From IMG/VR virus record IMGVR_UViG_3300025168_000247, positions 1 to 37,159 of that record: DNA of 37,159 nucleotides; one strand, given 5' to 3'. The notes under the pieces were generated by a model that was given only the letters and a program-made list of their open reading frames with translations, searched no databases and was not told the origin of the DNA. Shown in pieces: positions 1 through 37,159 of this stretch (within the stretch, counting starts at the first letter, position 1; each line of letters starts with the position of its first letter). The stretch is from a virus. The position numbers were made by a program, and so were the translations under genes.

Positions 1-2
1 AC

Positions 3-182
3 AAAGGAGACCAGTTGATCGAAGATGGTAGAGAAGCAGAAGGTATTAGTAGACTTAGTGGTGAAGATATTAACGCAGTTGCCGCTGTTTTTGCTCAACT
101 GCTGACTATTATGGACGCTTCTGCACAAACAGCCGTAAACAAACCATGTGTTCGACCTTTGCTGTATAAATCACCGGATTGA
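3..182 (+). CDS. C-terminal end of an unidentified protein (cut by window edge)
   Basis: Frame 3 is open from the window edge to a TGA at 180-182, giving 59 codons with no start inside the window. Visible features are an acidic, mostly helical-looking stretch (SGEDINAVAAVFAQLLTIMDA) and a short polar tail ending KSPD. The other two plus frames stop within the first 36 bases, so this is the likeliest reading if a gene enters from the left. I do not recognise the family. It lies just upstream of the dUTPase promoter, so it probably ends the preceding transcription unit. Confidence 0.5.
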   Translation, partial: KGDQLIEDGREAEGISRLSGEDINAVAAVFAQLLTIMDASAQTAVNKPCVRPLLYKSPD

Positions 183-185
183 CTC

Positions 186-213
186 TTGACTTATAGTTGA
201 ATGGTGGTATACT
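186..213 (+). promoter_or_regulatory. Sigma70-like promoter before the dUTPase gene
   Basis: TTGACT at 186-191 and TATACT at 208-213 are separated by 16 bases, close to the bacterial TTGACA/TATAAT consensus. The predicted transcription start is near 219-221, on the dUTPase ATG at 220. No purine-rich ribosome site lies before that ATG, so the mRNA may be leaderless. The -35 hexamer is the same as in the porin-cassette promoter. Confidence 0.6.
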
Positions 214-219
214 GGTTAT

Positions 220-774
220 ATGAAAATACATAAACTTTATTCTAATGTACTCCGTCCCGAACGTCAAACCGAACTCTCGGCATGTTTTGATATTCATGCT
301 CATCTAAGAGGTCCAGTAATTTCGGAAGATAAAACTCCTGAGTTCAGGAAGGTCCGAATGATTGATAGAATGAATCATTCAACCGAGATTATGCCGGAAA
401 CTGTATGGCATAGTGATACACCACATACTACTATGGTCATTCCTCCTCATAGTCGGGCATTGATTCCAACAGGTATGATTTTTGATATTGAATCTGATTA
501 TTCAATTCGTATTCATCCTCGTTCTGGACTTTCATGGAAGCATGGAATCACTCTCATCAATTGTGAGGGTGTGATTGATTCTGATTATAGAGAAGAAGTT
601 TTTATTCCTCTTATTAATACAACAGAAGTTCCATATACTGTTGAGCATGGTGATAGGATTGCTCAATTTGAAATTATTCGTTATAATGATACAATTACGT
701 ATCTATCAACTACTGAAGCAAAGGCTAAAAAGAAAGCAGATCGAGTCGGTGGATTCGGTTCAACTGGAGTATAA
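220..774 (+). CDS. dut: Trimeric dUTPase (dUTP pyrophosphatase)
   Basis: Hydrolyses dUTP to dUMP and pyrophosphate. This keeps uracil out of phage DNA and provides dUMP for ThyX, which is encoded later in the same cluster. All five motifs of the trimeric family are visible: motif 1 at about residues 20-29 (SACFDIHAHL), motif 2 PRSGLS at 100-105, motif 3 GVIDSDYREEV at 117-127, motif 4 HGDRIAQFEI at 143-152 and motif 5 RVGGFGSTG at 175-183. At 184 aa it is longer than the usual ~150 aa, because of an insertion between motifs 1 and 2 (about 30-70). The start at 220 leaves a normal-length N-terminus before motif 1, but it has no ribosome binding site and coincides with the predicted transcription start. 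The next gene begins 3 bases after its stop. Confidence 0.95.
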   Translation: MKIHKLYSNVLRPERQTELSACFDIHAHLRGPVISEDKTPEFRKVRMIDRMNHSTEIMPETVWHSDTPHTTMVIPPHSRALIPTGMIFDIESDYSIRIHPRSGLSWKHGITLINCEGVIDSDYREEVFIPLINTTEVPYTVEHGDRIAQFEIIRYNDTITYLSTTEAKAKKKADRVGGFGSTGV

Positions 775-777
775 ATT

Positions 778-1182
778 ATGACCCGCGACGAATTGTTAGA
801 CTTTCATATTAAAGTATGTGAAGATGCCCGTGCTCTCATGAATCTTAAGAATCGTGATTATGCAGGTGGAGATGGACAGGAACCCTTCGCAAACTTTACA
901 CGATGTGAAGCGATGGGTATTTGTGAAACAGAGGCAGGTTTTCTTGTTCGTGTAATTGACAAGGTTAGCCGCATGAGTTCTTTCCTTCGTGCAGGAAAGA
1001 TGCATGTTGAAGATGAAAGTTTTTACGATGCAATTATCGATGTCGTTAATTATATGGTGCTTCTTGGTGCTTATGTGAAGGATAAGGATGCTGATGGGGG
1101 TTCTATGGACAAGAATCTACCGATGTCATCCGAAGACTGGAACTTTGCAGATAATTCTTCCGTGGAACATCATAGGGTTTAA
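778..1182 (+). CDS. DUF1599 / nucleotide-modification-associated (MazG-like) protein
   Basis: A 134-aa protein with the DUF1599 pattern: KNRDYAGGDGQEPFANFTRC (about 24-43), then FLVRVIDKVSRMSSFLRAG and an ESFYDAIIDVVNYMVLL helix. The acidic residues in the latter (E, D, D) resemble the metal-binding helices of all-alpha NTP pyrophosphatases (MazG/dUTPase-like fold). Known family members occur in phages next to nucleotide-metabolism genes, and a role in dNTP pool or base-modification metabolism is inferred rather than shown. The C-terminal ~35 residues are acidic and poorly structured. The start is 3 bases after the dut stop, and no strong ribosome site is seen. It probably belongs to the dut operon. 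Confidence 0.75.
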   Translation: MTRDELLDFHIKVCEDARALMNLKNRDYAGGDGQEPFANFTRCEAMGICETEAGFLVRVIDKVSRMSSFLRAGKMHVEDESFYDAIIDVVNYMVLLGAYVKDKDADGGSMDKNLPMSSEDWNFADNSSVEHHRV

Positions 1183-1188
1183 TATAAA

Positions 1189-1776
1189 ATGAATCAATCA
1201 GTTATATCAAAACACCCAACTCTAGAGCATGTATGTGGTCATCCGGCGTTACAGTTTTTTAATAAGTATAAGTCTGACTGCAATGTTTTTCTGGAAACAG
1301 GAACTGCCGAGGGGTTTTCTGTTTATCGGGCATTAGTTCTTGAATTTGAAAAAATAATAAGCGTTGACTGTGAAAAAAAATTCGTAGATGATGCAAGGCA
1401 AGAATATGCGGATGAAGTTGACAATGGTCAAGTATTTTTATATGAGGGCTTTTCTGGTGAACGATTGTCCGAAATGTGTTCAAATCTTTCAGAAAACGAT
1501 AGGTGTTTTTTCTGGTTAGATGCTCATACAATGGATGGTGCTCATATCGCCAGTACAGAAAATGAAGTGCCCATATTCAAAGAGTTGGAAATACTGCGAG
1601 AAGGTGGTAGAAAGAATGATGTGATCATGATTGACGATGTTGCTCTTTTTTATCATGATAAATTGGATTCTTTGGTGGAGATGATTCATTCTATAAATTC
1701 AGAATACAATATTATTTTTGATGATATGCACAATAGAGGCCCTTACGTATTGATTGCCACCACCGAAGAAGTTTGA
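1189..1776 (+). CDS. Class I SAM-dependent methyltransferase-like protein
   Basis: A 195-aa protein with a Rossmann-like layout. A glycine motif ETGTAEGFS (36-44) matches motif I. An acidic end of strand beta2 (SVD, 58-60) follows. FFWLDAHT (107-114) and IMIDD (146-150) match later strand motifs seen in small phage and FkbM/TylF-like methyltransferases. The substrate is unknown; nucleic acid, a small molecule or a glycan is possible. It lies between the DUF1599 gene and the DNA polymerase gene, so a DNA or nucleotide modification role is plausible but is inference. The start follows the previous stop by 6 bases, without a clear ribosome site (AATATAAAATG). Confidence 0.65.
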   Translation: MNQSVISKHPTLEHVCGHPALQFFNKYKSDCNVFLETGTAEGFSVYRALVLEFEKIISVDCEKKFVDDARQEYADEVDNGQVFLYEGFSGERLSEMCSNLSENDRCFFWLDAHTMDGAHIASTENEVPIFKELEILREGGRKNDVIMIDDVALFYHDKLDSLVEMIHSINSEYNIIFDDMHNRGPYVLIATTEEV

Positions 1777-1777
1777 T

Positions 1778-4315
1778 ATGAATTTTTATACTAATGTTTC
1801 GCTTGTGGGGGATGGGATTCTCTACAGAGCAATTGAAAATGGAGTTTCCGTGAAGAGGGTCGTGCGGTATCAACCGACCCTCTTCGTTCCTTCTAACAAG
1901 GAATCGGAACACAAAACTCTTAGTGGTCAGTATGTGGAATCCGTGCAACCGGGAACCATATCTGATTGTCGTGATTTTGTCAAGCAGTATGAAGGCATTC
2001 CAAATTTTAAGATCTATGGGAACACGGATTATGTGTATCAGTACATCGGGGATGAGTTTCCTGATGAGGTAGATTATGATATGAGTAAGATTATTGTTGC
2101 TCATATCGACATCGAAACACAGTGTGAGCATGGGTTCCCACAAGTCGATGATCCACAGGAGTCAGTTATTGGTATTACTCTTTCTGTTAATGGAAAGAAG
2201 TATGTCCTTGGGCTTGGTGAATTCCATATTGACGGAGTTGATTGTAGGAATTACGAGTACGAAGAGGATCTTCTTGCCGACTTCCTAGAGATTTGGAAAA
2301 GTGAACATCCAGATATTGTGACTGGTTGGAACATTAAGTTCTTCGATATTCCGTATCTTGTCCAGAGAATGAACAAGCTACTCACTCCAGTTGAGACATC
2401 ACAGCTTTCTCCATGGAAAAAGATTCGAGAAAAGTTCATCGAGCGTTCTAGTAAGAGACACCGAACATTTCAGATTCTTGGTGTTTCGATTCTCGATTAC
2501 TTAGATCTGTATCGAACTTTCACGTACACCAATCAGGAATCGTATCGTCTAGATCACATTGCGTTTGTTGAACTCGGTGAGCGTAAACTTGGATATGGTA
2601 AGTATGAAACCATTCGAGACTTTTATCGTGGTGACTTCCAGAGGTTTATGGAATACAATGTTCGCGATGTTGAACTGATTGAACTTCTTGAAGATAAGAT
2701 GAAACTCCTAGAACTCGCACTTGCACTCGCGTATTCTGCAAAGGTCAATTATGAGGATGTTTTCTCACAAGTACGAACTTGGGATCAAATTATTTACCAC
2801 CATCTTCGGAAGCAGAATATTGTAATTCCGCCAAAGAAGGGTGGAAAGAAAGATGAAAAGTATGCAGGAGCATACGTTAAAGATCCGATCACAGGAATGC
2901 ATGATTGGATTGTGTCGTTCGACTTGAACAGCCTATATCCCCACCTGATCATGCAGTATAACATCAGCCCGGAAACATTGATTCGGGGTGGGCAGGATTC
3001 GTCTATTAATCCTGATGCAATATTGGGGTCTGATCCAGAAGCACTTGATAGCATTCAACGAAATGTCGATAGGGGCTATTCGGTTGCTGCAAACGGGACA
3101 TGTTATAGAAAAGACTCACTTGGATTCTTACCTGAACTCATGCAGAAAATGTATGTGGAAAGGAAGGATTTTAAGACTAAGCTGATTGAGTGTCAAAAGC
3201 AAAGGGAAACACTTATAAAACAAGGTAAGTCTCAAAGTGAATTTAAGGATATTGACAATCAAATATCAAAATATAACAATTTCCAAATGGTCCGTAAGAT
3301 TCAATTGAACTCTGCTTATGGTGCAATTGGTAATCAGTATTTTAGATATTACGCAACTGAAATGGCGGAGGCTATTACTGCATCTGGACAACTTAGTATT
3401 CGTTGGATTGCTGACAAGCTCAACGAGTTTTTGAATACTTCTTTAGAGACAGATGGGTACGATTATGTGGTTGCATCGGATACAGACTCTGTTTATATTC
3501 GTCTAAACAATTTGGTGCAAAAGTTTTTGGGTGACACCGTTGTCAATAAAAATAAGATTATAAAATTCCTTGATAACTGCTCTACTCAAATTATCGAACC
3601 ATTTATTGATAGACAATATGCAGAACTTGCAGAATTGATGAACGCATATGACAATAAGATGCAGATGGGTAGGGAGGTTATCGCTGAACGTGGTGTGTGG
3701 ACTGCCAAGAAACGATACGCACTTAATGTATGGGACTCAGAGGGTGTTCGGTACGATACACCGAAACTTAAGATCATGGGTATCGAAACTACTCGAAGCT
3801 CGACACCGGGAATTGTGCGTGAGCAACTTAAGCAAGTTATTGGTCTTGTGTTAACCACAGATGAAAAAACTATTCAGGAATTTGTTACTGACTTTAGAAC
3901 AAAATTCTTTGCGTGCGAACCAGAAGATATTGCCTTTCCTCGAAGTGTTTCCAATCTAGCAGATTATTTTTCTTCCTCTGACATTTACAGTAAGGGAACA
4001 CCAATTGCTGTTAAGGGATCTTTGATCTATAATCACTATATCAAGAAGGCAAATCTTGAGAGTAAATACGAAAAGATCCAACAAGGTGATAAAATAAAGT
4101 TCATCTACCTAAAGGAACCCAATCCTGTTGGTGGGCCAAAGGGAGATATAGTTATATCTTTCCCGACAAAGATTCCAAAAGAACTTGATTTACATAGGTT
4201 TATTGATTATGATAAGCAATTCGTTAAGAGCTTTCTTGATCCACTCGAAAACATTCTTGGTGTGATCGGATGGAAATCAAAAGAGATCGCTACTTTGGAA
4301 GGATTGTTTGCATGA
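1778..4315 (+). CDS. 43: Family B DNA polymerase (T4 gp43 type)
   Basis: Replicative DNA polymerase with 3'-5' proofreading, 845 aa from the ATG at 1778. Exonuclease motifs: DIE at 111-113 (Exo I), GWNIKFFD at 183-190 (Exo II), YNVRD at 293-297 (Exo III). Polymerase motifs: DLNSLYP at 382-388 (motif A), KIQLNSAYG at 507-515 (motif B), ASDTDS at 566-571 (motif C with the two catalytic Asp). A KKRYAL segment follows. An in-frame start 24 bases upstream would overlap the methyltransferase gene. The ATG at 1778 is preferred because MNFYTNVS begins the first strand of the N-terminal domain and sits one base after the previous stop. Length is close to T4 gp43 (898 aa). The stop overlaps the next gene (ATGA). 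Confidence 0.97.
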   Translation: MNFYTNVSLVGDGILYRAIENGVSVKRVVRYQPTLFVPSNKESEHKTLSGQYVESVQPGTISDCRDFVKQYEGIPNFKIYGNTDYVYQYIGDEFPDEVDYDMSKIIVAHIDIETQCEHGFPQVDDPQESVIGITLSVNGKKYVLGLGEFHIDGVDCRNYEYEEDLLADFLEIWKSEHPDIVTGWNIKFFDIPYLVQRMNKLLTPVETSQLSPWKKIREKFIERSSKRHRTFQILGVSILDYLDLYRTFTYTNQESYRLDHIAFVELGERKLGYGKYETIRDFYRGDFQRFMEYNVRDVELIELLEDKMKLLELALALAYSAKVNYEDVFSQVRTWDQIIYHHLRKQNIVIPPKKGGKKDEKYAGAYVKDPITGMHDWIVSFDLNSLYPHLIMQYNISPETLIRGGQDSSINPDAILGSDPEALDSIQRNVDRGYSVAANGTCYRKDSLGFLPELMQKMYVERKDFKTKLIECQKQRETLIKQGKSQSEFKDIDNQISKYNNFQMVRKIQLNSAYGAIGNQYFRYYATEMAEAITASGQLSIRWIADKLNEFLNTSLETDGYDYVVASDTDSVYIRLNNLVQKFLGDTVVNKNKIIKFLDNCSTQIIEPFIDRQYAELAELMNAYDNKMQMGREVIAERGVWTAKKRYALNVWDSEGVRYDTPKLKIMGIETTRSSTPGIVREQLKQVIGLVLTTDEKTIQEFVTDFRTKFFACEPEDIAFPRSVSNLADYFSSSDIYSKGTPIAVKGSLIYNHYIKKANLESKYEKIQQGDKIKFIYLKEPNPVGGPKGDIVISFPTKIPKELDLHRFIDYDKQFVKSFLDPLENILGVIGWKSKEIATLEGLFA

Positions 4316-4500
4316 AAATTGAACTTGATTATGATGATTTTATGTTCATCAAAGACATCCTGCTAGAACAGGATGAAATTTGTAGAAATCAAATAGTTAG
4401 TGGTTATACAGATGATTCTACCCCACTAGATAGAATAAATGTATTAGAACAAAAGCAAAAACAGATTAGTAAAATTTTTGAAAGTCTAAAGATATCTTAG
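4312..4500 (+). CDS. Small hypothetical protein between gp43 and uvsX
   Basis: A 62-aa acidic, probably all-helical protein ([20 protein letters not shown] at the start, then a Q/K-rich helix [15 protein letters not shown]). The start at 4312 is chosen because its ATGA overlaps the polymerase stop (4313-4315), typical of translational coupling. A longer in-frame start at 4270 would lie wholly inside gp43. It ends 7 bases before uvsX, with GGAG for uvsX directly after the stop. No family is recognised. Its position between replication genes suggests a small accessory replication protein, which is inference only. Confidence 0.7.
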
Positions 4501-4507
4501 GAGAATT

Positions 4508-5560
4508 ATGAACGAATTTTTGACTGACTTTGTGAAGGAATCTGGAAATGAATACGCAAATATCGTCTGTGATGGACTGGATGGTGCTGATGTTGGGGGA
4601 TTCCTCGATACAGGATCTTATGCGTTTAACGCTTTGCTTTCTGGTTCTCTTTCAGGTGGAATTCCTAACAACAAAATTATCGCACTCGCAGGAGAGTCTG
4701 CGACAGGCAAAACGTATTTCGCGCTTGGGATCGTCCATAAGTTTCTTGCTGACAATGATGACGGTGTGGTGCTGTATTTCGATACTGAGCAAGCGGTAAC
4801 GTCGGATATGTTTACTGATCGAGGAGTTGATTCTAGTCGTGTCGCCGTTTTTCCGGTTGCTACGATTGAAGATTTCCGACACCAAGCAATCAAGATTGTT
4901 GATAAGTATCTTGAGCTACCACAGTCAGAACGTAAGCCTATGCTCATCTGTCTAGACTCATTGGGCATGTTGAGCACGAGCAAGGAGATTGTAGATACCG
5001 CAGACGGTAAGGGAACTCGCGACATGACTCGTGCACAGATGATCAAGTCTACGTTCCGTGTGCTTACCATCAAGCTCGGTAAGGCAGCAATTCCTCTTAT
5101 CCTTACCAATCACACCTATGATGTTATTGGTTCTATGTTCCCGCAAAAAGAGATGGGTGGTGGGTCTGGACTCAAGTATGCTGCCTCTACTATTGTTTAT
5201 CTCTCAAAGAAGAAGGTTAAAGAGGGAACTGATGTCATTGGAAACATCATTCACTGTAAGCTATACAAGAGTCGTTTCACCAAAGAAAATTCCATGATTG
5301 ATGTGATGCTCAATTACGACGAAGGACTAAACCCATATTATGGGTTGGTTGATATTGCACTCAAGTACGAAATTTTCAATAAGGTATCTACTCGAATTGA
5401 AGTTTCTGATGGCACCAAAGTTTATGAGAAGCAACTGTACAAGCAACCAGAGAAGTACTTTACTCCTGATGTTATGAAGCAATTGGAAGTCGCCGTAGCA
5501 AAAGAATTTAAGTATGGAAAATTGGAGATAGAGGATGACTCAGCCGAACCAACCGCCTAA
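4508..5560 (+). CDS. uvsX: UvsX, RecA-like recombinase
   Basis: DNA strand-exchange ATPase that drives recombination-dependent replication and repair in T4-like phages. At 350 aa it is somewhat shorter than T4 UvsX (391 aa). Walker A GESATGKT is at 62-69 and Walker B LICLD at 146-150. A RecA-core segment [17 protein letters not shown] and a Gly-rich loop [11 protein letters not shown] follow. The C-terminus is acidic ([11 protein letters not shown]), as in other recombinases that use an acidic tail to modulate DNA binding. The ribosome site is AGGAG at 4499-4503. The stop region overlaps the next gene by 26 bases. The gene order gp43-uvsX-gp41-gp61 fits a T4/cyanophage-like replication module. 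Confidence 0.95.
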
Positions 5561-5882
5561 GTATCGATACGTAGATGAATTTCCAGATGGAAATGTGCCA
5601 GTGGAAATTATCGATGGACAATACGAAGGAATTATGTTACGATATGGTAAAGTTGTTCTGCAAGAAAAGAATGACGAACTTGTATTTGATTATGATTATG
5701 AAATTATAGAAAATCCCGATAATATTGAAATGTCGGAAGATCTTCATAATCAATTTACTGCCATCTTGGTTTCAGTTTTAGACGAACAAATTACTAACAT
5801 GCCCGATGATTTCGATCTTTTGAAAGAAGGCGACAGTGAAGAACATAGAGAGAGTAATACTACAGAACCTCCTATACAATGA
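5535..5882 (+). CDS. Hypothetical acidic protein between uvsX and gp41
   Basis: A 115-aa acidic protein. The N-terminal half looks like a small beta fold ([18 protein letters not shown], then VFDYDYEII). The C-terminal half has helices ([18 protein letters not shown]) and ends in a disordered [13 protein letters not shown] tail. It overlaps uvsX at its start (26 bases) and gp41 at its end (47 bases), so translation is probably coupled across the three genes. A short ORF of this type between uvsX and gp41 is, as I recall, a common arrangement in marine T4-like phages, but I cannot name a family. A role supporting UvsX or helicase loading would be speculation. Confidence 0.75.
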
Positions 5883-7242
5883 GGAGTTTTCTCGACGAGT
5901 TACTCCGTTCCTAAAATCTGAATATTTTCATGATCCGGTAGAGCGGATGGTGTTCTCTTCTACACAAAATTTCATCATGGAATATACTGCGCTTCCTACT
6001 AAGGAAGCCATTATTATTGATCTAAACAAAAATACAAAGATCAATGAAGTTCAGTTTCGAGAACTTGGTGATCTCATGGAGGATCTTACTTCAGAAGACA
6101 TGCCTGAGTTGTCATGGTTGGTGAATGAGACAGAAGAGTTCTGTAAGGACAAGGCTGTTTATAATGCGATCATGGAATCGATTCATATTATTGATGGTAA
6201 GTCAGACACAAAGACTGCAAATGCGATCCCCGAAGTTCTTTCTGATGCTCTTGCTGTTTCATTCGATACTCACATTGGTCACGATTATATCGAAGATGCT
6301 GAAGAGAGATATGATTTCTATCATAGAGTAGAAAAGAAAGTACCATTTGATCTTGAGTACTTCAATACCATTACTGCTGGTGGTACACCACAGAAGACTC
6401 TTAACATTATCATGGCTGGTACTGGTGTTGGTAAGTCTCTTTTTCTCTGTCACCATGCTGCAAACTGTCTCACACAGAATCAAAATGTTCTTTACATTAC
6501 ATGTGAGATGGCGGAGGAAAGAATCGCAGAAAGAATTGATGCAAACCTTTTTGACATGACCATTGATGATGTTCAGGATCTGTCTCGTGCGATGTATGAA
6601 AAGAAAGTTGAAAACCTTAAGAACAAGATCAAGGGTAAGTTGATTGTTAAGGAATATCCAACTGCGACTGCGAATGTGAATCACTTTAAGGCTTTGTTGG
6701 ATGAGCTTTGGATGAAGAAGAAGTTTAAGCCTGATATCATATTCATTGACTATCTAAACATCTGTGCCTCTGCTCGTCTCAAAAACGGAAGTAATGTAAA
6801 CTCTTATACCTATATTAAAGCAATCGCGGAGGAGTTACGTGGTATGGCAGTAGAGAGATGTGTTCCTGTGTTTTCAGCAACACAGGTGAATCGTAATGGT
6901 TTTAACAATAGTGATATTGGTCTAGAGGATACTTCCGAATCTTTTGGTCTCCCGGCAACTGCGGATTTTCTGATTGCTTTGATTTCTACTGAGGAACTGG
7001 AAGCACTCAATCAGATTATGGTAAAGCAACTGAAGAATCGTTACAATGATGTTGCTTCTAATAAGAAGTTTATTTTAGGTATCAATCGCGGAAAGATGAA
7101 GTTGTACGATGTTGAGAAAAATGCACAGGTTGGGATTATACAAGCCAACCAAACGAAAGTTACTACGGCTGGATCTGGGCTTGATGGACGAAATTTCGAT
7201 GAGAAGTTTTCTAAGCGAACCTTTGAGAACTGGGAGATTTAG
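5836..7242 (+). CDS. 41: Replicative DNA helicase (T4 gp41, DnaB family)
   Basis: Hexameric 5'-3' helicase of the phage replisome, partner of the primase encoded immediately downstream. 468 aa; Walker A GTGVGKS at 195-201, Walker B IIFIDY at 301-306, and the RecA-fold segment FSATQVNR at about 347-354. The start is a GTG at 5836, preceded by AAGAAGG. It gives the N-terminus [23 protein letters not shown], which aligns by eye with the start of T4 gp41, supporting this codon despite its overlap with the previous ORF. The stop TAG (7240-7242) shares its last base with the GTG start of the primase gene, so the two are translationally coupled. Confidence 0.95.
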   Translation: MKNIERVILQNLLYNEEFSRRVTPFLKSEYFHDPVERMVFSSTQNFIMEYTALPTKEAIIIDLNKNTKINEVQFRELGDLMEDLTSEDMPELSWLVNETEEFCKDKAVYNAIMESIHIIDGKSDTKTANAIPEVLSDALAVSFDTHIGHDYIEDAEERYDFYHRVEKKVPFDLEYFNTITAGGTPQKTLNIIMAGTGVGKSLFLCHHAANCLTQNQNVLYITCEMAEERIAERIDANLFDMTIDDVQDLSRAMYEKKVENLKNKIKGKLIVKEYPTATANVNHFKALLDELWMKKKFKPDIIFIDYLNICASARLKNGSNVNSYTYIKAIAEELRGMAVERCVPVFSATQVNRNGFNNSDIGLEDTSESFGLPATADFLIALISTEELEALNQIMVKQLKNRYNDVASNKKFILGINRGKMKLYDVEKNAQVGIIQANQTKVTTAGSGLDGRNFDEKFSKRTFENWEI

Positions 7243-8294
7243 TGTCTTATTACATAGACAAAAAATTCATAAATCTGGTATCGGCTAGTCTTCCTCAGTT
7301 TAAATGGAAAAAGGAAGATCTTGCTAACTGTAGATGTCCTATTTGTGGTGACTCTAAAAGGAATAAAACAAAAACTCGTGGTTATTTCTTTAAAAAGAAT
7401 AATGACTTTTTCTATAAATGTCATAACTGTGGGGTTGGGTTGTCACTATACAGATTTTTGGAAGAAGTGTCTCCATCTCTAGTGAAGGAGTATTCTATGG
7501 AGCGGTGGAAAGCTGGGGAGAACGGCAATTCAAACTATGTAAAACCCAAAGAGAATACTATGTTTGGTGTATCATTTACTCCTAAGTTTAAACCAAAGGG
7601 ACAGTATCTAGAAGAGTTAACCCCCATATCCAAACTGCCCAAAGATCATGTTGCTTATCAGTTCTGTAAATTAAGAAAAATTCCAGAGAAGCATTATGAT
7701 ATTTTATATTATACCGATGACTTTGGTTCGTTTATGACAAAGTTGGATCCTGATTGTCTCGCTGTGGGCAAAGAAGAACGACTAATTATTCCCTTCTTCA
7801 ATAAGCATGGAGATGTTGTTGGTGCTCAAGGACGGCACTTGACACTCAAGGGTGAATCTACAGCGAGAACATCTGCTCGGTATATTACAGTCAAGGCAGA
7901 TAAAAGCATTGACAGGTTGTGGTATGGTCTATGGAGGACTGACCCCAAAAAGAAAGTATATGTTGTCGAAGGTCCACTGGACAGTTTGTTTATACCCAAT
8001 ACCATTGCCATGGTTGGTGCAGGTGCAATTGAGCAGATTCATCCACACCTCATGGAAAGTGAAGTTGTATATGCCCTTGATAATGAGCCAAGGAATAAGC
8101 AGATTGTCAATTATGTTGATCGACTTATAAACAAAGGATGTAATGTGTGTATTTGGCCTGCAAGTGTTCAGGAAAAGGATATTAACGATATGATATACAC
8201 CAGAACACAAAGGGAAATAAAGAAGATAATTGATGATAATACATATGCAGGCTTGGAAGCTCGTTTGCATTTTAGAAATTGGAGAAAAGTATGA
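7242..8294 (+). CDS. 61: DNA primase (T4 gp61 type, TOPRIM)
   Basis: Makes RNA primers for lagging-strand synthesis with gp41. 350 aa, close to T4 gp61 (342 aa). The N-terminal zinc ribbon uses C32/C35 (RCPICGDSK) and C60/C63 (YKCHNC). The TOPRIM catalytic domain shows VVEGPLDS at 241-248 (metal-binding Glu) and YALDNEPRN at 277-285 (second acidic motif). The start is a GTG overlapping the gp41 stop (TAGTG); it gives MSYYIDKKFINLVSASLPQF, matching the family's N-terminus. The end overlaps the following small gene by 4 bases (ATGA). Confidence 0.93.
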   Translation: MSYYIDKKFINLVSASLPQFKWKKEDLANCRCPICGDSKRNKTKTRGYFFKKNNDFFYKCHNCGVGLSLYRFLEEVSPSLVKEYSMERWKAGENGNSNYVKPKENTMFGVSFTPKFKPKGQYLEELTPISKLPKDHVAYQFCKLRKIPEKHYDILYYTDDFGSFMTKLDPDCLAVGKEERLIIPFFNKHGDVVGAQGRHLTLKGESTARTSARYITVKADKSIDRLWYGLWRTDPKKKVYVVEGPLDSLFIPNTIAMVGAGAIEQIHPHLMESEVVYALDNEPRNKQIVNYVDRLINKGCNVCIWPASVQEKDINDMIYTRTQREIKKIIDDNTYAGLEARLHFRNWRKV

Positions 8295-8500
8295 CTGAGT
8301 TTGAATATGGTGATGATATCCCCGAGGAAGTTCTTCTTGAGATTGTCCTTGAATTCAATAGGCATTTTGCTGGGTATGTTAGGGAAGTTGATGCGGACTT
8401 ATTTCAACGAGCAAAAGATTACGCTAGGTCTTTTACTGAACTTGAAGGCTATGACATTTCATTTATAGATATGGAGGAGGATGATGATGCAGACGATTGA
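8291..8500 (+). CDS. Small acidic hypothetical protein
   Basis: A 69-aa very acidic protein (ends DMEEDDDADD) with a probable helix-rich centre (EEVLLEIVLEFNRHFAGYV). The ATG at 8291 is chosen over an in-frame TTG 12 bases upstream because GGAG (8281-8284) sits 6 bases before it and the ATGA overlaps the primase stop. It overlaps thyX by about 14-20 bases; the GGAGGAGG inside its last codons is the thyX ribosome site. No family is recognised. The acidic composition could mean a DNA-mimic or a regulatory partner of a neighbouring enzyme, but nothing in the sequence decides this. Confidence 0.65.
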   Translation: MTEFEYGDDIPEEVLLEIVLEFNRHFAGYVREVDADLFQRAKDYARSFTELEGYDISFIDMEEDDDADD

Positions 8501-9224
8501 TGTGCTAAACCAAGGATATGTTTCTCTTGTTGACCATATGGGCAATGATCTTACTGTAGTAAATGCTGCTCGTGTTTCTTTTGATAAAGAGAGTGAATGG
8601 GATTATGATGAAGAAGCTCTCAAGAGAGTGACTGGACATAATTGGGCAGCAGATAGACTTCGTGGTGAGTTTAAAAAGTTATCTGATAAAGATAATAAAT
8701 TGATAAACTATCTTGCAAAGCATAAACACTGGACTCCTTTTGCTCATCCTCAGATAACACTCAGAATTAAAGCTCCCATTTCTATTCGTACACAATTCTT
8801 TAAGCATAAGCAGGGATTTGTTGAGAATGAAATTTCTAGAAGGTATGTGGACAACCCACCAGAATTTTATCTTCCACAGTGGAGAGGTAAACCGGAGGGA
8901 AGTGCAAAGCAAGGTAGTGAAGATTTTATAGCCATACCAACAGATGCAATTAGATCGTATAGTAGTGCTATGGAAGTGTGTAGATATGCATATGACCAGT
9001 TAATTAACGCCGGTGTTGCAGCAGAACAGGCTCGATTTGTTTTACCACAAGCTATGTACACCGAATGGTATTGGACAGGCTCACTTGCTGCATATGCTAG
9101 ATTCTACTCTCAGAGGTCTGACCCCCATGCACAATGGGAAATACGGAAGTACGCAGAAGCAATTGGTGAACTCATTGATCCTTTATTCCCTTCCTGTTGG
9201 AGCGTGCTGACAAACTATAAATAG
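8487..9224 (+). CDS. thyX: Flavin-dependent thymidylate synthase
   Basis: Converts dUMP to dTMP using FAD, NADPH and methylenetetrahydrofolate, completing the dUTPase-ThyX route. The signature region KHKQGFVENEISRRYVD keeps the conserved SxR end and the NE, but has KHK where most ThyX proteins have RHR. A Lys-His variant also occurs, as I recall, in SAR11-type ThyX, so activity is likely. The segment AEQARFVLPQAMYTEWYWTG matches the conserved C-terminal 'E.AR..LP' motif. Three ATG codons lie in a row at 8481, 8484 and 8487. The last gives proper spacing (6 bases) from AGGAGG at 8475-8480 and is preferred; 8481 is possible. The stop codon TAG lies inside a late promoter box. Confidence 0.93.
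   Translation: MQTIDVLNQGYVSLVDHMGNDLTVVNAARVSFDKESEWDYDEEALKRVTGHNWAADRLRGEFKKLSDKDNKLINYLAKHKHWTPFAHPQITLRIKAPISIRTQFFKHKQGFVENEISRRYVDNPPEFYLPQWRGKPEGSAKQGSEDFIAIPTDAIRSYSSAMEVCRYAYDQLINAGVAAEQARFVLPQAMYTEWYWTGSLAAYARFYSQRSDPHAQWEIRKYAEAIGELIDPLFPSCWSVLTNYK
9216..9223 (+). promoter_or_regulatory. T4-type late promoter overlapping the thyX stop
   Basis: TATAAATA, an exact match to the T4 late promoter box, lies at 9216-9223 and overlaps the thyX codons Tyr-Lys-stop. Transcription would start near 9230. That is 13 bases before the first gene of the virion/fibre block, leaving room for its AAGGAAGGAAG ribosome site. This marks the switch from early/middle genes to late genes. Confidence 0.75.
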
Positions 9225-9242
9225 TAAGGAAGGAAGCACCAT

Positions 9243-9926
9243 ATGCCAATATATTGCAATTATTTTGATATAAACTTATATCAAGGACAATCATTTTTTC
9301 TTGATTTATTTTATGCAGATGATTCTAATACTCCTATTGATCTAAATGGAAATACTTACGAGGCTAGTATGCAAGTACGACGTTCTCCATTAGTCGATCA
9401 AAAATTATTATCTCTTAGTAGTAATAACTATCCGAATGGAGTAATTGGTGGCGGTGCTACTGGGTTCTTTGTTGGTTCTTCTGGTAGAATTGGTACCGGG
9501 GGAATTTCTTTAAATTATGGTGGAGAAACTGGTGCTCTCCGGTTGGAAATTGATTATATAACAACCAGCTATATTCCTGCTGGTCGGCATTTTTATGATG
9601 TTGATGTTAAAAATAAAGAGACAAATTTTGTCGATAAGGTTGTTACTGGTACATTTGAAGTTACTGGTGAAGTCACTAGAAGTGCCGACATTACTATTCT
9701 AGAGGAAGATTCTGGTGGTGCGTCCGGGGAACCAATAGACGATGATACTGGAGCAGAAGAAGAAGACGATGGTGGAACCGGAGTTGGTACCGGTAGTACT
9801 AGCACTTCAACTATTACAGCACGAAATGCTCAATATGGTGTTCCGGAGCAGAATAGTGAAAATGAAATTGACTTAAATGTCGCAAGTGATGATGAGGGAA
9901 ACCAACCGGATCCTTATAGATATTGA
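9243..9926 (+). CDS. Tail/fibre-associated virion protein, adaptor-like
   Basis: A 227-aa protein with a beta-rich N-terminal domain (about 1-150). The pattern is 'NLYQGQSFFLDLFYADDSNTP' then IDLNG, a METQ-like strand (ASMQVRRSPL), GRHFYDVDV, and a final GTFEVTGEVTR. It resembles, by eye, small phage proteins carrying a '.G..f.l.l...D....PIDLtG' domain next to fibre genes, often baseplate or fibre adaptors. The last ~75 residues are low complexity, rich in Gly, Ser, Asp and Glu, probably a flexible linker. The start at 9243 is preceded by AAGGAAGGAAG (9226-9236) and an exact late promoter. It is the first gene of the four-gene virion block. The exact family is not identified. Confidence 0.6.
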   Translation: MPIYCNYFDINLYQGQSFFLDLFYADDSNTPIDLNGNTYEASMQVRRSPLVDQKLLSLSSNNYPNGVIGGGATGFFVGSSGRIGTGGISLNYGGETGALRLEIDYITTSYIPAGRHFYDVDVKNKETNFVDKVVTGTFEVTGEVTRSADITILEEDSGGASGEPIDDDTGAEEEDDGGTGVGTGSTSTSTITARNAQYGVPEQNSENEIDLNVASDDEGNQPDPYRY

Positions 9927-9937
9927 TATATATAGAG

Positions 9938-9945
9938 TATAAATT
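9938..9945 (+). promoter_or_regulatory. Near-consensus late promoter
   Basis: TATAAATT (one mismatch to TATAAATA, at the last base) lies 33 bases before the 1623-aa ORF. A start near 9951-9953 would give a short leader containing GGAG at 9969-9972, 5 bases before the ATG at 9978. The position between two large late genes fits, but the single mismatch and the AT-rich surroundings lower confidence. Confidence 0.45.
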
Positions 9946-9977
9946 AGAATAAATCAGATCTAATTCTTGGAGATCCC

Positions 9978-12900
9978 ATGGCACTCACTACAGCCGCATC
10001 ACAAAATTATGCTTTTGTTGAAACACTAACGTATACGTTGCGTTGCAATTATGTTTATAGTGAACCACCAATCTCACCAGTTCCCGGCCAACCCGCAGAG
10101 GGGGTAGGAGACGATCCCAAATATCCAAACGGCCGTGTTGAGGAAAAAACAGTCACATGGACAATTGGGTCGAATAGTCCGTTCACTTATGGTGAGTTTC
10201 TTGATGGATCTCCTTGGGTTCAGGATAATGGTGATCTCCACCTAATAAATGTTGATCCAGCACCAACCACAGCAAAAAATGCATGGTACGAAGATTTTAA
10301 TATTAATCAAACTGTATTAAATCCTGATTTTGGTAAGACATTTTCTCAGATGGTTGGGGCGCAGGCATGGGGTGTTGGGGATCTTACTAACTTTGACAGT
10401 ACATATAGCGCAAACGTGAACTACAGTGGTGGTGGTGCTGGAAGTTTTACTTTCCGTTGCATTCCTGATGATCGAGGAGAAGGTGGGTATGATGGAACTG
10501 AAAACTACAAATTATATTCATCCCAATATATCCCCGTCAATAATAGAAATTCCGGTACTAATAAATTTGGTAGGGGTAGTGAAGTGCATTTATACCCACA
10601 ACCATTTGATGGTCGTGGATACTTGACTGCCGGAGAAACTACAACTGAGCCCCGAGAGTGGTCTGGTCCATGTTCGATAACAAATCTTGAGGATGTTCTT
10701 GTTGATGGTGCTACTCCAGAGTTTGTTGGTGATTGTGAGACTTTTTTGCCGAATGTCGATCTGGCAGATCAGGATTGGCTTAAGAATTGGCCTGCAAGGA
10801 TGAATTGGGAGCACGCCGCATTTGAGTCATTCTCTGGTACTGACCCAGATGGAAATGCTGTTAGTGGATTTGAGGTTAGTTCAACTTCGGGTCAGTGGGA
10901 TTTGCCTGCTGGTGAAGTCTCCGAATATCCAAACGGTAAAAAATTCTATGGAACTTCTCGTGGAATTGTTCCATCAGAGGGACATGAGCAAATAGTTCGT
11001 GATACTGGACCATATACTGATAGGGATGGTGTGGTTCGTTGGAGTGGTATTTGGGATGGTTCTGATGCTGCGTCTACATTGAAAGCATATGATTTGGTAG
11101 TTTCTTCCATCTCACACTATGATCCGGCCGTTATTGATATTGCACGACAGCAGATGAGAGATCGGTATGAAGAAAGTGTTGAAAATGGGAGTCAGCTTGC
11201 GGCTGATGGTGAGTTTTGGGCTAAACCAGCAGGCAGAGCAGAAAAAGGTCTATGGGGGTTCCAGTCTGGTGGTGCCAGATATCCATTTATGGATCTCTAC
11301 GCAAGTTTAACTGTTGTTCCAGACCCGAAACAACTACCAAACTGGACAGATGAAGATGGAGTAGTACATCCGGGATTTCCAGAAAATATTGATAGTTATA
11401 GTTCCTGTTTTAGACCACCAGTAAACTGGGATCCTACCGACAGGGTGAGCATACCTTTCATGGCAGAAACACTTGATGTAGATTCGTATACCTTTGATGG
11501 TGGTAATACTCTTCGTGGTCAGGTGGGGTATCCTACTGTTGGTATGGATTCAGAAATTAATGGTACTCCACAACCAGATCAAAATTGGATATTGCGAACA
11601 ATAGATGGTGCGGGGGGCGAACCAGATATCCCAGTATATCAGACCCTTGCAAATTGGGTTTATCCCCTAAGTAAATCAGCAGCAACTGCTCCCGGCGAAG
11701 CAGATCCATATGATTTATATGGTAACATAAATTATCCAAATGCAGCATATTTGCGAATGGGTACACATAGATTATGGTTGGGTGCTTGTCACCAAGACGG
11801 AAAGGTGCAGGGATTCCAGAATTCACTGTCGGTTACTACCAGTGAATATGGTGGAACAATGGCAAATGTTTTAGAGGTGTTGGCGGCTCTTGGTTATGAT
11901 AGAAACCTTTCTCCAGAAGAACTGGAGTGGCACGCCGATAATCCTAATGTGGGCAATTATGGGAGTGGTTTTCAGGACGCACTCAAATACCTTCATGATG
12001 TTCATGTTGCTGGTCTACCAGACGATTATGATTTAAGAAAGGCATGCAGACGTGCAGTTGCCCAACAGGGAGTTGATGGAGTCGGTGGTCTGATTTCTCT
12101 AGGTAAATTTAATCAACCAAATGCTGGACATACTGATCCATATGATTGGATGCTCCTACAAGCATATCTCTGTACAGAAGATAAAAGAATTGAATATTTA
12201 CTGAAGGGTAATGTTGGATCTGGACGAAATGATACCAGAAAATTTGGAGCTGGTGATAATTTCTGTCAAGACGCAATTGATTTCTTTGGGGTGCGAGATG
12301 GGCCCGACCCCATGTATGGGGCATTCTATAATAGATGGAATTCTGTTGGTCCTAACGGAGCAGAACTGATGAGTATTAGTAATACTGATTCGTGGGGAGT
12401 GAATCGTTATTATCATAATGCCAGATTGGAAAATTTGACTGTTACCAAGGTGGATGATTATGTTTGGGAACCGGGAATACAATCACCATCACTGAACGAT
12501 GATACTGTTGTTAGATTTCCAAATATCAAAATAACTGTGGCACCACCACATGCGACCAATTGTGATGCAAATTATACTGATAATATTATCGCTATGATAC
12601 GAGCATTTAATCTCCAAGAAAGGCAGTATCAGGAAAACGGTGATCCATCCACTCAACCAATGTGTGGATTGCGGACTGATGGTAGCAATAATCCATTGAT
12701 AATATATCCCACGGACCCCCCATATGTTGATGGATATGATCGACAGCTTGCTGGTGAATTAAGCGGTGAGGTATTAGAAACTCCTTTAGATTATGTGGAG
12801 GGAGTTTGTCAGTATATTCCTGATGATGATATAATTAGTGTCAATGGACAAAAATTTAATTATTGGGGTGGCCGAGATGGTGATAGAAACTTCTATGAAT

Positions 12901-14849
12901 TGGGTGATGAGGTCGATGGTGAAGAGTGCGGTGTAGATTTCGATCCATCAGTAAAGAATAATTGGTATTACCCACATGACAGACTATATTGGACACAGAG
13001 AGATTTGAACCTTGTACAGTTCGGTAAATATAATCCAGCGGACGAGGAAGCTGGGTGCAATCAGCAGTGTCAGGGACATTTACTTGAATGGGCAAGAAAT
13101 ACTAATCCTGCTACGAGTGACTTAGCTTCAGAATCTTTGTATTGGAATACTGGCGGAAATTATAGAGCGCCAAGTCAATTTGGGCGATCAAGTCCCATTT
13201 GGGGTAATGGAGATAACTTAGGAAACTTCAGACCCGGTAGATATAAGGGCATATACCTATTGAACACTAGAAACAGGAAACTAACCCGTGTTGTTAACAA
13301 TGGCGTTGAGCACAACTATCTACATGAATGTTCCTCGTCACAACCAGATCCTGTGAGTGTGCAAACAAATAATCAGCAACAAACGGCAACATATGAGATA
13401 TTTGAAGAAACCCCATCATATCGTTCATTGTATCTAATATTGCAGGATGATATTGATTGTCAGCCAGGTGATGAACTTCAATTTTTCCCTGCCACAGTTG
13501 CTGACATCGAGGCTCGTGATGCAAACTTTGGTTCAATTAACAGTGTCACTGGTCTTGCTGGAGTTGCAGGCGAAGTGAACTACGGGTTCGTTTACCATCG
13601 AGGTATTCTTGCCTGTGGGATGGGTGCAAGAATACTGAATAACCTTGTTGATAATGATAGCAAAACCATCGATAAAATTGAAGCAGCAAAGGCATTTCCA
13701 AAGTTCTTTGAAGACATTTATATTAGTAGAGCCTCATTATTTGCAAACCCAGTAAATCGAGCTGGTGTGGACGATTATGCTAGTGGTAATTACTTTAGTA
13801 TTGGTACTCTTAACGGTAATTCTACTGGTGGTGGTGATAAGTGGGGATTCCTATGGAGAGCATTAGTAGCAGATCAGGTGGTCAGAAAGAATGGTGCGTC
13901 GGTTGCTGAGTATCATGTTCATGATGCCAATAGAATCCGTGCAGAAGGAACATTTTTAGCTGTTGGAAATCAATATCCGGGTTCCAATGTGGGCGAGGTA
14001 TTCCCAAGCAAGGAACTCTGGCCTCCTGTTCGACAGGATGCCTCTGAGTATGTGCCATACTGTCATAACCCACCAAATGTGACAGCAATACTCACTTCCG
14101 CTGAAATTGTACTATTCGGTAGTGGTAATGGTAGTGGGTTTGATCAAGAAGATGGTCAGTCAATTTCTGTAGCAGTTAATAATCTTGATACAACTGAAGA
14201 GATAGTTGGACCATCACGCGATATGGACGTAATGAAAACTATAATTGGAAAACGCGTAGAACAGCAGGGTCAGACATTGGTAGATCTTGACTGGGAAATT
14301 GCACAGACCAGTATGAGCGCAGAAGAGTATGATAATTACCGAACGTCCGAAGGAATTGTTATTGTTTCTGGTAACGGTGCGGATTCTCCTTCGAACATTA
14401 ACCGGTTTGCAAACAAATCTGGTGACCTTGATGCAAGGGGCATCGGAATTAGTTCTGCAAATAAAGATTATACAGGTAAAGTACAATCTAGTAAAGTTCC
14501 GGAAACGTCCGAACTTAATGCCGTTGGTTATACGGGACACGTTCTGCCCTACGAGAATTATGTTGAGGGTAAAGACCTCTACTGTTGGTATAAGGGAACA
14601 AATAGACCCATCAAGATGGTTAAGTTGGGCGAAATAGTTAACAATGATACCAATGACGATAAGGTTACATTGAATCTTTCGTCTGGTGATGTAGAAAATT
14701 CAATTCACTGGACTCAAGTTTGGGTGTTACCTGACACATATGAAGATGGTTCTTCACTTAAGTTTTGGCCAAAACTTTTCGGAAATGTTCCAACAAAGTT
14801 CCTTGAAAATGTTACATTTTTCTATGCAGATTCTGAAGGCGCATCGTAA
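9978..14849 (+). CDS. Very large virion/fibre-type protein (1623 aa)
   Basis: A 1623-aa beta-rich, Gly/Asn/Asp/Tyr/Trp-rich protein without collagen repeats and without a signal peptide. The N-terminus has a TLRCNYVYS segment resembling CNYMYS near the N-terminus of the 3086-aa protein two genes downstream, perhaps a shared anchoring element. Around residues 55-90, TWTIGSNSPFTYGEFLDG followed by SPWV recalls a 'W.....Y..G.F.dG..WV' pattern I associate with secreted proteins of Planctomycetota-type bacteria; this is a memory-level resemblance. The region with RRAVAQQGVDGVGG and NAGHTDPYDW looks helical, possibly a lyase-like (alpha/alpha) element. Its place between an adaptor-like protein and the collagen-like fibre suggests a tail fibre, receptor-binding or virion-bound glycan-active protein. 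Function is otherwise unknown. GGAG at 9969-9972 supports the start. Confidence 0.6.
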   Translation: MALTTAASQNYAFVETLTYTLRCNYVYSEPPISPVPGQPAEGVGDDPKYPNGRVEEKTVTWTIGSNSPFTYGEFLDGSPWVQDNGDLHLINVDPAPTTAKNAWYEDFNINQTVLNPDFGKTFSQMVGAQAWGVGDLTNFDSTYSANVNYSGGGAGSFTFRCIPDDRGEGGYDGTENYKLYSSQYIPVNNRNSGTNKFGRGSEVHLYPQPFDGRGYLTAGETTTEPREWSGPCSITNLEDVLVDGATPEFVGDCETFLPNVDLADQDWLKNWPARMNWEHAAFESFSGTDPDGNAVSGFEVSSTSGQWDLPAGEVSEYPNGKKFYGTSRGIVPSEGHEQIVRDTGPYTDRDGVVRWSGIWDGSDAASTLKAYDLVVSSISHYDPAVIDIARQQMRDRYEESVENGSQLAADGEFWAKPAGRAEKGLWGFQSGGARYPFMDLYASLTVVPDPKQLPNWTDEDGVVHPGFPENIDSYSSCFRPPVNWDPTDRVSIPFMAETLDVDSYTFDGGNTLRGQVGYPTVGMDSEINGTPQPDQNWILRTIDGAGGEPDIPVYQTLANWVYPLSKSAATAPGEADPYDLYGNINYPNAAYLRMGTHRLWLGACHQDGKVQGFQNSLSVTTSEYGGTMANVLEVLAALGYDRNLSPEELEWHADNPNVGNYGSGFQDALKYLHDVHVAGLPDDYDLRKACRRAVAQQGVDGVGGLISLGKFNQPNAGHTDPYDWMLLQAYLCTEDKRIEYLLKGNVGSGRNDTRKFGAGDNFCQDAIDFFGVRDGPDPMYGAFYNRWNSVGPNGAELMSISNTDSWGVNRYYHNARLENLTVTKVDDYVWEPGIQSPSLNDDTVVRFPNIKITVAPPHATNCDANYTDNIIAMIRAFNLQERQYQENGDPSTQPMCGLRTDGSNNPLIIYPTDPPYVDGYDRQLAGELSGEVLETPLDYVEGVCQYIPDDDIISVNGQKFNYWGGRDGDRNFYELGDEVDGEECGVDFDPSVKNNWYYPHDRLYWTQRDLNLVQFGKYNPADEEAGCNQQCQGHLLEWARNTNPATSDLASESLYWNTGGNYRAPSQFGRSSPIWGNGDNLGNFRPGRYKGIYLLNTRNRKLTRVVNNGVEHNYLHECSSSQPDPVSVQTNNQQQTATYEIFEETPSYRSLYLILQDDIDCQPGDELQFFPATVADIEARDANFGSINSVTGLAGVAGEVNYGFVYHRGILACGMGARILNNLVDNDSKTIDKIEAAKAFPKFFEDIYISRASLFANPVNRAGVDDYASGNYFSIGTLNGNSTGGGDKWGFLWRALVADQVVRKNGASVAEYHVHDANRIRAEGTFLAVGNQYPGSNVGEVFPSKELWPPVRQDASEYVPYCHNPPNVTAILTSAEIVLFGSGNGSGFDQEDGQSISVAVNNLDTTEEIVGPSRDMDVMKTIIGKRVEQQGQTLVDLDWEIAQTSMSAEEYDNYRTSEGIVIVSGNGADSPSNINRFANKSGDLDARGIGISSANKDYTGKVQSSKVPETSELNAVGYTGHVLPYENYVEGKDLYCWYKGTNRPIKMVKLGEIVNNDTNDDKVTLNLSSGDVENSIHWTQVWVLPDTYEDGSSLKFWPKLFGNVPTKFLENVTFFYADSEGAS

Positions 14850-14895
14850 CTTCTATTCGATAAAATCATACATAGTATAAGAACGGGAAACAGTT

Positions 14896-17262
14896 ATGGC
14901 CAACAATGCATGTAGAAATGGTGTCACAGTTCGAACTGGTGCTAGGGGTGGTCAGGGTCCAATGGGGCCCGGTGGACCTAGAGGAAATACCGGTGGAACT
15001 GGTCCAGAAGGAACTGGTCCTATTGGACCAACTGGTATTTCTGGACCCACTGGTACAAGCATAACTGGAGCAACTCTCTCTACAAAGGGATTCCCCGCTG
15101 ATGAATCTCACCTTATACTTTACTTCGAAAAATGGGATGGTACTGGTTATACTTTAGATGTTGGTGATGTCCGGGGACCATCTGGTCCTGCTGGTGAATT
15201 TGCTGGTAAGGGTGAAGATGGACCAACTGGTTCTACTGGTTCTACTGGTGCTACTGGTGGAGGTGTAACTGGAGCTACTGGAGCGACTGGTGCTACAGGA
15301 TTTGGTTACACTGCGGCAGGAGTGTCTGGTGATGATCATCTTTATGTTAGAGAATTACTAGCTAATGGGCTTGGTCGAACACTTGATCTAGGAAGAGTTC
15401 TTGGACCAACAGGTGGTACTGGTATTACCGGTTCCTTGGGAACTATTCCATATTTCTATGAATCTGGCACTATCAATGGTAGTACAACAGGATATTTACA
15501 ATTCCCAACATCGGCGTTGGATGCAAAAGACGATTTTGTAGTAACAATTCATGATAGGAATCTGGCATCACATAATAATGTATTAGATTTTCCTGCGGGA
15601 GAACGATTGTATGTGCGTATTGATAATGAAGATGATCCGGGGGTCTATAGTGATTTCTTAGTAACAAACCCCGGAACTAAAACCACCACATTAACAACTT
15701 CGTATTTCACTTATGACTCAGCGAATGTTGACGTATATAATTACAGCAGTGCCTTTGCTGATAAGACAAATTGTAGAGCAATGTTCTTACCACTTCCTTC
15801 TGGTACAACCGGACCTACTGGATCTGTAGGTCCAACCGGAGGTACCGGATATGGATATACTGCTGCCGGAATGTCTGGTATGACACTTGTTATGCGAGAA
15901 TATTTCGGAGAATCTTTGCTTCTTGGTAGAACCTTGGAGTTGGGAGCTATCTTCGGTGTAACTGGTGCGACTGGTCCTACTGGGTCAACGGGAGGAACTG
16001 GTAATACCGGTACTGCAATAACTGGTGGTACTGTTGTTATTGTTGATGATAACACTTCAAATCTTTGGTTATACTTCAGTACTGAGGATGGTACTGGATT
16101 CTCTTCTAATGTTGGTAATGTGCGCGGAATTTCTGGTGCTGCTGCAAACAGGGGCACAACTGGTGCAACCGGTACAACTGGTACAAATGGCGCAACTGGT
16201 GCTACTGGTGCAACTGGTGCTACAGGTGGTGTTGGTTTCCGATACACAGTAATCAGTCCGGGGTCGGCTCCATCTAGTGCTGCTCAGATGACAGAAACAG
16301 TTACTGGTATTTCACTTAATGATGTTGATGCAAATGGATTAGAAGCACAGGGATTTTTCTCTGGAGCACTCAGATCGTTTGTCCCGAATAATATTGTATC
16401 TGTATTTGGTGCTGGTAATACCGGATTTAGAATTTACAAAACAACAGAAGACAGTTTTGTGAATTCTTCGCTCGGTGGGTCTAGGTTTGATCTAGAAAAC
16501 CTTGCATTAATTTCCGGACACAATGGTGGTGTTACACATGCTGTTGGAGATGTCGTAACTGTAACCGTTTCTCTTGCGGGTGGAACAGGACAAACTGGAG
16601 CTGGAGTTACTGGGTTTGGTATATCTGGAGACACAAATCTTGTTGTCCGTGAAGTTCTTGCTGGAACGGGTGTTCTTGGTAGAACGCTTGATCTCGGTAG
16701 AGTTATTGGACCAACAGGTGGTGTTGATGGTGTAACCTATGAGTATATGTTTGGGAACAGTGGTGAAATTGCTGGTCTGAGTTCTGACAGTGGACTCGTC
16801 TTTGACGGACAATGGGAACTTCCAAAGTTAGGGAAGTATCGTGAAAAGATACATCAATTAGCTATGTCAGACATTGAGCTTCGTGAAGGAGTAAGACGAC
16901 TTCATGTTGATCCAATGAATGGTCCAGTGCAAAGATTGAATATCAATATAGACATTTCTACTGATGGGGAATCGCCTCCTACCGCAACTCCACTTCGCTT
17001 TGATTTTAGTACCAAGAGTGATAAAACAACTCCAATCAGTTGGGGCCCGGGACAGGGAGTTACAGTAATAATCGAAGTTGGTGATGTTGTTACTCCAACT
17101 TGGGATAACTCTTCTGGACTCGATCATTTCTTTAGTTCGAGACCATCATTAGAGACTAACCAAACAACCATGCTTTACGTATTGGGTTATAAAGCGGATG
17201 ATGCAACTGGAACTCCCGCAAGGTACTACATAACACACCAGAACTTTGTTGACTTGTCATAG
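14896..17262 (+). CDS. Collagen-like modular tail fibre protein
   Basis: A 788-aa protein built from collagen-type Gly-X-Y stretches (for example GPMGPGGPRGNTGGTG near residues 22-40, and TGATGATGATG runs). These alternate with two recurring non-collagen modules. Module A occurs three times (about 15298-15412, 15847-15966, 16606-16716), with a core '.G.S....L.VRE......LGRTLDLGRV.GPTGG'. Module B occurs twice (about 15061-15180 and 16018-16140), with 'ITG.T......L.LYF...DGTG....VG.VRG'. The C-terminal ~170 residues are a non-repetitive globular region (ELREGVRRLHV..., ending QNFVDLS). Collagen-like repeats are well known in phage tail fibres, where they trimerise. The start follows a weak GGGAAA site. 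A TATAAGAA box at 14874-14881 could be a degenerate late promoter. Confidence 0.8.
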   Translation: MANNACRNGVTVRTGARGGQGPMGPGGPRGNTGGTGPEGTGPIGPTGISGPTGTSITGATLSTKGFPADESHLILYFEKWDGTGYTLDVGDVRGPSGPAGEFAGKGEDGPTGSTGSTGATGGGVTGATGATGATGFGYTAAGVSGDDHLYVRELLANGLGRTLDLGRVLGPTGGTGITGSLGTIPYFYESGTINGSTTGYLQFPTSALDAKDDFVVTIHDRNLASHNNVLDFPAGERLYVRIDNEDDPGVYSDFLVTNPGTKTTTLTTSYFTYDSANVDVYNYSSAFADKTNCRAMFLPLPSGTTGPTGSVGPTGGTGYGYTAAGMSGMTLVMREYFGESLLLGRTLELGAIFGVTGATGPTGSTGGTGNTGTAITGGTVVIVDDNTSNLWLYFSTEDGTGFSSNVGNVRGISGAAANRGTTGATGTTGTNGATGATGATGATGGVGFRYTVISPGSAPSSAAQMTETVTGISLNDVDANGLEAQGFFSGALRSFVPNNIVSVFGAGNTGFRIYKTTEDSFVNSSLGGSRFDLENLALISGHNGGVTHAVGDVVTVTVSLAGGTGQTGAGVTGFGISGDTNLVVREVLAGTGVLGRTLDLGRVIGPTGGVDGVTYEYMFGNSGEIAGLSSDSGLVFDGQWELPKLGKYREKIHQLAMSDIELREGVRRLHVDPMNGPVQRLNINIDISTDGESPPTATPLRFDFSTKSDKTTPISWGPGQGVTVIIEVGDVVTPTWDNSSGLDHFFSSRPSLETNQTTMLYVLGYKADDATGTPARYYITHQNFVDLS
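15061..16716 (+). repeat. Intragenic fibre repeats: Gly-X-Y coding runs plus modules A (x3) and B (x2)
   Basis: The DNA carries many near-tandem ACTGGT/GCTACTGGT-like units coding Thr-Gly repeats (for example 15224-15300 and 16153-16230). Two types of ~35-40-residue non-collagen module recur at spaced positions: type A at about 15298-15412, 15847-15966 and 16606-16716; type B at about 15061-15180 and 16018-16140. The order B-A-A-B-A, with collagen spacers, suggests growth by duplication or recombination within the gene. Confidence 0.75.
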
Positions 17263-17273
17263 GATGTTAATTT

Positions 17274-20200
17274 ATGCTGAATACATTTAGGGTAGTTTTT
17301 GTTACTAAGACAGGGAGCACACCAACAGCTCCTTGTAACTACATGTATTCCGGTAACAGTGGATTCTACTCTTATGATTGGGGTAGTGGTCGTGAAATGG
17401 GCATTGCTGGTCACTATTCGTTTGATAAAAGAACCCCATGGCACTTTACATATAAGTACGGAGCACCTGCACCAGAACTGTCAGAAACAGCGGGTTTAAA
17501 TTCTGGTGTATTATTTGGAAACAATGAATTTGTTGGTGGTGGAACCGGTGCATACATTGGTGGTGGTAACTGGGAAGCGACTGGTAGTAGATCAAAAGAA
17601 CAGGACGCAGTTGGTTATCAAGCCCCAATTGAAGCACCCCCAAATAATCTCCCAGAATCTCAGGTGCGTCCAAACAGAACGGCTGCAATGGCGGGTCTGG
17701 ATGGAGCAACTGGATCTGGCTGTCTTGTAAACAGCCCATGCGAAATACAATATCACGGCCCTGCGTTGTTTTCTAATTTCCAAGATCTTCAATTTGCTCC
17801 TACCGAGCAGTGGAGACCGGGTGCTGGAGGTGGACCACCTGTTCCAACTGTTCCTCCGGGGGTTGTTGAGAAATATCAAGACCAGCGTTATGATGCTAGT
17901 GGCTGGCCAGGAGAACCTAACCAACAGGCCAGTTCTAACTTTGTATTTGATCAACAAGCAAACCGTGCTTGTATCGGATATGGTTGGCACGGAGTTGCTC
18001 CAGAGTTAGCGTCGGGTGATCCGGGATATGTTCCGCGATTAAGAACTACAACCGCGCAGTCCGGCGGGGCAACCGACTCTCAGCGTAAGTTTACTAATAT
18101 GAGCACTGTGGATGTAGATCACCAAGCAACTCCAGTATTTCGTGCTGAAGAAATTACACTACACGCACCCTCAGAATTGTATCATAGAAGATCAAGAATT
18201 ACTGGTTTGTTTCCTGAGCTTCTTCCTAATAGTGAAACGGGTGCAATCAATGTCGGTGCAGTTAATGCTGAAAGTGATCCTATCGGTAGGGGGTATTATA
18301 GGATAGAAAAAGAAATTGCAGTTGATAATCCAAGCGAATGGCCGAAGGGATTGTTCCTCAGTGTTATCGGTGCAGGTGGACCAGCAGGTGCATGTATAAC
18401 TAGTGTTTCAAATGAGTTGGGCTGTCAAACCAATACCAAAGCTAAAATGTGTGTTCCTCATGGTACTGAGGATCTTGACGGTAATCTTCTGGATTATAAA
18501 GCACCCTTTACTGAACCGACACGTCAAGCAGAGCATGGTAAAGAGGCTTCTGCATTTCTGCAATTGTGTCCGGTTGGTTCATATGATGATCGGGGAATTG
18601 ATTTACTTGTTGTTTCTACTCCCGGAAAGGGTGGTGTTGAAAGTTGGTCTGAAGATGGGCTTTTCAATACTACATTCCCCACATGGGAAGAACGTGAAAG
18701 TAAAGTTGAAGTCTATATTGGTGTTGGATTTGATGATATACTAGAAGCAAATCGAGTATGTACATTGCGTGCAGAAGGTGGTCGAGCTGTTCGAGTAGAT
18801 AGCGAATCAAATGGTACTGATATGACATGTGGAGGACTAACTGAAGCGGGTCTTTGTGTATATGATTGCCCAGATGATCCTCCCGCAGCATACAAAGAGG
18901 TTACTGATGCTGTTGGAAATATTGCAGTTCCACCAATTGCGGAACTATCTACTGGTGATCAATTTTTAAAGCTCGGCTTTAGTATTTCCATGCTCTCTGA
19001 AAATATTGCATTCCCATCAGAATTTGCTGACTCAATGGGCATTACTGATTCGACTTCTTGGCACAACAAGACTGGTGGTATTGAGGAATATGCAGAAGAA
19101 GATCACACAATCAATGTGTACCATTATGGTAATATCCATGCTGATCTACAGTCTAAGGGACTTTTACCAAATAAAACTGACTGGGACATGGTGATTAATT
19201 TTGATTCTGCTCAAGATCAATATGACTTTGATAATCATCATATGTGGTGGAGGAATCACACAGGGGCCGGAGTTGAAGGTCAATTGGGGCATGAAAATGC
19301 GCTAAACGCAGGAATTCACCCACTGCAAGAAGGACTATTTACTCCGGGATTCTGTGGTACAGCTACCGGTATTTCTGAGGGAGAAACTGCATTTACTTGT
19401 TGGTTGGACGAAGGAGTTTGGGCCCCCCTTACTATATCAGAGAATTTGCAAACTGTTTTTGGTGGAGTATTGAGCGGTGAATCTCAGGTCACAAAATGTG
19501 ATACTAGTCTTGGGTCTATGGATGATTCCTGCATACTCAATGCAAATTCTGTTGCGGCATATGTCAAGACCCAAGTAGCTGCGTATAATTTTGGTAGTAC
19601 AAATTCAATAGAATTAGAAAACTGTTTAGTTTTTAATCCAGCAGCAATTACGACTGAGTGGTATGCTGATGCAAACCGATATGATTACCGCTGTCCAGCG
19701 GAAGGTGATGATCCAGACACATGTGGTACTTTAGCAGATGGGTCAACTACAGGTCCAAATGGAGAAGAACTATTCCCGGGATGTACATGTCCAGTTTCTT
19801 GTTTTAATTGTCAAACTTCTGGTGGGTTGATTTATGGACTAATTGATTCTGAAACCTGTAAACAATTGGACGGCATATATCTCAGTCAGGGAGAGAGACC
19901 ATCTCTTGTACGTCCAGCCGACGCATTACCAAACAATTCTTGGCCGTTTATAAACGAACGTACAACACTTAATGCTTTAAATCGTTCGATAAGACCGGAG
20001 AATGCGGCAACATTTGAATTGGGTTCTCCTGCTATGTTTAATTGCTTTGGTGGGGATGATCCTGATTATGGTATTGAACCCAATTGGTGGGAATCAGAAA
20101 ACCAGTTCAAGGCTCGGGAGTGGGACAAGCATGTTGGGGGATGGGATAATCAAACTGGGTGTTCTCAATTCCTAAGTCTCCCATACAACCCAAGAAGATG

Positions 20201-23200
20201 GGCTCTTCTAGGAAATGCTAACGGAGTAGATCCATTATACTCTCAGATGATGTATGCTGGATCATACATGGAGCTTGCATATAAAGAATCACTCACCAAG
20301 TCTGCATTTTATATGCGAGATCAAAAATCAGACGGTACACTAAGTCCCCTATACTCTACTTGGAGGAATTGGGTTGATGATAAATGCGCAGATGCAATAC
20401 GTCTTTGGGGTAGAAGAAGAATTATATTTGATCAGAGTGACATGACAAATAGAAATCACCCACTTCGTGTTTATGAAAGTGGTGCTGATTCTTTCAGACA
20501 GATAGGTGATTCTAGTTGTCTTTATGACGAGCTTCCTGATTGGATAAATGACGATCTACCGTTTGGTAGTGGCTGTGGTAATATTGGTGAGTTTAGCATA
20601 CCAATCCCTGATGATGCAGGTGACTGTGTTAATAACAACTATAACTGTGAGATTGCTTATGTGAACTGGGAAACTAATAACTCATGGAATGCATTCAATA
20701 CGTATACTGGGTTCCGAAGAGATTTGATTCCCTTAGATCTACTTACAAATGATATTTCGTATGAGCTAGACGGCGTAATAGTGGATAGTTGGCAGGATTA
20801 TGCCGCCGGGTTCAACGCAGCAGCCACACGAAGAGTTATATTTGATTTCCGGGACAAAGACACCCACTTTGATGATATAGATCCTCGATTGAAATTGCTT
20901 AACTGGATGTACAGTGAAGATAACTCCACTCTGGATGATGTCGGCTGGAGCGTGGGTGCTGGATTGCCAGATGATGACTCGCCGAACGGGGCGTGGATTG
21001 CCGGGGGAGCACCATTCCTTCCGCGATGGGGTCTTAATATGTTCAGTGCAGACATCGATAACGGGTACAGTTCGTTTGGATTAAATGAAGATTTGCCTGC
21101 GGGTGGATCCAAATCTTTATCATTACCAACGAATAGTTTTGGTGTTAATACCACGTCTTCTGGGTTCTGGAGATATGGACTAAATGATCTGAATGAAGAA
21201 TTTGGAGCAGAGCCAAATGGTTATCCATTGGATGGGTTTGATTATAACGCATGTGTTCCACTCCAGTCATTGTGGTATAGGGAAGACACGAGGAACTCTG
21301 CTGGTATTACTTGGAATATGCTTACGAAGGAAAATGAGTGGGGCTTCGGGACTAGTCGTAGAATAAAAACCAGTGGTACCGCAACAGGATATGTTTACGA
21401 ATATGGAACGTGTGGTGGATATGCGAATGCTGTTAGTTGTGTTCTATATGATGGTAATGACGATTTGGTGTCATTTGGATCGGGTGTCAATCAGAATACT
21501 CGTCTACCGGGAGCGGACGCTGCTGGAAACCCGCTCATCAAATGGTCAAAGACCGCACTTGTACAGAGAGCTACTACTAGACCAAATGATAATTTTGATC
21601 CACAATTCTTTGATCCAGACAGAGAAGTTGATGGTGTTGGTCCGGAACCCGGAAGCCGTCCAAGTTTCTGGCGATTAAAAACCCATACGCCATCCTGTCT
21701 AAATGAGTATGATCAACTAGCATTCCCCTCTCAGGGTGTGGGCGACTATACAAGTAATACGGACCTCCATAGATGGAGTGGGTCTGGCCGTAAATTTGGG
21801 TGTGATTTTGACTGGAATAATAATAAATATGCACAACCACTCGGAAGAAGTATTGCATGTGCTACCCCACCATCAATTTCATATACTCTTTATAAGCCCG
21901 GATTACCGGGTGCTGCTGGAAACTTAAAGCTATGGGGACTTAATCCAGAAACAGCATCAGAAGGTGTCGGTGGTAACGGTGGGGAAGCCTACGTTGGGTT
22001 TGGTCCAGTATTTGATACTATGTTTGGTAATTTCCCAGTAGATCCAGAATTCCCAGAACTGGGTCAGCTACCAAGGTTAGAAACCGGTGAATCTGGCTTT
22101 AGTGAGCCAACAGTAGTAGACGAATTTGTTGGTGATCCCACATCTCATGGTTATTATTGTGAACCAATAGTTCGTTGGATTACTCACCCATTCCAAGCAA
22201 TAGGAGCAGAGGGACTTCCCATCGGTATTGCTGCACACCATGTCGAGGGAATTGATAAGGTTGTCTATCAGGCCAATGGTGGACCAAAACTAGAAATTAC
22301 AAGTCGAACTAGAAATTCTGATGGTGTCGAGGGATATTGGGCACGTCTCCGTGATTCTTCCTCGTTTGTCAATGACGGACAGATAAAGGAAATTCGTGCA
22401 GAGATTTATCCAATAAATGGTAAGCCTGTAGTTTTACAGTCCAAGAATCCAACCCACATTGTTCCCACTAGCGACACTCAGCCTGTTACTGATCCAATGA
22501 CCAGTAAGTGTTACCAGAAAGATGTTGATGCTTCTAATTATGCAATGTGGTATTGTGCTACAACATCTAGGGCAGTTTACGTATTAGATCCAACGACGGA
22601 TACATTCGAAAATGCACTGAACAGAATACAGACGTTCAATGATGATCCTGATGGTAACCCATGGATTGATGGGTCTACAGCATCACCAATAATTAAGATT
22701 AAAAATACTAGCCCACTTAAGGCTCCGTGGGACGATACTATTGGTGTGACTTTCTTTGCAGACAACACAATAATTCTTCCCGAATATTGGATCCCGGGAA
22801 TGTTAACAATAGAGCCAGAATTCGCAACTAACCGCGTAGGTTTCACTGGTGATGGTCCATCTGTTATCAGTAGTGCAGATCCTGTAACACACGTTGTTCA
22901 AATAGAGAACAATGCATTTATTCCATCTTCGATTACAGTGAAGCAAGGCGATACAGTTGTGTGGAATTTGGTGAATGGTTTTCACGGTGTTCGGTCTGGG
23001 GTTGGTGATGATGAATGTGGTGATGGTGTTGAATTTAAAAGTCATGACGCCAATTCGGGAACCAGTACAACAGGAACATTGTTAGATTCGGCTGGTAATC
23101 CTTTTGAATGGAATGTTCCTATTGGACTTGATCCGCAAACACTGGATTACAGATGTAGCATTCACTGCGCAGGTATGCCTGGCTCAATAATAATTGAGGA

Positions 23201-26200
23201 GGCGGTTTCTTCTGAACAGCCAGTTGCAAATGCAATGATTGCTGGTAACATAGAGTTTAAGAATTGTGATTTCCATTGGTCAACTAGAATTGAGACATTA
23301 GAGTGGCCAGCAGAAACTGAAAACTTTGATTCGTACTTTGCTTCTCTTAATGATGATGATACTAAGCATGTTACCTATTACTTGAATGGGTGTACATTCG
23401 ACGGTGGAATAGAAGCAAATAAGGAATTGTCAGAGTCCGCCGCTTGGGTTGCAGATGGTATGACGGGTATTGCATGGTTCCACGACCCACGAGCAGGACT
23501 CTACACAAATGCTGGGGATACTACTACGAACCAAACTCCCTTTGGTGGGAACATTATTGGTTCTCATGATGCATATGCATCCCTTGCAACAATGAAAAAT
23601 ACAACTATCTCAAATAGTAACGTAGCAATTTCCTCTGGTACAAATCTTGTCAACACAAATATCGACGGATTTATAGGGAATGCACTAACAGGAATTAATG
23701 CGTCACTTTCTGTTGACATTGATAACCAAAACTTCGGTGTTGCTGGAGGAATCTACCCAGCACACATCTATGCACAGACAGTTGATTTTGCGGGTGGGTT
23801 CAATGGGGATTCGAACCTGACTAATGTTGAATATGCGGCGGGAACGTATGTTCGTTTCTACGATAGTGGTGTTGGATTTGCTATCACTCAAGCTAAGTCA
23901 ACAATTCCAATCGGTTCTCGATTGCTTCGTCCAAATGGAAATCTGGACATTCAGTTGTGGGAGACACCATCTACAATTCTTGATGACAGTATCTTGTGGG
24001 AAACAAAGGAAAACCGAACCGGTAAAAATGTTCTGGTAGTTGATAGCATATGGAACACTGGTATTGTTAGTCAACCACTTCGTTCTTGGGATTCTTATAG
24101 TTATCCTGAAAATGCGGAAACATATGATGTCCAATATAATAACACAGGCAATCTAGATTCGTTCCCATCCGGATATAACAAGATAAGCAATATTGGATTT
24201 ATTCGAACTGACATTACACAGACATCTCTTGGTTCTTTGTTTAACCATCTTGGTGATGGAGTGAACCAACTCGACACACATCTTATCATTGACAGTTGCA
24301 ACTTCTTAGGAACCAATAAGACAGAATTCTCATTGATGGGTGAAGATGCAGTCGTTGGAAATGATATTGGTAATGATCAAATTCTTCCGATCGAAAATGA
24401 ATTCTGGAACGGGGATGTACCGAAAAACAAGAGAACTCGACTACTGAAATATTATAGAAGAGCACCATTCAATACTGCTTCTACTGGTGGTCATGCCATT
24501 AGAAATTCTTCGTTTGATGATGTTCGACTTAATCTTTTGGATATCGAGTTTGGTGGTGCCGCATACAATGGAGCGTTTGGTTCCGATGTAGCAAATGTTG
24601 ACACGAGTGTTAATCCTTCTATTCGGGTACAGGGATCGGAAGTTCCATTCTTTACTTTATGGAATATGTTTGGTGTCACCGTTGAGAACACTACGCACAA
24701 TCAACAAAGTTACGATGTTGTTTCTGATGACACTGCAAACTATGAAGAACGATATCTAAACGGACCAAATGATTATAGTGAGTTACGTCCCGGTGATAAC
24801 TCATCACCATTCCCATTCCGGTTAGGTACGCGCTCTGTAACTGCAACATATTCGTCTGCTAATGTAGACACCACCGAGGGTGGAACAAAGGATGGTGAAG
24901 TTTACCTCACGGTTGATGAACAAACCATGAACGATTTGCAATTGAGTGGTAAGCAATGTGGTGTCTCTGTATTCACTGGAGTAGGAACTAACTGGCCAAA
25001 CGAAGATGATAATGCAAGTAGTACGCCAAATAAAATTGGTGGAATTAACTTCTGGTTCGATAGTCTAGAAAAGGCAACAGACTTTAGAAATCGTGCAAAT
25101 TATCTGACTCGTCTTGAGGTCACGTTCGAAAATGGAAATGGTACTACGGGAGGATACTGGACAACAGAAGACCCACAAATACTGGTTAATGGCAATACAC
25201 AGGCTGTTGGTTTCTGGTATAATAGTGCTGGAAATCAAGATACATTTACGTACAATGATCTCCTAGAAGGTGGAAGTATTTCGTTTGAAGTTAATCCAAT
25301 TCCAGATGGACCTACTACTGTCAATGACAACTGTGACAGCGGTGATGCTGGTGTACTTCGTGTTGGTGAATCCCAACAGTTCTCGACAATACAATCAGCA
25401 ATAACTGCTGCTGTTGATGGTGAATTGATTCTTGTTGATGATGGGGTGTATAGAGAAGCAATCAACTTCCTACGAAAGAAACTAATTATCCGAGGAAACT
25501 TGCTCAATCCAGAAAATTGTGTGATCGACGGTCTAAATGAAGATGGTACTCCGGTCGGTGCTGCTTGGAGTAGACCTGCTTCTGATCCAACTAAGATCTC
25601 TGTGGTCACTGTGGATACGCGAGTTGCTGGTCAGTGTTATGATAACAGTAACCCAGCCGAGGATGAGTTGGATGAGTTCTCTGGATATGAAGTTGGTGAT
25701 AGATCACTCGAAGGGTTTACCATCAGAAACGGTTCCTCTGGTACTCGTTATTCATCAACGGAACCCGGATGCACACCATGTGCTGATGGTTGTGCTGGAC
25801 CCGATTCCCCAATAAATTGTGCAAACACCGAATGCGGTGGACAGATGGAAGGATTCGTTGGTGGTGGTCTCTGGGTATATCGATCATACTTGTCAGTAGG
25901 TGATTGTATCTTTGATAATAATGTTTCTGATGGTGGTGGTGGTGCGTTTGCTAGAGAAAGTAACGTGGAGTTCGCGAATTGTGAGTTCAATAATAATGTA
26001 TCCCGATCTAACGGTGGTGGGTTGCAACTAAATCACTGCATCTCCGAAGTAATGAACTGTAACTTCAATAACAATGAAGCTGATGGTACTGGGGTTTCTG
26101 GTAGTGGACATGGTGGTGCAGTTCACCAGTTCAGTGGTCAGTTGCTGATCATGAATTGTAACTTGCTGAACAACACTTGTGCTGGTAAGGGTGCCGGAAT

Positions 26201-26534
26201 TGATATGAACACACGTCTGGTTCTTTCACAAGCAAGACTTCATGGAAACTCCTCCGTTATTGCCTGTACAATAAATTCGAATACCAGCACCGCTGATGAT
26301 GGGTGTGGTGGACTGTATCTCAAGGCTGGAGAAGTTGGTGACACTGGTGTTGCAGATGCCAAGGTAACGATGTCCGGAACTACAATTTGCGAAAATGTTC
26401 GTGGAGTTGCTCTTGATATATCCAACTTCTGTGAAGGATCAGTACTGGTTGATCAGTTCGAAGACGCCGGATCTAATAACATATGTTCCACCTCAGATCC
26501 AGAACTACCTGAGCAGTGTCCCCCCTACCTTTAA
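17274..26534 (+). CDS. Giant multidomain virion protein (3086 aa) with cupredoxin and beta-helix domains
   Basis: One uninterrupted 3086-aa ORF, among the largest phage proteins. From the N-terminus: a CNYMYS-containing head; a Gly-rich beta region near 350-550; a Cys-rich patch near residues 820-870 (CTCPVSCFNCQTSG); and long beta-rich modules of unknown type. A cupredoxin domain lies at about 1869-1977, with all four expected copper ligands (H1904, C1961, H1964, M1968). A beta-helix-like stretch follows at about 1980-2480 (NCDFHW..., MKNTTISNSNVAISSGTN). A C-terminal right-handed beta-helix (about 2691-3086) begins FSTIQSAITAAVDGELILVD. No signal peptide or collagen repeat is seen. It ends the fibre block, so a distal fibre, tailspike or adhesin role is inferred. 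It lacks a strong ribosome site and starts 11 bases after the fibre gene stop. Confidence 0.7.
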   Translation: MLNTFRVVFVTKTGSTPTAPCNYMYSGNSGFYSYDWGSGREMGIAGHYSFDKRTPWHFTYKYGAPAPELSETAGLNSGVLFGNNEFVGGGTGAYIGGGNWEATGSRSKEQDAVGYQAPIEAPPNNLPESQVRPNRTAAMAGLDGATGSGCLVNSPCEIQYHGPALFSNFQDLQFAPTEQWRPGAGGGPPVPTVPPGVVEKYQDQRYDASGWPGEPNQQASSNFVFDQQANRACIGYGWHGVAPELASGDPGYVPRLRTTTAQSGGATDSQRKFTNMSTVDVDHQATPVFRAEEITLHAPSELYHRRSRITGLFPELLPNSETGAINVGAVNAESDPIGRGYYRIEKEIAVDNPSEWPKGLFLSVIGAGGPAGACITSVSNELGCQTNTKAKMCVPHGTEDLDGNLLDYKAPFTEPTRQAEHGKEASAFLQLCPVGSYDDRGIDLLVVSTPGKGGVESWSEDGLFNTTFPTWEERESKVEVYIGVGFDDILEANRVCTLRAEGGRAVRVDSESNGTDMTCGGLTEAGLCVYDCPDDPPAAYKEVTDAVGNIAVPPIAELSTGDQFLKLGFSISMLSENIAFPSEFADSMGITDSTSWHNKTGGIEEYAEEDHTINVYHYGNIHADLQSKGLLPNKTDWDMVINFDSAQDQYDFDNHHMWWRNHTGAGVEGQLGHENALNAGIHPLQEGLFTPGFCGTATGISEGETAFTCWLDEGVWAPLTISENLQTVFGGVLSGESQVTKCDTSLGSMDDSCILNANSVAAYVKTQVAAYNFGSTNSIELENCLVFNPAAITTEWYADANRYDYRCPAEGDDPDTCGTLADGSTTGPNGEELFPGCTCPVSCFNCQTSGGLIYGLIDSETCKQLDGIYLSQGERPSLVRPADALPNNSWPFINERTTLNALNRSIRPENAATFELGSPAMFNCFGGDDPDYGIEPNWWESENQFKAREWDKHVGGWDNQTGCSQFLSLPYNPRRWALLGNANGVDPLYSQMMYAGSYMELAYKESLTKSAFYMRDQKSDGTLSPLYSTWRNWVDDKCADAIRLWGRRRIIFDQSDMTNRNHPLRVYESGADSFRQIGDSSCLYDELPDWINDDLPFGSGCGNIGEFSIPIPDDAGDCVNNNYNCEIAYVNWETNNSWNAFNTYTGFRRDLIPLDLLTNDISYELDGVIVDSWQDYAAGFNAAATRRVIFDFRDKDTHFDDIDPRLKLLNWMYSEDNSTLDDVGWSVGAGLPDDDSPNGAWIAGGAPFLPRWGLNMFSADIDNGYSSFGLNEDLPAGGSKSLSLPTNSFGVNTTSSGFWRYGLNDLNEEFGAEPNGYPLDGFDYNACVPLQSLWYREDTRNSAGITWNMLTKENEWGFGTSRRIKTSGTATGYVYEYGTCGGYANAVSCVLYDGNDDLVSFGSGVNQNTRLPGADAAGNPLIKWSKTALVQRATTRPNDNFDPQFFDPDREVDGVGPEPGSRPSFWRLKTHTPSCLNEYDQLAFPSQGVGDYTSNTDLHRWSGSGRKFGCDFDWNNNKYAQPLGRSIACATPPSISYTLYKPGLPGAAGNLKLWGLNPETASEGVGGNGGEAYVGFGPVFDTMFGNFPVDPEFPELGQLPRLETGESGFSEPTVVDEFVGDPTSHGYYCEPIVRWITHPFQAIGAEGLPIGIAAHHVEGIDKVVYQANGGPKLEITSRTRNSDGVEGYWARLRDSSSFVNDGQIKEIRAEIYPINGKPVVLQSKNPTHIVPTSDTQPVTDPMTSKCYQKDVDASNYAMWYCATTSRAVYVLDPTTDTFENALNRIQTFNDDPDGNPWIDGSTASPIIKIKNTSPLKAPWDDTIGVTFFADNTIILPEYWIPGMLTIEPEFATNRVGFTGDGPSVISSADPVTHVVQIENNAFIPSSITVKQGDTVVWNLVNGFHGVRSGVGDDECGDGVEFKSHDANSGTSTTGTLLDSAGNPFEWNVPIGLDPQTLDYRCSIHCAGMPGSIIIEEAVSSEQPVANAMIAGNIEFKNCDFHWSTRIETLEWPAETENFDSYFASLNDDDTKHVTYYLNGCTFDGGIEANKELSESAAWVADGMTGIAWFHDPRAGLYTNAGDTTTNQTPFGGNIIGSHDAYASLATMKNTTISNSNVAISSGTNLVNTNIDGFIGNALTGINASLSVDIDNQNFGVAGGIYPAHIYAQTVDFAGGFNGDSNLTNVEYAAGTYVRFYDSGVGFAITQAKSTIPIGSRLLRPNGNLDIQLWETPSTILDDSILWETKENRTGKNVLVVDSIWNTGIVSQPLRSWDSYSYPENAETYDVQYNNTGNLDSFPSGYNKISNIGFIRTDITQTSLGSLFNHLGDGVNQLDTHLIIDSCNFLGTNKTEFSLMGEDAVVGNDIGNDQILPIENEFWNGDVPKNKRTRLLKYYRRAPFNTASTGGHAIRNSSFDDVRLNLLDIEFGGAAYNGAFGSDVANVDTSVNPSIRVQGSEVPFFTLWNMFGVTVENTTHNQQSYDVVSDDTANYEERYLNGPNDYSELRPGDNSSPFPFRLGTRSVTATYSSANVDTTEGGTKDGEVYLTVDEQTMNDLQLSGKQCGVSVFTGVGTNWPNEDDNASSTPNKIGGINFWFDSLEKATDFRNRANYLTRLEVTFENGNGTTGGYWTTEDPQILVNGNTQAVGFWYNSAGNQDTFTYNDLLEGGSISFEVNPIPDGPTTVNDNCDSGDAGVLRVGESQQFSTIQSAITAAVDGELILVDDGVYREAINFLRKKLIIRGNLLNPENCVIDGLNEDGTPVGAAWSRPASDPTKISVVTVDTRVAGQCYDNSNPAEDELDEFSGYEVGDRSLEGFTIRNGSSGTRYSSTEPGCTPCADGCAGPDSPINCANTECGGQMEGFVGGGLWVYRSYLSVGDCIFDNNVSDGGGGAFARESNVEFANCEFNNNVSRSNGGGLQLNHCISEVMNCNFNNNEADGTGVSGSGHGGAVHQFSGQLLIMNCNLLNNTCAGKGAGIDMNTRLVLSQARLHGNSSVIACTINSNTSTADDGCGGLYLKAGEVGDTGVADAKVTMSGTTICENVRGVALDISNFCEGSVLVDQFEDAGSNNICSTSDPELPEQCPPYL
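22878..23204 (+). other. Cupredoxin (plastocyanin-like, type 1 copper) domain inside the giant ORF
   Basis: The coded segment (residues 1869-1977 of the 3086-aa protein) has the full cupredoxin plan: strand VVQIENNAFIPSSITVKQGD, then TVVWNL, a His ligand in NGFHGV (H1904), and the C-terminal ligand loop YRCSIHCAGMPGSI with Cys1961, His1964 and Met1968 (C-x2-H-x3-M), ending in a hydrophobic strand SIIIEEA. An extra Cys sits next to the second His. All four type 1 copper ligands are present, so metal binding is plausible. This domain class is normally found in secreted electron-transfer or copper proteins, not in phage fibres. Confidence 0.85.
25344..26534 (+). other. C-terminal right-handed beta-helix region of the giant ORF
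   Basis: Residues 2691-3086 begin with FSTIQSAITAAVDGELILVD, then GVYREAINFLRKKLIIRG and NPENCVIDG, the usual opening of pectate-lyase-like helices. Repeated rungs follow, such as CIFDNNVSDGGGGAF, CEFNNNVSRSNGGGL and CNFNNNEADGTG. Proteins with this opening and 'GGG' rungs are abundant among Planctomycetota secreted proteins. In phages, beta-helices are typical of tailspikes that bind or cut surface glycans. No catalytic residues could be assigned. Confidence 0.75.
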
Positions 26535-26547
26535 TATAATTTAATAC

Positions 26548-26576
26548 TTTACTTTGTCACAAAGCTACTATATAAT
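26548..26576 (+). promoter_or_regulatory. Probable sigma70-like promoter before nrdJ
   Basis: TTTACT (26548-26553) and a perfect TATAAT (26571-26576) are 17 bases apart. The -35 differs by one base from the TTGACT found before dut and before the porin cassette. Transcription would begin near 26583, giving a ~26-base leader with GGAG at 26595-26598 ahead of the nrdJ ATG at 26609. It restarts early/middle-type transcription after the late fibre block. No terminator hairpin is visible in 26535-26547. Confidence 0.5.
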
Positions 26577-26608
26577 CTTGTCTAATTGATTCTTGGAGAA
26601 TTTGTAAT

Positions 26609-28570
26609 ATGTGTGAAAACCTTCCTTCGTTATATCAGTCGTTCATTCATCTATCACGGTACTCTCGTTGGCTTCCTGAAAAGGCTCGACGAGAAACATG
26701 GTCAGAAACAGTAACTCGATACTTTGATTTCTTTGAGGAGCATCTCAAGGAGTATCATAATTATATCGTACCAAAGAAAGAAAGAGAAGAACTGGAAAAA
26801 GCGGTTCTTAGTCTAGAAATTATGCCTTCTATGAGAGCACTCATGACGGCCGGTGATGCCCTCAAGAGGGATAATATCGCAGGGTACAATTGTTCCTTTG
26901 TAAGTGCAGGGAGAGTTCGTTCCTTTGATGAAATTCTATATGTGTTGATGTGTGGTACTGGAGTTGGGTTCAGTGTCGAGCGGGACTTCCTAAAGAAGTT
27001 GCCTACTATTGCAGAGGAGTTTGAGGACAGTGATACAACTATTGTTGTTCAGGATAGTAAGATGGGTTGGGCTAAAGCCTACAAGGAACTTACCTCCTTG
27101 CTTATTGGAGGTCAGATTCCCAAGTGGGATCTCTCGAAGATTCGACCTGCCGGAGCGAAACTCAAAACTTTCGGTGGTAGAGCTTCGGGGCCAAAACCAC
27201 TGGACGATCTTTTCCGATTCACAGTGGAAACCTATCAGAAAGCTAATGGAAGAAAACTCACATCCATCGAATGTCACGATATCGTCTGTAAAATTGCTGA
27301 GATTGTCGTTGTTGGGGGAGTACGTAGAAGTGCCCTTATCTCACTCTCTTCCCTTACCGATGAGCGGATGCGAGATGCGAAGCACGGCCAGTGGTGGATT
27401 TCCGACCCACAAAGAGCACTATCGAATAACTCAGTAGCCTATCGTGAGCAGCCAGAAATTGGTACGTTCATGGAAGAGTGGGTGTCTCTATACAAGAGTA
27501 AGTCTGGTGAACGTGGCATCTTCAATCGTGATGCTGCACAGAAGCAGATTGAAAGAGCAAATGAACATCGACAGGGTATGGGAGAAGAGTATCGTCTTCG
27601 TGAGTCTGATCATGAGTTTGGCACGAATCCATGCAGTGAAATTATCCTTCGGGATAAGGAGTTCTGTAATCTCACAGAGATCGTAGTCCGTGGTGATGAT
27701 ACCGCAGAGTCTCTAGAGAGAAAGGTTAGACTTGCCACTGTTCTTGGTACATGGCAATCTACTCTCACCAACTTTAAGTACCTTTCAAGTGAGTGGGAAC
27801 GTAACTGCGAAGATGAACGACTTCTCGGTGTATCAATGACTGGTATCATGGACTGCAAGCTCACTAACGGTAAGTCTAAGGGACTAGAAGACCTTCTGAC
27901 GCATCTCAAGACTACTGCTATCAAGGAGAACAAGAAATCCGCGAAGAGCATTGGAATCAATGAATCTGTTGCTATTACTTGCGTGAAACCCAGTGGAACC
28001 GTATCTCAGCTTGTAGACGCAGCATCGGGGATCCACGCTCGTCACAACCCATACTACGTCCGTACAGTACGCGCTGATGTCAAGGATCCTCTGTGTATCT
28101 TTATGGATAATGAGGGGTTCCCATGTGAGCCAGATGTCATGAAGCCAGAGCACACCATGGTATTCTCATTCCCGATGAAGACACCGAAGAATGCTGTGTT
28201 CCGCACAGACATGACAGCAATTGAACAACTTGAACTTTGGTTGATTTATCAAAGATATTGGTGTGAACACAAGCCATCTATTACTGTTTCTGTGAAGGAA
28301 GAAGAGTGGATGGGTGTGGGAGCATGGGTCTGGGAACATTTTGACGAGGTATCTGGAGTTTCATTCCTACCTTTCTCAGACCATACATATAGACAAGCTC
28401 CTTATCAGGATTGCACTGTTGAGGAATATAAAGAACTTTTATCATCCATGCCACAGGAAGTGGACTGGAGTAAACTAGGAGAGTACGAACAGGAAGATAA
28501 TACGGCAGGAACGCAGACGTTTGCCTGTTCTGGAAATTCATGCGAAGTAGTTGACTTAACAACAACTTGA
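26609..28570 (+). CDS. nrdJ: Class II (adenosylcobalamin-dependent) ribonucleotide reductase, monomeric RTPR type
   Basis: Reduces ribonucleotides to deoxyribonucleotides using a B12-generated thiyl radical, so no oxygen or small subunit is needed. 653 aa. Visible residues: C95 in GYNCSFV and C353 in FCNL, the likely active-site disulfide pair; NPCSEI with C342 (thiyl) and E344; FGGRASGP at 188-194; and a C-terminal C640-x4-C645 pair (ACSGNSCEV) that would re-reduce the active site. These match the Lactobacillus-type monomeric enzyme, which is somewhat longer (~740 aa). Substrate level (di- or triphosphate) is inferred as triphosphate. No nrdA/nrdB or thioredoxin gene is visible. The ATG at 26609 has GGAG 10 bases upstream. 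A B12-using or B12-scavenging host is implied. Confidence 0.92.
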   Translation: MCENLPSLYQSFIHLSRYSRWLPEKARRETWSETVTRYFDFFEEHLKEYHNYIVPKKEREELEKAVLSLEIMPSMRALMTAGDALKRDNIAGYNCSFVSAGRVRSFDEILYVLMCGTGVGFSVERDFLKKLPTIAEEFEDSDTTIVVQDSKMGWAKAYKELTSLLIGGQIPKWDLSKIRPAGAKLKTFGGRASGPKPLDDLFRFTVETYQKANGRKLTSIECHDIVCKIAEIVVVGGVRRSALISLSSLTDERMRDAKHGQWWISDPQRALSNNSVAYREQPEIGTFMEEWVSLYKSKSGERGIFNRDAAQKQIERANEHRQGMGEEYRLRESDHEFGTNPCSEIILRDKEFCNLTEIVVRGDDTAESLERKVRLATVLGTWQSTLTNFKYLSSEWERNCEDERLLGVSMTGIMDCKLTNGKSKGLEDLLTHLKTTAIKENKKSAKSIGINESVAITCVKPSGTVSQLVDAASGIHARHNPYYVRTVRADVKDPLCIFMDNEGFPCEPDVMKPEHTMVFSFPMKTPKNAVFRTDMTAIEQLELWLIYQRYWCEHKPSITVSVKEEEWMGVGAWVWEHFDEVSGVSFLPFSDHTYRQAPYQDCTVEEYKELLSSMPQEVDWSKLGEYEQEDNTAGTQTFACSGNSCEVVDLTTT

Positions 28571-28579
28571 TACTATAAT
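28551..28579 (+). promoter_or_regulatory. Strong sigma70-like promoter of the porin cassette
   Basis: TTGACT at 28551-28556 and a perfect TATAAT at 28574-28579 with a 17-base spacer, the best bacterial-type promoter in the window. The -35 lies inside the last codons of nrdJ. Transcription would start near 28586, leaving a ~66-base leader with a hairpin before the small membrane peptide gene. Host-type transcription independent of phage late factors is implied. Confidence 0.75.
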
Positions 28580-28599
28580 AGAACTTTTATTAATCCAGC

Positions 28600-28625
28600 G
28601 TATTCGACGGGAAATGTCGTAATAC
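28600..28625 (+). promoter_or_regulatory. 5'-leader hairpin of the porin cassette
   Basis: GTATTCGAC (28600-28608) pairs with GTCG.AATAC (28616-28625) over 9 base pairs with one bulged T at 28620 and a 7-base loop (GGGAAAT). It lies between the predicted start (~28586) and the AAGGAG ribosome site at ~28641, and has no T-run, so it is not a terminator. It could stabilise the mRNA or regulate it; function is unknown. Confidence 0.4.
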
Positions 28626-28651
28626 ATATACTCTAACACAAGGAGAAACCT

Positions 28652-28846
28652 ATGAGTAAAACTACTGGAGAATGTCCCGCCGCAGGTTGCGGTAAAGATT
28701 TTGTACAGAGCTGGCTTGGAAAGGTCGGAATTACCCGATCCCTTCTCGTCAGTCTCGCCCTTGTCCCATTCGCATGGGATGGTGTCCTTTGGTTCCGCGA
28801 TGCAGTCGCAACCATCTGGGACTCAGTAACTACTTGGGGTGGCTGA
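28652..28846 (+). CDS. Small membrane peptide upstream of the porin
   Basis: 64 aa. It has a Cys-containing head (ECPAAGCGKDF), then a hydrophobic segment at about 28-50 (TRSLLVSLALVPFAWDGVLWF), a probable single membrane span or membrane-associated helix, and a short polar tail. A strong ribosome site (AAGGAG) lies upstream. It shares promoter and transcript with the porin gene, which starts 22 bases after its stop. C8 and C13 (C-x4-C) could bind metal or form a disulfide. It is not recognised. Possible roles, all inference: superinfection-exclusion peptide, inner-membrane partner of the porin, or holin-like. Confidence 0.65.
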   Translation: MSKTTGECPAAGCGKDFVQSWLGKVGITRSLLVSLALVPFAWDGVLWFRDAVATIWDSVTTWGG

Positions 28847-28868
28847 TAGCCATTAAAGGAGAATCACT

Positions 28869-29897
28869 ATGATTAATATTGCAACAATTCTTCTTTCTGC
28901 ACCACTAATGACTTCTGGTGCAGCCGAAAGCGTGACCGCCTATGATCTTATCATGGCTGTTCGCGAAGACTCCGCTTCTCACATGAGCCTTAAGGGTGAT
29001 GACAGTCCCGTTACTGTTGACGTTTCTGGTTTCCTCCAGTTCCGTTACATGTACAACGACGGTGGCTCTGATTCAGTTACTCGTGGCTTTGACGTTGAGC
29101 GCGCCCGAATCCAGTTCTCGGGTAAGGTCTATGACTTTGACTACGCAGTTAGTGGTCAGTGGAGTGATACCGAGTTCGTACTCAAGGATGCTTTCCTGAG
29201 TGGTAACTTCGGTGGATTTGATGTAAAGGCAGGACAGTTCGTAACCAAGTTCTTTGATGGTTATGTTTCTGATCCAACCACCCTCATTGATGGTGAATAC
29301 ACCATCACTGCCCTCACCTTTGGTCAGGGTTGGTCGCAGGGTGTTGAAGTTTCTCGGAGCTTCGATGCATTCAACCTTTACGCTTCATACAATGATGGTT
29401 TTAATACCGATAACAGCACCTATGGTGATAATGATTATGGTTTCAGTGCTCGTCTCGAATACGATGCATTTGAAAACTTCACCCTCGGTGGTGCCTATGC
29501 GTACCAGAACACCGTCGCTGAAAACTACAGCAGTTATACGGTTGATGCTGGTGCCAAGTTCGGTGCTTTTGATGTAAATGCTGCTCTCGTTGGAGCAGAG
29601 TGGAATGATAGCTGGAACAACTACTCCGCAGTAGGAACTGCCAGCTACAATCTTGATGATGAATTTCAGGTTTTTGGTCAGTACGAATATGGTGTTCTTG
29701 AGAACAGCGCGACTGATCTGAGTGTTGGTACTGTTGGTGTCAACTACATCTTCAATGACAATGTTCGTTGGACTAACTCTGTGGGTTATTCCTTCAACGG
29801 TATTGATGGTGGTTACAACCTCTATGACACTGGGTGGGCAGCCACCAATGAGAGTGGACAGTACCTCATCCGTAGTATGATTCAGATTACCTTCTGA
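28869..29897 (+). CDS. Outer-membrane porin (phosphate-porin/OprP-like), phage-encoded
   Basis: 342 aa. The N-terminus has a hydrophobic signal-like segment (about 1-19, cleavage plausible near SGAA|ES), unusual in lacking a Lys/Arg. A short region follows, then alternating amphipathic beta strands throughout: VDVSGFLQFRYMY (50-62), GFDVERARIQFSGKV (73-87), FDYAVSGQWSD, GFDVKAGQFVTKFF, and GWSQGVEVSRSFDAFNLYASYNDGF. It ends in Phe (SMIQITF), the outer-membrane beta-signal. The 'FLQFRY...GF.V.RAR..FSGKV' pattern is that of porins common in Planctomycetota/Phycisphaerae and of OprO/OprP-type porins. The barrel is complete and has no frameshift. AAAGGAG precedes the ATG. Codons end in C more often (ttc, aac, gac) than in neighbouring phage genes, suggesting acquisition from a host. 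Confidence 0.85.
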   Translation: MINIATILLSAPLMTSGAAESVTAYDLIMAVREDSASHMSLKGDDSPVTVDVSGFLQFRYMYNDGGSDSVTRGFDVERARIQFSGKVYDFDYAVSGQWSDTEFVLKDAFLSGNFGGFDVKAGQFVTKFFDGYVSDPTTLIDGEYTITALTFGQGWSQGVEVSRSFDAFNLYASYNDGFNTDNSTYGDNDYGFSARLEYDAFENFTLGGAYAYQNTVAENYSSYTVDAGAKFGAFDVNAALVGAEWNDSWNNYSAVGTASYNLDDEFQVFGQYEYGVLENSATDLSVGTVGVNYIFNDNVRWTNSVGYSFNGIDGGYNLYDTGWAATNESGQYLIRSMIQITF

Positions 29898-29908
29898 ATA
29901 GATACTAG

Positions 29909-29953
29909 TACTCATTTAATATAAGAGACTGCTGGATCACTTTCGAATGAGTA
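29909..29953 (+). other. Stem-loop presenting a 16S-3'-end-like sequence after the porin
   Basis: TACTCATT (29909-29916) pairs perfectly with AATGAGTA (29946-29953), an 8-bp stem with a 29-base loop. The loop contains ACTGCTGGATCAC (29928-29940), shared with 37115-37127, and 10 bases of it (GCTGGATCAC) match the 16S rRNA 3' end. It sits directly before the terminator, so it would be in the porin mRNA 3' end. Function is unknown. Confidence 0.4.
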
Positions 29954-29956
29954 TAG

Positions 29957-29981
29957 CCCCCGCCGCAAGGCGGGGGTTTTC
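29957..29981 (+). terminator. Strong intrinsic terminator after the porin gene
   Basis: CCCCCGCC (29957-29964), loop GCAA, GGCGGGGG (29969-29976), then TTTT (29977-29980). The perfect 8-bp GC stem and T-run mark a rho-independent terminator reading plus-strand. It closes the transcript started at ~28586 and isolates the porin cassette from the resolvase gene. Confidence 0.9.
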
Positions 29982-30001
29982 TATTACTCACTATATACTG
30001 T

Positions 30002-30568
30002 ATGGTTATAGCAGGTATAGATTATTCATTATGTGGTCCAGCAATATGTGTTTGGAAAGGAGAGGCGACAACTCCATTCGAATTCAAACACTGTAAATTT
30101 TATTATCTTACAGACACAAAGAAATATGCTAATACGTTTCTTAAAAATATACATGGTAGTAATTTTGACGAGTATAATCATGAGTGTGAACGATATGATA
30201 CAATCTCATCATGGGCAGTAGATGTTTGTTATGGGTGCGAAGAAGTTGCCTTGGAGGGGTATGCATACGGAGCAAAGGGACGAGTGTTCCATATCGCAGA
30301 GAACACGGGAATACTTAAGTACAAGTTTTTCCAAGCATCAATTCCAGTTGATGTTATTACTCCATCAGAAATTAAGAAGAAGGCAACAGGAAGTGGGAAT
30401 GCAAGTAAGCACGATATGCATTTAGCTTTCACAAAAGAGACAGGGTACAATCTTCTTGCCGCAATAACACCAGACAAAAAGGAAGTGTCGAATCCAGTGT
30501 CCGATATCATTGATTCGTATTATGTTTGTAAGAGATTATGGCAAAAAATTTGGATCGAGCGAGTCTAG
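30002..30568 (+). CDS. RuvC-like Holliday junction resolvase (RNase H fold)
   Basis: 188 aa. It has the RNase H/RuvC fold acidic residues: D7 in GIDYSL, E85 in VALEGYAYG, and D168/D171 in VSDIIDSYYV. The basic segment PSEIKKKATGSGNASKHDM (about 121-139) matches the 'vKk..tG.G.a.K' region of phage RuvC-like resolvases. It probably cuts branched DNA made by UvsX-driven recombination before packaging. The opening GIDYSL.GPA resembles RuvC-domain proteins of marine T4-like phages as I recall them. It starts 20 bases after the porin terminator; TATACT at 29994-29999 is too close to the ATG to be a convincing -10 box. It ends tail-to-tail with the minus-strand lipoprotein gene, with a 10-base gap. 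Confidence 0.85.
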   Translation: MVIAGIDYSLCGPAICVWKGEATTPFEFKHCKFYYLTDTKKYANTFLKNIHGSNFDEYNHECERYDTISSWAVDVCYGCEEVALEGYAYGAKGRVFHIAENTGILKYKFFQASIPVDVITPSEIKKKATGSGNASKHDMHLAFTKETGYNLLAAITPDKKEVSNPVSDIIDSYYVCKRLWQKIWIERV

Positions 30569-30578
30569 TAGCACCAAA

Positions 30579-30791
30579 TTATTTTTTATAGTTCCATACC
30601 TTGATCGAAACCAAAGTTAGTACAGCAACCAGTATAAAATACCATGGAATCCATGTTCTGGTTGCAGAATCTAAAGCTATTGCAATATTAGATTCAGAAC
30701 CGGTCTCTACACCCGGTTTTGCATTATTAAATACTTTACTCGTTTCGCATCCGCCCATAATGAGCAATAACAGGGGGTATATGTACTTCAT
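30579..30791 (-). CDS. Small lipoprotein with a C-terminal membrane span
   Basis: 70 aa. A type II signal peptide (MKYIYPLLLLIMGGC) places the lipid-modified Cys at residue 15 (IMGGC is close to the lipobox consensus). A polar middle follows, then a second hydrophobic segment at about 48-64 (WIPWYFILVAVLTLVSI) and a KVWNYKK tail. It overlaps the three-TM gene by ATGA, so the two are translationally coupled. The pairing of a lipoprotein with a holin-like protein suggests lysis (spanin-like) or an envelope-associated function, by context only. It is the last gene of the minus-strand operon. Confidence 0.65.
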   Translation of the reverse strand: MKYIYPLLLLIMGGCETSKVFNNAKPGVETGSESNIAIALDSATRTWIPWYFILVAVLTLVSIKVWNYKK

Positions 30792-31237
30792 GCTTTGTTC
30801 GCTGCTACAGCGTTCCCAAAATAGAACCCGACAATGCTGATTAGAATCTGTCTGTTCTCTTTAATGAGCAGATATCCATCAATTGGTTCAATTGTTGTTG
30901 TTGTGAAGGTTCCTGCGAGTCCGAAGATGTCCCACCATTGTCTTCTGGTCTCTTCGATTTCAATTACTGTTGGTATCTGGAAGAAGGGTAGTATGAAGGG
31001 GGCAAGTATGGTTCCAAATAGGATTGCCAGTACTATGCCCCTTCGTACCCATTTACCTGCTGTTATGGAAACTCTCTCGACAGCCGCATTTTGGTTATCA
31101 TTTGTAGCTTTATTAGCTTCCATGATACGGTTGAATATTTCTGTTTGTTCTTTGCGTCTTTCCGCATTTGAGCGAAACAGAAATCCAACGAGACTACTAC
31201 CAATCAATGATATAAATTCGACTGTCAAGAATTCCAT
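30788..31237 (-). CDS. Three-TM membrane protein, holin-like
   Basis: 149 aa with hydrophobic segments at about 7-21 (EFISLIGSSLVGFLF), 66-86 (RGIVLAILFGTILAPFILPF) and 131-146 (ILISIVGFYFGNAVAA). A charged helical stretch (SNAERRKEQTEIFNRIMEAN) lies between the first two. Size and topology fit three-TM phage holins; the 'FYFG' ending is, as I recall, frequent in such proteins of marine phages. No lysozyme or endolysin gene was recognised in the window, so lysis function is inferred from topology and from the neighbouring lipoprotein. It starts 10 bases after the dockerin-like gene stop, without a clear ribosome site. Confidence 0.6.
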   Translation of the reverse strand: MEFLTVEFISLIGSSLVGFLFRSNAERRKEQTEIFNRIMEANKATNDNQNAAVERVSITAGKWVRRGIVLAILFGTILAPFILPFFQIPTVIEIEETRRQWWDIFGLAGTFTTTTIEPIDGYLLIKENRQILISIVGFYFGNAVAANKA

Positions 31238-31247
31238 TAGTTATTAC

Positions 31248-31643
31248 TTACGCTTTTCTCTTCTTTAAAATAGACTGAATGGCACTTGTATCAGGTGAGA
31301 TTGGAGTAGCAGCGGCGGTCTCGACAGGATTCGCATCGCCACCCATTCGACTAAGGAATGTTGTGAGGTCGGTGCCGTCAACGATACCGTCACCATTGAA
31401 ATCGTATTCAGCATTATCAGATCCCCATGCAGCAAGGAAGTCATTTAGTGCATCTTGATCAGCACCGGCAGATGGGCTTGCTCCGGCTGATGAGTTTGTG
31501 ACTGGATCACCAGCACCAACTTGTTTGTTGCCGATACCACGATCTGATTTAATACCAGCGGTACTAATCATTGCTGCTTCTTCTGCTAAGTATGATAAAA
31601 AGCTCTTGACTGATTCTAGAGCTAAGTTTTCGGAAAGATTCAT
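31248..31643 (-). CDS. Late protein with a dockerin-like calcium loop
   Basis: 131 aa. The N-terminal helix (NLALESVKSFLSYLAEEAAM) is followed by a Gly/Ser/Ala linker. A dockerin-type unit at about 64-102 (DALNDFLAAWGSDNAEYDFN, then GDGIVDGTDLTTFLSRMG) comes next, then a Pro/Thr linker and a basic tail (KKRKA). The calcium-loop residues D81, N83, D85, D89 and D92 fit the EF-hand-like dockerin loop. Only one loop is present, whereas cellulosomal dockerins have two. The 'FLAAWGS...DFNGDGIVDG.DL..FL..MG' form is the one frequent in Planctomycetota secreted proteins. AGGAGA precedes the ATG. An AATAAATA box ~70 bases upstream (31717-31710) is one mismatch from a late promoter. Probably a virion or late morphogenesis protein. 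Confidence 0.7.
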   Translation of the reverse strand: MNLSENLALESVKSFLSYLAEEAAMISTAGIKSDRGIGNKQVGAGDPVTNSSAGASPSAGADQDALNDFLAAWGSDNAEYDFNGDGIVDGTDLTTFLSRMGGDANPVETAAATPISPDTSAIQSILKKRKA

Positions 31644-31653
31644 CTGGGTTCTC

Positions 31654-32352
31654 CTAGTGTAATTTTGATTTAAAATACTTCAGCATGGAAGTATTTCGTT
31701 GTGTGTTAGTATTTATTGATTCAGTATCTTCGTTGTCCCGGTTTGGGAAAAAGGCGCCCATTTCAATTCCAGTTAGATTGTTTGATCTTGATGCAGAACC
31801 AACAGCATTTGATGTTCTGTATACATCTCGTGGACTTGTGATTATAGCACCAACGTCTATGTTAGCCTGTGGAAATCTTTTTGCTGCTGATGCCAGATTT
31901 CGTGTAACACGAGAAAGGTTTGGGGTACTAACTTCCAAACCATTGATGCCCTTTGCTAACTTATTCGCTTTGGGTAGGATTACCTTTCCCGGTGGGAGAT
32001 TGTCAGCAAGTTTATCATTGATACCTGCAATGGGAGCCTTTCCACCAGATACATTTGTACTTAATGATGTTCCGCCTTTTGGAGTTGCTGCTGCTGCTTC
32101 TTTTAGTACAGTTCCTGGCATTGTTTTCTTCATCAAGATTGATACGAGTTTCGATATTCTATCTTCATCTTTTTTGTTTGCTTTTTGTCGCTTACCTAAA
32201 CACGAACCAGAGTTCTGAACCACAGGAGCAGGGCATCCAAGCAGACCCGGCATTCCTGCTATATTTCCGGGTTCTCCGATTTGTCCTGTTTGGAAATTGC
32301 CTCCCATTACGTTTGCAATTTGCTCTAAAATTTGGTTGGTGGTTGTGTTCAT
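31654..32352 (-). CDS. Hypothetical late protein, low-complexity
   Basis: 232 aa. The N-terminus (NQILEQIANVMGGNF) is helical. A Gly/Pro-rich segment with C40 and C50 follows, then basic stretches (KRQKANKKDEDRISKLVSIL) and Ala/Ser/Lys-rich, probably disordered sequence. It ends with the basic TSMLKYFKSKLH. The ATG overlaps the stop of the previous gene (ATGA at 32352-32349), so it is translated as part of the operon. No family is recognised. Late operon position and composition are compatible with a scaffold-like or internal virion protein; this is inference. Confidence 0.6.
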   Translation of the reverse strand: MNTTTNQILEQIANVMGGNFQTGQIGEPGNIAGMPGLLGCPAPVVQNSGSCLGKRQKANKKDEDRISKLVSILMKKTMPGTVLKEAAAATPKGGTSLSTNVSGGKAPIAGINDKLADNLPPGKVILPKANKLAKGINGLEVSTPNLSRVTRNLASAAKRFPQANIDVGAIITSPRDVYRTSNAVGSASRSNNLTGIEMGAFFPNRDNEDTESINTNTQRNTSMLKYFKSKLH

Positions 32353-32726
32353 AAGTCTTTTAGTTCGTGCGTTATTCTATGATCTAGTGCTATTTCTTCT
32401 AAATTTAGTTCTGGTAGTGTTGTTGGTAAGCAATTGAGGTATTCTAAAAATGATTTTATGTATCCGTAGTATTTTTCTTCGCTTTTATAAAACAGAATCC
32501 TTGATGTGCCCTCACTACCGAATACGTTTGTTAGGATTATTATATGATTAAGAATAAGTCTTAATTTTAATTCTCCCGTATTATCATATCGAAAAAATAG
32601 TCGTTTAATATACTTAACTCTGTTCAAATCCTCATAAAACTCCTCTTCACTTTCACATGAAGGATTGTCATAAATGCTAGAGGCATACAATATAAAATTA
32701 TCATCATTTAGGGGTATATTAAACAT
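32349..32726 (-). CDS. Conserved T4-like marine phage hypothetical protein
   Basis: 125 aa, helical and charged. The pattern 'NFILYA...YDNP.C.S.EEFYEDLNR.KYIKRLF', followed by TGELKLRLILNHIIILTNVFG, is one I recognise from widely shared small hypothetical proteins of marine T4-like phages (cyanophages, pelagiphages). No function is known to me. The conservation of the motif, together with gene order in a late operon, suggests a structural or morphogenesis role. The start at 32726 is preceded by a weak purine site (GGTGAT), and the stop overlaps the next start (ATGA). Confidence 0.75.
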   Translation of the reverse strand: MFNIPLNDDNFILYASSIYDNPSCESEEEFYEDLNRVKYIKRLFFRYDNTGELKLRLILNHIIILTNVFGSEGTSRILFYKSEEKYYGYIKSFLEYLNCLPTTLPELNLEEIALDHRITHELKDL

Positions 32727-32747
32727 ATCACCGTCACATTTTTTTAT

Positions 32748-33323
32748 TTAATCGTCATCTTCTGTTCCATCAGCACCCTGTTCTTTTTCGTCATCATCGA
32801 CTGGGTTGATTGCAATAACTGCAATGCCGGCTGGAGTAGTTTCTTCTAGTTTGGTATCTAATCTAGATACACCGTTCGATGTCTGTGTGACGTTGAGAAC
32901 TAGTTCAAATCCTTTACCGTCATTGTACTCTGAAATGCCATCGCTGTTATCAAACTGGTCAAATGGGGTGTCTAGTGATTTACCAAAAGCTCCACCAAAA
33001 CGAGTAATTGGGAAACGAGTTTCTCCCTCGTCATTGAATTTCGTGGTTGCATTATAATCAAAATCAAGACCTGCAATGTTTAGTTTTGCCCTAAGCATTC
33101 CAAGTGCAGCCCGGGGTTCAATGTATTCTTTACTAGAAAATGCATCTAGAAAAGCATTGATTCGGTTGAGCTGTGATTTTCTTTGAATATTATATACACC
33201 TTCATCACTTACCGCAGAGACTTCTCTGGGTGTTGCTGATGGAAATTGAACACCACCACCAATGCTGTGTTCTCCACTTTCGTAGAGTCCAATCTTAGTT
33301 GCTAATTCTTTGAAATTTTTCAT
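32748..33323 (-). CDS. Hypothetical late protein (191 aa)
   Basis: 191 aa. The N-terminus FKELATKIGLYESGEHSIGG resembles starts of virion-associated proteins in this operon. A helical region (QRKSQLNRINAFLDAFSSKE) and a beta-rich C-terminal part (FELVLNVTQTSNGVSRLDTK, then GIAVIAIN) follow, with a strongly acidic tail (DDDEKEQGADGTEDDD). The ATG overlaps the stop of the upstream gene (ATGA at 33323-33320), with AGGAGAGA just before it. It is not recognised. Position suggests a virion structural or assembly protein. Confidence 0.65.
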   Translation of the reverse strand: MKNFKELATKIGLYESGEHSIGGGVQFPSATPREVSAVSDEGVYNIQRKSQLNRINAFLDAFSSKEYIEPRAALGMLRAKLNIAGLDFDYNATTKFNDEGETRFPITRFGGAFGKSLDTPFDQFDNSDGISEYNDGKGFELVLNVTQTSNGVSRLDTKLEETTPAGIAVIAINPVDDDEKEQGADGTEDDD

Positions 33324-33922
33324 TTAAAATCTCTCCTGAGTATGTTCTTAATAGTATTTAGGCGGTCAAAAGATTCGTTGGTTTTTTCTTTCTTCCTCCC
33401 ACCTTTCTTATTACCTTTACCGGTGGCTCTGTTTGTGCATATTCCATACGCAACGTCATCTATGTTCTTTCCAGGCGCCTTTATATTGTCTGAGTTGCTA
33501 TATCTTTCTTTAAACTTCGGATTATCTAGCAATTCATTGGCACATGTGTCTCGTTTCTTGATTTGAGCCTTGGATAGTTTCTGTTCAGTTAGACTTGATA
33601 CAGTCTTACCCTTGATTTCCATATTTGGATCACCAAACCGAACTGTGACAATATTGCCCTTTTCATTTCGAACCTTCACAGCAAACTTCTTACTTTCACC
33701 GGAAGTTCTTTGTGGTTTGTTTAATTTTGGTTCAGCTTTTTCGTCTAGATAAACTTCTGTGTTTTTTCTAATCCTGAGATTTACATTTTCCTCTTCACAG
33801 AGAGCAGAAATTTCATTAAAAGAAGTAGAAATTTCATTGTTTTCTATGATGCTATACTTCTTTCCTTCTAGAAAGAATATATCACCGGAATTCAATTTGT
33901 TTATTTCTTGGGTTGTTCTCAT
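33320..33922 (-). CDS. DUF5872-like phage protein
   Basis: 200 aa. The N-terminal ~55 residues look like a small beta domain (LNSGDIFFLEGKKYSIIENN). The central segment KKFAVKVRNEKGNIVTVRFG, followed by DPNMEIK, matches a motif ('KKf.V.V.n.kGn.v.V.FGdpnMeik') I know from marine T4-like phage and metagenome proteins of the DUF5872 type. There, a Cys-rich C-terminal part with a 'C...' pair follows, here C127 and C161. The C-terminus is strongly basic (GKGNKKGGRKKEKTN). It could bind nucleic acid or be processed during virion assembly; neither is established. The ATG shares one base with the previous stop (TGATG). Confidence 0.65.
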   Translation of the reverse strand: MRTTQEINKLNSGDIFFLEGKKYSIIENNEISTSFNEISALCEEENVNLRIRKNTEVYLDEKAEPKLNKPQRTSGESKKFAVKVRNEKGNIVTVRFGDPNMEIKGKTVSSLTEQKLSKAQIKKRDTCANELLDNPKFKERYSNSDNIKAPGKNIDDVAYGICTNRATGKGNKKGGRKKEKTNESFDRLNTIKNILRRDFK

Positions 33923-34188
33923 CAGTTAGTATCCAATTGGTCCAGTCTTTGTTTGATCCATGTTAAATCTGTTCGTATTTCAGATAGTTGCTCAACAATT
34001 GTTAATCTGAAGTTTTCTGTTTCATCAATTCTGATCGATACTTCTACTACGTCTCGTTCGATTTGAGATATCTTCTGAGTATATGTAGCATCCTTTACAG
34101 CAACTTGCCAAATAATGGTTAATAATGTTAGGGCCCATCCCAGAAAAATCGCGATTGTTCCTATCTGGGGTTTTCTATTATTTGTCAT
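33922..34188 (-). CDS. Single-TM coiled-coil protein (spanin- or tether-like)
   Basis: 88 aa from the ATG at 34188. One hydrophobic span at about 9-27 (IGTIAIFLGWALTLLTIIW) is followed by a long heptad-like helix (QKISQIERDVVEVSIRIDET...LTWIKQRLDQLDTN). The start at 34188 is chosen because it overlaps the stop of the large upstream gene and has AAGGA 5 bases before it; a longer version would run 72 bases into that gene. An N-terminal membrane anchor plus periplasmic coiled coil is the layout of inner-membrane spanins, but such proteins also occur as assembly tethers. Together with the holin-like and lipoprotein genes it could form a lysis set, as inference. Confidence 0.65.
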   Translation of the reverse strand: MTNNRKPQIGTIAIFLGWALTLLTIIWQVAVKDATYTQKISQIERDVVEVSIRIDETENFRLTIVEQLSEIRTDLTWIKQRLDQLDTN

Positions 34189-37006
34189 CAGTGTCCTTAT
34201 CTTTAGATGTACATTTACAGTCTTTTTTGGATTTGTTGGGTGGCTTTGGTGTGTACCCAATGATTGAGCTATATGGTGTATCTTGTAGATATTTCTGTAG
34301 TAATTCTAAGGATCCCATAAAACCAGCACCATGATCTTCTTTTATTCTTTTTTTGCTACCCGAACCGTTTCGTTTTCTGTTGCTACTTTCGTCTTCAAAT
34401 CCAGCTATTACACCATCTTTGTGGGAAGCATCTTTACCATCACCATTACCATGAGTGCCTTTTTCGCGGTTATACTTCTGTAGTTTGGCTCGGTATTTTT
34501 TTCTCTTCTTCTGGTAGCAGTACTCTGAGTCAGATCCGGTTCCGCATTTTCCCTTTTTGTACTTACGGACCTTTCTACCTTCCACAATAGTTTCATTGAA
34601 TATTGCATCAATGTAATTGTAATCATCCATGATGTCCTGTGCATCTCGTTCGACAGGAACTCTAAATCTCTTACCATCAACTGTTATTATATTGTACTTA
34701 TCGGCTTTCTTATCATTTAGAACTGTGGTGTTTATTGGATCAATGTCGATTGCTTCTACTCCAATACTAAAGAATCGCATAACATCAAGAACACTATTGA
34801 AGCTCTGGATTGCTTGTTGCACCATTGTTCTAAGAGATTGTGTCGTTTCTACGTCTGAAAATTGTGCTTGTGCTGGTTCTTCTTGTGTTCCTGCAAACGG
34901 ATCAGTAGTGCCAACAAGATCAGAATTGGAATTACCAGCACCATCAAGAGAGAAGTCTGATGTTACATCATAGTCTCGTGAACGGAAAGAAAGGTCATCA
35001 ACGTCGAGTGTATCATCCATAGTCGCTGTCAGAGCGCGTAGATAGTCTATGAAGGTCGTACCATCAGTTTCCTGTGTTTCGATTCGTTCTTCTATATCCG
35101 CAGCAGAAAAGATTATGTTTACATTTGCAATTCTTTCTAATCGCGAAATGTATGCATCGGTAATTGGCTGCACCTGAGTGTTTGTACCATCTTTGTTGGT
35201 CGAAAGTATATGAGAGGCTGTAGCAGTTGAATCTGGACCAAATTTAAGTTCTCCTGTTAATACTTCCTTCAGGATAGCTCTCTTAAGGTATTTGTCCACA
35301 GACATATAATCCTCAATTTTACCAGCGATTTCATCATAGATGCGAGTTGCTTCTGAATACACATCTTCTTTACCTTCTTTAATTGTTCTTCCACTAGACT
35401 CTAACGACGAGAAGGTTTGGTTGATTTTAGATTTCAGATCAGCGGTGAGCTTCTTTACTTCTTTTCGTTGGGTGAATGGGGTGACCATTCCCAATGATGA
35501 CATTGTGTTGAAAAGAGTAGTTGCTTCCCCGGGGATCGTGGGCATTAGTTGCTGCTTTCCAGCAACAACATTTGCACGAATGAAGTCATTTGTTGCGGGA
35601 TTCATAAACACGAGGTCTGCCTTTGGCACGGCATCCTGTCCACCGTTCTGTGCCCATTCTGGGGTGAGCTGACTAACATTTGCTGCATTATCATATGCAA
35701 CGTAGTCTGGTGGAATTTCTTGTATAAGTGAATCAATCACTCGTTGTGCTGCTGGTGCGAGAGTTTCACTGACATTCATCATTTCAGCTACGTCGGGAGA
35801 AATACCACCATCCATTGGGTTTCTTCCTGTTGCCATATTCCATGCCATAACTGCACCACCAATGAGTTGTCGGGGTTGGTGATCCCAGTCTGGGTTGGTT
35901 GATGCTTTGTCGGTGATCATCCTTCCATCACTTGGCATTCTTGGCATTTCCATATCAGGAGATATCATTTCGCCGCCAACTGGGGCAGGAGCACCACCAG
36001 CATTTCCGGGTGCCTGAGATGAACCAACGTCAAGATCCTTTGGATCACTTACACCAAACATCTTAAGGAGTTTGTTTGAAGTCTTTGATGCTTCAAATTC
36101 TGGTTCTTGCATGACACTGAATGCAATTTGTGGTGTCATTTCACCCATGGGGGGTGCATCTGGCATGTTACCAACAAGGATTTCTTGGAAACTTGGATTG
36201 AAATCTGCTTTTGGTACAATTCGGATCTTGTTATCCTGTGCGTTTCTGATTACGAGAAGCTCAGGCCATGGATTTGTTTCTGCTTGTTTTCTTGATGCCT
36301 GTCTATCAATTCGCTTTCTATCTCGTTCTTGAGTTTCTTGTCCATAGTCCGCACCACCACGCATGGTATCCATTGCCATGTTCTGTGCAGTATATGTGTC
36401 TTGCTCAAAGAGATATTTCATTGGAAGGAATGCTTCGTAGAAAAGATCAAGCTCCTCTTGGTCCGAAAATAATTCATTCGTTAGATTGAATTCTTCCATT
36501 TGACTTTGTAGATCAGCATACATTTGTCTGGATTGTTTCTTTGACATGAGAGTTGGTGTCATACCACTAAAGTCTCCATATCGTTTTTCTTTTGCTGCTG
36601 TTCTGGCACCAGAAGCGGAAATGTTTTCAATTTCTCCACCTTCTCGTTCACCAGCAGATACAACATTGTAGTTGTCAAATTTGAAGTCTTTGTGTGACCC
36701 AATTCGTTCAAATTCATTTACTCTATCGGCACCTACAACTACAGTTACGTCCTTGTATCCGTTATCTTGTAGGTGTGTGAGTGCGTGGAATGGGGATGGT
36801 TGGGATTGAATATTTGCATCGGGGAATGAGGATTTCATATAACTTCCCTTTTGGTCCGGCGAAAGGGGATTTCGTTTAGGATCGTGTGTTTGACTGGTAA
36901 ACACATGATGATCATCATCACCAGCGAGTTCCTTCACCTTATTGATGAGCTTTTCATGGCCGCGGGTGGGGGGATTCATTCTACCAAATGTAATAGTTGT
37001 CTTCAT
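34178..37006 (-). CDS. Large protein with N-terminal nucleotidyltransferase (TxGH) domain
   Basis: 942 aa from the ATG at 37006. The N-terminal ~165 residues form a HIGH-superfamily nucleotidyltransferase: TFGRMNPPTRGHEKL (6-20, His17), a core VTVVVGADRVNEF (88-99) and ISASGAR (129-135), a variant of the family's ISxTxxR. Such domains occur in T4-like marine phages as cytidylyltransferase or NMN-adenylyltransferase-like proteins. The remaining ~780 residues are unidentified: helical and Gln/Asp-rich, with an acidic centre and a basic C-terminal segment (GRKVRKYKKGKCGTGSDSEY, KKRKKYRAKLQKYNREKG). The start at 37006 is preferred over 37036: GGAG lies 5 bases before it (37015-37012), and the 37036 ATG overlaps a late promoter and precedes the expected transcription start. 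First gene of the minus-strand late operon. Confidence 0.75.
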   Translation of the reverse strand: MKTTITFGRMNPPTRGHEKLINKVKELAGDDDHHVFTSQTHDPKRNPLSPDQKGSYMKSSFPDANIQSQPSPFHALTHLQDNGYKDVTVVVGADRVNEFERIGSHKDFKFDNYNVVSAGEREGGEIENISASGARTAAKEKRYGDFSGMTPTLMSKKQSRQMYADLQSQMEEFNLTNELFSDQEELDLFYEAFLPMKYLFEQDTYTAQNMAMDTMRGGADYGQETQERDRKRIDRQASRKQAETNPWPELLVIRNAQDNKIRIVPKADFNPSFQEILVGNMPDAPPMGEMTPQIAFSVMQEPEFEASKTSNKLLKMFGVSDPKDLDVGSSQAPGNAGGAPAPVGGEMISPDMEMPRMPSDGRMITDKASTNPDWDHQPRQLIGGAVMAWNMATGRNPMDGGISPDVAEMMNVSETLAPAAQRVIDSLIQEIPPDYVAYDNAANVSQLTPEWAQNGGQDAVPKADLVFMNPATNDFIRANVVAGKQQLMPTIPGEATTLFNTMSSLGMVTPFTQRKEVKKLTADLKSKINQTFSSLESSGRTIKEGKEDVYSEATRIYDEIAGKIEDYMSVDKYLKRAILKEVLTGELKFGPDSTATASHILSTNKDGTNTQVQPITDAYISRLERIANVNIIFSAADIEERIETQETDGTTFIDYLRALTATMDDTLDVDDLSFRSRDYDVTSDFSLDGAGNSNSDLVGTTDPFAGTQEEPAQAQFSDVETTQSLRTMVQQAIQSFNSVLDVMRFFSIGVEAIDIDPINTTVLNDKKADKYNIITVDGKRFRVPVERDAQDIMDDYNYIDAIFNETIVEGRKVRKYKKGKCGTGSDSEYCYQKKRKKYRAKLQKYNREKGTHGNGDGKDASHKDGVIAGFEDESSNRKRNGSGSKKRIKEDHGAGFMGSLELLQKYLQDTPYSSIIGYTPKPPNKSKKDCKCTSKDKDTDDK

Positions 37007-37035
37007 TCCAACTCCATAAGAGATTGTGCTATTCA

Positions 37036-37043
37036 TATTTATA
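37036..37043 (-). promoter_or_regulatory. T4-type late promoter of the minus-strand operon
   Basis: Reading the minus strand, TATAAATA (37043 to 37036) matches the T4 late box exactly. Transcription would start near 37030, upstream of GGAG (37015-37012) and the ATG at 37006. The box is fused to the T-run of the preceding terminator, so termination of upstream transcripts and late initiation share one site. It serves the tightly packed operon running to 30579. Confidence 0.8.
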
Positions 37044-37076
37044 AAAAAATGTCGGAGAGCCTTGCGACTCTCCGAC
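37043..37076 (-). terminator. Intrinsic terminator (minus strand) abutting the late promoter
   Basis: GTCGGAGAG (37051-37059) and CTCTCCGAC (37068-37076) form a 9-bp perfect stem with an 8-base loop. On the minus strand it is followed by ATTTTTTT (37050-37043), so it terminates minus-strand transcription arriving from beyond the window. On the plus strand no T-run follows. Minus frames beyond 37124 all close before it, consistent with an upstream minus gene ending there. Confidence 0.8.
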
Positions 37077-37114
37077 CTTACTGTGTCGAGTAAATGTATA
37101 TGAAATAGGGTTGA

Positions 37115-37132
37115 ACTGCTGGATCACCTCCT
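37115..37132 (+). other. Exact copy of the 16S rRNA 3' end (anti-Shine-Dalgarno)
   Basis: GCTGGATCACCTCCT at 37118-37132 is identical to the near-universal bacterial 16S rRNA 3' terminus. The flanks (TTGAACT before, ACCTG after) do not match 16S, so this is not a 16S fragment. ACTGCTGGATCAC (37115-37127) also occurs at 29928-29940. On the minus strand it reads as a perfect extended Shine-Dalgarno (AGGAGGTGATCC), but no start codon follows within ~20 bases. Function is unknown. Confidence 0.6.
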
Positions 37133-37159
37133 ACCTGTGTGCAAAAGAGTTGCTAAACA

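Follow-up and report, generated by a model that had tools for sequence, protein, structure and literature searches.

The stretch of DNA analysed here (the window, 37,159 nucleotides, from an uncultured, probably marine T4-like virus of bacteria) contains a tail-fibre island bordered by a thymidylate synthase gene and a ribonucleotide reductase gene (Table 1). The reductase gene served as the query that retrieved 80 syntenic loci. Among 56 relatives, 38 carry the thymidylate synthase gene within 60 bases of the reductase gene, and the island between the two is variable. In the window it includes a 3086-aa ORF, which is encoded alongside fibre-assembly and tail fibre genes; the islands of the relatives likewise encode fibres. 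The ORF matched no PHROG family at E≤0.1 and no phage record at E≤1e-5 among 50,697. Among 199 Planctomycetota genomes, 36 encode secreted repeat proteins that match its C-terminal ~480 residues; we interpret these repeats as beta-helices. The neighbouring 788-aa tail fibre protein has a collagen-like stretch, with a weak Collagen match. From the position of the gene and its neighbours we infer that the 3086-aa protein is located in the virion, and it is probably host-binding.

Table 1. Coordinates of the tail-fibre island, its border genes and the predicted copper-site residues in the window
Feature	Position	Strand	Remarks
Thymidylate synthase gene (labelled thyX)	8481..9224	+	phrog_85, 1.8e-66; left border of the island
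227-aa protein	9243..9926	+	phrog_1084 / phrog_3304, L-shaped tail fibre assembly; start of the island
1623-aa ORF	9978..14849	+	in the fibre island; no family match
788-aa tail fibre protein	14896..17262	+	phrog_6320 and other tail fibre families, 6.5e-16; same island
3086-aa ORF	17274..26534	+	ATG start; mosaic, giant fibre/adhesin-type; holds the cupredoxin domain
Cupredoxin domain (plastocyanin/azurin-type), residues 1869-1977	22878..23204	+	PF00127, Planctomycetota homologues, PDB profile match
His1904, predicted first copper ligand	22983..22985	+	invariant in alignment A4
Cys1915	23016..23018	+	possible disulfide partner of Cys1965 (23166-23168)
Cys1961, predicted thiolate copper ligand	23154..23156	+	invariant in A4
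His1964, predicted second His ligand	23163..23165	+	invariant in A4
Met1968, predicted axial ligand	23175..23177	+	invariant in A4; spacing C-x2-H-x3-M
Ribonucleotide reductase	26609..28570	+	phrog_367, 4e-187; right border of the island

A preliminary description of the sequence had placed a cupredoxin domain at residues 1869-1977 of this ORF and proposed a Pfam search for the cupredoxin/plastocyanin family. The corresponding DNA translates in frame without a stop. When the domain was cut out, PF00127 was found at 26.9 bits (E 6.5e-6, cutoff 21.2); on the whole 3086-aa protein the same model gave only 19.9 bits, which is under the cutoff. The plastocyanin model TIGR02656 aligned with an E value of 5.9e-5 and 23.4 bits, where its cutoff is 87.85. 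Planctomycetota homologues share 36-43% identity with the domain, the one with the best E value 41% over 105 residues (E 4.4e-12). A joint profile was built from the alignment of the window domain with ten of these homologues (A4, 11 rows) and compared with the PDB. It matched plastocyanins (6.5e-13), amicyanins (4.7e-9) and pseudoazurins (1.3e-7), and the alignment covers nearly the full length of solved plastocyanins. An AlphaFold model computed from the single sequence without an alignment reached a pLDDT of 49.7, and its Foldseek matches are meaningless, which leaves the eight-stranded Greek-key beta-sandwich of the family a prediction for the window domain. The sequence comparisons show residues 1869-1977 to be a true cupredoxin domain of the plastocyanin type, whose predicted type-1 copper site is complete.

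The four ligands named earlier (H1904, C1961, H1964, M1968) are intact as numbered: their codons were located, and all four columns are invariant in 11 of 11 rows of A4. The domain contains three cysteines only (1915, 1961 and 1965). The possibility that the ligand loop is unusual was rejected, since the Planctomycetota homologues have the identical C-x2-H-x3-M spacing ('CSIHLPVM' and 'CIVHLPGM' in L182 and L183) and a loop of equal length. The exact loop pattern YxC[ST]xHCxGMxG gave zero viral matches, and its bacterial matches were at the level of chance.

Direct searches with the domain and with the whole ORF (IMG/VR, 50,697 phage records) retrieved no relatives of either, so the window type is rare. 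With a looser DNA pattern, other plastocyanin-type phage domains were found. Such domains also occur in another large phage protein, of the cytidylyltransferase type, which means that not every cupredoxin of these phages is a fibre module. In bacteria, 20 of 294 Planctomycetota genomes match the window domain (best 4.4e-12), and 5 of 297 Bacteroidota genomes match it more weakly (best 1.5e-4). Planctomycetota as the sole donor was set aside, and because only two phyla were sampled we claim neither donor nor host. Of what was searched, the window type is nearest to exported plastocyanin-like proteins of Planctomycetota, with which it has the PF00127 profile, the predicted strand motifs and the four ligands in common. 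The difference lies in the setting: the window domain is one module of 3086 residues, whereas the bacterial relatives examined are mostly proteins of 185-402 aa, with a few larger open frames.

Marine T4-like phages have a separate cupredoxin family, 'GHPF...YYxCxxHxxM', which was found in 353 phage records and occurs in proteins annotated as fibres or as the baseplate proteins gp9 and gp10. It was delineated in the present analysis and corresponds to the C-terminal part of phrog_677, gp9. The hosts are mostly photosynthetic cyanobacteria; two Pelagibacter phage records also match, and a cupredoxin domain is present in a phage of a non-photosynthetic actinobacterium. In P-SSM2 the cupredoxin occurs in a tail spike and in a tail fibre, and in PSSM2_028 of this phage it is flanked by collagen-like stretches; the collagen-rich ORFs L161 and L137 carry it as well. 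It forms the C-terminus of gp9 in Syn33, S-SSM5 and P-TIM68, and Syn33 has an extra copy in a 1721-aa ORF next to gp9, which is itself annotated as the neighbouring baseplate wedge subunit. In the podovirus P-GSP1 it lies in a fibre-region protein. A fibre-type domain was modelled by AlphaFold with a pLDDT of 86.1, and the best 50 Foldseek matches of the model in the PDB were all cupredoxin-fold proteins, with rusticyanin, AcoP, pseudoazurin and plastocyanin at the top (E 1.4e-5, TM about 0.5). PF25489 (At5g54830-like) scored slightly below its cutoff on this family.

It had been stated in the preliminary description that no cupredoxin was known inside a tail fibre or adhesin. Within a partial coverage of the literature we, too, met no paper that reports phage-fibre cupredoxins, and automated annotation may already flag them; with 353 records, however, the arrangement is no one-off. 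The tail structure paper on cyanophage A-1(L) makes no mention of a cupredoxin; what is called gp9 there is the sheath protein and differs from the gp9 of T4.

The copper site of the fibre family is strongly conserved. Of the 101 fibre-type domains examined, 100 retain the complete set of four ligands, as do 21 of 21 representatives (<60% identity, mean pairwise 45%), and the ligand positions all belong to the 13 invariant columns of alignment A3. The peptide patterns of the scan included SGHPF, which biases the conservation of the first His, and left out the Cys, the second His and the Met. The motif Y-x-C-x2-H-x(2-4)-M-x-G exceeds chance: it occurred 87 times in 91 fibre-cupredoxin ORFs, and other viral-locus ORFs, amounting to 964,637 residues, had it 0 times. 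The sole ligand-less copy, with Y/S/K/M at the ligand positions, belongs to a relative of the window phage (L087) and implies that the fold can serve without metal. Random loss of the ligands among homologues had earlier been held to speak against a selected metal site; they are kept throughout the 11 plastocyanin-type sequences and, apart from the L087 copy, throughout the fibre type. The ligands thus appear to be under selection.

The window domain and the 'GHPF' family share a cupredoxin with H, C, H and M ligands in virion-type proteins. The window domain differs in that it lacks GHPF, has H-x3-M instead of H-x2-M and possesses, by prediction, the full N-terminal plastocyanin strands; the fibre-family profile aligns over its last ~35 residues only. 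We take it to work like this family and do not file it as a member. In two syntenic relatives (L042 and G008/L024), fibre ORFs of the same island as the window ORF contain the 'GHPF' type, so cupredoxins have been recruited there more than once. The plastocyanin encoded by phage petE (phrog_515, an auxiliary metabolic gene of cyanophages) has the predicted fold and the ligands in common with the window domain. PetE, however, is produced in the host as a free electron carrier, and petE was not retrieved at E≤0.1 when the window domain was searched by tblastn. Embedded in 3086 aa and below the TIGR02656 cutoff, the window domain would not count as phage PetE. Ig-like and other beta-sandwich display domains would work in a similar way, as accessory modules on phage tail and capsid proteins that vary in position and number; these display domains are not known to have a conserved metal site, whereas the cupredoxins keep one.

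We give a probability of about one half to the reading that the window domain is a surface-displayed, metal-holding docking module of the adsorption apparatus. The cupredoxin is a single module within a giant beta-rich protein that the tail-fibre island encodes, and the folded domain may bind copper or a similar soft metal. The metal would lock the C-x2-H-x3-M loop onto the His1904 strand and so, we propose, hold in place the exposed hydrophobic face that surrounds the C-terminal His and is the usual protein-contact face of cupredoxins. Displayed on the fibre, this face may contact a structure of the host surface. In their fibres, gp9 and gp10, other phages of the same kind would make the same use of a cupredoxin type that was recruited independently. 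A role of copper as a mechanical staple was set aside: copper-ligand bonds in cupredoxins are mechanically weak, at about 45 pN (PMC4532836), which makes a force-bearing staple unlikely. Among the options raised in the preliminary description (binding scaffold, redox or copper sensor, mimic), a binding or docking module is the best reading of the genomic context, and nothing found supports a sensor or a mimic specifically.

Phage fibres commonly display beta-sandwich domains, and the domain might be a scaffold only, used like Ig-like domains, with the ligands kept for folding stability and copper without a role. The place of the fibre-type domain between collagen-like stretches in PSSM2_028 and in the collagen-rich L161 and L137 is what a spacer or decoration would show, and the ligand-less L087 copy exists; but a pure scaffold should often lose Cys and Met, and four ligands are retained in nearly every copy at ~45% pairwise identity, so we regard this as unlikely. 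A redox- or copper-responsive switch, in which Cu(I)/Cu(II) cycling or loading near the cell alters the conformation or affinity of the fibre at the host surface, seems unlikely. The full type-1 set including the axial Met exceeds the needs of a structural zinc-like site, the fibre-family hosts are mostly photosynthetic, and the redox state of the cyanobacterial surface shifts with light. However, neither a redox partner nor a second metal site nor a linked domain was seen, and the actinobacterium phage and the Pelagibacter phage records fall outside that setting.

It is improbable that the 3086-aa protein is not a fibre at all but cargo of the phage genome, namely a protein that is exported or was acquired from a host. 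Its lack of a PHROG match, the match of both the cupredoxin and the C-terminal repeat region to secreted Planctomycetota proteins, and an ORF start without a known virion attachment domain agree with cargo. Against it stand the place of the ORF in line with tail fibre and fibre-assembly genes, the fibres encoded in the relatives' island, and an N-terminus that by eye has no obvious signal peptide. That the domain is a mimic or bait for copper or electron-transfer proteins of the host, binding those to which cupredoxins normally dock, is very improbable. It does resemble plastocyanin-type docking proteins, and many T4-like cyanophages also carry free petE, but in the host, plastocyanin meets its partners inside the thylakoid lumen or the periplasm and not at the outer surface of the cell. 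The fibre type, moreover, is only distantly similar to cyanobacterial plastocyanin, and the best matches of the window type, of what was searched, are the Planctomycetota exported proteins.

Type-1 copper sites are familiar from electron transfer and from copper oxidases. In the present phages such a site, with all ligands kept, recurs in proteins by which the virus is positioned on its host. One of them is gp9, located where the fibres meet the baseplate. More speculatively, and quite unlikely in our estimate, copper-loaded cupredoxins of gp9, gp10 and fibres might form a redox- or copper-responsive adsorption element of marine T4-like phages, gating irreversible attachment by the oxidation state or loading of the metal at the host surface, and the window phage would have arrived at the same device starting from another cupredoxin. 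The intact-site cupredoxins on cyanophage baseplates and tail fibres suggest an overlooked use of copper in viral attachment. The domain can also serve to annotate many fibre proteins of marine viromes that are called 'hypothetical' or have loose names. If copper is bound, a trace metal would be needed for the attachment of marine phages, a consequence that cultured cyanophages would allow to be tested.

The 3086-codon reading frame of the preliminary description was found to be open and to start with ATG, and translation placed the proposed domain in frame, with the four copper ligands exactly where they had been assigned. The window spans an entire IMG/VR virus record of 37,159 bases and was assigned to a T4-like myovirus by its DNA polymerase (phrog_262), UvsX, gp41, gp61 and RNR; the polymerase is at most 52% identical to those of sequenced phages, with Synechococcus phages nearest. 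Within the whole ORF the domain scored 19.9 bits with PF00127 (E 0.001, cutoff 21.2), so the first-pass evidence for a cupredoxin was marginal; cut out, it scored 26.9 bits (E 6.5e-6). Judged by sequence, its relatives are stronger evidence than the direct Pfam score. At E<=0.001, 20 of 294 Planctomycetota genomes gave a match, the best (E 4.4e-12) being 41% identical across 105 residues; matches came from just 5 of 297 Bacteroidota genomes (best E 1.5e-4). The proteins matched in Planctomycetota are plastocyanin-like; in many the N-terminus looks by eye like a signal peptide, and the nearest share the C-x2-H-x3-M spacing of the ligand loop. When the domain was aligned with ten such relatives' domains, the only invariant columns were P16, G24, D25, W29, H36, Y91, C93, H96, M100 and G102, four of which are the copper ligands. 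The profile of this alignment matched solved plastocyanins (6.5e-13), amicyanins (4.7e-9) and pseudoazurins (1.3e-7) in the PDB. The cupredoxin assignment is thus borne out by PF00127, by the homologues and by this profile. An AlphaFold model of the window domain made without an alignment reached a pLDDT of only 49.7, and Foldseek matches from it are meaningless.

The thymidylate synthase gene lies within 60 bases of the RNR gene in 38 of the 56 loci holding both, a count that includes several near-duplicate loci. The other 18, among them the window, have 0.5-17.4 kb of additional DNA between the two genes. At the head of the insert there is usually a phrog_1084 gene, which also resembles a tail fibre assembly family; large fibre-like ORFs come next. 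No insert examined is longer than that of the window, which measures 17,355 bases and has ORFs of 1623, 788 and 3086 aa; the 788-aa one has matches in several tail fibre families. At its C-terminus the 3086-aa ORF has about 480 residues with matches to secreted repeat proteins in 36 of 199 Planctomycetota genomes; from sequence we read these as probable beta-helices. Together with the Planctomycetota-like cupredoxin, this repeat region makes the ORF a composite of modules resembling those of bacterial exported proteins, set in a fibre island, and its product is presumably part of the virion. Directly behind RNR lies a Gram-negative porin gene (Porin_4, 1.3e-9). Homologues of 35-77% identity occur in RNR-linked loci of the same lineage (44 ORFs over 80 loci), and no match was found among 50,697 phage or 72,556 plasmid records. 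Whether this lineage-conserved porin serves receptor masking or superinfection exclusion is a question it raises.

In a PHROG search the window domain matched the C-terminus of phrog_677 (gp9; E 1e-4), and following up this match revealed another type of cupredoxin, with the signature (S)GHPFxIQ...LYYxCxxHxxMxG. A single-domain query of this fibre family matched 353 phage records out of 50,697, almost all of them from cyanophages, and an alignment-based scan of IMG/VR gave 483 stretches. Some matches are subtilisin-like proteases of cyanophages whose genes adjoin structural ones: the S-H9-1 protease has an intact domain at its C-terminus, and an S-BM3 peptidase S8 (H132) matches as well. By sequence alone the family was not placed in the PDB (E-values 0.16 or worse), and its Pfam matches are mostly below cutoff, one PF00127 match in PSSM2_298 exceeding it (23.3 bits). 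With the 36-row family alignment, AlphaFold gave a pLDDT of 86.1 and a pTM of 0.79. The best 50 Foldseek matches of that model in the PDB were all cupredoxin-fold proteins (best E 1.4e-5, TM about 0.5), including rusticyanin, AcoP, pseudoazurin, auracyanin, plastocyanin, laccases and nitrite reductase. PF25489, named after the plant protein At5g54830, came near its cutoff on these domains (26.7 against 27 bits), and distant eukaryotic relatives are possible.

In two syntenic relatives of the window (L042 and G008), this island likewise holds a cupredoxin, there of the GHPF type. The window domain lacks GHPF and has H-x3-M, and the fibre-family profile covers only its last 35 or so residues. 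Related phages have therefore taken up two distinct cupredoxins at one and the same fibre position. As a third use, plastocyanin-type domains occur inside ORFs of 590-1411 aa, several of them truncated, in seven other viral contigs; the best annotated are of the cytidylyltransferase type. The L209 ORF of this type carries such an internal domain and a metalloprotease-like region; the domain is also internal to the L211 ORF, where likeness to the type is weaker. The window also encodes a cytidylyltransferase-type protein. Purified S-SM1 virions contain a protein with the annotation putative cytidylyltransferase (T4-GC190; PMC3037559), which might correspond to the present proteins. The same pattern search gave small stand-alone cupredoxins in five contigs, in four directly behind gp41, possibly as an auxiliary gene.

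Cupredoxin-encoding and associated features (L and G handles, fetched viral loci or relatives' sequences)
Feature	Source	Coordinates	Remark
3086-aa ORF	window	17274-26534 (+)	
Cupredoxin domain	window	22878-23204	residues 1869-1977; H1904, C1961, H1964, M1968
Porin	window	28869-29897 (+)	342 aa
Cytidylyltransferase-type protein	window	34178-37036 (-)	952 aa
GHPF cupredoxin, two copies	P-SSM2 tail spike PSSM2_298		
GHPF cupredoxin, one copy	P-SSM2 tail fibre PSSM2_028		flanked by collagen-like stretches
GHPF cupredoxin	Syn33, S-SSM5, P-TIM68		gp9 C-terminus
More diverged additional copy	Syn33 ORF adjoining gp9		GHPM...YYYCKVHRYM; annotated baseplate wedge subunit
GHPF cupredoxin	podovirus P-GSP1		fibre-region protein
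GHPF cupredoxin	Actinomycetia phage		
Intact cupredoxin domain	S-H9-1 subtilisin-like protease	L206:815-2818	C-terminus
Degenerate cupredoxin	L087/L235	G001:C1:18111-18470	
Island with GHPF cupredoxin	L042	fibre 4911-8234	thymidylate synthase end 3947; RNR 10001
Island with GHPF cupredoxin	G008	fibre about 16037-19282	thymidylate synthase end 11099; phrog_1084 end 11516; RNR about 25271
Stand-alone cupredoxins, about 157 aa	T4-like contigs	L208:6679-7149, L212:2224-2694, L213:3803-4282, L215:4742-5212	behind gp41 (DnaB-type helicase)
Cytidylyltransferase-type-related ORFs	other viral contigs	L209:10238-13225, L211:9281-12931, L219:3860-7828	

These proteins belong to the periphery of fibres and baseplate, and their type-1 ligand sets are complete and strongly conserved. 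If the fold were a pure scaffold without a metal role, Cys and Met should often be lost. H, C, H and M are all kept in 100 of 101 fibre-family domains of the fetched loci and in each of the 21 representatives that share less than 60% identity (mean pairwise 45%), and they are among the 13 invariant columns of the 36-row alignment. With the invariant ligand columns of the Planctomycetota alignment, this shows that homologues do not lose the ligands at random, the check set in the preliminary description, and we disfavour the pure scaffold. The single exception has Y, S, K and M in their place, only the Met being kept, in a degenerate domain of a 459-aa ORF from a close relative (RNR 93% identical; L003/G001), which indicates that the fold tolerates ligand loss. 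It is a natural case of metal-site loss. Copper is unlikely to act as a mechanical staple, since a force of about 45 pN suffices to rupture Cu-ligand bonds (PMC4532836). Redox gating is a speculative possibility.

In the open-licence literature no description was found of cupredoxin, plastocyanin or copper-binding domains in phage virion, tail, gp9 or cyanophage proteins. Provisionally, the fibre cupredoxins are undescribed, although some may already be flagged by automated domain annotation. What appears to be new is that a known fold serves phage fibres as a module and retains its metal site there. In cupredoxins the C-terminal His ligand sits in an exposed hydrophobic face, and the metal holds the loop forming this face in place. 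Metal binding by the phage domains and their use in host contact both seem plausible, and we favour a metal-holding docking module, in which the bound metal would fix the loop and so shape an exposed hydrophobic face through which the phage may contact its host.
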